Source: Rotaria sp. Silwood1
Taxonomy: Eukaryota > Rotifera > Eurotatoria > Philodinida > Philodinidae
Assembly (NCBI GenBank): GCA_905250075.1
Contig: CAJNOP010000010.1
Location: forward strand, 2,996,223 to 3,060,222
Direction: 5' to 3'
DNA length: 64,000 nt
Translations under genes and position numbers: made by a program
Part shown: positions 1 through 64,000 of the stretch, in pieces
Layout of the letters: the number at the start of each line of letters is the position of its first letter
Position numbering within the stretch: position 1 is the first letter of the stretch
Notes under the pieces: model-generated
The model's input: only the letters and a program-made list of their open reading frames with translations
The model's database searches: none
What the model was told of the DNA's origin: nothing

Positions 1-1
1 G

Positions 2-392
2 GGATCAGTTGGCACAGAAAGAACAACAGTCGGCGCTCCAGGTACTGAAAGAATATCTACTCCAGCTCTTGGTACTGAAGCAACAACACCTAGTGCTCCA
101 GGTACTGGAAAAACATCAATGGGATCAGTTGGCACAGAAAGAAGCACAGTTGCTGCGCCAGGTACTGAAAGAACATCCTTTCCACCTCTCGGTACCGAAC
201 AAACAACCGCAGGTGCGCGGGGTACTGAAATAACATCAGTTCAGCCTCTTGCGACCGAAATAACAACACGAGGTGCTGCAGGTACTGGCAGCACTTCTGT
301 ACCATCTATCGGCACAGAAAGAACAACACCTGGTGCTCCAGGTGTGGAAAGTACGTCCACTCCACGTTTGGGGACGGAAGGAACAACAGCAG
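2..392 (+). repeat. Coding tandem repeat, GTE-T-T decapeptides
   Basis: Within the first visible exon the protein repeats a 10-residue unit of the form G-T-E-x-T-T/S-x-x-x-x about 13 times. At DNA level units pair into 60-bp blocks, and the stretch from base 1 recurs at base 121, giving a 120-bp higher-order period. The Thr/Ser density suggests a mucin-like O-glycosylated stalk. The array continues upstream out of the window, so its copy number is unknown and the assembly may have collapsed it. Confidence 0.85.
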
Positions 393-3300
393 GTAGGTCA
401 GATACGTCTATGGAAAGTTTTTTCGAATAGGCGTTCGTGAGTCAGGTGAAGTTTATTGGTTGCGAAACCGTAATATTTCTTGTTTATGGCAAGAAGTACT
501 GTCGGTCGGGAAAATGAGAGATTGTACCCGGAAGTGGACAATTTGCTCACGGCTATACTAGTGAGCATTAATGGCACTTGAATGGTCTGATCAGTGAGTA
601 GTATAGAGAAGGAGTTATGCCACTCCCGTTTGGAATCATAAGATTAGGCAAAAAGTCTTACGAGAAGATTGTGGTAGAGCAACAAGAATTAGATGTCGTA
701 GCTGGTGGTGGTATTGAGGAAGTCAGTTTTTAGGGGTGGCATATTGTTATGCTTTAGTATTTTTCGTTGATGTAAATATTTTTCTTATCGATTCCTTACT
801 TGAATCTGTTTTACGAAGCTGGATAGCGGTATATTTTGTTCTTTACCGAACTGATGAAAAATAATCATAATAGTAATAGTCGTTTTGAAAAAGAAGAAGT
901 GTGTGTGTTTTTTGAATATTTTTTCATAGAAACTAGTTAGAGAGGTACGATGTTCATGGTTTACAGGCAAAGATGAATCTTCGTCGAACTGCTATAGCAC
1001 TTTTTGTTGAACAGGTTTTTCTCAGTCTGGCATGAAGTTTGTTAAACAGAAGAGATCGTCTAAGGTAGAAGGTTTACGATTTCAAATTTCAGAATTGCAC
1101 GAGCATCGTTAACTGAAGATGTATAAAATCTGTTAGTCGTGTGTTATGAATTTTAGTCAATAATAAGTTGTGCACATTTTACTGCATGCTATCGGCAGTT
1201 TTTTTTATAGAAAGTTGACCTTTTTTGTCATTTTTCAACGAAAAACTCCATCTTGTAAACTTATTCAAAAGCGTATTTTTTTTTTTGAAAAGATAGGTGA
1301 GAGACTATCATAAAACTTGTCAGAAAAATCTGATATTGACTATGCGATGCAGTTTTATCTCCTCTTTTAAACGGTGGAAACCGCATTTCTCTACCTAGTT
1401 TCTATCAAAACTTATTCAAAAAATACATTACACTTTTTCTTTTCTGAAATGAGTATTAGTTGAAGAATAATAGTACTCGAATGCCTTTTTTGGTGTTATA
1501 TCGATATAGACTTCGAACACGACTGTTTTCAGTTAATCTCATTGCAACTATGCAGAATGTTCTTTTCAAGTTCATACTTTCGTCTCTGCTTTCAAAAACA
1601 TTTCATGTAGATAATTGGATCTCAAACTTTTTGAAGTTAGATTATGTTTCTAAATTCAGAAATCCTATGCAGTACTCTTATATAGGCATAGCTTCTTTGA
1701 CGTGAATAAGCATCTCTTGTTACCACCTAGTTCCACTATAGTTTAGGTAAAATTATTTTATAATATAACTAGATAAAAAAATTCCCAACTGTATATTTTT
1801 CTTTAAATTGGACTTTTTTTCTAGGAACTACTGGGCAGAATATAATAACAACAACGCCATGTTATTCAGGAGATATTATGTATCATGATAATATTGTTTT
1901 ATCAATTAAACAAATTGAAAGAAATCTTACTATGCCCATATTTTCGTTACGTACTGATACAACTGGTGTGGCATTTCCAGACACTCAACAACCAACACTT
2001 TTAGTTGTGCTAAATCATACACTTGTTTCACAGATTATCTCGATCTCAGTACCCAATACTCGTGGTGCAACAAACGTCAATCAAATTGAATTAACATTCT
2101 ATGGTACAGATGGTCAGATTCTTCGAAATTCAGTTGGTGCAGAATGGATTGTTGAAACAACTCCTGGTGTTACAACAGTATGTTTTATATTTTACTTTAC
2201 AGAAAAATGACATTGGTTTTTGTTTTAGTTGGAACAACTCGTACCCAAAGTATCTGTTGGAGCATTTGAGATTAAATTAATCAATACAACTGATGGAAAA
2301 TCACCAAGAAGTGTTACTCTTGAAGTAATTGGATGTATTCATGAATGTAAGAAACTTGATAAACGAGAAGATTGAATGTATTTCATGTTATTTGTTTTCA
2401 TCTAGATTATACTACATCAAGTATCCAAACAATTAGTGCTAGTTTATTCAGTGTAACAAGTAGCAGCATAAGTAGCACTATTTTATCATCATCCACTTCT
2501 ACCAGTGCTGGTACTTGTATGAAGGTTCAAGCAATGAATCCTCAAATAGGTGTTATTGATGACATAGTTATTTATCCACTATCATTGAATGCTAATGCAA
2601 ACGATCTTGTACCTGGTCGAAATGGCCTTAGTTTTCCAGAAACAGAAACTCGTCCAAATATAACTATATTATTTAATCGTGTTGGAACTATATCTTTTGT
2701 TCAAATTCCAGCTGAAACTCAATCGAATGTGCAACAAATATTGGTGGAGTTTTTCAATCCATTAGGACAACTGATTACTTCATCTACATCACCAGCCAAT
2801 TTACCACAACTTGCTAATGATTTAGAAGTTAATGATGTTTTAAAAGTTGTTATCCATCTCATTGCAACATCAGATACAAAGAGTCCAAAAAATGTTACTC
2901 TTGATGTTATTGGATGCTTCTTTGAAGGTAATAGAAATTTTGTTCGATAAAAATTCGATAAACCGATTGTTCTTTTTATATTAGTTAACTAGCTCTGGTT
3001 TTATGAGAACTTTTATCAGTATAACGCCTATGCATCATTCAGCTATTGAACTGTTTTGCAGTGTGAATAAGAGCAAAATATTTTGAATGGGATGCGAAGT
3101 GCAGGATTGAACGATCGATGTAAAAGTTCCTGGAATAAAATTGCTTTATTTTCATTTGCTAAAGCGTTATTTCGAAAAAACAACAACACCTATTTAGAAT
3201 CTGTATTGAAAGTTCTTTTTATCAATATGTTCAGAAAAATTCCATTGAATGATATATTTGATTATTGAGAGAATTCTCGAGTAATATTTAAATAAATTCT

Positions 3301-6300
3301 GCAATAACTTTTTAGTAACGAATAGTGTTCATTTCAATGGATACTGTTGATCTTTCCCTTATCTAATTTTTCATTCAATTGTTGATGAGCATTCCAGAAA
3401 ATACGATAACATTGTCTGATATATCACTAGAAAAAAACCTAGTAGCAAAGCTCTAACTATTTTTCAGATCGATGTTCGCATTTTGCTTTTCTTCATACCA
3501 GCTACACAAGTACTTTGATGTATTTATATCGATAGTATTCCAGATCTCATGTAGTCATCATTTCATATATTTTTATAGGAAAACACTATTCCATTCACAT
3601 AAAACTAGTAACTTGGTTTTTTTTTTCTTCAAAACTCAAAATAATTAAAAAATGATAGCATAAAAAGCTTATCGTCATTTCTCGGAAACTAATGAAGTCA
3701 TGCATTACATATGCTATGGCAGATAATGAATCAAAAATATAATTAAAGGATTAATGAACAGAATTTTCGCAGATAAATGTTAATATGCGTAGCTAGAGTT
3801 CTCATACTAATGAACTTATAGATATATATATATCTGCTTTTGAATTTTCTTTCGGTGTCGATGAGTTGATTGACCGACATTTAATTTTTCTGGTTATATC
3901 AACAGAAAAGAAACTAATTCCAGTAAGTTGTAAATATCTGTTTGAAACATAGAAACTATGTTTTCGTTTTGTAAGAATTATTTTCTGTTTGCTAATCGAC
4001 ATTCGGATCATGTTTACATCACATTTGGCATAAATTTCAAAATACCACACCTATCAGTCATGTCACTGACATAGAGCATCTACTAAGACTCAAAACCCAG
4101 TCTTGATATCTACCTTGATACTATCAAAGATTGTTTCATTCACTAGACCGCTTGAACATTTCAAAGAAACTCTTTGATAAGATTCTGACCATGCATACAA
4201 GCTATATACACAAAAGTAGAATATAACTCAGTAAGAGCTTTGCTCGTGCGAAGTTTCAAGTTGAAACTTGAAAGTCGATTTTTCACGTGATCTGAACCAG
4301 GGCACAGCTTTTTGTTGAAAAACCGAGTAAAATCTCGATATCCCAAGAACGAAAACCTGGAAAACCAAACCATTTTAATCTTTCTTTTTATTCCCTAACA
4401 CTCATCATATTAATATCGTTTCAATCGAGCAGAGATTTGAAATCTCGAGATGTTCTATTATCAGTTTTATACATTATGCAGATGTGTATGACGTCCTTGA
4501 CAAAATATACAATCCTAATTCAATAATTAATTATATTTAACCATATTGGTAAAATTGATTTTTTTTCGTTATAGTTACTCCATTATCAACAACAACCATA
4601 TCTACTTACACAACAAGCCAAAAATGTTTAATAACTGATGGTATGACTGATGTAAACATACTTCCGAATGAAAACATTATCAATAGTAATGATGTATCCA
4701 TCGGTGATCGAATACGTTTAACGGAAACAAGTCCAGGTTACACACCAACATTAACAGATGATAAAATCACAATAAGACTAACAAATGATAAATCTCCAAT
4801 AGCTATTGGTGAAATAATAATAACAGCACAAAATTTTCTATCAGCTATATTATCAATAAAAACGACAGATGAAAAAATATGGAAACCATATGCAACATTA
4901 ACAAGTACTCGAACAACATTTGATAATTTATATGCTACTGAATTACAATTTCAATTTACACCTGATACAAGTTTTATTAAGTTAGGTGTTATTGGATGTT
5001 TTCCACCAACAGGTAAGAAAAGGAAAATTGTTTTCAATTTGAAAAAATTATCTAACTAATTGTTCTTAGTTACAACAATTTCAACATCAACCACAACACA
5101 AACTACAACACTTTCATCGACTAGTACAACCTCCGTTTGCATTCTTAGTGAATGGGGACCCTGGTCGAAATGCTCATCGGAATGTCAACTTAATCGTTAT
5201 CAATCTCGATCACGTTCAGTCTTAAATGGTACAACATGTAGGGATCCATTGGATGAATCACGTTCATGTGATCATACACCTTGTCAACAATGTACCATGA
5301 CACGTGAAAATTATATTCAAGAATTAGAACGTGCACCACCAAGTGATTGTAAGTTTAATCTTTTTCTTTAACTAAATTAGAAACAAACAACATGTATTTG
5401 TTAAAGATTTGGTTGGATATATGATTGATTCAATAACAGCTGTTCAAACGAACACACCAGTTTATATTGGTGATATACTTGATCGTAATACATCTATATT
5501 TGTTGATAATTGTACACAACTTATGTGTAAATCAAATGGATTGATGAAAGTTAAAGTTCCATGTCAAAGTAAATATAAATTTTTACTTGAATCAATAAAA
5601 AAAAAACAAATAAATTTAATTTTTTTGTTTCAAAAATTATAGGTGATTGCAAATATACTTCAATGTGTCACTGGAGTAAATGTGATGCTTTATGTGGTCA
5701 ACCTGGTAATCGAACACGTAAGCAAAGTTTAATCATAGAAGATTCATCAAAACTAAATCCATTATGTACAAGAGAAATAATTGAAACGTTACCATGTATG
5801 GGTGATCCATGTCCATGTACGAAAGGTGTCAATTGTACATGTGATTTAACTGAATGGAGTGAATGGTCAGCATGTTCTTTACCATGTGGTGGTGGTCAAC
5901 GAGAACGTACACGTCAATATCAAACAGATTCAAATGACAATTGTACACCAAATAATTTACGTGAAATACAATCATGCAATGTAGAATGTTGTCCGGTTGA
6001 TGGAAAATATACACCTTGGTCTGAATGGTCATCATGTACAGTAGAATGTGGTTCAGGAATACGAAAACGACAGCGAACATGTACGGATCCATCACCATCA
6101 TGTAAAGGTAAACCATGTGAAGAACATTCAATTGATACAGAAGTATGCAATACACAACCATGTCGTAAGTAAAGTCATTTTATACATATATCGAAGATCA
6201 TAGAAAATTAATTTTTCTAGAAGAAACTTGTAAAAATGATCAAGTATATAGTGATTGTGCTAATGAATGTGATACATCATGTGAATCATTAACATGTGAT

Positions 6301-7838
6301 AATCAATGTCAAAAACCAGATAAATGTGCACCTGGTTGTATCTGTCCTGACAATAAAGTCATTGGCCCTAATGGTCAATGTATTTATCGTAAAGATTGTC
6401 CATGTCGATTATCAATTAATAATACAACATTAGTTAATGGTGAAAGTAATATTCGAGATCCTTGTAAAACATATACATGTAAAGATGGTTGCATTATAAC
6501 CAAGGATAATAAATGTACATTATGTGAATGGTCACCATGGACACCATTTTCTGATTGTTCAAACACATGTAATGGTACACAAAGTCGATTTCGTACATAC
6601 GATGGACCTAATTGTCCAGATAAACGTACGGAAGAAGAGAAACAACCATGTTCTTCAAATTGTACAATTGTTTGTTATGTAAAAAATACTGATGGTTCTG
6701 TTGTTACATATAATGTTGGTGATCTTATTGAAGAAACACGTTGTAGTCGAACGTAAATATTTATTTTTTTTCTTTGTAGAAAAAAATTTATTGAGAAAAA
6801 CTGTATTTTTAGAGTTTGTCTTGAAACCGGTTCAGTTGAAACTCAGCCAATCGATGGAACACGTGTTGATGGCCAATGGAATTTATGGTCACCATGGAGT
6901 GAATGCAGTCAAACATGTAATGGTACACGTACACGTTTTCGATTATGTACGTCACCAGCACCAGAATGTAACGGAGAAGTTTGTAAGAAATTACCTCACA
7001 CACAAACTGATCTGGTTAAAATTGAGAATAACCTAGCAGTTCTTGAAGAAATTGAACGTGATAAATGTAATCAGCTTTGTAAGTTGTTGAAATATAAAAT
7101 AAGTTCTATAGATTAATTGGTTTTTCTTTTCTTTTATTAGGCTTTAGTACTACAACGCCCGTTTCTACAACGGTTACAACTGCTCATGAAGAATGTTTTA
7201 TGTCAAATGGAACAAACATTATTACTTTACCAGTAAGTTTATCAATAGATATATTATAAATATAGTTTAATGTATTATTTAGCCTCAACAAATTATTCCT
7301 AATCCAACAAATTCATGTGAAATATGCGCATGTAAACATGGTGTAGTATCATGTTCAACAATTTGTTCTGAAAATGAACAAACATGTTCATCTAAACAAT
7401 CTCAAGATACGGATAATATTTATACATGGATACCAGCTCAACCAGGACAATGTTGTGGTACATGTAACAAGACCAAAGGTATAGAAATTAATAATACTTT
7501 TCTTTTGAATTCTATTTTCTTTTATAGTTGAAAGTAAATGTCGTGTAAAAATATTGAACGATGAGTATATTCGTGTTGATGGATGCGTATCAATTATACC
7601 TGTTGGTCGTGAACAATGTACTGGTGGCTGTGATTCTCAAGCAAGTAATATTTTAACAATAGCAAATAAGATTTATGACATGGGTAATTCAACATGTAAA
7701 TGTTGTGCACCAAAAGAAACTTATACGCAGACAATTTCAATGGATTGTAAAACAGTAGGTAACCAAGGACACGTTGTATCAGCTACATATACACGTATTC
7801 GATCATGCGAATGCCAAGCTTGTGTTGGTAAAAGTTAA
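2..7838 (+). CDS. SCO-spondin/mucin-like secreted glycoprotein, 3' part
   Basis: The 5' end lies before the window; 1393 residues are visible. Exons: 2-392, 1825-2177, 2229-2346, 2406-2927, 4575-5012, 5070-5348, 5407-5568, 5643-6164, 6221-6752, 6813-7078, 7141-7232, 7283-7478, 7528-7838; all junctions are GT..AG and in phase. Order of parts: Thr/Ser-rich decapeptide repeats (1-130); three similar modules each ending in V-I-G-C (131-287, 288-461, 462-607); TSP1 repeats (about 627, 760, 820, 873) with WSxWS-type tryptophans; a TIL domain (about 930-990); VWC-like; TSP1; VWC-like; TSP1; VWC; and a C-terminal cystine knot (1294-1390) with the C-T-G-G-C turn. TSP1-TIL-VWC-CTCK is the tail layout of SCO-spondin and gel-forming mucins, so I infer a large extracellular, probably disulfide-multimerised glycoprotein. 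No VWD or LDLa domain is visible here; these may lie upstream. Exact orthology is uncertain. Confidence 0.85.
393..1824 (+). other. Long intron 1 of the SCO-spondin-like gene
   Basis: A 1432-bp intron with a strong donor (GTAGGT) and an acceptor after a T-rich tract (TTTTTTTCTAG). It is over twenty times longer than most introns of this gene. I see no credible exon, RNA gene or recognisable mobile element in it. Confidence 0.6.
2928..4574 (+). other. Long intron 4 of the SCO-spondin-like gene
   Basis: A 1647-bp intron between the second and third VIGC modules, from GTAATA to a TTCGTTATAG acceptor. It holds short open frames without coding character and no repeat I can define. The flanking exons are both phase 1, so a lost or alternative module exon in this gap would have kept frame; none is visible. 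Confidence 0.55.
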
Positions 7839-7879
7839 ATTTTTCATTTTATTGTATTTTAATCTTATTTATGCAGTAA

Positions 7880-7885
7880 AATAAA
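7880..7885 (+). promoter_or_regulatory. Polyadenylation signal AATAAA
   Basis: A canonical AATAAA lies 42 bp after the stop codon of the SCO-spondin-like gene and is followed by a T-rich stretch from about 7905. Confidence 0.6.
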
Positions 7886-10800
7886 GAAGAGCAGCAGAAT
7901 ATGTTTCTTTTTTTTTTTGTTAGTAATAACATCCATTTGAATCACTATGTCAAAGCAATTAAAGAAAAACAAAATAAATCATGCAATTGTTCAATAGTCA
8001 ATTATTGAGATAACAGTAAAAGAAAAAAAAAGGAGAAATGTATGTGCCGGAATTTACTTTAAATATAGAAACGTTTAATTATTACGGAATAACCGATAAT
8101 AGCTGACTTTCAACTAATGGAATGCTTTCGATGTGAACTTAATAAAGAATTTCTTAATAATTATGATATCATCACTGCATTTATTAATGAAGGAAGCATT
8201 CTATTCGAAGATAGATGCCCATCTAAGGGTACTGAATGTCAGACGGCAATCAGGATGTAGAAGGGATACTCACACCTACCCTTATTACTTCATATTTCAA
8301 AGTCAACTATCACATATACATCTAAAAATTGAATTCACAATTGAAATAAAAATCATCATCTTAATTATCTTCTTTCTTTTTCTTTTGATGGTTATGTTCA
8401 TACTCGTCTAATTCAAGTCTGCAATTCATCAAGAACTTTATTTTTATTCAAGAAAACGTTATTAAATTTGATAATCAATCATAAATATATACAATTGATC
8501 AAAATACAATGCAATGATTTTTTGATCGATCTTTTAGAAAAAGCTAATATTTCTCGTAATTTATCAGTTATTCACAAGGATACATGGATACAGAACTAAT
8601 TGAACTTGGAATAACACAATGATGCTATACAAATAAATACTAATAAACTATCTAATAAATAGATATTTAAAAAATTGAATATTTCTATATTTTCGTACAA
8701 TGAATATTACATAAAACAATGTAATGTCTTCACCAGCATTAAAGAGAAGTGTGCGAAAATCAATAACTCCACACAATAACAGTTATCGACCTGTCATTCT
8801 CAGAAGTTTAACGAGGAGAAGTCTAAATGTCTTTGTAGCTGATACTATATAAAACAACATTATTTTAAAACCTATCAACTTCTCAAAACAGTCAAAAAAT
8901 GACATCAAAAAAACGTTGAATAGATAAGCAATTCTGTTTGCTCAATAATGAAATATAAAAAGAAAATCATCTGGATCGTGCCTCGAACTATAGATCTGAA
9001 ATCTCGCTATCAGAAGCACATGTCAAAATCAGAATGATACCAAATCGGAGCACCATTTTCATGAAGCTTGTTTGAGTATTTTTGAAGATGATCGGTTTTG
9101 AAATCATGTTATCTTTTATAGTGTCATATAGAAAGATGTTTGAATTCTTCTTGTTCGATTGTTGAAAGCCGCAAGTTGCTAACAATTGCCGTTGTTAAAT
9201 TATTAGGATTACACCTATCTCTCTTTAATTCTGACTTGGGCAACAGCTCAAATTATGTGTTATGAATACATTCTAAACAACACTTTGGATCGATAATATA
9301 TTTTAGTCTTTAACTAATTATTCAAAAAGTTAGAACTTTAATTAATTACATTAAGATAAAACTAGTTTTCAGGGTTTTCAGCTGAAAATCTTCAAAGTCT
9401 TAGGTCAACGTTATTGTTGAGTATTTCAAAACCTTACAGATCTGTTTCCAGTTCCGCGAAATCGTTTCAATTTTCTGGAAAATCTTATAAATAATAAATC
9501 ATGAAAATCAATGATACATAATAGAAGGTCCGAGATCTTTTATTGCGATGTGTGGGTGTCATTTTTATTCTAGAAATCCAGAGTATCTGATTTATAGTTC
9601 GAAAAATGAAGTTGATACATAGTATAGAATTTTATATTGGAAATAAAGGAATAAGAAATTAATGAAAAAACAATGTTGTTTGATGAATTAACATCTTAAT
9701 GATATTTCAAAGCTGTTTTTAAGATGTGCCGTGTGATATGAGTATAATTGAAATTGTTGACTTCATGCTTTTATCAATATGGAACAAAAAATAGACAGTT
9801 TATTTATGAAAATATTTGGGTATACAGCAATAAACGTAAAAATGGCATTACAAAAAACATATGTTATATGATTAATAGGTTTTCTCTAAAAGATGAAAAT
9901 ATTACTCTATAAATTTCATAAATAAATACCATTATTAACGCATTTATTGTTTCTTTGGAACTTTTTCAATTTAGTATCGGCTGTATTAATACAGAAAATA
10001 ATAAACGGTATGATGATTATAATAATAAATAAAATATGAATAATTGTCATTATTCTTAATTGACTATCTCGGTGTGAACGAATAATATTTATTTGTCGAT
10101 TAATTATTATACGAATTTTAAAACACGCCTATAATGAAAAAAATATTTTTAACTGTAAGAAGTAAAAACTCTTGAGGAACTAGTAAAATAAAAAATAGAA
10201 GTATACTATTGGGCTAAAAATATCATCAGTCATTGTAAATAAGATGCCGGCAAAATTAGTTCTTCCCATTAATGAAAGGTTTTTTCAGGTCGAAAAAAGA
10301 AACTTGCAAGGAGCTATTTTTCGAGAAAAATATATCGATTCAAAAACATTCAGGTTCGTTCACACAAAGTGACTCCTAATTCATACTCTAATTCGGAATA
10401 GAATGACTTTATTGCATCAGTTTTATTCTTTTTTTTTTTTTATTAACGAGGTCGAGATTTATTACCAAAATTTTAATTATCTGGTCAAAAATATAGAGAA
10501 AAAAATGATGCATTCTTTCATAACTGATTCCATTATGATTACAACGAGAAAGAATACTCGACTTTGTCGCTTAACCAAATGTAAAAGAGACGTTTACAAA
10601 AAACTACCTATACGCATTGCAGCAGTCGCAATGCGAGGCGATACTATCAAAAGACTATTTTGGTTAAAGATCATTGAATATTGTGTATATAATCCATTTT
10701 TAATGTTGAATTCGAACAACAAGTATCTGTAGAAACTGATGAGAAAAAAACATAAAAAGAAAACTTTGCACATTTTGAACACCTCACAATTAATTCATAA

Positions 10801-11833
10801 GCATACATATATCACAAATAAAATTGACAAAGAATTTGTTTCTGTACTTTTAATAGAATGATCTTGCATTTTTTTTAAACATAACTTTTATAGATATTAT
10901 TCCCATCGATTTATTTTAAGCCTCTTTTCTTTTGATGAAGCTTAAGCTCTTGTCACATATGGCGCAATGATTTTCATAATATCACAGATATATCTGACTT
11001 CGCATTTTTGTAACATGCAAAGAAAAATATGTTAGCATTCATTTACAATGAGACAGTATAGATTCCAAATTCCTCCTTCATTCTCGAAATTTAGTATATT
11101 ATGAAATATGAACTATTGGCGCTTACTATCTATCGTCATCAGAGATTCATGTGAGAAGGGACAGCTACAAAAGAAATCATCTGACCATCATTTCACCTCA
11201 CGGAAACAGAACTATAAGAGGTGAATTCATTTGCAAACTGTAAGTTCTTTAATAAAAAACTGAAAAATAAATGAACATTTTCTCTAATTACTTTTCAATC
11301 ACTCTATTTTTATCGTACGAAACAAAGTAAAAAAAAGTATTGATAAATCTTTAAATAAATTAAAGCCAACAGCATATAATGAGAATACTTTTCGAAAATG
11401 AAATTTTGTTTAATTGAATAGTGTTATAAATAATTGAATAAGATATGTTTCATAATCAATAATCGATTAAAGATTCAAATAATTCTAATATTCTTTAATC
11501 GCTAAAGCATTTGTTGTTCTAAATTCATTGACATCTCTTAAATTCAAATATCTCATGCAATGATATTAAACTGATGGTGTTTGAAAACTCTCTTGGATGA
11601 ATTCATCATTAGCGATGTGTAGATTTCAAAGTATTTGGTAAAAATGCTCAATTCCTGAGACATATGATTGAAATTTGAACTAGTTTTGTACGTATGAAAA
11701 AGCAATTCTTAATTCTTGTTTTATTGCGATCATAAGAATAACAAAAACAAAAAAAAAATCGATCGCCAGCGATCAAATAACATCCAATGCAACATATATA
11801 TGTATGTATAGTACCAATATAATAAATCAATCT
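7886..11833. other. Intergenic, no gene recognised
   Basis: About 3.9 kb between two convergent genes. It holds the foldback element at 8734-9233. Open frames here, for example near 8133-8411 and 10403-10732, are short, low in complexity and lack codon character or splice partners. The rest is AT-rich sequence in which I see nothing definite. Confidence 0.6.
8734..9233. mobile_element. Foldback element, family A copy 1
   Basis: The first ~170 bases, starting CAGCATTAAAGAG, match the reverse complement of the last ~170, ending CTCTTTAATTCTG. This gives long imperfect terminal inverted repeats around a ~150-bp loop. A second copy sits at 16530-17080. There is no coding capacity, so it is probably a non-autonomous MITE-like DNA element. 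The arms have diverged clearly, so it is not recent. Element ends are approximate and I could not fix a target-site duplication. Confidence 0.65.
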
Positions 11834-14800
11834 CTATTTTTTCATGATTATTGTTGAATTTATAACCGTAATATTAGATGTATATTGTGCCATAACGGTA
11901 GTTGATAAACTTTTTTTTAGCTTCCGATCATATGAAATACAATAACAAAAAGAACGTAATTCATATTTATCTTGAATACATGCTGATGTTTGACCATAAA
12001 GATTAACACGAAGAATATCATTGAATACTTGTATTCGTTTTGTTTCTTTATGATAAAGAAGACGACTTTCAAATATTCCACCAGATGGTGATACTTCAAA
12101 AACGACTGTATATGCATGAGTAAAATTTGCTTTTTCATTTTTGACTTTTTTTGGTATTGGTAATTTTTCGAATTCAGCTCGAATAATTGTTTTAAGTTCA
12201 AGTGGAAGACATAAATGTTTATGCAGTTTTAATTTTACATTATTTATATAATCAATACTAGCTAATGTTAAGTCTTTGATCTCAGGTAATGTTGTATCAA
12301 GTGGAGTACTACGTGAACATGGACAATATTTTGCTAAAATAGAAGAGAAAAAAAAATACTTTTATAAAATAAAATCATTAGAATAGTTACTCACCAGGTA
12401 TACCAGCTGACGAACAATTTCGTTCGGGTATAGGATGAAAAAGTGATACACCCGATGTTGTTGAACGCCAATCGACTAACAGAGGATCAAATATAGATGG
12501 TTGTTCAACCATCTTCAGAATGTTAGCCAATGTTTCGTAAACATCCCACCAAGATGTCAATACTAAATTCAATGATAGTAATGGAAATTGAATAATAGAG
12601 ATGTGCGGGACATGCATATTTTCTATCTGATACTTTAACTGAGGAAAATTTTCTAATCCTTATCCTATTTTACGCTGATAATCTCTAGTTCATAGTTCAA
12701 GATAGTCGACATGTATTTATTTTCTTTATAATTTACTGTTTTTTTAACATTGACGAAATTTTGCAAACGGAAAAAAAGACAGAAACTTCTATAATCTATT
12801 TCAAGATATAATGTGCTCAATCGTTTTTTAAAAACGTTTTGACAGGAACATCATAGAAATCTGATTTTCATCATTCGAGAGAGAAGAGCCGGAGCCATCA
12901 ATCTACATCGAAATTATTGTTAGGTCATTACTTTATACTAATGAGAGAACTACTCAAAGTCATAATTGCCCTTTGAGCTCCTATTGTACTTAGAGGTAAA
13001 TCTTAGTGAGAAAAGCAAAAGCCTAACTAGGTCTGTTTTGATTGTGTTTCGGCGATGAGTTTTGATCGCTTTACGAAGTTTTTGATCCAGTTTTAGGTAC
13101 TCTTCAGAAGATCGAATAACTGAATTTTGAATTGATGTTTTGTCCATAGATAGGTCTGATGATTCTGAAAATATTCTGAAAGCTTTAGATGAAAAGAGTG
13201 TGTCTTTGTCGAGATATTGAATTTTTAAATAAACTTGATTTTTGTGGTAAACAAACATTTTTTGGAAACTCAATATCTCAACACAATAACATACTTTTTG
13301 GACTGAAAATTTCAGGATATTCTACCAAACATTAAATCTATCTATAAGCAAAACTTCAGATCGATATTCCTTCATTTGATTTTTTGATAAGTATCTATAG
13401 CTCGATCAAAACTTCCGTAAAAAACTCATAGTTTGGCTCCAGAGTCCTACGGGCACGAACCCTTTTAGAATTGTTCTAGTCTTATTAAGGCATCCTTATG
13501 AACTGTATATGACTTCAAACGGCGGGTATCCGTTCGCAAGATTCTCTCGGAAGTTTATTACAATTGTAATGATTGTTTTTAACAACATTTTAATAGCTAA
13601 GCAGCAGTAGATGTAGAATTTCTGTGGACAGAGGTACTCTCTAGAAGGAAGGTGGCAATCATAGGAAAAAACCCATAGGTCCACGAAAAATAAAAGTTAT
13701 CCTGTTTTACTTTTTTATAAATGATATTTAGTCTTTTAGTGCCTTTAGTGCCTTTAGTGCCTTTAGTCCCTTTAGTCCTTTTAGTCCTTTTAGTCNNNNN
13801 NNNNNAAAAAAAACAGGTTTTTTGAGGTTCATTCAAAGTAGGATAAACTCATTTTTCGTTCGCCATTGCAGAAAAGAGTGAAGGACCAATCCAACCTTCA
13901 GGCTGGTGTCGCTCCTCATGCTGACCACTGCTCTCTCCTCTCGTCTCCTTAAATTTACCTCCACGACTATATGAGCTTATTATTAGATAATCTAAAATTC
14001 GGAATAAAGGAAACAATCATTTTTGCAACATATATTTCTCATACTTTGTTCATTATTTTTTAAATTCTTCATAGCTTGTGGAAATTGTTTAAATGATTGT
14101 GGTAATAACATAGAAAAAAAAGGTAATTTAACTTCAAAACTTCCAATACGTGTAAGTCTCAAACGATGTTGTCTATGACCATGATCGCCACAAAATATTA
14201 TTATTGTATTATTTAATAAATTTTTTTGAAATAAATTTTCAAAAAATTGTTTTAGATCATAATCAATCCAAAAAAGTCTTTCTAAATAATCATGACTCAT
14301 TTCATTCATTTTCATAATACCAAATGTTGGATAATCTGATGTTTTATGATGAATATCAATAAAATCTCTAAGCCAATCTAATGATAAATGATGTAATAAT
14401 TTATTTAAATAACATGGTTTAGGATTTGAATTTCCTGCAAATTTATTATAGGACATTGTTTCATATAATGATAACCAATATGGACGTAGATAATAATCAG
14501 TTGGTGCTTGACGAAAACCATTTTTTAAATTAAAAAAAGCACTTTCACGCCATTCTTCACTAAAGTATGTTGTATAATTTAATCGAGAAAAATTTTTTAC
14601 TATAAATGGATAATTATCAAATGGTCCAGGATAATGAACAATTTTTTTAATCTGATAACGTCTTTTAGTTTTTGGATCAACTTTTGTTTCTGTTCGAATA
14701 AACTCATATCGACTATCATTTCTATTTGGTATTAGATAATGTGCCGCTGATTGACCAAATAACATAGGAACAATATTTTCAAATGTACCGTCACCAACAA

Positions 14801-17800
14801 TAGTATGACGTTGAAATGTAAATAAACCTTTAGATTTTAAATAAGATAGAGTTTGTGGTAAGGCACGACGTGCTTGTAAATCGCTTACAGCATCAAGTAT
14901 AATCATCATTACGGATGGTGGTGAACGATTCGATAATGATGATGATTGAAATAAATTTGATATCCAATTCGATTCTGTTTTATTTAACCATACATCACGT
15001 GAAAATGGTGATTTTTTAATACGTATTAATGGATGAATATATTCGTAGACAAGATCAGTAGTTTTATTATTTGTTAATGAAGTTTTTTTAGTTGTTGATT
15101 TTATATCAATAGTATTTGGACATTTATATCCACTAAATAGAAAAAAAACATTATTAAAAAAATCACTCAATAAAAGAATATATTGGCTTTGGATTTATTT
15201 TTTTTATTTAGTTCATTGCAAAGGATAAAAAATAATGTTTTTTTTTAGGAGAAAGCGAAAATGAATTGACAAATTCATAGTACAAGTTTTATGTCAGACA
15301 ACTAGAGGCTTGCACTGGGCAGCTGAGACTGAATGTCAATCTGTCTTAGTGTCAAATTGCTAAATTTTGTCTTCTCAAAAGTACATAATGGTTTTTACTT
15401 TTAAGCGTCAATTGTACTGTGCTGGTTGTATCAGAAATTCACTCTTACAAAGTAATAAGTGCATTCTGGAAGTAAATTCAATTCAATGATTCTGTTTGCA
15501 TTTACGGTAATGTCTATATGTCAGCGATGCAATTATATAGTTTTTTTGTTTTTGAACTACAGTAGGTTTGTTAGAAAGAATGATGCGAAGAACGTGTTTA
15601 CATAAATTAAGACAAGAAAAATAGATATATCCGTCATTCACCTGAATGACAGACTTTTAACGATTTATGACTAATAGCTTCTTTCCTTGTTTTTGATGTA
15701 CATTCATTAACATTGAAATAGTTGAAATGAAAAGAAGAGTGCAACTACTTCTTGTCTTCATCATTTTTCTTCTAAACTTGTTATTCTAGTAATGCTCATT
15801 CGTCCTTGATTTCTACTTTTTATGCCGCTTACAAGTAAAAAAACTTGGGAAACAGTCAACATATATTTTACTTTTACATGGTACTACGACAAAAAAATGA
15901 AGAAAAATTTCCTTACAACTATGACAAGCTGTAGCTCTGAATCGAAGACAGGACTGATACAGTGTTCTTACGTTCAATCGTTTGAAGCTACTCGTATACT
16001 CTGACTAATTACATATTAGCCATGACAGCAAATGTATGTCAAAATTTAGTCAGAATGCTTTTGGATGGGTGATTTGAGACAAACAACCATTAGTGACTTG
16101 TTCAGGATCATTTCATGACTGATGGTACCGAGATTTGAGCATACTATCTATTGACTACGTATCGAATAACCTAATAACTCACTCATGATGAATCAAAAAT
16201 TAGAAGGACTAGAAATAATTTATGAACTGATATCCTTTCTTTTTCATGCAACTGAAAGTTTTTGTTTTTTTATTATAAATTTCTCGACTATTGTTCGCAT
16301 TGATCAATTATCGACACATAATTTCCATAGACCTTTTTTCTGATCCAGCAAAACTAATAAACTTTAACAGGTTCTTTATCTAATTAAAGTAATTATAAAA
16401 AGATAAACAAAATTTTCATCTATTCGCTTTTGTGAGATCACGAAAATAACAATCCGATAGGAATGTTCAGTATTTAAAGACAATAAATATGTTATGAGAT
16501 CAAAACCTCGTGCATATTTAATTACCACACCATAATTAAAGAGAAATCGGTGTAACTTTAATAATTCGACAATGACAATAGTTAATGACCTGAGGTTTTC
16601 AGCCATCAAAAGAGGAGAGCTCCGAACATTCTTTTTGTCTCCTACTATATACGACAAAATTAATTAAAACCTGACCACCTTCAAAAAAATTCAAAGAAAT
16701 CCATGAAAGTAATGTTCTAGTTCGATATCTTGATTTTGACATGTGTTGGTGATAGAGAGACTTCAGATCTATACTTCAAGTCACGATTCAGATGATAATC
16801 TACTCATATCTAAATGTACAGCAAACGAAATCCATATGTATTTAGTCAAATTATATAGAATTCTTTTAATTTTTAGTAAATCTTCTTCACATGAAACACC
16901 GATTTCATACATTTTTTCAAATCTTTTTGAAAACTTGATGGATTCTAAAATACTATTGTTTTATATAATCTTAAACAAAAAGACGTCAGAAGTTTTTTCT
17001 TCTGGTTGCTGAAACCCGTAATTCACTAACTGTCGCCGCTAGTGAGTTATTCAGCTTACACCCATTCCTCTTTAATTCTGGCGTCTGCATTAATACATGA
17101 CGGACAATGCGAAATTTATCCTAAATTTTTCTTTAATTTTTTATCAAAGTATAAATACAGCTTTGTATTCAAAGATTTTACCCATCGGAACTGAAGTTCT
17201 GAATGAAAGGCATGTCATATTTAAAATCAACATAAAAATCTGCATGGATTAATGTACTCATTTGCCACTGAACTTCTGATGATCAAAAATTTTGAATACA
17301 AATCTGCTTTGCTATCGTATCAAAAAATCGATCTTTTTAACAATCGAACAATATGTTTCAACAAGCATGCATAATTTATTTCCTAAGTATACGATATGTA
17401 AAACCAACAAATTAAATTAGGATAAATATTAAAGCTTAAGATTTTTTGGCGCATTTTGGTTTTATTGTTAACCTAGTTTTTTACTTTTTACTAGAAAAAT
17501 ATCTTTTAAGTATGTCAAAAACAGCATTCTTCGGAATAACTCAATGAACTCTATGCGATTGTGATGAAGGAAAAAAAGGTCAGAGCAAAATTTTACTCCA
17601 TTTTAAATTATCGATACTTTATATACCACTGAAAGTCTTAAGTATTATTTAAAAGCATTTTCTTCTTTACTATACTTATATAATATTTATGTTATCAATC
17701 ATGTTATAGTTTTTATAAACGAGAAAACCATAAAATGCGCTGCAACTTACAATATACAATTGAGTATCACGTGTTTCTCTTGACACATCCGTCAATATAA

Positions 17801-18503
17801 GAGACTCGTAAATCTTCAAAATTCTATTCACAAAGATAGTCTATTAATTTACAAGTGCTACATCAAATTTTTAGATATCTTCAATTTTGTATTTAATTCT
17901 CGAAAGATAAATATTTATGACGGAATTTTTTTGTTTGCAATAAAAATCTTACCAAAATTTGTTCGCATGAAAATAACGTGTTCTATCATTATAACACCGT
18001 GTAAGAACAAAATCAGCATCTAATATTGGATTTGTATATCCATTAACAATTAATATCGGTTCAGACAATGTATAAGACCAATCACGAAAAAGTTTTTCTT
18101 CAGGATTTCTTCCAACTTTTAAATAAACGCAATGTGTTATTGAATTCAAAAATGATGTTCTATTCACTGTTTGATTAATAAATAATTGTGTATTATTGAT
18201 GACATTTATTAAATTTTGTTTATTCATCGGACAACGATAGATTGGTTTAACACGTATAGATTTTGCAACAGTTTGATCCCATGGATCAAATCGAGGTATA
18301 TAGCAAGTTGATGATGATAAATATTGGTCATTTTGTTCATTGAAACTACCACCAATAAATGATGTTATTGATAAATCAATAGACGATGTGGATGATGAAG
18401 GAGTTATTAATATAAGACGATGATAAACGATAAGAAAAAAGACTATATTAAGGGTCACAAGTACATAAAGTAGATGAACATGTTTTCGAAAACAAAATAG
18501 CAT
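11834..18503 (-). CDS. DUF229 family, sulfatase-fold type II membrane protein
   Basis: Four exons (17953-18503, 14045-15132, 12395-12562, 11834-12333) encode 768 residues with phases 2, 1 and 1 matching. The only N-terminal hydrophobic stretch (about 11-34) acts as a signal-anchor, so the bulk should face the lumen or outside. Family hallmarks are visible: V-M-M-I-I-L-D-A-V-S at about 258-267 with the metal-binding Asp264, V-G-D-G-T-F (296-301), M-S-H-D in the middle, G-D-H-G-H-R (499-504), and a C-terminal G-I-P-A-K-Y-C-P-C. These belong to the alkaline-phosphatase/sulfatase superfamily as found in DUF229 proteins of nematodes and other invertebrates; the substrate is not known. Introns 1 (2820 bp) and 2 (1482 bp) are inflated by foldback elements. 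The intron 2 acceptor was chosen to restore the conserved L-T-S-W-W-D-V-Y-E-T-L segment. Confidence 0.85.
12943..13549. mobile_element. Foldback element, family D, in DUF229 intron 2
   Basis: The left end GAGAGAACTAC and the right end GATTCTCTC start arms of about 250 bp that match each other in reverse complement. Examples are the inner pair at about 13137-13195 and 13310-13360 (both carry ATAGATAG), and the outer pair around CCTTTGAGCTCC and its diverged mirror near 13515. Arms are well diverged, so the element is old. Partial relatives occur at 34075-34440 and 45990-46310. Confidence 0.55.
13730..13795. repeat. 9-10 bp minisatellite abutting an assembly gap
   Basis: About seven imperfect copies of a unit of the form CCTTTAGTG / CCTTTTAGT run straight into the run of Ns. 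It lies inside intron 2 of the DUF229 gene. The true array is probably longer than shown. Confidence 0.85.
13796..13805. other. Assembly gap (10 N)
   Basis: Ten Ns directly after the minisatellite. The round number suggests a placeholder of unknown real length. Confidence 0.95.
16015..16185. repeat. Dispersed repeat R, copy 1
   Basis: About 165 bp in DUF229 intron 1 match 32425-32575 in the same direction. The clearest shared core is TTAGTGACTTGTTCAGG, followed by a similar tail ending in CTCATGATG/ATCCATGATAA. It is probably a fragment of an older transposable element; the family is not known. Confidence 0.5.
16530..17080. mobile_element. Foldback element, family A copy 2
   Basis: It lies in intron 1 of the DUF229 gene. 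The left end CATAATTAAAGAG and the right end CCTCTTTAATTCTGG begin long inverted arms of ~190 bp. It is the same family as 8734-9233. A ~50-bp loop segment around 16725-16775 (TTTTGACATGTG...CAGATCTATA) occurs in the other copy near 8990-9035 in reverse orientation, so the loops of the two copies are inverted relative to each other. Confidence 0.65.
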
Positions 18504-21500
18504 CTTTAATAATAAATATTCATAAATAAGAATTCAGTTCATTTAAAATATAAGACTAATAGTTACCTTAAAACAAAAAGAAAAGAAAAAAGAATGTAAA
18601 ACATCGCCAATTATCACATAATAGGTAGAATCTATCGTATGTTAAGTTAGTTTTTTTTTTTCAGCTTTTACCAACTTAGATCATATTTCGTACTGAGTAT
18701 TGTATCGATAAATGATAGGAAAGAGAAAGAAGAATATGCTGCAAGCATATTTAAATTAAAGGCACATGCTTCTATTGACTTTGGTTTGAGTACGTGTTCA
18801 TATTACTTTCATCTTTATATTAGTCGTCTAACATTTACGTAAGCAGATCTTTGAAGAATTTATTCTTTTTAGAGTTTCAATAACAAAATGTGTTTTATTT
18901 TTCGATAGGGTATAAAAAGAAAAATGTAGAAAGAAAAACAAAAAGAAAAAGTTAAAGAGATCAGAAGAAAAAAAACTGAATGCTACACAACAATAAAATT
19001 CTGTGAATATTTTTAACTTTTTTGTCTCAGCAAAAGAAGTTATTCGATTATTTAATAATCATTTTTAACGATGATATGAGAAATATTAAAAAAAAACATA
19101 GCTGAAAATTGAAAGCATCCATGTCAATTGTCTCTCTCGTGTTAAGAAAAGATATGTGATGGACAAATTATCACTCTCGTGTGGATATATGTCTGTCAAT
19201 TCTCACTTAAAAGAGAAAGATCATTACATGAAACATCCTTCGTTTTGGATATCAATGATTTTGTACTTTATCTTAATCTTATTAGAATAAAAAATGAAAT
19301 CATGTTCTAATTGGGTTAAAAATTGTGTCAAACTTGTATTTTTAAATAGAAGAAAAAAAGTACACAACTTTTTAATGAGAATTTTATCGACAAATAAGTC
19401 GTAGTCATTTCGTTTGTTTTTCTTTTTATGACTAAAATAAAATGAAGCACTACTTGAAGAGAGTAAACTAGATATGACTTCACTTTATGAATGATCACAA
19501 GGCATGAGAAACACTCAGTCTACTTCACTGATTGAACTCATATATTTATTTGTGTGCGCGATTTACTGTCGGTCAATACATAAAAAACTTATTCCAATTA
19601 GCTTTTTTTCTTTTATGAGGATTTACTTTCAAGTGATTATTTTGAAGAAGAAAGATGAACAAAGGAGTAGAAATTACGACAATCAATCTATCGTCAGAAC
19701 GAAAAATTCCAATAAAACTTCCAAACGTAACATAACACCACCTAATACAAAATATTTGGAAACTTGATATTCTCAAGTGAAATAAAAACCTGTCAATTCT
19801 TTAAACCAAACATTTATATAGCAAACGGCTCATTGTACAAAAATAAATAATGTTTATCATCGATTGTAAATTTTTGTGATGGCATAGAAGTTTCTATTCC
19901 AAAACGTCGAAAGCATAAAGTCTTAAGAGATAAATGTTTAATGAAATTGGGGCAACATTATGATGAAGGTCGTATTAATATTTCGGTGTTTTATACAGCT
20001 GTTGAATTGAGATATTTTTAACATCTATCAAAAAGTTAAACAGCCATCAGCCGTTGCGTTTTTGTTCATATATTTATTCAAATTCTTTTTGTTTATTCGG
20101 ACAATATAATGATTATCGCATTTTCTACTCATTTGTTCATTTCTTTTTATTCAAAATATTCAACAGAGAGTAAATTCTTACAAAAGAAAAACACTAATTG
20201 GAATAATTTTTTAATAAATAATAGACAGTAAATTATGTAAACCATACTTATATACCAAAGTGGACGATACTGACTAATTTGAGCACAAAAAACTTAGTTG
20301 TACATGAAACGAGTAGTAGCTAAGGAAGAAAGAAAACAACTAGCTTACTATTTCGGTAGCTAACAATGAAAAAAATCTTTATTTCAATGCCTAAAATATT
20401 ACGTGGAACCGAAATCATTAAATCATCAGATAGATACGAAAGTTTTAAATGTATTTTGAGAAATTTTCACTATATTATACATATATACTAAAATCTATAA
20501 GCTGAAGAATGAAAAAGTGAGGATTTTTCGATATAAATTTAAAAGTTTTTATATTTGTCTAGTGATTTAATGCTTCCGATTCTAGTTTTTTGAAACCGCC
20601 GAAGTATAGTGATGCCCCTTTCCCGTAAATATTGGTCGTATCGAATCAGCCCTAACGACACCCGAGTAAAAATTTCTTTAAAAGCAGCTTATCATGTCAT
20701 ATGACGAGTATCAAATTTTTAATACAGTCAAAATACTTGATGAAATTCATACAATAATACAACAACATAAAGTCTCAAAATATTGAGATAAGACTGTATG
20801 GACATGATTCGTGTTTTCACCGAGAACCGTACGAATCCAACCAATCCCTCGTTTCGGTCGGACACGATTAAAAAATGTCAAAAACTATCCTGGTATGTTT
20901 AGATTTTCGTTCGAATCTCTCCTACATAACCGACTTGAAAGTTAATTTCCATCACTCAAGAACCAAAAAACATTTTGTTCGTGTAACAAACCTTTTATTT
21001 CTACGTTAAAGCATGGAGTCACATAGTGTTTCTCGAAAAGCGCGAACTGTACTCACCTCTGTGTACACTCTCTAGTCTACCGTATATTTTGTGTTCTGTC
21101 ATTGCTGAAAATGAAAAAAACATTTGAATGTATAGATTTATAATAGATTCGGACGTAGAGACAAGGGCGTAGGAAAAGAGTGTACAGATCTGAACATATA
21201 GAAAAGAAAATTTGAAATCTAAAGTATGATTTTGTATGACATTCAGACAAGTATTTTATTTCTTTCAGAGTAGTTTTGTTATTCTTTTTGTCCACATTTA
21301 TTGAAGAAATAAAAGAGACGGATTATGTCGCCTATATATTTGTATTTATTTAAAACATGACAAATTTATCGCTCAAATGACATTCTTTTTCTAAAGATTT
21401 ACTTTCATGATGTAGATAAGTGCATACGTTTACTATATTCATCATCAATGAATTTTTATTTTTCCATGTAAAAAATAAATCTATCAATTGATGAAGTGAC

Positions 21501-21617
21501 ATACGAAAACTACTGTTTGCAAATATTAATAAAAGAAAAACTTTTCAAAAAAGGATATCACATTATAGTAATCAACTAACAAGGACATGTCTCCAAGTAG
21601 TAAATTGTTTAGCGAGC

Positions 21618-22142
21618 TGAGACTATATTCATCGATAGAGTCTGGTGAGTTAATAAATATCCTAGAGTAATTCGAGCTATTCGACCTTTGTTACTGAGAT
21701 ACCGAATGTTCAGTGAATTTTTTCTGTAGGGCATCAATTTTCAAGTGAAATCATACTTAAAAATTTTGATGTAAAACTTTGCTCACACAAAGGTATCGAT
21801 TAGACTAGCTTGTAGAAAAAATTTCAGAATTTTTCTATCAAGTATTTTCAAGATACGATTTGTTCACAATATCCATGTTCATAGTAGAACGTCTATTTTT
21901 TAAAAAATGCATATCTTAGAGAGACTTAAATTAAAAAATTATAAAATTTTCTCTACCAACTAGTCTAATCGGTACGTTTATTTGAGCAATTTTTCATGTG
22001 AAAATTCAAAAGTATAATTTTGCTTGAAAATTAGAATGCTACAGAAAAAATTCAATATCTTATCAATTAAGTCTTAGCAGCTTGAATTACTCTAGAGGAT
22101 TTACTTACTCGCTAGACCATATTGATTGAATATAATATCTAG
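21618..22142. mobile_element. Foldback element, ~525 bp
   Basis: The sequence from 21618 forward matches the reverse complement of the sequence ending near 22142 over about 225 bp per arm. Shared arm words include CTAGAGTAATTC, GAATTTTTTCTGTAG and GATTAGACTAG. The centre is near 21880 with a loop of under ~60 bp. There is no coding content. It is probably a non-autonomous foldback/MITE element of a different family from the copies at 8734 and 16530. Confidence 0.7.
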
Positions 22143-23955
22143 CTTAAAAGTGATTCATCACTTGGGAACGTTCGATCATCGAACATTTACGAGAATATTC
22201 TTGTATTAACCACAAAAGTTAATGATAAAAGAATTTGTATATTTTATGACTAATCTAAATAATAAATTATGGAAATTATATGAACGTCGTATTTGATTGA
22301 TAATTGATTTATTTTCTAATTAAATAAGTGATCAGTTTGTTGTTAGAATATTCTAATTCATTCTTCTATTTTTTCTACTGTCTTTCTTTCTTTCTCTCGA
22401 TAAACATTAAAAAAAAGAAAATTGTTTTGAAATAACTAAAAAGCTTTACTTACTGTCTTTTCTTACAAACAGTGAATTTTATAAATATAATAATTGATTA
22501 TTGAATTGTTTTTAATATAACAGTAAAATTCAAGTGTTATTTGGTCCAAAAATATATTCAACAATTAACTTATATCATAGCTACGTCAACTTGAATGATT
22601 TATGATTTTTTTTTCTTCTCTTTTCCTTTCCTTGTTTTTTTTACTGCAACCCTTATCTCGCTTCTCTTCTTTCCTAGTTATTCTTGATAATGCCCTAGGA
22701 TGTTTTCTTCCTCTATTTTTCTGCTTTCTTATTGACCGGATGTACAAAAATGGTACACATCACATACCCTTATGAGTATGTTTCGGCTGCGTTAAGAAAC
22801 AGAACACAAAAGAAGAATTGCTTTGTTGATTTAGGAACGTGCTATGACACATCCGAAGAAATAGATAATGTAATTTTTGGTCTATACTAACGAAGTTAAT
22901 CTTCTTCCGGGGTATTTATTTGTTCTAGATATGTTTAACTACTTATAAAGAGAAAAATTGATTGTTACAGATCAACAGGAACAATTTCAATCCATGTAAA
23001 ATTACTAACAGATTAATAAAAAAAAATAACCCTAAGAAAACAACATATATGTATATATACATACATATCATTTGTTTTCAATTTAATTATGAAACGAACA
23101 GGAAAAGTTTTTCTTTTCATAGTAATCAAAAACAGAATGTCTTTTTTCTTGTAACTCAAGTGTTAAGCAAATCAATGTCACGTTTTTTTTTCCATTACCA
23201 AGCTTTGTCAACTATTTGTATAAATAAAATTTCCATTTGCTTGATCATTTACTCAATGTTCTTCGTTGAAATCTTACATGAAGAAAATGTTCTTTTTAAA
23301 AGATATTTCAAATTAAAGACAAACAAATTTTCTATGCACGCACAAGTGCAACACTTTTCGTTACGGACACTGCAATTAATGATAAATCACGATAGCGTTT
23401 TTTTTTAATTCGAAAAAGCATTGATAGAGACTAACGACTTATGGATCATGTTAATATAACTACCAGAATTGAGAGAATGATATATATTTAATTACTTACT
23501 ATTATATTTTGCATCTACGTAAAGTTTAAATATAATTATCGTCATCAGATTGATGCAAAATAACGCATAATTAAAAAAAAAGAAGTTTTCTGCCATAGAG
23601 AAGACTCGTTGAGGCATGCAAAAAGAATAGAGTACTGAAGTTTACTTTTCAGCATAGGATTTTTGTCTCTTTCTTTCCTTTTTTTTGAAAAGATTAATCA
23701 ACGGCAAAGATTATTTTCTTTTGCGTTCTGTGAAGCAGTAAAATTCATTTGTGTGAATTAATATAATGCATTGAAAGAACGAATCATTGTCGAAATAAAA
23801 ATGTATTATTGACATGTAGTATGGCAAAACAAAAAACAAAGGAATTTTTATTTGATTATAACGAACCCTCAATTCAACTTTGTGATTCATTGATTGCATG
23901 GCAGATTGTTTAATACAATAGAATATTCTTTTTTTTTCGGCTGTTCAATATAGAT

Positions 23956-23961
23956 TTTATT
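23956..23961 (-). promoter_or_regulatory. Polyadenylation signal (minus strand)
   Basis: TTTATT on the plus strand reads AATAAA on the minus strand, 93 bp after the stop codon of the neuropeptide gene. Confidence 0.5.
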
Positions 23962-24053
23962 CGATAAATTTCACCTTTATCGTTGGTCAACATTTCTCAA
24001 ACAACAAAACTACATTAAAGTTATTCATATTTCTTTGTAACTAAGTCAAATAT

Positions 24054-24615
24054 TTACAAAGAAGCATTTTTCTTTCCAAGTCGGAAATGCATGGCTGCAG
24101 CACGTTTACCAAAACGATAAGGCATAGTGGCTCGTTTACCAAATCGATAAGGCAAGGTAGCTCGTTTTCCAAATCGATAAGGTATAGCCCAAAGACGACT
24201 ATCACCAAAATGTATAGTCGGATTACTAGCACGAGCATTTATCTTTGCATAACGTTCGTTATCTATTTGAGGCCATATTGCTTGATTATGTTGATGTCGA
24301 TGATTATTATTATTATGATTATGTTCTTCACCACTATTGTTAGTAGTTAAATCTTCATCATTACTCGGTGTAAGATGATTTGAATCATCAATAGTTTGAT
24401 AATGATGAATAAAAGCAGGACTTTGATGTTGCTAATAAGAAAAAATAAAACTTAAATGATAGAAATTTTTAAATATAAACAAAACAAACTTCATCATTAG
24501 CAGACTGTGTTACTTGTTCAACTACTTGTGGCATCTGTTTTGTTTCCGTAAGTGTAACCATTAGAAGAACAACTATGGATAGTTGTAAGAAAACGAAACT
24601 TGTTATTATCATCAT
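24054..24615 (-). CDS. RFamide (PYRFamide) neuropeptide precursor
   Basis: Two exons (24490-24615 and 24431 down to 24054, with a 58-bp intron) encode a 167-residue prepropeptide. The N-terminus M-M-I-I-T-S-F-V-F-L-Q-L-S-I-V-V-L-L is a signal peptide. A spacer rich in His, Asn and acidic residues follows. The C-terminus holds four tandem amidated-peptide units, each with the Gly amide donor and a dibasic cleavage site: LWAIPYRF-G-KR, ATLPYRF-G-KR, ATMPYRF-G-KR and AAAMHFRL-G-KK, then a short tail N-A-S-L. The first peptide may be released at the single Arg of D-S-R. Predicted products are three PYRFamides and one RLamide, secreted by neurons and acting on GPCRs. The repeated 30-bp units show internal duplication. 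The donor is GTTTGT, weaker than consensus. It resembles invertebrate FMRFamide-like/short RFamide precursors in layout; I cannot assign a named family. Confidence 0.9.
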
Positions 24616-24835
24616 GTTGGATTATATCTTTGAAAAATAGGAGAAAAATCTATGAGATAAAAAGAATAGCTAAAAAACAGAAGAAAGAAAATCTAATATC
24701 GCAATTAAACACATATATATATAGGAAATAAACTATATGAACTTTTTGTTTTAGACATTCTACTCTAGATAATTTAATTAAAAAATAAAACATCCATTCA
24801 ATGAGTCTTCATAATTCTGGCCGTCAATATCCGTA
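24616..24835. other. Upstream region of the neuropeptide gene
   Basis: This 220-bp spacer divides the minus-strand neuropeptide start from the plus-strand tRNA. It must carry the neuropeptide promoter and leader. There is a short (AT)n tract near 24712-24722; I see no other motif. Confidence 0.4.
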
Positions 24836-24907
24836 GCCCTTATAGCTCAGTGGTAGAGCGCCAGTCTTGTAAACTGGAGGTCCGTAGTTCAATCCTGCGT
24901 GGGGGCA
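24836..24907 (+). tRNA. tRNA-Thr (anticodon TGT)
   Basis: This is a 72-nt cloverleaf without intron. The acceptor stem GCCCTTA pairs with TGGGGGC (two G-T pairs). The D-arm is GCTC..GAGC. The anticodon stem CCAGT/ACTGG encloses loop CTTGTAA with anticodon TGT. The T-arm CGTAG/CTGCG encloses loop TTCAATC. The discriminator is A. Internal Pol III A box (TAGCTCAGTGG) and B box (GTTCAATCC) are both intact, so the gene looks functional. Confidence 0.95.
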
Positions 24908-24912
24908 TCTTC

Positions 24913-24917
24913 TTTTT
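24913..24917 (+). terminator. Pol III terminator T-run
   Basis: TTTTT starts six bases after the discriminator base of tRNA-Thr, with a second T5 run at 24921-24925. This is a normal RNA polymerase III stop. Confidence 0.8.
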
Positions 24918-24925
24918 CTCTTTTT

Positions 24926-26185
24926 CAGACATTTTTCTCGTGCACATTCTGTCTTCCTCTTGTACATGCACGAATCAATTTAGGTTTCATTAGTGGCAGC
25001 TGACACCAAATCAAATATTAAAAAAACCTTGCAGACATTGACATGGTAAAGTGCTTCATAGAATATGTAACTGTCTTTCGAAATAAAAACAAACTCATTG
25101 AAACTTTTTTATATACAGTAAATCGTGAAAAGAAAATAGCAACAATCTTTTTTTGAAGTTTGTTTTTTTCGTTCCTAGTGTCAATAGTAAAACTCTATTT
25201 TTCTATTAGTTTTAATCACAACTTCTGAAAAATCATGATTTTATTACTTATCTCAAGATTACCAGTACCAATGAAATCTTCAGCTTTCTATTTAAAAAAA
25301 AACGATCGTAGCTAAATCGATGAATACATAAATAAAATGATATATGACGTGATCGAATACGAAGATATATATATTTTCTCTTGTCACTTTCTAGAAGAAT
25401 AGATTGATGAGCTAAGAAATAATTCTCAATGATTTCTTCTTCTCTCTTTTTTTTCTGATAGTGATAACAAGTTGAATTTCTAAGAAGATAGATGAGATGA
25501 GAAAGTTTCTTTTTTTTTTCTTCGAATAATTATTCAACGAAATAAAAAGAAAAAAATCTCAACTTGTCAAAACAATAGAGATGATGATACTAATGCGTGT
25601 TGAGTGCAAGTAGTGCTTGTTAAACTTATTAATTGGATACATTACGCGATAGCGCAATTTATGGTGGCCAAATATAGAAAAAACAGATAGTCAGAAGAGT
25701 TCAGCTTTTCTCGAAATAAATCATCAAGCTTTTGTTGACAGCTAAAAGAAAAATAGGACAAATAGTAGAACATTTAATATATGAACTTTTATAGAAAGAT
25801 TTATGTTAATAAAAAAAACACAAATATTGTCTTTATGTTTTTAATAATGATATATTAACAGACAAAAAATCTTCTTTACAAGAAAAATAATAAATTATAA
25901 GTTATTTTATTTGAAAAATAATTTCTTAATTTCTAACTGATCTTTTCTTTTTCTAATAAGACAATCACTATGTACAAATTCACATGTTTCTACATTTATA
26001 ATCGAGACGAAGCATTCGGGCACTGTATGGTATTCATCGTGCACCCATTATCATATATAATTCACCTTGCCGTTATATTTTTTTTCTTCGCTGTTCTCTC
26101 TCTCTCTCTCACACTCTCGTCTATATATTAAAATATCAACCTACATTTAGTCTTTTACAGTAAGTCGTACACACATTTGTATACG
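24926..26185. other. Intergenic, tRNA to DGAT1
   Basis: About 1.26 kb without a gene. It includes the DGAT1 promoter region, with a (CT)n tract at about 26095-26110 and pyrimidine-rich sequence close to the likely transcript start. Nothing else is recognised. Confidence 0.5.
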
Positions 26186-26239
26186 ATGACCTCTGATTTT
26201 GATTCAACAGATCACCCAGGTATTTGTTTTCTTCTATAA
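26186..26239 (+). promoter_or_regulatory. Possible upstream ORF in the DGAT1 leader
   Basis: An ATG at 26186 opens 17 codons and stops at 26237-26239, five bases before the DGAT1 start at 26245. The sequence between looks like a minute GT..AG intron (24 bp), but splicing it would not put this ATG in frame with DGAT1, so I read it as an upstream ORF. Whether it is in the mature leader is not shown by the sequence. Confidence 0.35.
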
Positions 26240-26244
26240 TTAGC

Positions 26245-27651
26245 ATGACTATGCAATCAATTATAGATCGACCATCCTTATTGTCTGCTTCAAGTGGTTA
26301 TGAAAACTATCGAGGTTTTCTTAATCTTCTTTATGTTATATTGGGAATAGGAAGTTTTCATCTTGTTATTGAAAATATTCTTAAGTATGGATTATTAGTT
26401 GAGTTTGATTGGCCATTAAGATTTTTAAAAGATCCAACTAATTGGCCATCAGTATGTTGTTTTGAATAATAAGAGTGTTTAGTTTTATTTTGTTTTTTTT
26501 GTTCAATATCTTCTAGGTATTTCTTATTCTATTGAGTAATTTATTTATATTATTTCAATTTTGGCTTGAAATAAAATTAAGTAAAATATCATTATTTAAA
26601 AAGCCTTTAATATTATTTCAAATACTTAATCTTTGTTTAATACTTATTTTTCCTGTTATTTATATATATCATCGTCAACCAAATTCTGCAGGTGCTTTTA
26701 TAGCTGTATGTCTTTATTCGATTGTATTTTTAAAATTAGTTTCATATACACATATTAATTATCAATGTCGTATAGGTTTATTAAATAAAAAACAAGATAA
26801 TTTAAATTCTTTTATCATATCTGAAGGTCCAATAATTTATCCAAATAATTTAACGATTAAAAATCTTTATTATTTTTTATTTGCACCAACACTTTGTTAT
26901 GAATTAAATTTTCCACGTTCACCATGTATACGTAAAAGTTTTTTATTTCGACGTTTGGTTGAAATACTTGTTATTTGTTCATTACAATATTGTTTAAGTC
27001 AACAATGGATATTACCTATATTACGTACACTTGATCGACCACTTTATCAATATACTTTATTAGAAAATATTGAACGTCTTTTACGTTTATCATTACCAAA
27101 TCATTTAATATGGTTATTATTATTTTATGTTTATTTTCATTCAACATTAAATTTACTTGCTGAATTATTATGTTTTGGTGATAGATTATTTTATCGTGAT
27201 TGGTGGAATGCAACTGATTTATATGAATTTTGGAATAGATGGAATACAAGTGTACATGATTTTTGTAAAAGACATATTTATTATCCATTAATTAGTCATT
27301 TTGGTTTAAGTAAATCTCTTGGTTCACTTGTTGTTTTTGTAATAAGTGCTTTTTTTCATGAGGTAATTCAAGAGAATCGTTTTTTCGTTTATGTTCAGAG
27401 AAGATTTAATGATTTTTTTTTTGTTTTGATCTATTTAGTATTTAATTAGTGTTCCATTACGTATGATCCGTCCATGGAGTTTTCTTGCTATAATATTACA
27501 AGTTCCAATAGGTTTAGCTGTTAAACGTGTAAAAGGTGAAAATAAAACTTATGGAAATGTGGTTGTATGGATATCACTTATACTTATTCAACCAATTGCT
27601 ATTCTACTCTATATTCAAGATTTATTTTATAGAGACTTTGTAAATCATTAG
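26245..27651 (+). CDS. DGAT1: Diacylglycerol O-acyltransferase 1 (MBOAT family)
   Basis: Three exons (26245-26451, 26517-27362, 27439-27651; introns 65 and 76 bp, all phase 0) give 421 residues. The enzyme joins diacylglycerol and fatty acyl-CoA to make triacylglycerol in the ER membrane. Alignment by eye to animal DGAT1 is nearly continuous: S-G-Y-E-N-Y-R-G-F-L-N near the N-terminus; N-L-T-I-K-N-L-Y-Y-F-L-F-A-P-T-L-C-Y-E at about 179-197; the acyl-CoA/active-site motif F-Y-R-D-W-W-N (294-300); and the catalytic His350 in S-A-F-F-H-E. Several hydrophobic spans agree with a multipass protein. It is about 65 residues shorter than the human enzyme, mainly at the N-terminal regulatory segment. 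I chose ATG 26245 because no upstream in-frame ATG is available; ATG 26251 is the alternative. Confidence 0.93.
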
Positions 27652-28596
27652 TTTAATTGTAGTTTATAGTTTTTTTTGTTATTTCCGTTAGAAAATATAT
27701 TTAAAAGAAAAAAAAGCAAACAAACAAATTTCTAGATGGATAAGACTAATAGAATAACTGGAAAAAANNNNNNNNNNACAGAATAATAGAAGAAAAACAA
27801 TCCAACAGCTGCAAATTTTCTTTTCTCATTTACATAATTTTCTGCTTGTATTACTGACTGCAGACAGATGAATATCATCAATCGTCGGCAATACGCTATA
27901 GAATCTACATAAACAAAAACAAAATAATGCATCATATAGCATGATTACATTTTCCGACACAATTGAGGTTCAATAACTTCTAGAATTTTTCTTCTTGTTA
28001 TTCGACATGATCTGAAAAGAAACCATTCTCATCAATAAAACAACACGAAGTACCAATCATATATAGTTAATTAGTTATACGATACATTTTCAAAATTTAT
28101 GCAGAGAGAATTAGTTTGAAAGGGTGACTCAAGATCATTTTAACAAGTTCAACTAATCTATATTCTATCTAGCTCTTATCATTGCAAAAAAAACAAAATG
28201 TTTATTTTTGTATTTTTCTTTAGTAATTATCATGTTTTTGTTTAATCCTAATTTATATCAAATATAATTCTGAGTATTTTTATCGATGAGTTCTTATCAT
28301 TTTCATTTACAGAAAACCATTTTTATTATAGATACGAATAAAATATATATATATATTTACATTGATAAATAAAAGAAAATTAAAATATATATATATATAT
28401 AACATTTAAAATGCAAAAAAGAAAAAAAAATGACTTCTTTTTTTTGTTGACAACATAAAACAATGATACTCTACGATACAATAAAATCATTTAAAATTGA
28501 CTTGTACATGATATAACATTCCACTTCATTCAAAACAAAAATGTTTCTTTTTTCTTTTGACTGGTTTTTTTAAAATTTTTAAATAAACTCGAAAGA
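27652..28596. other. Convergent intergenic spacer with assembly gap
   Basis: 945 bp between the 3' ends of DGAT1 and the neprilysin-like gene. It holds the 10-N gap at 27768-27777 and (AT)n microsatellites near 28340-28400. No gene is seen. Confidence 0.6.
27768..27777. other. Assembly gap (10 N)
   Basis: Ten Ns after an A-run (GGAAAAAA). It is probably a placeholder of unknown length in low-complexity sequence. Confidence 0.95.
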
Positions 28597-31500
28597 CTAC
28601 CACAAATGACATTTATTACTCGGATTCATATTTGTCTTTGACTGACATGAAAATACTTGAGCAAATTCAAGACTGTTTGCGATTGTACCAATTATACGAG
28701 AACGTGCTGGTGAATGCGGATCATTAATTAAATCATAATGCATTGCATTTGAAGTTTCAAGATTACACCAACTCTATAAAAAGAAAAACTCAATTAATTA
28801 ATTAACAAATAAAAATAAAAAGCTATCATTATATTCATACATGAGCAAAAGCAATATAAAATAATTGATCATTGTTATATGGCAAGCCAGGTAAACGAAG
28901 ATTATTACCACTAGTTAGTGTACGTTGTTTATGTTTTTGATAAGCCAGAAAAGATAATTTTAGACCACCATTATCAGCTATATTTTCACCTTGAAGAAAA
29001 CAAATAAGGATAAAATAATCATGAAAATTAAATTTAAGAAAAATTCAAAGTTTAGCAATTAATGAGCAATTAATAATTTTCTTACACTAATTGTTCATCT
29101 TACATGTCTAAAAGAAATATTAAATATTAACAGTTTTTTGTATTCATTCTTTCATAGGATAATATCATATTTTGATAATAGAGAAATGGTTCTTTAATTT
29201 TTCTGTTTTTTAAATTTCAACAAAAACATTTACTCAACAATCATTTGTTGAGCAATTTTCATTTTCGAGAAATGATCTTATGTACTGTTTATCATAAAAG
29301 TTCAGAATAGAGCCTGATGTTATCAAATTCTTTAATCACAGTAACAAATCATGTGACTGTTAGTAATGAAAAATTCATTTTGATTTCATCATGATTTATT
29401 TTCGTAAACTATAGAGATTCTTGTCGAAAATCAAATATATCGAGTTTATGAGTTGTAGTGAGCAGAATGTGTTGGCATGAATAGGAAAAAGCAAAGTCAT
29501 TATAATATTAAATAATAAGATCTGTCTAATCAAGTGGATAATTCAAAGGATATTATTAAAGAAAAATATATTAGAATTAATTTCGAATAACAATACTTCC
29601 GTTATACTTTCGAAATAAAACGAGAAAGATCTAACATTTAACTTCATTGTAGTGTTATTCTTATTCGAAAAATAAAACATTATGCGATTTGCGATCTATG
29701 TATGTTACTTATTACTTACAAAACTCACTACAAATACTGAAGATATACAAACAAAATGAGATTATTAGTCTTACGAAACATTTGATACATCTATAGCAAT
29801 TCAAAATATGTATTAACTTAAATATTCATGACTCTGCGTGATTACCATGAGTGATGACTAGAGACATCTGAGACCACGGTTTTTTTTTGGTCTCCCAGTT
29901 CGGTAACTTCTTGTTTGGAACACGATCTAAAAGGAGTATTAAAGTATAGAAATGGAAATTTGGAACTTCTCACATACATGACCGAGTTTGTTAATATACG
30001 ATCAAAAGACGGCATATCGATAGCGTCTCGTTAGACTTCCTTATTTCGTTTCTGAGTGGTTACGAAAAGCAATGGCAAAAATATGTATTCCAATACAGAT
30101 CTAATAAAACAATACTCCTAGGTTTGGTAACAGCCGCTATATCGTATTTCACATGTGAATCCAGCAGTAGAAGAACTCTAGATTACGAGTATTTGGGAAA
30201 TTTCTTCCTATTATGTCCAACTGTTGGTCATGTTTTTACAGGTTTATGGTGAATTTAAAAGTAAACTGTATCTTGAAACATTATTTGTTTTTTTCTGGCA
30301 GCCAGTGAAATAAAAACAAGCAGACCATGTGGTTGTGAAGCGAATAGAATTGTGACAGATCTCATAGAGAGAAAGACGAATCACACTGGGTTTCGTTCTT
30401 TCACTCCGAGTCATTAGTTCTACCAATTTAAAGATGATAGCAGTTTCTACTAAATTTTTAGACTATCACCCACCCTTACCGCTATAAAATATCAATAAAC
30501 ATGAGCAGGAATTATTCTAACAGTATTTCTGTTTGTTTCTACTATGGTCTCGGTGAATCTAAATGGGTCTCGATGACGGCAAACCTTCAAATTCAAGTCT
30601 CAGTAATTGAGACAAAGGTTGCTCTTGCACATCTCTAGTGGCGACAGTCACATTGGACTAAACACATTTGTCAACATGATAAAGATGATATATTTCAGAT
30701 TGAAAACCTATTTTGACAGTTAACAAGTATGCTAATCGATGAAATGAAAATGACTTCTTAATGAAAGTTTGATTATTATGAAAGAATAAAATTTAAATTA
30801 CTTAATGTTCTTTGTCCATTTTCATTTTGTCCATCAAGTATATAACCTGAATATTGTTGAACAAAACATTTAGTTCTTTCTTCGAATTTATCCATTGCTA
30901 ATTTTGTCCACCAAGAACGCATATTTCCATCAGAATCATATTCTCGACCTTGATCATCAAAACCATGAGTTATTTCATGACCAATAACCTAATTTGAAAA
31001 CAAAACAAACGTAAAACATTTGATTATGATTATTAATTAAAATCTTACTGTTCCAATCGCTCCATAATTAACTGATATTGGTAAATCTTTATGAAAAAAT
31101 GGTGGTTGAAGAATACCCGCTGGAAAAACAATTTCATTAGCAGATGGTGTATAATAAGCATTTACTGTTCGTGGCGTCATACTCCAACTTTAAAAAGTGC
31201 GATAAAAAATATATATATTATTTTTCTTTTTTAATTTTATGAAATAAAATATCTTACTCGGTAAGATCAACTTTTTGTCGAAATTTTAAAAGAGATCGTC
31301 GACGTTCACGTTCTAATACTTTAATACCATTATTAAAATATTCATTCTCAATCATAGAGTAACCGGCATAACTATAATAAATAAAATAAAAACAATTTAT
31401 TTTATGTTTTATTTCTGATGTACAGCAATGTATAGAAGATCCCGCCTCTTCCGCAATAGAACTTTCCGTAAGATTAAGAGAAATAAGCAGCAATAATCAT

Positions 31501-34500
31501 CTTCTCATCAAAATTATTGTTCATTTCTTTGACATTTTGTTATTAATCTATTTAGCATTTTTTGACCGAAAAGCTGATGTGTCTGATGCAAAAGCACTGT
31601 ACTGTGATATGACAACGACGGAGAATTGGTTCATTCAATGTAATTAGGCCAACTATGAGCAAGAATCGTAGAATAGGATCAACAAATTGCTTGACTCCTC
31701 GAGCAACAGATGTTTGTCATTAGACGAGACTGTAAATCACTTGAAGCAAAAACAAGTCGTGTTTATTGAGAACATGATGTGAAATATAATCGACCGATAT
31801 CAAAGCATTTGTTCGCAGAAGCTCGTTAAGACAATTGATTTAAAATGAGAGCCAGATCTTGAGACTATGAACTATAATCAAATGATCTTTTCACATAAGA
31901 CCATCATCGGCCAGAATTCTGTCAAAAGATTGGTTGGCTTGGAGTTTGTGTGGGGAAAAAGAGAAGGTCGTACCAAGCATTAAGCATTCTATAAAAGGCA
32001 ATATTTCAAATCGCGTATGAATTTCAGGTTTTTCGATCGCATCGTCTGTTATAGAAAAAAGCTGGATGCAGAATCAATTAATGGTATTTACAAGTGTGAT
32101 GTTTTGCTTACAGCTTGGAAAAGGTTTTGAATACAATGCAACATTGTAGAAACTGCAAGAAGATCCCAAGCACATATCGAATAAATAATCGAATTTCTAA
32201 AGTTGATGAAAGTTAGGCTAACTTTATATTTTAATGAAAGAAAAATACTCCTGCCTTCCGGCTATCATGTAGTATAGAATGCTGCCTTATGGCACATTCA
32301 ATAGTCCAATGTCTTCCTTACAACTAATACTGACTGAAGCTTTGAACAGAAGACCAACTTGATGCAAAGTTCTTACGTTTTCCATACACAGGAACTCGCT
32401 ACAAAAGCAGATGTACGTTATAACGTAGTCGGCATGCTATCGGACGGGGGACATGAAACAAACAGTCGTTAGTGACTTGTTCAGGGTCATTTTTGTGGCT
32501 GGTGATACTGAAATTTAAACACAGCACTTTCTAGCGACGTGTTGAACAGCGTATCAACTTATCCATGATAACCTATATTATATATTATGAGAATGTAATC
32601 ATAATATAAATGTTTTTATTTGACAAAGTTCGTCTAAGTGAGAGTGGAAAATAGTTCTGATCAGAACCGTATTAACTAACCGTTCATTTAATTTTGTTTT
32701 ATTATTTATAAAATCAGGATAACCAACTTTTTCAGAAATTTTTTTTAATTTTTTCTTTGCTTCAATTTTTGATTGTTCATCTATCCATTCAAGTTTATGA
32801 AGATTTTCATCAAACATTTGACGAATATTTGTAATGATTTCATTTGCTGTGTGTCGATCTCGTTCACCAAAAACTGCTTTGATATAGAGAGCACCTAAAA
32901 TTAAAAATTAGCATTATTAAATAAAATTGTTTTTTGTTTTTAAGATTTCAATTTACCAAGTCCATAACCAAATGCAGCATCAGTTTCTTTAACACAATAT
33001 TCCCATCTTTCAGGCAATGATTCCATGCCATAAAGTTCTTTAAATAAAGGTAATGTTAATTTCTCAAATGCCGTTGATAAATGTGAACTTAAATCAAATA
33101 TAAGTGAAAATAATAAATGATCAATAACAATATAACTTTTATTAGGTGTTAATAAATAATTTGTTAAAATTGTTGATAATTTTGACATAAGCTCAAGTGA
33201 TAAAACAATTATTTGATCATTTTCATTTAATTTTATTGGATTTGATGCATTTATATTTAACATATCATTAAGTAATGAATAAATATCTAATCCTATTGAT
33301 TGATACTGTTCTTGAAGTTGTTTTAATGTCATTAAATAATATGTTTCATTTGGTTTCTGTAACGTTTCCATTGGTACTTCAAAAAGAAAAGAAACAATAA
33401 GAATATTTCAAAATATTCAATAAAATTTATATTACAGTCCTTCTGTTTCGTCGATGTTTTACAATACGAATAGTATGATTTTTGAAAAGAGATGGGAATT
33501 TTGCACTGGATATTGTGGAACAATCAATTTTTGAACAAAAATTTTTTTTTTGGTCTAAGTCGACAAATTCATTAGGAATCTTACTCATGTAAAAAAAAAA
33601 AGAAAGACGCCTAAAAATCAGATAATAATCTATTATAATGACACTATTTTAATCTGATTAAAATCAGATTTTTCAGCATCAAAGGAAAAAATTATTTTGA
33701 TTTTAATCTTTTTGTAATGGATTAAAATCGATTACAAAAATTTAATCTATTAAAACTGAATGCTAAATTTTTGTAATCGCCTAAAAAAGATTAAAATCAA
33801 AATAATTTTTTCTTTCGATGCTAGAAAATCTGATTTTAATCAGATTAAAATAGTGTCATTATAATAGATTATTAATCCGAAAATAATCGATTTTAATCTA
33901 ATTTTGAGTCATTTTTTATACATGGGTAGTCGCAAAAGAATGGTCAGATTTCAGCGCTCTTAGAGAAAAACATCATTTTTTTGCGAAAAATAAACAGTTG
34001 AAAAAGCCTAGAACCATTACTTTTATCGATTTATAAAATTTTTCGTTCTGAAAAAGTGACTATTCTTTTTACGCTATTGAGAGAACTACCCTAACTGACG
34101 CTCATCTTTTGAGCTCATAGTAGACACTCACAGGCAAATATCAGTAAAAATATCAAAAATCTAGAAGGATTCGCTTCTATTGGCCTTCAGCGCCAAGTTA
34201 TGACTGGTTTATTTAATTTTGGCCTCATTTTTAGGTATTTTCTTGAAGACTGAATGATGCAGTTTTGATCTGAAGTTTTCCCCATAGAGAGGTCTAATGA
34301 CTCTTAGAATATTCCAAAAGTTTCGAAAAGACGTCTTAAATAAACTTGGTCGTTATGTCTTTCCACTAATCCTATATCAATGAAAATTTCAGAGAATGTT
34401 CTTCTACATCTGCGACATACACGCAGTTAGCAAAACAATGAGTAATTGCTTCTCGACTGAGACACAGCTTTTCTAAAAATTTGAGTTTTGAAAGACTTTT

Positions 34501-36871
34501 CGTGATTTATTTCTCAAAGAAACGTTTTACGAGAAAAATAAAGGCTCACTTCCAATCAACGTGAAAAACGTGCATCCAGCGAAATATCATTTGTCTATTT
34601 TTACAAGAAAAGTTTTTTTTTTTACAGGAGTCTAGGGAAGAGTTTCCCTTAGGGATTTTCTATCGCAAATATTCTTTCTTTTCATCCATCTTATTTATGA
34701 GTCTAACAAGTTAATATTTCTATGAAAAAATTCGTTTTTTGACAGGATATAAATCATGTTCACGTGCTTAATAGAGATTGTCCACTACATCATCCCCAAA
34801 TTTCTCATATTAACCCACATAAAAAGTTTTATTTCTACGAATACTTGGTGCACTCCATAATGCTTAGCAGTGTGCATTTTTATTAAAAATTATTTATCAG
34901 CAATATGCATTTAGATCAAATTACAGTTCTAGGGTTCCGCTCAGCAAGTTAACGTAGTGTCAAGCAGTCCAAATTTTGATCACACTATAGTTAAGTAGAT
35001 TTAAGATTATTCCTTTTCTTTTTGTCATCACATCATTCATGTATCAAAATGTTATTTGATCTTTCTTCTGCTCTCTAGTTGTCTGATATGACACGTCATA
35101 TATATTATTTCACACCATTTCTATTAGAATCAAAGTAGACTGCTCAGTTCTATATCGTTCTGCTGTGCAGAACATTTTATTGAAAATACATACTGCTAAG
35201 TACTATAGAGTGTACCGAATTTTTATAGAATTTCTTGTTTTTAGGTAATTTAATAAGAAAATTTGAGCACGAGCCGTAAGTCCTGTATGACTTTCGGTCT
35301 GGATCAGAATTCATGTCGCTCTTCTCCAATGTTATGTGATGAACAGTACTTTATGTACATTGTTTCTCTCAAAGGAGCTATTTAAAACATCGAGGACGCG
35401 AACACTTGTTGTTGAGAACATAGACACATAGTAAGTCCTGCACACTTCGAAAAAACTAACACGATCCCCGGACGGACGCCACTCCAACACTGCATAAAAT
35501 ACTGATGATGAGTTTCAAATTTGATAGTTGAAAAAAGTATACTTAAATATCATCAATCGTAATGAATATTTAATAATGAAATCACAAAAAAAAATTATCG
35601 TTCTATTTTATTCTACTTGTTCTCATACTTCGATTTGATCGAACTCTTATTGATACGTATTGATTATTGTTACAATATATTTTCAAAAAAGTGAATCAAT
35701 TTCTTTCTATATCTAAATAACTTACAGCTAATTGTTGCAAGTTCGATTTCAAATTGAATAATATCATTAATACGTGTTTCTGATTGATTTTTTTCAAAAC
35801 CAAGCAATTGTAATAAAGCTGAAGCAACATTTATATATGTATCTCGAATCTTAAGAATAATAAAAAAAAACAATAAACTTTATAAAAGAAAAATTTTTAT
35901 ATTTACAATTTGATTTCTTGCATCTGTATCTGGATCACTTCGATTGTTAACAGTCGAATTTATATAATAGTCTCGACTATCAAGACCAAGTTGAGGTTGA
36001 TTAATCTTTTCATCAAATAAAAAGAAAAAATTAGAGAAATTCCTCAACACATTTCACTTACATGAATTACATTCCATGTTGAATTTTTGTCATCTGGTCC
36101 AATAGATATTGGTAATAAATATGAGAAGCCATATTTTGTCGAAAGTGTTTTTGTTAAAAATACAAATAAATTTTGCCAAGTTTCATTCTTATCAACATTA
36201 ATCCATTGATTTATAGTTATATTAAGATTATCTTTTAAAAATCTTTCTAATGGTTGACTTTGTTGTCGTTCAATTTCACTTATATTCATACAGGATTGAT
36301 AAAATTTAATAGCTTCATTTTCAGCATTAAATACTGATAATGAATTATTCATTAAAGGCTGTTCAAGAATACTTTTAAGTATAATAAGATTTTTTCGACC
36401 TAATTCTTTTGTTGTTGACCATCCTGAATGACCTTTTGGAATAATATTTGTTTTTATCCAACGACCACATACAAATTCATGAAAATCATCACATGGACTT
36501 ATTGTTTGATTCATTCCCGAATAAATTGATGATGATACTTGAATACATATAGGTGTTAAACATAATTGTTCAGGATCTTTTTTATCTTCATGACGATAAA
36601 AATACATTAGAAAAATTAACAATACCGAACATAAAAGTATTACATTTATCATAAGTAAATAACGTTCAAGACGTGTTCGTCGTGATAGACAAATTTTCAA
36701 ACGATTTAAATTAAATTTCTTTATTGGAGGACTTGTATTTGATGCATAATTACGAAGTTGAAGTTTAAATTCTAATTGATGTGGTTCATCAACATCAAGC
36801 TCAGGTAAAGCATCTGCTTCATTAATATCAGCTGTACTAAGCTCATCGTTAAAGTGTTTATATCGACTCAT
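28597..36871 (-). CDS. Neprilysin-like M13 zinc metallopeptidase
   Basis: Ten exons on the minus strand: 36062-36871, 35907-36005, 35726-35849, 32957-33376, 32681-32894, 31258-31371, 31049-31187, 30802-30989, 28841-28989, 28597-28773 (about 810 residues). It is a type II membrane protein: cytosolic tail 1-70, TM about 71-92, then a Cys-rich ectodomain with [12 protein letters not shown]13 marks are N-A-Y-Y-T-P with [13 protein letters not shown] (about 598-620), the zinc motif H-E-I-T-H (644-648), the third zinc ligand in E-N-I-A-D (704-708), and a C-terminal C-x-x-W. The family cleaves small extracellular peptides, including neuropeptides. Oddity: the exon at 30802-30989 has one base too many in a 5-A run (plus strand 30959-30963). 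As written, translation stops right after H-G-F, although frames on both sides are intact. Sequencing error or recent lesion cannot be told apart here. Confidence 0.85.
29859..30637. mobile_element. hAT-like non-autonomous DNA transposon
   Basis: The inserted block in intron 8 of the neprilysin-like gene begins TAGAGACATCTGAGACC and ends with the reverse complement of TAGAGATGTGCAAGAGC, a hAT-type terminal pattern. It is flanked by 8-bp sequences GTGATGAC (29851-29858) and GTGGCGAC (30638-30645), equal at 6 of 8 positions. An 8-bp target duplication is usual for hAT. No transposase is encoded in its ~780 bp. The decayed duplication means an old insertion. Confidence 0.5.
31500..32570 (+). mobile_element. 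Ty3/gypsy-like LTR-retroelement fossil (broken)
   Basis: Inside intron 5 of the neprilysin-like gene and opposite to it. Two separate short stretches (about 32050-32110 and 32265-32340) keep the look of reverse-transcriptase core motifs of the Ty3/gypsy type. The remainder is heavily decayed with many breaks, no recognisable LTRs and no intact gene, so it is old. Ends are guesses set by the change in base composition. Confidence 0.45.
32425..32575. repeat. Dispersed repeat R, copy 2
   Basis: Direct match of 16015-16185 with the shared core TTAGTGACTTGTTCAGG. It sits next to the retroelement fossil, and whether it belongs to it cannot be decided here. Confidence 0.5.
33585..33927. mobile_element. 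Foldback element, ~340 bp, in neprilysin-like intron 3
   Basis: Two arms of about 150 bp are near-perfect reverse complements. Both carry ATAATCTATTATAATGACAC, TTAATCTGATTAAAATCAGA and AAAATTATTTTGATTTTAATC. The loop near 33754 is under 40 bp. High arm similarity suggests it is younger than the other foldbacks here, or kept homogeneous. It is AT-rich with no coding content. Confidence 0.75.
34075..34440. repeat. Family D foldback relative, partial
   Basis: It shares GAGAGAACTAC, TTTGAGCTC, TTAGGTATTTTCTTGAAGA and CCATAGAGAGGTCTAATGA with the left arm of 12943-13549. Only one arm is clear. It lies in intron 3 of the neprilysin-like gene, just downstream of the 33585-33927 element. Confidence 0.5.
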
Positions 36872-38281
36872 CTTTATCCGAATATTATTCTATCTATCTA
36901 CGTAAGCTCATAATTCAATATGTATACGCAGAACAATTAAACCAGTCAGTTGATGTATAATATAGATAGCGCTACGATTGTTTGTATTGTATTAAGATTG
37001 TACTGACATCTAAGTCAAAAATTAACTTATAAAAAGAAATAAAAGAAAATCTTTTTTTTTTTTTAAATAAAAAATTTATTTTTTTTTTTTTTTTTTAATA
37101 GATTAATTTTTTTTCAAGCTAATTAAATTTGATCATTGCACCTGGATCGCACCTTTGTATAGTCGTTGCTTTAGTATTTAAATCAAATTAAATTTTTTAA
37201 ATTTAGAAATACAGTTTTCTTTGATGAAATTTATAGAACAAGTTGTATCTTAAAAGAAAACATCATTGAAATGAGAATTTATGTTTAGATTTTGATATGC
37301 AAATAAATATGAAAAAACTTTATTTAAATAATGATCATAGATCGAAAAAAAATATTTATTGTAAATATCTGTCATTGTCTGTTATAGACGGATATCTTTC
37401 CATTGTATCTTAATAATTTATTCAAAATCAAATGTTCTTCATTTGATTTTTTCATTCATTCATTGATTATAGAAGCTTTTTAATAAGCTAATTCAACAAT
37501 CTTCATTAGAGTTTTTAAACATAAATATAAATCCTATTTTTGTTAAGCTTTGATTTATTAGATACATCACTAATATGTATCTCAATTTTTTTATCCCATT
37601 TGAAAATCAAATTCATAACGCTTTCCTTCGAAAATCAGACTCACCCATTCGAAAGTATGCGTTAGCACCTACACATTCCCAAATTGTTCCTTGTCAAGAA
37701 CAAAACTAAATAAAGCATTGTGTCTACCATCTACTGTTTGAGTAGTCAACGTTTGAAAAACATCAGTTTTTTTTTTCATTCGATTATACATAGTGTTTCT
37801 AACAATGCACAAAATCTTTACTTGAAAAACAAAATCAGATACAAGCGACATAATCTTAGTACTAATCCAAAGATAGAATCGATTCAGTTCCGAAAAGATA
37901 CGAATTGATTTCATCTTTCGTACTGATACTTACGCCGAAAGATCACTGAGAGTTTTGTTATCTTTTATGCCTTCATCATCATCAGTATTTAATCCGGCGC
38001 GCTTTCATAGATCTTGTTAGTCCTCCCGAAGTTACAAACAAGTTTTATACAGAAAATCTTTCAGTTCGACAGGGGACTATGAAACTTCATACATTCCGCA
38101 TCATACCCTAAATGGTTTCGTCTTACGTATATGAAAAAAGGTTCGATACAGAGAGTAGCATGTATGATTTGTCTATGCTCCAAAAGAGAAACCCTGGATC
38201 AAACAACATAAGAAACTATTTTTCTTTTCTTATTTCAGATTTTTTCAAATAATAATGAAACATTCTTAGATAAAAACAAGA
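36872..38281. other. Divergent intergenic region
   Basis: 1.4 kb between the minus-strand neprilysin-like start and the plus-strand Ser-rich gene, so it should hold both promoters. Long T and A runs occur at 37050-37105. A strong 3' splice-like site is at 38219-38238, see its own entry. No gene is seen. Confidence 0.5.
38219..38238 (+). promoter_or_regulatory. Pyrimidine tract plus AG 44 nt before a start codon
   Basis: TTTTTCTTTTCTTATTTCAG ends 43 bases before ATG 38282. It could be the acceptor of a 5'-UTR intron or a spliced-leader trans-splice site, a process known in bdelloid rotifers. No donor for a conventional intron is obvious upstream. Confidence 0.4.
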
Positions 38282-39358
38282 ATGTCATCATCTGTAAATT
38301 CTCCTAAAACATCTAATTCTTTCAATATTCCAATACTTCGTGGTTCAAAATATTCACCATCAATTGAAAAATCATCTCAACATCATCGTACAACATTTCA
38401 TTTATCAAATATATTTCAAACATTAACAAAATTTAGTCGAAATATTCGTACAACAAATTCTTTTATACGTTCAACATCTACAACTTCAAATGATCAACAA
38501 AATAAATTAACACGACGTTCATTTACAAAACAAGATACATTATCAACATCAATAAATCGTCCATCATCATGTTTTATACTTCTTTCACCATCAAAACATG
38601 TACAAGAAACATGTTTATTTTTTCAAAAACCAACAAATACTGATAATTCACCTAAATTAAATTCTATATCATCATTTAATAAAATCAAACGTGTTTCATC
38701 ATTTCTTTTACCATTAAAACGTCGACAATCATTATCATTAAATCATAGTCTTCATGAACGATCATTTAAAGCTAAAGAATCAACAAAACGTCGTTCTCGT
38801 CTTCTTAATTATTCAATATTTAAACATAAAAATTCTCTATCAATAAATTATACTTTATTATTAGGAACATTTGGATATAAAAAACATGAAAATTCAATTC
38901 AATTAATTCAAAAATCTTTTTTTCTATTTGATATTATTCAAATTGATCTTATTTTACAAATAAGATTAAATAATTCTTTACATAATAATTATCAATCAAT
39001 ATTATATGATATTCCACATTGGCCATTTATTCAAAAAAATAAATCATTTTATGGTATTCTATTAGAACAACAAATATTAGTTTTATTTCAACCAAAATTA
39101 TTTGAAAATAATCTTTATCATCAAAAACATAATTATTATGATTTTATTTATATACCATTTCCTCAAATAAAATATAAAGAAAATCATTTTATTCATATTG
39201 GTTATGATTGTTTAGCACCAACAACTATACGAATACCTTTAACATGGATATCAAAAATTGATTTTGATGATTATCAAATATCATCAAAGGTTTGTTTCTT
39301 TTGTATATTCTTCAAAAACAAAAAAAGAAAATATTCTTATTTTCAGGATATTGAATAG
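38282..39358 (+). CDS. Unrecognised Ser/Lys-rich protein
   Basis: The main exon 38282-39289 and a tiny terminal exon 39347-39358 are joined across a 57-bp GT..AG intron. Because 57 is a multiple of three, the unspliced frame is also open to the same stop; I favour the spliced form (~339 residues, ending S-S-K-D-I-E). I do not recognise it. The N-terminal ~190 residues are rich in Ser, Thr, Lys and Arg and look disordered and phosphorylatable (repeated R-R-x-S, R-S-F). The C-terminal ~150 residues are richer in hydrophobic and aromatic residues (G-T-F-G-Y-K-K, I-P-L-T-W-I-S-K-I-D-F) and may fold as a beta-rich domain. No signal peptide or TM is seen. The length of the open frame in AT-rich DNA, the codon use and the splice site support a real gene. 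Confidence 0.6.
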   Translation: MSSSVNSPKTSNSFNIPILRGSKYSPSIEKSSQHHRTTFHLSNIFQTLTKFSRNIRTTNSFIRSTSTTSNDQQNKLTRRSFTKQDTLSTSINRPSSCFILLSPSKHVQETCLFFQKPTNTDNSPKLNSISSFNKIKRVSSFLLPLKRRQSLSLNHSLHERSFKAKESTKRRSRLLNYSIFKHKNSLSINYTLLLGTFGYKKHENSIQLIQKSFFLFDIIQIDLILQIRLNNSLHNNYQSILYDIPHWPFIQKNKSFYGILLEQQILVLFQPKLFENNLYHQKHNYYDFIYIPFPQIKYKENHFIHIGYDCLAPTTIRIPLTWISKIDFDDYQISSKVCFFCIFFKNKKRKYSYFQDIE

Positions 39359-41038
39359 TTTTAAGGTAATGTATAAGTAATGCTTATGCTTCTAGTGCTA
39401 TTAATCTATATGCTTTATATTTATGAAATAAAGTTCCTAAGTAGGCTTAAAATTTAGATAGAACTTCATAAAAATTTACACTGTAAGATTTGATAAAAAA
39501 TATAAGTACAGATACAGAGAACTACTTTGCGCTGAAGTTCCTCGAGTGTGATTCTAAAAATTCTGGAATCGTTGGACTCTACTCGTCTGAGAAATATATA
39601 GGGTACACTAATCATCGAATACAATGAACCTAGGGAATATATCTTATATTTTCGAAGCGATCATCTAACTGTCTTTTTACTTCATGTTCTTGCTTACGTC
39701 TACACGTTTCGCACATCTCTTTCTTTCCTTGCTCAGTGAATACGTTTTGAAAGCACAAAATCGTTTGTTTAATATTCTGACAGTACGAATAAAATCATGA
39801 AATCGAACAATGCTGCATAGGCATGTGGGCAATCTTCGTCTACCTCTAAGGTTTAGAATGTAGCTTGATAATATGAAGTCAGTGTTTCATTTCGGTTTTC
39901 TCTTCTGACGGAGCGAACACTCATGTTTGAGAGTATAGACAAAACGGTACATGCTGTAACTTCTGAAGGGACAACCCAATCCTCAAAGAAGCATCGCCCA
40001 ATTAATTCCCGTGTTAGACAAAACATTGCTTATAGTGCAATCTTGAAAAATTTTCTTTTTCCTTCAACATTTCATGGATTTTCTTTTTGCTCACCAATTC
40101 TCAAAATCTGGTTGACTTTACCAGAATTCTTTCGATGAGTCTTCTGAGTCATCGACACTTTCGGGACACCCCTCCAAATGTATATATAAAAAATAATTAA
40201 ATACTTTGTCCAAAAATAAAAGTAATACAAAAATTAAGATATATATTACAAGGTTCTGACCATTGAACTCTTATAGAATTGATTGTAATCAGTTATAAAG
40301 ATTGATGTTCTTTTTTTGCAACCAGATGTATTATGTCGAATAGTGTTGTATCTAGATTTTCTCTTCCGAAGGACAAACTCGATCTTCACAGAGACTCAGC
40401 TGAATAAAACACTGACATCGAAACCGAGCATATTGGTTTTATTTTTTTTATCAATCTTTGAGTATCTCACAAAAGTTTAATTACAAAATCTTTTATTGAA
40501 TTACTTATTTGTATAACTCTCTTTAATCTTTCTTTTCTTTATTGTTTTTTTTCAAGTTAACAACACTACGATCTACAATTGAACAAAATTCAATATTCAT
40601 GCACGATCATCATCAACTATTAGGTAGGTGTTCGTGCGTATTTAAGAAGTTCATTTGTATATAATAAGGAAATGAATTTTACGCCGTTGTTTTTAAATAA
40701 AGTGGTCACCTGAGAACGTTGTCTCTCTCTCTCTCTCTGTCTTGATAAAGTCAATTGTTGATTTTTCGTTTCTCGCAGTATGAGGTATCATGTTCATTCG
40801 TACGGAGAAAAAAACTCATCATCGTATCACGTCTGTCTACTGGAACAGAATTGAGCGAAAGCGAAAGAAATAGATTCGTTTTTTTTTCTTTTTTTCTCTT
40901 TTCTTCTCGTTTATGTATTGGTTGATATTATTTAATCTTCATTTTTCCGTTCGCTCACAAATAGATTAAATATCTTTTACATATCATTACTTTGAAACGG
41001 CCATCTAACAAATAGTTTCTCCATTAAAAAAAAAAGAC
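39359..41038. other. Intergenic, 5' region of the RhoGEF gene
   Basis: 1.7 kb without a recognised gene. A (CT)n microsatellite at 40721-40738 and pyrimidine-rich sequence around 40880-40910 lie in the likely RhoGEF promoter or leader. An open frame at 39923-40138 has no supporting features. Confidence 0.5.
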
Positions 41039-44000
41039 ATGAGAAAAATACGCTTTCGTTATGTTAAAGAAAATGGTAAATCAACATCTGTTACTGTACG
41101 ATGTAGTCTTAAACGTAAGTTTAATTTACATATTATTTTTTTAGTTTAATTTGAAAAGCAAAAAATAATTTTTTTAGTCTCATACTTGAGAGATTTTCTT
41201 ATTTTTATCAACTATAAAAATCACATGTAGACAAAACTTGACTTCCCTTAGGAGAAACGATTGATCGTTGATTGACAAGGTGATGTAATCTTTAAAAGAG
41301 AAAATCTTTCGTGTTTGAACATTGATTCGTTTTTGTTAAGAACATCAGGTAAGTGAATATAGATGATTATTGCTGTCCTTTTACATACTTAACACATCAA
41401 ACGAATGTAAGTGAATACTGCTTTTTTTTATTTCATTGATTATGATGAAAATATTGATGATGTGTTTTATTGAGAAGTTTTTCCATATGGCAGAAGCATT
41501 AGATATTTCGCTTGTTGTCTATTCATCATACAGTTCATTAACATTTAGTCAATGGTAAATGAATTGAATAATAAAATAAATGATGACGACACCAAAAGGT
41601 TAAAGTTTTTTCTTCTGAAACTTTACAGATTTCTCAATTAACACATCAAGAGAAGTTAACTTGAATTAAACAGATACTATCATCATCATCGTTCGAAGTA
41701 GATAGAAATGCTAAGTAATCTCAATAAATGATGAGAGTGAACATTATTTTCCCACATCATCTTAAACTTATTTTTTATTCGGATTGTGTGTGTGTCAACG
41801 CGTTATGTAGAATTAAAAACGTCGATATTCTTATCGCTTATAGTGATGATTATTAGAGTACATATATATTTTCTTAATTCAGCAAAGATGTTAATCAAAT
41901 AAAAAAAAAAAGAACATATCAACAAAGTTAATGTAAGGCTTAGAAAAAAAAAAGAATATATATATATATACATATGTAACATCTTGTGTAATGAATATTG
42001 AAATGTATACAGAAGGTGTTGAGAAGTGATTTCCGGGAACACAAAAAAAAGAAAGACCTACATAATCATTATTATATCCTCAGGCGAAACAGTAGTAACT
42101 AAAAAAAAAAGAAAAGAAAAGAAATTTTCTTATATTTGTATTGTTTTAAGACTAGTCAAATGTGTTAAAATCTTAACTCTTGAAAGGCTTTCCGTGTAAA
42201 TGATTATTTGTTGATCTTCTCGTTTTTTTTTTCTCACACACAGTTGGAGAGAGAGAGATGGTGTATAACTGTTTGTTTTTTAAACATAACGATTAACAAG
42301 AGGTCAATCAACTGAGTTCAAATAATTGACAAGATTAGTGGACACGAGTTCATAAGACAATAACTATCTGTCGGTATGTGTTGTCTTTTAATACGAACAA
42401 CAATCTGATAAAATACATCTGCATGTTGTTCAAAAGAAGAGTCAAGGTTATTATCTCATTTATCATATAAAAGAATAAAACTGACATTAGTTTAAACTAT
42501 GTTGAATATATAAACAAAATGAATAATGGTTATTTAATGAGAATAGATCTTTTATACACCTGATCAATCGAATTAGTTGTTTAGAAAACAAAAGCAGATA
42601 ACACTTTGTATCTGGTGAAGTGTAATGAAATAAAAGAAAAAGTTCTTATTTTTATTTTTATTTTTTTAATTTTGTATTGTTTATGTATCTTTGTATTGTT
42701 TTTTTCTTTGTGCTTGTCTTAGGTAATGCTTCATTGATTTCTGAAGCACTGCGACATTATCAACGATTAGAAAATGAAAATAAACAAGAAAAATTTATAG
42801 AAAAACTAACCAATAAATCAGACAAACATCGACGTCATTATCAGATAAAAGAATGCAAAATTCGACCAATTATTGTTCAACAAGCTGTTACACATAAAAT
42901 TAAAGTTAGTTAAGAAAAAAAAAAGAACAAACTTTATGCGTCTCGAAATTCTAAAAACTTAATCTATTGTTTGTCCATATGCAGTACTTGTTGAGACTTG
43001 TGAGAGCCTAAAAATATCTAAGCTTATGTCTTGTCTCTCTGTACTTATGACTATTATATTGACGTTTTTGATCCGAGACAAGTTATCTAAGAAAAGATTG
43101 AACGGTATAATTGTGATTTGAACTTTCGCTTATGAGTTCTTCTTATCCTTATTCGATTATTTGGAGAATTTTAGTTGAAAATTTGGATTCCCCGAGATGA
43201 TCAAAACGTGTTTTTATCGTATTAGTAAAAGTGAATGATGTTTTTCGAGTAAGGATGAAACTAAATCTCTTAGGTAGTTTGTCGAAGATCGAAAATTCAA
43301 GAAAATGATCATAACTTCAGAAGAATAAAACATACATATGAATCTTTTCGAGTTCCTATGTCGACAAACAATAACTTGCGATCGTTGAGAACATTTCATT
43401 ATCAGTAGAGATCAAAGAATATCGTCTGATTATTTATTGTTTTATTTGACCTTTTCTTTTAAATATATAAAGCATTTTTGCTAATTGAAATAATAAGATT
43501 TTAAGAGCATTTTCGAACATATGTATCCATACGTTTATATAGACCGTTATTTTTCCCGTTTTGCCGAACTTAGAGTTTCTATACTTTTAAACTTATGTAT
43601 TTACAAATCTTTGAAAGTGTCCTCAGACCATCAGGATTGAGAAGGGAGGACCACTTCCTTAGATCAATCTTATGTAATGGAAAATTGAAATAACAATTCA
43701 ATTATCTACAAAAAAAATATCCTTAAATAAATATTTGTATATGTAGCCAACATCTCACCATTTCGATCCAATTCAATTACGTCGTAAACAATGTTCATCA
43801 ACATTAATTGATGAAGATATTCCCATAATTTCTAATCGTAATCTCAATTGTCTTACAGCTTCATCATCATCATCATCTGGTAAACAACTTCTTTGAATAC
43901 ATTATCTTTATTATATCATGTATTTTTTATTCTATAGGTTTTCGAAGTAATTCACGTTCATCAAGTATACAAACATCATCATTAGTTGGTTGTATAGCTA

Positions 44001-47000
44001 ATACAGAAATTCCAATATATGCTAATGTTATTACAATAGAATCATCAAAATTAGTAGATAATATATCGGATGTCAATAAAACACCTAAATTATGGTCTAA
44101 TCGAAATGAAATAAATCAAGATGAATGGTATCCATCATCTGATATACGAATAAAACAATGTCAAGATAATGTAAAACGAGCCAATATTATAAAAGAAATT
44201 TATAAAACTGAACATGACTATTTAGGACATTTGAAAAATTTAGTTGATGTAAGTTAATTATTCATCTTCAATAAATAAAATTTAAACAAGCACGAGAAAT
44301 TCTACAACTGATAAAGTAGTTTTCAATCGAGACTACTATGTGTATTATATAGATTCAAATGTGCTAGGAATACCTTAACAAAACATTCATGTTCTTAGGT
44401 GATTACTGTGGAGATATACTGCATTTTATCAATATTTTTCAAATCAATGTTGTAGTAACAGAAAAACTTATTTTCGACTTGAAACTTTGCATAGACATAG
44501 GCTTTAATGGAAGTGGGTCATTATGAAAGTTTCAGGTCTTTTAATTGGTTGGGTGGCTAGAATTTTGCCAACAGGACATTCACTAACGACGGAAATTTGG
44601 AAAAATTTGGAAATCCAGATTCGCTTCCATCCTGAAATGAGAGCATCAATTCTGCTGGTTTATATGAGCAATATAAAAGACAGACGTTTACTATAGTTGT
44701 GTTTTAAGATAGGAACAATGATGGTATCTAAAACTCTCACGATAAACTAGTGCCGTCAAAACTTATCTCTATACAAAGTTTCAAGTCGAGATTCGAAAAA
44801 AAGTTATTGCGTTACTACAGCATTCATGTGAAACATACTGTGTAGAAGTCCGGTCTCTCCGCCGCAATAAGCTAAGGACATGAACTCTTTTCAGAGTATT
44901 CGTATCTCATTTGGATCTATATGATACGTATAGTCTCGATTCAAAAACGATTTATTAGTTAGAGGACTTTACTAGTAAGAAGATTTTTATATTTTTAGGG
45001 TTATTTAAAAAAAATGCGTTTACGTAAAGATCTATTTTCTGAGAGACAAATTGAATTATTAATGGGAAATATTGAAGAAATATATCATTTTCAACAATCA
45101 TTTTTTCAATTATTAAAATTATCTATTAATGAACAAAATCCACATGAAAGTCTGATTGGAAAATGTTTTCTTTTATATGTAAGATTATATTTATTGAAAT
45201 TTAAACAATTTATTTTCTTGTTGTTGGTTTTTTTTAGAAAGAAGAATTTAAAAAATATTCAGATTATTGTATTAATCATCCATTATCATGTTTAGAATTA
45301 ACTAAACTTGAAAATAATTTTATTTATCAAAACTTTTTTGAAGTAATTTTAATGTATAATTTTTTTTTCTCTAATCCTTTATTTGTTTTTCTTATTTTAT
45401 TAATATAGACATGTCGTTTACAAGCAAATATGATTGAATTAAAATTAGATGGTTTTCTTTTATCACCAATTCAACGTATTTGTCAATATCCATTACAATT
45501 AAATGAATTATTAAAATATACAAAAACTGATCATAGAGATTATGAAAATATTCAACAAGCAGTTAATACAATGCGAGATGTTGCTAGTTTTATTAACGAA
45601 AGAAAACGACGTATGGAATATGTTGAAATTATTCATAAATGGCAGTCAACTGTTGAAAATTGGCAGGTATGATTAATTGATTTGTAGTGTAAAGTTTCTT
45701 CTATATTTTTGTAATTATTGATTTTAATATCAAGGCAATAACAAAAATGATTTGAAAATTTTTACATCTGTAGCTAATAATACATGAAGATTGAAATAGT
45801 TTTTACCATTGTCACTGTTATTACAGCTTTGTTTTGGAAATTAAATTATTTCATACTTTTCTTTTTGCACGAATTTATACGACAACATTTTTACCACTGA
45901 TAAGATACCTCGATTATGTATAGGAAGCTGAAATTCATAGATTTGTGTTATATTTTTTTCGAGATGTTCAATGAGCTGCTATTTGAAGATGAGTATTCAC
46001 TGAAGTTTAACGAAACGACTACCCGAAATGATAAAATGGACTTTCGAGTAGACCCTATTCGTTTGAGGTCAGAGTCCGAAAACTTTAAACTGGACTGCTT
46101 ATATTTTGGAGTCGAGTTATGATCGTTTTACTGCATCGATTTTGACTAATATCTGTGACAAGTGAATATTTGTTGGAACAGGAAAAAGATCATAAGTCGA
46201 TACTAAAGCCTCATGGGGACGAACTCTTTCAAACTTTTGCTAGTCTCACCAAGACATCCTTGTAGTCCAAATGTAAGTTCAAACGGTAGATTTCGTTCCG
46301 AGTAGTTATTATTCTTTTAATTTGAAGCAACATGCGATTCAATGAAAAATAATGTTGGACATTTAATAGATATTGAATGAAGAAGTGAACTTTGTCTATC
46401 ATCTCAATGAAACGCAAAATTGCTACGTATAACTTTTAAAGAACTTTTTATATTTAAATTTTTTTTATTTTTTAAAATATGATTTTAATTTAATTTATAA
46501 TTTTAGGGAAAAAATTTAATTGAAACAAGTACACAAGGTCTTGGTCGTGCTGATGCTTATTTATATCAAAATGGTAAAAAAGAACAAGTGACTTTATTTC
46601 TTTTTGATCATGTACTGATTATTTGTAGAAAAGTATGTTTATTAAAGGAAAAGTTTAAATATCTAAAAAAAAAGACAATTTATATTTTATTTTTAATAAA
46701 ATAAAATAGGATCGACGTAATTGTTTAATTTATTTTGGACGTGCTGATTTAGATAATTCAGAATTTGAAGATCTTATTGATGGAAAAGGTAAGAATTAAT
46801 TTATTTTGAATATCTGCAAAACTAAAAAATCTGTTCGTTTAAGTATCACGATTAGATGAAGAAAATCTTGTACATTTATTATTTGCTTGGCGTTTATTTG
46901 ATCGGATACAAAATAAAACATATTTATTTTCACATCGTACACCATTAGATAAAATGCAAATGATTGATGCACTAGAATATGAACGTGCTTATGTAGAAGA

Positions 47001-47438
47001 AAATTTATCAAAAGGTTTAGAAATTCCATTATATACACGATTAGCAACATTGAAAACTCAACAATATCTTGCTGATCAACCAACACCAATGTCTCGATCA
47101 ACAACAGCAACTTCATTTCCTTTAATAACAAAACCAAGTAAAGAAAACCAAAAATTCTTTATTGAACTTTGTTTTTTTTTTATTGAAATTTTTTTTTCAT
47201 CTTCTAAACAGATCGTTCAATATCAGCAATACTTCGAACGAGCAATTCACAATATAATAATCAATCAATAATATCAGCAACAACAAGTACAGCTATTGAT
47301 CATCCACCAATAGCACGACGTCGTTTTGTTCCATCACGTAAATCATCATTACCGAGATTTGTACGCAGTTCATCTCGTGATTCATCAACTGATGATAGTT
47401 TACGTCCAACAAAATCACGTTTTCGTTTTTGGTCATAG
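41039..47438 (+). CDS. Dbl-family RhoGEF (DH-PH), ASEF/collybistin type
   Basis: Eleven exons (41039-41114, 42723-42904, 43747-43879, 43938-44248, 44999-45178, 45238-45342, 45409-45666, 46507-46632, 46710-46788, 46844-47137, 47212-47438) encode 656 residues, all phases matching. A DH domain at about 200-415 starts I-I-K-E-I-Y-K-T-E-H-D-Y-L and contains L-D-G-F-L-L-S-P-I-Q-R-I-C-Q-Y-P-L-Q-L and I-N-E-R-K-R-R. A PH domain follows (about 418-530; L-F-L-F-D-H-V-L-I-I-C-R-K and a final W-like helix region). These track ARHGEF4/ARHGEF9/SPATA13 closely. It would activate Rho-type GTPases (Cdc42/Rac in that group) at membranes. The N-terminal 200 residues are low-complexity with no SH3 seen, unlike the main vertebrate forms. 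The C-terminal 120 are Ser/Arg-rich. Introns 1, 2, 4 and 7 are long; 4 and 7 hold foldback sequence. Confidence 0.9.
44299..44962. mobile_element. Foldback element, family B, fills RhoGEF intron 4
   Basis: The outer arms both carry TTTCAATCGAGAC / GTCTCGATTCAAAA with ATATAGATYCAAATG. The inner arms both carry the words GACTTGAAACTTTG and its complement CAAAGTTTCAAGTC. Arms are about 250 bp each and the centre is near 44630. The element makes up nearly 90% of the 750-bp intron. A partial relative lies at 61700-61888. Confidence 0.65.
45990..46310. repeat. Family D foldback relative, partial
   Basis: In RhoGEF intron 7. The right-hand part (GACGAACTCTTTCAAAC...CTAGTCTCACCAAGACATCC...TTCAAACGG) matches 13455-13530, the right arm of the family D element. 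The left arm is too diverged to place. Confidence 0.45.
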
Positions 47439-49253
47439 TTAAATATTGATCTTTTTTCTTTTCTCTGTTTATATATGTAATGTTTCGTGTTGCTATAATT
47501 GACAATGCACAGTTCTGACTGAAAAAAAAAAACAATCTGTGTGCTTCTCTCTTTTTTTTTATTTTGACTAAATACTAAACCATTAATATATGTATTGAAG
47601 AAAGTGACATAAAAAAGAACTTTTTTAATGTTTAATGATGAATAACTAGATCTACAGGTTGAATGTACTGATTTATTGTTGTCGTTGCTTATTATGCAAC
47701 ACTTCAAAAGGCATCGTGTTCAAAAACTAGATATTTCAATAATCAGAAGCCATACACAAAATGTGTGCTGATTTCAAAAGGTCGTTTGAATATATGAGAG
47801 CTTATTTTTTTGAAACAATGACATAGCCTTGGTCAAAGAATGCATTCTGTATACAGTGAAATACAACACGTTAACGGGATCATATTTCTCTATGAATGCA
47901 AAACCAGTAATATGGCGTGTGTATGATAGAATACAACAACATTATGACATTTTACGGTGAGAATACGGTATCATATATGTCCCGTAATACTGAGCGTGTT
48001 ATAACGACTTAAATACGACACGAAAACGATCGTTTATAGTAATTGACAGTGATCTGTAATGATTAACCTGATAATCTGAGAAGTAATAATTCGAAAGATG
48101 TCAACAGACTACATCTATTCACCTACTCAAAATGAATGCAACAATGTTTATTTATGAAACTATTTCAATCAGTGCGTACAAAATACGGTTATATGTAAAA
48201 TTGTTTATATTAGAGAAGTTTACATATAATGGTCTATCTAATTTCAACATTTGAATCTACAAAAACAAAAGTTGCTTTCGATTTCAAACTGAAATGTGAG
48301 TCTTGAAATATCTCTCATAGTATATACATATACAGGATGGTCCATAAGTAGCTTCACAATAAAAAACTTGAGTATATCGATTCTGTATCATTTAATGGAA
48401 CAAATTCTTTTTCCGTGATAGAGATGACTTTAGAGTTTCTTTTCGTAAGAAATTTATGATCTCACCAATCATAGTATGAATCGAAAATTTCAAAATCTTT
48501 ATAAAACGAACATCAGCAAGAATAGGCAAAGTAACTTTCGCTTTCATTTCATTTCATTGTATTTAAAAAAATAACTTTGCATTGCACAACAAAACACATG
48601 ATCAAATATATTCGTTGAAGGACGAATGCATACATACATGAAACTGTTAGAGCCATCTTCAACGTTGTAAAAGATAGAAATTCATTATTGAAGCCAAGAA
48701 TGACACTTCAAAGCAGTATTTATGAATGTTGTTCTTATGAGAAAAAAAAGATTAGTTTCAAGGAGTGGAACAGAGCGGAGCTAGTCAAATGTATGTCTCG
48801 TAAAATGCATAGTAGCGCGACACAGTGTTCAAGTCCAGTATAGTGAACATCGTATAAGAATCAATTACAGTTACGTGAAATATAGTTGCTGCGTAATGCA
48901 GAAGACTGACTCTCTATCATAACGGATAGACTGAGAGTCTTGTTACACCTTGTGTCGTCGCTTACAGAAAGATGTCCTTTTCTTCTAAAATTCAGTTTTA
49001 CATGAAAGAAAAGCCCAGAGACTCAAAACTCAACAATAATGTTAAGCCTAACGAATGTTCAATAACGAATAAAAAGTATTTGTCATTGAAAGAGATTCTA
49101 TTCATTGTGGTATGTAGACATTCAATGCGCGCACTTTTTTGTTATTAATCGTATTATCATTGATCAGTAGTGTAGTAAGACTAAACACATGTGCGCGGCT
49201 TTTTTCAACTAAGAAAAAGAAATTGATAAACAGATACATAATAAGAAAAAGGC
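47439..49253. other. Intergenic, RhoGEF to FLYWCH gene
   Basis: 1.8 kb without a gene. A weak inverted repeat is at about 47850-48025. A word like a DNA-transposon end (CAGGATGGTCCATAAGTAGC) is at 48334-48353, with no partner seen. Confidence 0.5.
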
Positions 49254-52200
49254 ATGATATTCGAAGACAGTAAAACAAGTTTTAAGAATGATTTTTTCAC
49301 TGATATTGACATGGCATCAATAAATGAAATTCCATTACCAACAAATTCAACAATATCTGAAGTAGAATCAATTTTTATTATAAGTCTTTTTTTTTCTGGA
49401 TTTGTTTCTTTTTATATAAATAGCCAATACAAATAATCAGTACTCAACGAGGTAAACGAAAACTTTTACTTGATGGTTATATATATCGTTTGGATCGATC
49501 GAATGATCGTGGTATTGAACAATGGAGATGTTCAAAAAAAAGTTGTCGTGGTCGAATTCATTTACACAATTCAGTTTTATTTTCATCAACAATAAATCGT
49601 ACAAATGTTACACTAGTTTCATCTCATTCACATGCATCTGAACCAGCTCAATGTGAAGCTGCTATGGTTATTGATCATATACGAACAAGTGCTCAACATT
49701 ATCAACATGAATCACCTAAAGATATTGTTCATCGTTTATTAAGGTTACAATTTAAAACAAATACTAAAAAAATTCATAAATTAATATTATATCTTCAATT
49801 TCTAGATCAGTTAGTAATGAAACAGCTGCTAATCTTCCTTCAGTTACAGCAAGTTAGATAGATTTAATTCAAAATTAAACAGTTTTTCTTCTTTCTTAGT
49901 GCAACGAAGTATTCAACGTCGACGGCAACAACAAAAACTTCTCGATTCTTTTTTGATTAATATTGAACATGAAGACAATTTAACTACAAATGATATTCAA
50001 ATTCTCTATCATTCAATACATGATAATTCATTATTAAATATAACTGAACTTGCATATAATCAAATATTAGTATTAACATGTGAAAATGAACAGGATTATC
50101 GAAATAAACTAGCAAATACATCTATTTGGTTATGTACAACATTTCATGAAGTAATAGAAAAGATACTTAGTTTTTTTCCTATATTCTGTATGAGTTTTAT
50201 TGTTTAGATTAAAAATGATTATCTTCACTGTATTTTAATCATTCAAATATTTGAAAATAATAATGAAACAATTCTTCCACTTATTTATGTTCTTTTACCA
50301 TCAAATACAAATGTTTTTTATATGAAATTATTTAATGAATTATTACCATCACAAACACCGAAATATATTTTAACGTAATGAAATAAATTTTTCTATTTTT
50401 ATTAAGATATTAATTATATTCTTTTATTGTTTTCAATTTCTTAAAGAAACTTCGATAAAGTTTTAATTGATTCATTAAAAAGTTTCTTTCTTAATCATAC
50501 AATAATACCTGATATTAAAATATGTTCAATATTTTTACATTTTGAATTTTGTAAATTTATTCAAGTAAGTTTTAATTTTTTTTTTATTTAATTTTGAAGA
50601 ATATTTATTGATTTGTTAATTTATAGCAATACAAACGAATAATACATGATACGGAATATAAATCAATAAGATATCTTTTAGCACTTGCTTATATTCCACA
50701 ATCAGATGTTATTATGGCTTTTGAAGCTCTTCAACAAACATATTTACCATCAATAGAAGGTTAATTAAATATTTGTTTACAAAATCCATTAAGGCGTTCC
50801 TTCTCTTTCACAAGCGATCTTCAATACAGTGAATGGGGCTTTTATGAAACTTTCTGAATATGTTCGACTAATGAGAGTACAGTAGTAAAAACATTTTCAT
50901 GGCTTCAAACCTCACTGTTTATGAAAGAAGAACTTTCTGAAATGAACATCAAATACGGTTATTTTGAGTACCAATTAAAAATTCATGATGAACATTTTCG
51001 AATGGGCTTTCAATTACACTTAGGAACTGTAAATGCAATAGCGTTTATGATTTTCCTATAGATGTGGTATTAACCTTTTCGTTGGAGAACTCTAGAAAAT
51101 TTATCGTGATTTCTGAAAAAATCTGTTAAACTAAGTAGTTATTTTTACAAAGTTGCAAGCTAGACACCTTAAAGATCATGTCTGTATGTTTATCGCAAAA
51201 AATGTCTGTTTTTTCGAAACAATCAATTTTTTAGTACGGGAGGGGAACCTTAAACAAGTTTGTGTTGTATAGGTATTCATGATAAATTTGAAGATTTATG
51301 CATCGGTCGTTTACGTCCAAATGGTCATCGTTCGCAGCCCTTATTTACTACAAATCTTTGGAATTGGAATGATGTCGTTCCACATTTTGATAATTTATTA
51401 TTGATCAATACAAATATTAAACAATGGGATGATATGTTTCGAGTAAGCTATATGAAATTATACTAACATATGATGCAAAATATTTCCTCATTTTTTGGTC
51501 ATTGCAAAACAACTGATTAGAGTCAGTAGCAATTCTCTAGAATCAGAAGTTTTTTCTACTTTTCAATATAAATTCAGATTTTCATTCTGAGGTAAGATTG
51601 AATAACAAATAGTAAATTTTGTGAAAAAAGTTCAAAACTGTGTCTGTACAAAGCATAGAATAGCGGTTTTAGTGCAGTTCTTAGTTTGTGTCTTGAAACA
51701 GCTTTCAATCAATATTAATTAATTCTATACAAAATGACATATTTGAGTAAGCGATAGCTAATCTATGCATTTTCATTGAAGAACTATTTTCTATGAAAGC
51801 CAGCATTGCCTCTTTCGCAAACTGCTTTCGATAATACACAAGTTTTAAAATTTGTAAATCAAATTTGATCGAAATAGTATTCTGTAAAATCACTATTTTG
51901 TATCTTTTCGAATAATCTGATATTAGTTGTTGAATTCTTATTTCGGAGGAAAATTTTGAAGATATTGATATCTAACTAACAGCTTCCGGCTCTGAGCAGT
52001 TGTCTTTGAGTAGTCACAAACTGAATGAATATTTTGTGCTAAAATTTACGTGTCATATGTTTTATATTGATTTTATTGTATTTTTTTCGTAGACTTCATT
52101 GTTAACTAGTTCATATCGAAGTTTTTATAAAATAATTCGTACTATTCAACAGTTATATCAACATCAAATGAATACAAAAAATCGAAAAATTGAAACAAAT

Positions 52201-52311
52201 ATAATTATTCAAAATTATTATACTAATAAATTTCGACAAATTATTCAATCGTATCAATCATTATCATTTGAAGAATATCTTCTTCATTTAATTGAATATT
52301 TACCTATTTAG
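49254..52311 (+). CDS. FLYWCH zinc-finger protein with MULE-derived domain
   Basis: Nine exons (49254-49361, 49424-49743, 49806-49852, 49900-50150, 50208-50374, 50447-50564, 50627-50759, 51273-51442, 52093-52311) encode 510 residues in matched phase. A FLYWCH-type finger (about 42-100) shows Q-R-G-K-R-K-L-L-L-D-G-Y, W-R-C, C-R-G-R and the S-H-S-H-A histidine pair. The rest resembles the MULE transposase domain in order: W-L-C-T-T-F-H-E-V, I-Y-V-L-L-P-S-N-T, T-N-F-D-K, and I-G-R-L-R-P-N-G-H-R-S followed by N-L-W-N. The Asp expected in the W..DGTF motif is missing (C-T-T-F), so transposition activity is unlikely and a DNA-binding host role is more plausible. No terminal inverted repeats are seen and its many short introns are host-like. 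Exon 1 boundaries (donor GTAGAA) are the weakest call. Confidence 0.78.
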
Positions 52312-55300
52312 AATAAATTTTAATTATATTTAAATATTTTCAATTATGATGATAGATTTTGTTGTTTTTACATAGAACTAATCTAGAATTTTTTTTTCTC
52401 TTAACTAATACGATGACTGGAGTATAATAAATTCATCACCACGATGGTCTGAGCAATGTGTAGGTTATATTAGCAGCAGAATATGGAGTGATTATCAGAT
52501 TAAAAAAAATTGAAGCACAGTTCGGATACACGGCAAGTTCATAAAGGTCACATCCATCGGGCTTTAGTAACTATAACTATTTTTTTTTACATTATGTGTT
52601 ATTCATAATTATATTAAAAAGATTAGAGAGAAAATTTTAAAGCACATTAAAATATTGCCACTAGTGCTTTTTTGTTGTTGTTTACTCTTATCAAAAAACA
52701 TCCCTAGGAACATTGCGTTCATTGCTCACATAGGTGATAATTCATTTTGTTTAAAGCAAAGAAACGAATTAATGCCACGTTTTTTTGTTGATGATATGAA
52801 TTTTTTATCAGTTTGTTTTATTAGTGAAATGTGTTGCTCACTGAACAATTCCATGATTTGATGGTAGTGACATGCATTTTCTTGATTAAAGAAATTCTTT
52901 TAGGCATTACATTATACTGTCTTGTATTTATAATATAATGAAAAACTTCTTTATTTATTATGTACAGGTCAAATTATTGAAGAAAAATATTACCCTTTAA
53001 ATTCAATTTTCCCTTTTGTAGAACTGACCTATTTCATGAAACAAAATAGTGAATGTAAGTCATAGGGCGAATTTCAATGCCCTGATAGTCATAGCAACAG
53101 TGGTAAAGACGCTTGCAATATGTTGTTTTCAACCAAGGTCAACAGACACCAGACTGCTTTTCTATAGTTTCTTAGCAACGGAAAAAAGCGCTGAATAGCA
53201 TTAACAATGTGAGATAGACGGTTCAAGAATATTCTAAAACTTTTGAAATTTAAATAGCTAGAATATGTTATTAAATGTTCTAAAGAGCACTATTTTTGAT
53301 ATTTGTATAGATCACTAGTAACATTTAAGATATTAAATGCTTTGGAAAATAATCAATATCAATGTTTTTGAGATTAGCAAGAGATATCATAGCATGTTGC
53401 GACCTGTTCAAGATACAATAGATATGTACAAGAAATTTATCTGTCAATTGTTAAATAACAATAACTATATTAGTTTAAGAAACATGATAATAATAAACAA
53501 GACAAATAAAAAAACGAGCCCATGTAAAAAAAAAAAAATAGAAAAAGACAAATTCTGTTTGAAATGCGGAAATAAATTACACAGCTCATTTCTCTGACAG
53601 TCGATTATTCTGGAAAAGCAACTTTTATCTATTTGAGATTTTCCACTCAACATATTTTGTATTAGTGTAATCAAGCTGAAAAAAAAGAGATGTGAGTTCT
53701 AGATTACAGCCATAAATGCATTGTGCTGACAAGCTTTTTCATTAAATTTTATTGTTACGCTCTACGAACAGCTATGAACAAACATTGTGAAATTCTGACA
53801 AAAAAAATGTTTTATTGATAAGTGTTCAATAAAGAAATATCATGTAAAATCAGAAATTGATAGACCTAAATTTCTCTTGTTTTTTTTTTGTTCATATTTC
53901 TGTTCAGCAGTCATTTGAAAAATAATTCATCTAGAATTTCTTTAAATGATATTCTCATATTTCATTTAATTTATTCTATTCATTTTTATTATTTTAAATA
54001 AAAATTAGCATTCAATAATTATATCTATACTAAATTAGATTTTCTCATTTGATAAAGCAAACTTAATAAATGTACTATAATATAATAAATAAGAAAATAC
54101 TCAACTTTCTATTCTTTCTCGGTCTCAATAACCTAGAATTCATTATGAAAAATATACTCAATAGTCACATTGAATACAAAAAGCTATTCATGACATTGTT
54201 TTTCATTCAACACGGAATCTAGTTCTATTAGATCTCATTTAATATAAAATACATTTCTTCATCATGAAATTAACACATAAATATTAGAGTAATCCATATT
54301 TCAAGGGAATAATTACTTGTCTTTTTTAATCAAGTTCATGATGAAAAAATTATTTTTTTTGAACAATTGGTCATTTAAAGAAGATATGCCAAAAGTATAT
54401 AAAAATATACAATATTTATAAATTTAATTATCAATTATGATCCATTCTAAATAAGATCATTTTGACCTTCAATAATCATGCCATCAACAATACTTATAAT
54501 GAATTTTATAGAGCTAACTCGAAACTGCTCAATCAAAGTAAGGTACTGAAAATTCAAAATTTTAGCAATTTTCACTCAATTTATTGAATGCCGTTGGATA
54601 GAGTACGTCGAGTTTCCCATGAAAAAATTGCTTTTCTGATTTTGAAAATAAATTTTTTCTAGAAATGTTGGACAAAAAGGCGGAATCCTAAGTATCATGA
54701 TTAGAGTCGTTCATTATGACAGATACGTAAATATCCTTTTTCATATTGTAGAATATTATTTTGATTATTTCCTGAACTTGCAAACGAAAAATACCTTAAG
54801 TTACTTAAGATATTTTTCGTTTGCAAATTCAGGAACTAATCCTAAATAATATTCTATAATATGAAAAAGTATATTTACGTATCTGTCATAATGAATGACT
54901 CTACTTGTGATATTATAATTTTGTTTTTTTTTTCTAATATTTCCAGGAAAAACTTATTTCCAAAAGTCGGAACAGTAATTTTTTCATAGGTAACTCGATG
55001 TACTCTATTCAACGACATTAAATAAATTGAAAATAAAAATTTATTAAAATTTTGAATTTCTAGCACCTGATAAAGTAAAGAAAACTTAATCTGTTCTTCA
55101 GTGTTTCATCCAATATGAGAACCAAAGAGCGAAGTTCCCCTACGAATATTAGATTGGCCCTCCTGGAGTTTAAAGTTATTGTCCCATATACCATGTGTTC
55201 GTGCTTCAAAAAAGAATAAATATTTGCCCTCCCGGGATTCCAAATGGCTCTTCCGCAGAAGAGAAAATCTGGATAAAATACTGCTGTTCTTACCATTGAT

Positions 55301-56972
55301 CAGATACTATTTGATAAAAATATTTCAACATTCGACGATTCCGGAAGCTCATTATAATAAGTACAACTAGCATGGTTATCGCTTGAATTTGATTAAGCTA
55401 ATGGAAGAATAATAATTATTAGATTTGGCAGTAGGAAGTTGCCTCGAACGAGCATATACTTCCTTCTTTGTCAAGTAAAAACTATTACGAAGAACTTATG
55501 AACTTTTATATTTAGCGAAATTACTATTTGAATGATCATTAGGTGATTAATGTAGTTTTTCATTGAAAATAAAGTCATTTGAATAAGAGAAAAAACTTTA
55601 TAGGTTACATTTTCTACATACATAATTATTTGTTTATAAAATAAATACAAAGATTCATGACTGTTGAGTAGACATTGAATAATGTTTGTGAATCTCATCT
55701 ATTTAAATTTCAACTATAATACAAAATATTAGCAAAGACTGGCATATATACATATATACTCTATTATATCTATATTTATATAATAATGTTTTGATTGATT
55801 AATTCAATATTTTTATATCTTAAATAATGTCATGCATCGTAACTTATTAAATATGCTATTCTATTTAATAATAGATCTTAAGATTGAGTAATATACTAAG
55901 ATTTTTTTTTGTTTTTTTTTGGCTTCTTATCAATTCATCTAGTTCTCAGTGGATTGTTTTCTATAGATTATTTTGACAATCTTTGTGTTTGTCATTGCTA
56001 TAGTATGCTTCAACCACGTAGTTTCCTATCTATCAAATACGATATGCATATCTATCATCGATTGCTTCAACTAAAACACTAGGAAAAGGTCAAAATGTGC
56101 TGATTTATGACGTTGTATATATATATTATCAAGAATAGAATTAGTGAACAACAAAGAAGAAAAGTTCGGAAAACATGAAAAACCCAGAAAAATTAGTGAT
56201 TTATTATCTACTCCCGTTTCTCATTACTAAAAAAAAATGCCGATATATAAATCCTATTGATGTTTCTCACGTCATCACTAACTAACGAAGAAAATAAAGA
56301 AGAAGAAAGAGTGTTTTTTTTGCTGCTCAAAAACTCTTTAGAATTTTCATTGTTTTTCTCAACTCTACTGCAATTAGAATTCATATGATGATATATTAAA
56401 TCTGATTCGGTTTTTCTCTGTTATTTTTTGTACTATGTGCCAATCATCAATTATAGTTCATAGCTATAATAATAGGACGAATGTTCTCATCTTTTGTGAC
56501 ACATCCTTTTCTCAATGAGAGAAAATACCCATAATATTATTATTGTTCGCACTTTGTCAATAATGATTACATTGGTTTTTCTCTTGAATAGGCGATGAGA
56601 TATAACGCCAACTATTAATATAGAAAACGTACGATCGGTGTAATTTAGTAACTAATTTTTGTCAAAGAAAAATGATAGCTTAAAGCTATCATTAAAAGTA
56701 AAAAGCTATGATGGGAACATTAAGATGTTTTCTTTTTCTTTCATGATATGTATGAATGCATTTACTTCGTTTATTTACTCATCAATGATAAATATTATGT
56801 CTAGGTTCTGTAGGAACACTCACACGTCAATAGTTGAATAGTCGATTTTTCATCGCTATTATTATCATCATTAATGACAAGTATGACAAAAATAGAAAAA
56901 CAACATTGAATGACAACAATAAGATGAAAATGCATGGACGGGAAATGAAGATCTTTTTCATATCGAAGCAAA
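52312..56972. other. Intergenic, no gene recognised
   Basis: 4.7 kb between the convergent FLYWCH and GPCR genes. It contains the foldback element at 54541-55068. Open frames such as 52655-52861 and 53337-53597 are short and Lys/Asn-rich without support. A higher-GC patch at 55100-55350 differs in texture and may be a further repeat fragment that I cannot name. Confidence 0.55.
54541..55068. mobile_element. Near loopless palindromic foldback element, ~528 bp
   Basis: The whole unit is an imperfect palindrome centred at about 54804. The central 50 bp are almost perfect (GCAAACGAAAAATA.CTTAAG and mirror). Outer pairs include TCATTATGACAGATACG with its mirror, GATAGAGTACGTCGAGTT with its mirror, and ends AGGTACTGAAAATTC / GAATTTCTAGCACCT. 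There is essentially no loop and no coding content. It is probably a non-autonomous foldback DNA element. Confidence 0.8.
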
Positions 56973-58313
56973 TCATTTTACATTAACCGTCGGTGTAAAT
57001 GTACTTTCAACTCCATTAACCATACTTCCCATATGAAATCTTGATAAATTACGACATGTCTGTGCTTGACCAACTATAATAATGCGTGGTTTACAACCAT
57101 GTCTTAACATATTTAATCGATTTTGAAATTCTTCTCGATAAAGACGTGATAAAAGACAATTTGTATAAAAACGTGTAGCTGATATTAAATACCATGAAAG
57201 ATAAATTAATACAATAAATAATTGCGCTACTTTCGATTGTGCTACAAATGTTGAATATTTTTCAAATAAATAAGCTATTTCAGTTATAATATGAACAATA
57301 ATAAATGGTGCAACATTAATTGATATTAATATAATCATTTGTGTATCTAAACGTGAACGTCGTCGATGTGAATTTATTGAATAATGTTTTAGACGATTTC
57401 GATTATTTATTATTTGATAATGATTTGTATTATTTGTTGCCACTGCTGTTGTTGTTGTTGATGGTGAACTAATAAATGAACTTGATACATGAGTTGTTAC
57501 AATTGTTGAATTTATATTCATATCAAATGTTGAATTACAATGAACAATTGTATCTAATTTCAAAGGTCGTGAAATGTTATCCGTTGGATTTTGTTGTTGA
57601 TTTGATTTATGAAACCGTTTTTTTAATTGTATTGTTATTAAACATGTACGACTTATAGATATAAGAATAACTGCAATTGGTATAACCATATAAATAGTTA
57701 TATATATAGTATGAATAAATATTTCACAAATGAGATTTTTTTGTTGACACTTATCATCAAAACATAAAAATGTATATATAACATTTTGTAGAAGACTTGA
57801 AATAAATGCTATTAAACATAAATAAATAAATCTTTTTCTTGTACATAATGTTTGACTTTTTGTTGGCCATTCAACTTTAATCCAACGATCAACAGAAATA
57901 AAAACAAGTACCCATGAAAATCCAAAATAAAGTTCATAATTAAAACTAAAATAAAAATAAATAACAGTTTAATCAATTTGATTTCAAAGTAAAATTATCA
58001 CTTCAACATACATTGTAAAGAATCGACACCAATGTATAGATATTGTATAAACATTGATTTGATAGATAACATCAAGAAAATATTGTAAACTAGCAATTAA
58101 ATTAAATATATCAACAAAAGCCATAACAAAAAATAAAAAACCGGTGGAATGTTGACGAAGTTTCTTTGAACTAAATGTTACAATTGATAAAAGACAACCA
58201 GTATAACCAAATAGATAAAGAATAAAACAAATAAAGGCAATAAGTACACGTAAACTAGGAATGTGAACATGAATAAGTGCTGATGTTGTTGTATTATTCA
58301 TTCCGAAATTCAT
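56973..58313 (-). CDS. Class A (rhodopsin-like) GPCR, peptide-receptor type
   Basis: Two exons (58012-58313 and 56973-57945, 66-bp intron, phase 2) encode 424 residues. Seven hydrophobic helices can be laid out. The N-terminus has N-linked sites (N-N-T-T). TM2 carries the conserved Asp in V-M-A-F-V-D-I-F-N-L. The first extracellular loop has H-W-C, giving the disulfide Cys, and TM3 ends in D-R-W in place of D-R-Y. A long Ser/Thr/Asn-rich third intracellular loop follows (about 220-310). TM7 has the unusual R-F-Y-T-N-C where N-P-x-x-Y is expected. Such divergence is common among invertebrate FMRFamide-type and orphan receptors, so ligand and G-protein cannot be named. The first exon end was set at GTATGT because it restores the frame and the conserved loop. 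Confidence 0.85.
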
Positions 58314-61300
58314 TTTTAATACAAAATAGAAGTAAATATATACAAAAAAGATTTTTATTTTTGAGTACTTGGTTTAGAAGAAGAACTATGTGAAAAATAT
58401 AAAAAAAGCGAAATGAGATCAACAGAAAGAGAAAAAAAAGGAAGAAAAAAAAAGAAGAAACGGAAGTTTTCAGTAAGAAAAAGAGTCGACAGATATTTCA
58501 TCCTTTCTTCTACATCAATTATCTTTCTGATAGGTGTAGACGAATACCAAGAAAGACAAGCCATTAAATAATTTTTTCTATTCAATATCGAACTTTTAAA
58601 AACTTTTATCCTCCGTCCTCTTAAGTTTGAAAAGCTCACGTAACATGAAAGAGAATGTCAACATAAAATTGAAGCATGCTATGGATCATTGCATGATCAG
58701 TTCATTATGAAATTGTGAATAGAATGTTATATATAAGTATGTGGAATGTATGTGTCATATCGGTTTAGTTCAAGTTTCTTCTTTTTTTCTGAGCTTTCAA
58801 TGGAAAATAAAATAATGCAAGTCGACATGCGATTCACATGTCAATAAGTGCGGCAAGAAACAAAAGAAGCATGTACGGATACCAATATATAGAAAATATA
58901 TACAAACATTTATCCATGGCAATATGTGTGTGAATGTCTTGACTGAAAGCTACTTTGTGTTTTAAACATGTTCTTATATTACTAAAAATAGAAATGAAAA
59001 AAATAATTCTTCATTTTGTTAATCTTTTCCTGTTTTCATTATTTTAAATTATTCTACATGAATCATGGAAATATTTTCTCAGATAGAAATAAAATATCTA
59101 GGCAGTTGAGATTAGAATGCATCATGAATCGTCATTGTTATGCCAATTACATTAGATCTGTTGAATACATCGAGTCTTTGTTCAATAATACACACGAAAT
59201 CGGTTCTTACTACCTTTTCTTTTGATGTTTTGTTTTCATGTTAGATTTTTTTTTTGTTTTAATTATTAAATAGTTCATTCATTCATTTATTCACGATCGG
59301 TATGCATTTGTTTTCTACTTCTTTCATTGAATATTCAATGAGAATATATCTTGCCGTGGTCGTTAAGAAAAAAAAAATCTTACTGTCAAGACATTTATTC
59401 ACCGAGCATCACAGATTAAGACTAATAAATATCTCATCAAAATTTCAAAAATCTCTTTGGATTCATATATATATACTTATTAATAAATATTTTATTCAAA
59501 TAATAACTGTGACTGATTCATACCGCCTTACTATGTACTAACATCTCCTTTTGTATTGATGTAGTTTATTATTATCGTTGTAGACAACATATGTTTGTGA
59601 TTGTTATTTATTGCCTAAAGGTATAACCAACCGAAGAGTTGGTTAATAAAAATAAAAAGACAAATGAAGACTACTATATGATATATAGTAATAAAAAGTT
59701 TTCGATAACATAAGTTTTCCATATAGTGAGCAAAATAGTGCCATAAGCAGCTGTTTACTTGAGTAATAGAAATAGATTAGCATTGTTTATGGTAAAGAAA
59801 AGAAAGATTGACAGCTAGTTTCGACCTTTTGATATATAGTGTCGTCAGGGTATATTAATATCTATCTTCCTCTACTCAATAATCATACATAACAAGAAGA
59901 AAAAATTATTATGTCAAAAATACAGCATTTCGAATAAAAATTTTTTTATTAGAAAATAGGTCATAATCAATACAATAAAGATATGAAAAGAAAAAACTTG
60001 ATATTTATTTTTAATGTATTATTTACTAATGAATAAAAGATTATTTTTTTTCTTTTTTGTTCTCATTTCTTTCTTCGGAAACGTTTTCTTCTCACGCACA
60101 CAATCCCGTAATTACTTTTATTTGTTATATAATTACCAGTTTATATATATATATACATACGGGGAGCTTTAACAATTCATCAAATTTATTTCTCTTGTAA
60201 TATATACATGTGAATTTGACAAGAAAAATTAAAGTAAAAGCTTGACCTTTTTTATAAGAAAAAAAAACGAGAAATTATTTTGTCAGTCTTTTTTACAAAG
60301 TAATGTCTATAAGTAATGTATTTCCGAATACCTCCTCATGCAAACTTCTTATATAAAAGCATAGAATGTTGTTTAATTTAAAATTTAATCTACGAACATG
60401 TCAGCTATTTTTAAACAATCAGCATAATTTAGATATATACATAAATTACATTTACTATAAAATAATTCCAAGAGTACTACTTCAATAACTTCAAGACAAG
60501 ATTATAATTTCATTAACCAGATTGCATTTACTTGTTCAATGAATAGTATATCAGAAACAGTTATATCAATTTACTCCAATAAAAGCTCTAATTTTACTTT
60601 TTGGATCAAAAGAATTTATATAAAACTAATAATATCACAATGATAATGAATTCATTTCATTAGAAATTATTTTCTATATTAATAAATTGAAGTTTTCATT
60701 TTCTTTTTCTAAATGAATTAATTAAATTCTATCAAATTTTATTTATAATTACAACAAAATTTTAATCAGTATTTATTAAATAATTAAACATCTTTAAATA
60801 GATATTTCAAATATAGCGTCTAGGTCAAAAATGTGTTTATGTCTGTAACGGAGTAGCATTCAAATAAAATTATATCATGATAACGTGACCAGCTACTAAA
60901 ACAGCGATGACATTGAAGTTAATCATTTGAGAATAGCAGGAAGGAAAAGCAAAGCTTATTTAGTAATGACTTTCATATTACCAAAGAGAGATTGCAAAGC
61001 ATTAGAAAATTATTTACAGACAAGGATAGTTTTAATGAGCAAGAAAAAAAGAGAGAAATATTCTATCGAAACAAACAACATTTACTGTCTATATGATAAC
61101 AAAACAAAACATCATAAAGGTTTTTCTTACATATAAAAACAATTATATATACGATTTCGATTCTACTAAGGAGAGAAGTCTCTAAACTGATTAATTGCTT
61201 TTTATCCATGACTATGTGTATCATATACAGACCCATATGAGTTTTGAATATCGTAAAAAGATTTCTGATCATTAGCTTATTGTTGTGTCGACTTGCAACA

Positions 61301-62158
61301 TTTCATAGCAACAGCTTTATTAATGATCGAATTCAACACAGAAACAATAAATGAAAATCATATTGAAGAGATCTCTAAACACTCTTATGAAACTTATTTT
61401 TTTAGCAAACCAGTCACATTCGTTATGAGTATTTGTAATATTTCGTCATATCATTCAGAATTATTATAGAATTTAATAAGTGGTGGTTCTTTTCGATGAA
61501 CTTCACATCCTTAGGTTAGATTAACAAGAAAAATCGCTGAGGAAAAATGCAATGGTCTCAATGGAAATTCTATGCAATGTTTCATTTTTCAAAAACTTGG
61601 AATTAGGGAACTTGCAAGTTTCATTTCAATGTATAAATTTTGAAGGGCAAGCGCAAATAAAATGATGCAAAACGTAACTTTAAAGAAAATTGAATAAAAT
61701 AATAGATAGCTCGTGTGTATTACTTTATTTTCCTATATATAAGCAATGTAAAAGATACGCGTTTATCATAGTTGGATTATTTTGGCAGCCATAAGCTAAA
61801 TATTCGAACTTTTTTCAAAGTATTCCTAGCTCATTTGGGTCTATATGATGAACATAGTCTCGATTCAAAAGTGATTAATCAGTTAGGAAACTTTTCAGAG
61901 TAATACGTTGCTGTTGGTCATTTGTTAAAAGTAATATATTCACTTCAGTTAAGCAAACAAAATGCACATTTAAAAAAACCTCCAACAGTTGAGTAGTATA
62001 GCAGACGAAAAAAAAAGAGACCATGATGCGTTTTATTTATATGAGTAATAAAAGAAAAAAAGAAAAATGAACTGCATCTACATTTTTCATTTGAAGTTGT
62101 ATCAATCGATAGTCAACATTTTACTTTTTACGTTTTTTTTTTCACGTAACCATACAAA
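58314..62158. other. Intergenic, no gene recognised
   Basis: 3.8 kb upstream of the GPCR start and of the gene at 62159, with many low-complexity A/T tracts. Open frames (for example 58355-58639, 59302-59541, 60927-61136) look random. A partial copy of the family B foldback is at 61700-61888. Confidence 0.55.
61700..61888. repeat. Partial copy of family B foldback
   Basis: It matches 44660-44962 in places: TATATAAGCAATGTAAAAGA, TTTATCATAGTTG, CAAAGTATTCCTAGCTCATT and the end GTCTCGATTCAAAAGTGATT. Only the right half of the element is evident. Confidence 0.5.
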
Positions 62159-62812
62159 ATGTCACAAGTGGAATATGAACAAAAATTTTGTGAAGGTAAA
62201 AAATAAAAAAAAGATTTGATCAATCAGAAAAATGTTCTTCTTTCATATTTAGCAAGAGAATTAATTACTGATAATGAACTTCGTGGTTTAGCTAATAAAT
62301 ATCATAATCGTCATCCAACATTTTCTATTGATATACAAGAACGAAGTTGTAAAACAATAATTTTTGCTTGTATTTATCATTATCGTCATATTGAAATAGA
62401 TTTAAAATGTCAATGTATATATAATGATATATTACATAAATTTGAATACAATTGGTCAACGGATGATGTTGAATATAAAAAAATTCTTGAACATATTTTT
62501 TTACGTTTAAATTCTTCATCGAATAGACGATCACTTGATGATCAAATTGAATCAATTATTGAACAAATAACAAAATATTTTATTCAATTAAAACCAATTA
62601 AAAAAGAAGCACAGGAACAATCATTTATAACAATAAGGCACAGTTCAACATCATCATCGTTACCAATAGAAATAGTTAAATATTCACAATCACCCCAGAG
62701 TCAACGACGACATTTGTTTGATCGATCATTATCATGGTCACAATCATTAACATTATCTCCGATTTATAATGAATCTAATTCAATACTAGTTGAAAGACAA
62801 AAGAAAAATTAA
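62159..62812 (+). CDS. Small unrecognised cytosolic protein
   Basis: Two exons (62159-62195 and 62253-62812, 57-bp intron, phase 1) give 198 residues starting M-S-Q-V-E-Y-E-Q-K-F-C-E-A-R-E-L. I do not recognise it. The first ~125 residues have mixed charge with a probable alpha/beta pattern (F-S-I-D-I-Q-E-R, I-I-F-A-C-I-Y-H-Y-R-H-I-E-I-D-L). The last ~70 are Ser/Gln-rich and look disordered (S-L-S-W-S-Q-S-L-T-L-S-P). No signal peptide or TM is seen. Codon use and the short intron match neighbouring genes, and AATAAA follows the stop at 62822. Confidence 0.65.
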
Positions 62813-62821
62813 AAGAAAAAT

Positions 62822-62827
62822 AATAAA
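62822..62827 (+). promoter_or_regulatory. Polyadenylation signal AATAAA
   Basis: Canonical hexamer 10 bp after the stop codon of the gene at 62159-62812. Confidence 0.5.
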
Positions 62828-64000
62828 TTTATTAGGTATAAAACACGTTGAATAGCACAGAAAAATGTATATGAGTTAGAACGAAGTTCAGTATTCAATG
62901 ACTTATTTGAAGCTATAGATAACTGTTCTGTTAATCTTGCAATATAAATGTAAGAAGTAGAGTAAACAATCTTTTAAAACTCATCATTAATATTCACTGT
63001 CTCTTCGTTCAATATTGATTTATATAAAAAGAAAATATTCTTATTTTAGAATATATACATAAAAAAGTTTACTGTATTGTTTCTCTCGGGATTAATTCTA
63101 TACTATTTATAGCTGCATTCATGTTGATTCTAAATAATACAATATACCCTAATGATAATACTCATCAAGCTAGTATAATTTGCCAGCATGAGCCCTCGAG
63201 CAATTTTTTGTTAATGAATACTGATCGTGTACTCTTACCAGTTTTTTTTTCTAAGGATTCATTTATAGTCAATGACGTATGCACTTATGTAAGGCTTTTT
63301 GCAAAGCATTTTAAAAAAATATTTGTACACTTGTATATACAAAAATAGATTGAAGTAATGGAATAACGGATAATGAAAAAAAAATATTTGAGTTTGTCCT
63401 TTATCCTTCGTTGATGAGTTATTTATACGATTTTGTTAAATAGTGACTTTGAAAAGAAAAAGCCTTTTGATTTTAAACTGTTTACTTGTCGAGTGAGATT
63501 AATCAAATGCAATTAAGCAAAAAAGCTGACAACTCTTGTAACAACACTCTGATCCTGATGATTTAGGCGTAGCTCTCTTATAGGTCAACATGATTATCTT
63601 TTGTCGTTACTGTTTTATATTTACTACAAGCTTTCAGTAAAATACATGAATAGGACAAGATATACATCCCATTTCACATATTTAATAGAGTTGTTCATGA
63701 CATTGAACACAATCAATATTAGCAGTCGTCGCGTAGAAATGAATAACTAGTGCACAGACGATTATGTATACATGTATGCGTGTACCTAGACATCAAAGGT
63801 CTCAATGGGCTGAGTTGAGTGCCGTCTAGTCCTCTTCATGAACAAATGGTTCTTTTTGTAAAGAAAACAGTGGGCCAGGCTGAGTCTCAAAGGTCGATAA
63901 GTGGATTGTGGGTCAAACGAATGGATTTCCGACACCCGCACCATATTGTTATTACTAACAACGAAGATGTTTGTACTGTCCGTGAGAAAAATGGAATATA
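62828..64000. other. Terminal region, no gene recognised
   Basis: 1.2 kb to the window end. The last ~250 bp (from about 63780) are distinctly more GC-rich than the surroundings and may be the edge of a repeat or gene continuing outside. An open frame at 63121-63348 has no support. Confidence 0.5.

Follow-up and report, generated by a model that had tools for sequence, protein, structure and literature searches.

A probable multi-copy RFamide-type neuropeptide precursor gene with PYRF-amide and FRL-amide cassettes in a bdelloid rotifer

Introduction

Several groups of short amidated peptides invite comparison with the rotifer locus described here. FMRFamide and RYamide precursors, and also an FCAP precursor, are recorded for Rotifera by De Oliveira et al. 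(2019; PMC6425005), and APGW/AKH (PMC10730642) and excitatory peptide/CCHamide precursors (PMC6617912) have likewise been reported from rotifers. The LFRFamide family is described as spread over lophotrochozoan phyla (PMC6425005), and spiralian myomodulins end in RLamide or RMamide (PMC8557429). GnIH peptides end in LPxRFamide (x = L or Q) and NPFF peptides in PQRFamide (PMC4062910), and the nematode FLP-15 and FLP-21 peptides are GGPQGPLRFa and GLGPRPLRFa (PMC4196577). RF-amide and RL-amide variants are known within a single class, the nematode FLPs and their flp genes (PMC11658156), and RFamide endings arise repeatedly and converge (PMC4062910; PMC11658156).

Gnathiferan neuropeptides have been called the 'next frontier' (Thiel et al., 2021; PMC8557429), and the one study to include bdelloids, represented by three Rotaria species, recovered very few precursors (PMC8557429). 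Here we describe a locus of Rotaria sp. Silwood1 that lies in a 64-kb stretch of DNA, analysed as a whole and hereafter called the window.

Results and discussion

Gene structure and splicing

Minus strand positions 24615–24054 translate as a two-exon gene with a joined coding sequence of 167 codons plus stop, the 167 aa precursor consisting of MMIITSFVFLQLSIVVLLMVTLTETKQMPQVVEQVTQSANDE from exon 1 followed by QHQSPAFIHHYQTIDDSNHLTPSNDEDLTTNNSGEEHNHNNNNHRHQHNQAIWPQIDNERYAKINARASNPTIHFGDSRLWAIPYRFGKRATLPYRFGKRATMPYRFGKRAAAMHFRLGKKNASL from exon 2. Its features are as follows:

24541–24615, minus strand: predicted signal peptide, residues 1–25, best cleavage between VTLTET and KQ
24490–24615, minus strand: coding part of exon 1, 126 nt, 42 codons, translated as MMIITSFVFLQLSIVVLLMVTLTETKQMPQVVEQVTQSANDE
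24432–24489, minus strand: intron, 58 bp, GT-AG, reading GTTTGT...CTTATTAG, phase 0, 3' end TTATTAG
24054–24431, minus strand: exon 2 with spacer, four peptide cassettes and TAA, 378 nt including TAA
24195–24431, minus strand: spacer, Asn/His-rich, acidic and Cys-free, with single Arg/Lys and no dibasic site
24160–24194 (start approximate), minus strand: cassette 1, (LWA)IPYRF-G-KR, N-terminus dependent on a single-Arg cut between GDSR and LWA
24130–24159, minus strand: cassette 2, ATLPYRF-G-KR, from translation, 30-nt direct repeat family
24100–24129, minus strand: cassette 3, ATMPYRF-G-KR, from translation, 30-nt direct repeat family
24067–24099, minus strand: cassette 4, AAAMHFRL-G-KK, aligning with cassette 3 from the C-terminus
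23956–23961, minus strand: candidate polyadenylation signal AATAAA, 92 nt 3' of the stop codon

On re-reading, the coordinates, the 58-bp intron length and the cassettes given in the earlier note proved right to the base. In-frame stops lie 5' of the precursor ATG, and GC content at codon positions 1, 2 and 3 of the joined coding sequence is 52%, 37% and 15%, a coding-like pattern typical for a region of 28.6% GC. On this reading the two-exon locus would code for a secreted precursor with multiple peptide copies.

Four other introns of the window, placed at breaks of reading frame or homology in the genes for the M13 peptidase, the DGAT1-like protein and the GPCR, are close to this one in length (56, 62, 65 and 66 bp) and have similar AG acceptors; the intron acceptors in the window read TTATTAG, ATTTTAG, CTTCTAG and TGAAAAG. 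Compared with the GTAAGT/GTATGT donors of the neighbouring genes, the precursor's GTTTGT is a weak one. Eight further GT-AG pairs are likewise in frame, half of them with the same acceptor (alternative donors at 24480, 24513, 24522 and 24525). The splice named in the earlier note holds insofar as a 58-bp GT-AG intron is present and the frame is open, but its junction is not unique, other donors also being in frame; we regard 24490/24431 as the best-supported of several frame-keeping junctions rather than as proven. Because no alternative GT-AG pair disrupts the signal peptide or any of the three PYRF cassettes, the conclusion that a precursor is encoded is independent of the exact junction. 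An unspliced message would yield no peptide, since the exon-1 frame stops within a few intron codons.

The weight-matrix score at the TET/KQ cleavage site is 6.0 (an approximate von Heijne-type eukaryotic matrix). Hydropathy peaks at 2.67 at residue 8 and never exceeds 0 past residue 30, the N-terminal hydrophobic segment being the only one in the precursor, which has no transmembrane segment. The matrix score and the lone hydrophobic segment support the predicted signal peptide; its N-region carries no positive residue, a point against our reading of the locus. Cys is absent from the whole precursor. Neuropeptide precursors of such a type are disordered.

Peptide cassettes and predicted processing

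Exactly four dibasic sites occur in the precursor and each directly follows a Gly; three of the four cassettes end in RF-G-KR and the other in RL-G-KK. Aligned from the C-terminus, cassettes 3 and 4 pair as T-A, M-M, P-H, Y-F, R-R and F-L, and this residue-for-residue alignment suggests that the RL-amide stems from a diverged copy of cassette 3 and is not an unrelated peptide. The Gly donors and dibasic sites of the four amidation cassettes are as first read, but a check of the whole precursor found no dibasic site N-terminal of cassette 1, so that LWAIPYRF lacks one on that side. The length of peptide 1 is accordingly uncertain: the octapeptide LWAIPYRF assumes a cut at the single Arg between GDSR and L, and a cut at another single Arg, between KINAR and ASN (with K four residues before), would instead give the 20-residue ASNPTIHFGDSRLWAIPYRF-amide. 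Computed [M+H]+ values of the amidated peptides are 866.488 for ATLPYRF, 884.445 for ATMPYRF and 915.498 for AAAMHFRL, and for the two versions of peptide 1 they are 1064.604 (LWAIPYRF) and 2347.209 (ASNPTIHFGDSRLWAIPYRF).

In a processing scheme taken from established neuropeptide biology, the precursor, 167 aa long, would enter the secretory pathway by means of its signal peptide, prohormone convertases would cleave at the KR, KR, KR and KK sites, a carboxypeptidase would trim the basic residues after the convertase cut, and PAM (peptidylglycine alpha-amidating enzyme) would turn each exposed Gly into a C-terminal amide. Processing is predicted to release ATLPYRF-amide, ATMPYRF-amide and AAAMHFRL-amide, along with a longer PYRF-amide that would be LWAIPYRF-amide in the case of single-Arg cleavage. 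KK, found in the last cassette, is a weaker convertase site than KR.

We infer that the precursor is expressed and processed, and that its peptides have a neuronal role and a receptor, most likely at least one rhodopsin-type GPCR of the RFamide groups (PMC8557429). Peptide-gated sodium channels are less likely receptors, because the FaNaC branch is known from molluscs, annelids and brachiopods (PMC9234716). It is conceivable, if rather unlikely, that bdelloids, as gnathiferans, have a lineage-specific PYRFamide system with a receptor of its own and that the RL-amide acts through a different receptor, one gene thereby feeding two pathways.

The open frame, the cassettes, the Gly-preceded dibasic sites and the signal peptide together give good support to the original identification of a neuropeptide precursor with RFamide/RLamide cassettes, and we hold with high confidence, as far as sequence can tell, that the locus is a classical multi-copy neuropeptide precursor of RFamide type.

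Comparison with described families

Three of the four cassettes end in Arg-Phe-amide, the feature that defines the RFamide class in its broad sense. The protostome FMRFamide-related peptides (FLPs) share with this precursor the signal peptide, tandem short peptides, Gly donor, KR sites and RF-amide, but they have FxRF where PYRF stands here; in PYRF and HFRL the fourth-last position is taken by P and H respectively instead of F, and the Pfam family FARP (PF01581) matches a cassette with 13.4 bits, below its curated cut-off of 15.5. The lophotrochozoan sNPF-type LFRFamides have an aromatic-R-F-amide ending in common with the locus, but carry L four from the end where the precursor has P, and the precursor additionally has the FRL variant. 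Spiralian myomodulins, defined by repeated RLamide/RMamide, share R-L-amide with the fourth peptide, AAAMHFRL-amide, alone, the RL ending being found in one cassette and RF-amide in the other three. Given the RF/RL variation among nematode FLPs, such a divergent RL-amide cassette is unusual but not unprecedented. Luqin/RYamide peptides end in RYamide or a luqin-type motif, and their precursors have a C-terminal cysteine pair; this precursor has no Cys and its endings are YRF and FRL. The FCAP, APGW/AKH and excitatory peptide/CCHamide precursors of rotifers all differ from it.

The LPXRFamide (GnIH) and PQRFamide (NPFF) peptides have P as the fourth-last and R as the penultimate residue and a terminal F-amide, as do the PYRF cassettes, and ATLPYRF and ATMPYRF also have L or M before the P. 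In chordates, by contrast, x is L or Q, whereas the rotifer cassettes read L/M/I-P-Y-R-F (x = Y) and the fourth peptide ends in HFRL. FLP-15 and FLP-21 of nematodes also end in P-x-R-F-amide, but with L where the precursor has Y, and with different N-terminal residues and copy number; of the endings compared, theirs and those of the chordate peptides come nearest to PYRF-amide. The nematode acceptor consensus is TTTTCAG-like, and the introns of the window lack such an acceptor; this speaks against a nematode origin of the window, though it does not by itself make the host a rotifer. Since RFamide endings converge, the likeness to LPXRFamide and PLRFamide is no evidence of orthology, and on sequence grounds this L/M-P-x-R-F-amide likeness is probably convergent.

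The strings PYRFamide, PYRF-amide, PYRF-NH2 and PYRFG have no mention in the full text of 5.39 million searchable papers, and the matches listed for the looser string PYRF include unrelated genes and chemicals. The exact peptides may thus be unreported, and the precursor may already be among the rotifer precursors of De Oliveira et al. (2019; PMC6425005) under another name. The earlier suggestion of an undescribed rotifer RFamide outside any known family is borne out to the extent that no narrower family tested fits; the broad RFamide class does fit, and undescribed status is not established.

Within an RFamide-type precursor, three origins were weighed. The gene may be restricted to its lineage, having originated through recruitment or through rapid divergence, with no one-to-one orthologue outside the host clade and only convergent likeness to LPXRFamide/PQRFamide, and to this we give a little under an even chance. 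PYRFamide and PYRFG not being found in the searchable literature agrees with such an origin, although such a negative from full texts carries little weight; so do the repeated evolution and convergence of RFamide endings (PMC4062910; PMC11658156) and the fact that gnathiferan neuropeptides are barely sampled (PMC8557429).

It is also possible, though somewhat less likely, that the gene is an orthologue of canonical FMRFamide, LFRFamide/sNPF or myomodulin, PYRF and HFRL then reflecting lineage-specific drift. FMRFamide- and RYamide-type precursors are reported in Rotifera (PMC6425005), LFRFamide too has an aromatic residue beside R-F, and the RLamide/RMamide ending of spiralian myomodulins recurs in AAAMHFRL-amide (PMC8557429). 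Against this, the precursor has neither FxRF nor LFRF, ends in RF rather than RL in three of its four copies, and has only a sub-cut-off match to Pfam FARP.

Membership of the NPFF/GnIH (LPXRFamide) family proper, as a protostome representative, seems very improbable: the L/M-P-x-R-F-amide ending of ATLPYRF- and ATMPYRF-amide recalls LPxRFamide and PQRFamide (PMC4062910), but x is Y, neither L nor Q, and the protostome receptor orthologues respond to SIFamides, which are little like LPXRFamide (PMC4062910).

Tests against chance

Clusters of at least three R-[FLYMIVW]-G-[KR]-[KR] motifs in one frame within at most 40 codons occur once in the 64-kb window and in none of 60 dinucleotide-preserving shuffles of it; when the exon-2 residues were permuted 200,000 times, the maximum was two motifs, compared with the four observed. 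The PYRFGKR codons of cassettes 1–3 vary only at silent third positions, in three codons. Cassettes 2 and 3 differ with dN 0.05 and dS 0.69, values that are indicative only, the cassette sequences being short, and that point to conservation of the repeats at the protein level. That the locus is a chance open frame or decayed pseudogene with no working precursor, as its AT-rich, low-complexity spacer might suggest, is hardly credible in view of the shuffle and permutation results, the bias of cassette differences to silent sites, the strong 52/37/15% GC pattern by codon position and the undisrupted frame.

Searches of phage records, of GTDB genome contigs and, by pattern and by protein, of IMG/VR contigs found no homologues, as expected for an animal gene, and NCBIfam profiles gave sub-threshold noise only. 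A PDB sequence match to the cassettes was set aside as a chance match.

Neighbouring genes in the window

A tRNA-Thr(TGT) gene at 24836–24907 (plus strand), the sole tRNA and sole Rfam match in the window, lies about 220 bases upstream of the precursor ATG on the opposite strand. Also on the plus strand, the neighbouring gene at 26224–27600 encodes a DGAT1-type acyltransferase, with short introns and a PDB match to diacylglycerol O-acyltransferase 1 (E 2.7e-73). At 32599–36889 (minus strand) there is a gene for an M13 (neprilysin/ECE-like) membrane metallopeptidase; the M13 family degrades neuropeptides in other animals, and the linkage of this gene to the precursor is probably coincidence.

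A rhodopsin-type GPCR gene at 56973–58373 (minus strand) has an intron of 66 bp, encodes a DRW motif and matches receptors of the aminergic and peptide types weakly. This GPCR (58.4–57.0 kb) was considered as the precursor's receptor and rejected; in the PDB it matches adrenergic receptors best, at weak E-values, so no link to a ligand or to the precursor can be drawn from it. The window further contains a multi-exon SCO-spondin/mucin-like gene at 1773–7838 (plus strand) with TSP1 repeats, TIL and a C-terminal cystine-knot (DAN-like), an exon at 13992–15194 (minus strand) for a DUF229/sulfatase-like protein (400 aa, Pfam E 6.5e-67) and an exon at 49424–49861 (plus strand) for a FLYWCH zinc-finger protein (Pfam E 7e-11). 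The spliced genes for the DGAT1-like acyltransferase, M13 peptidase, TSP1/cystine-knot protein, FLYWCH protein and GPCR mark the host as an animal, and its short introns and low GC content agree with a bdelloid rotifer.

Significance for rotifer neurobiology

A gene of this kind is biologically expected, and its value comes from the thin sampling of gnathiferan neuropeptides (PMC8557429). From the precursor sequences, in situ probes and antibodies can be designed, and mass spectrometry and receptor deorphanisation gain concrete targets. Rotifer nervous systems have for many years been charted with FMRFamide antibodies, according to work cited in PMC6686465, and these antibodies have been applied in Brachionus (PMC13161344); a gene encoding both PYRF-amides and an FRL-amide is a candidate source of the FMRFamide staining seen in rotifers.
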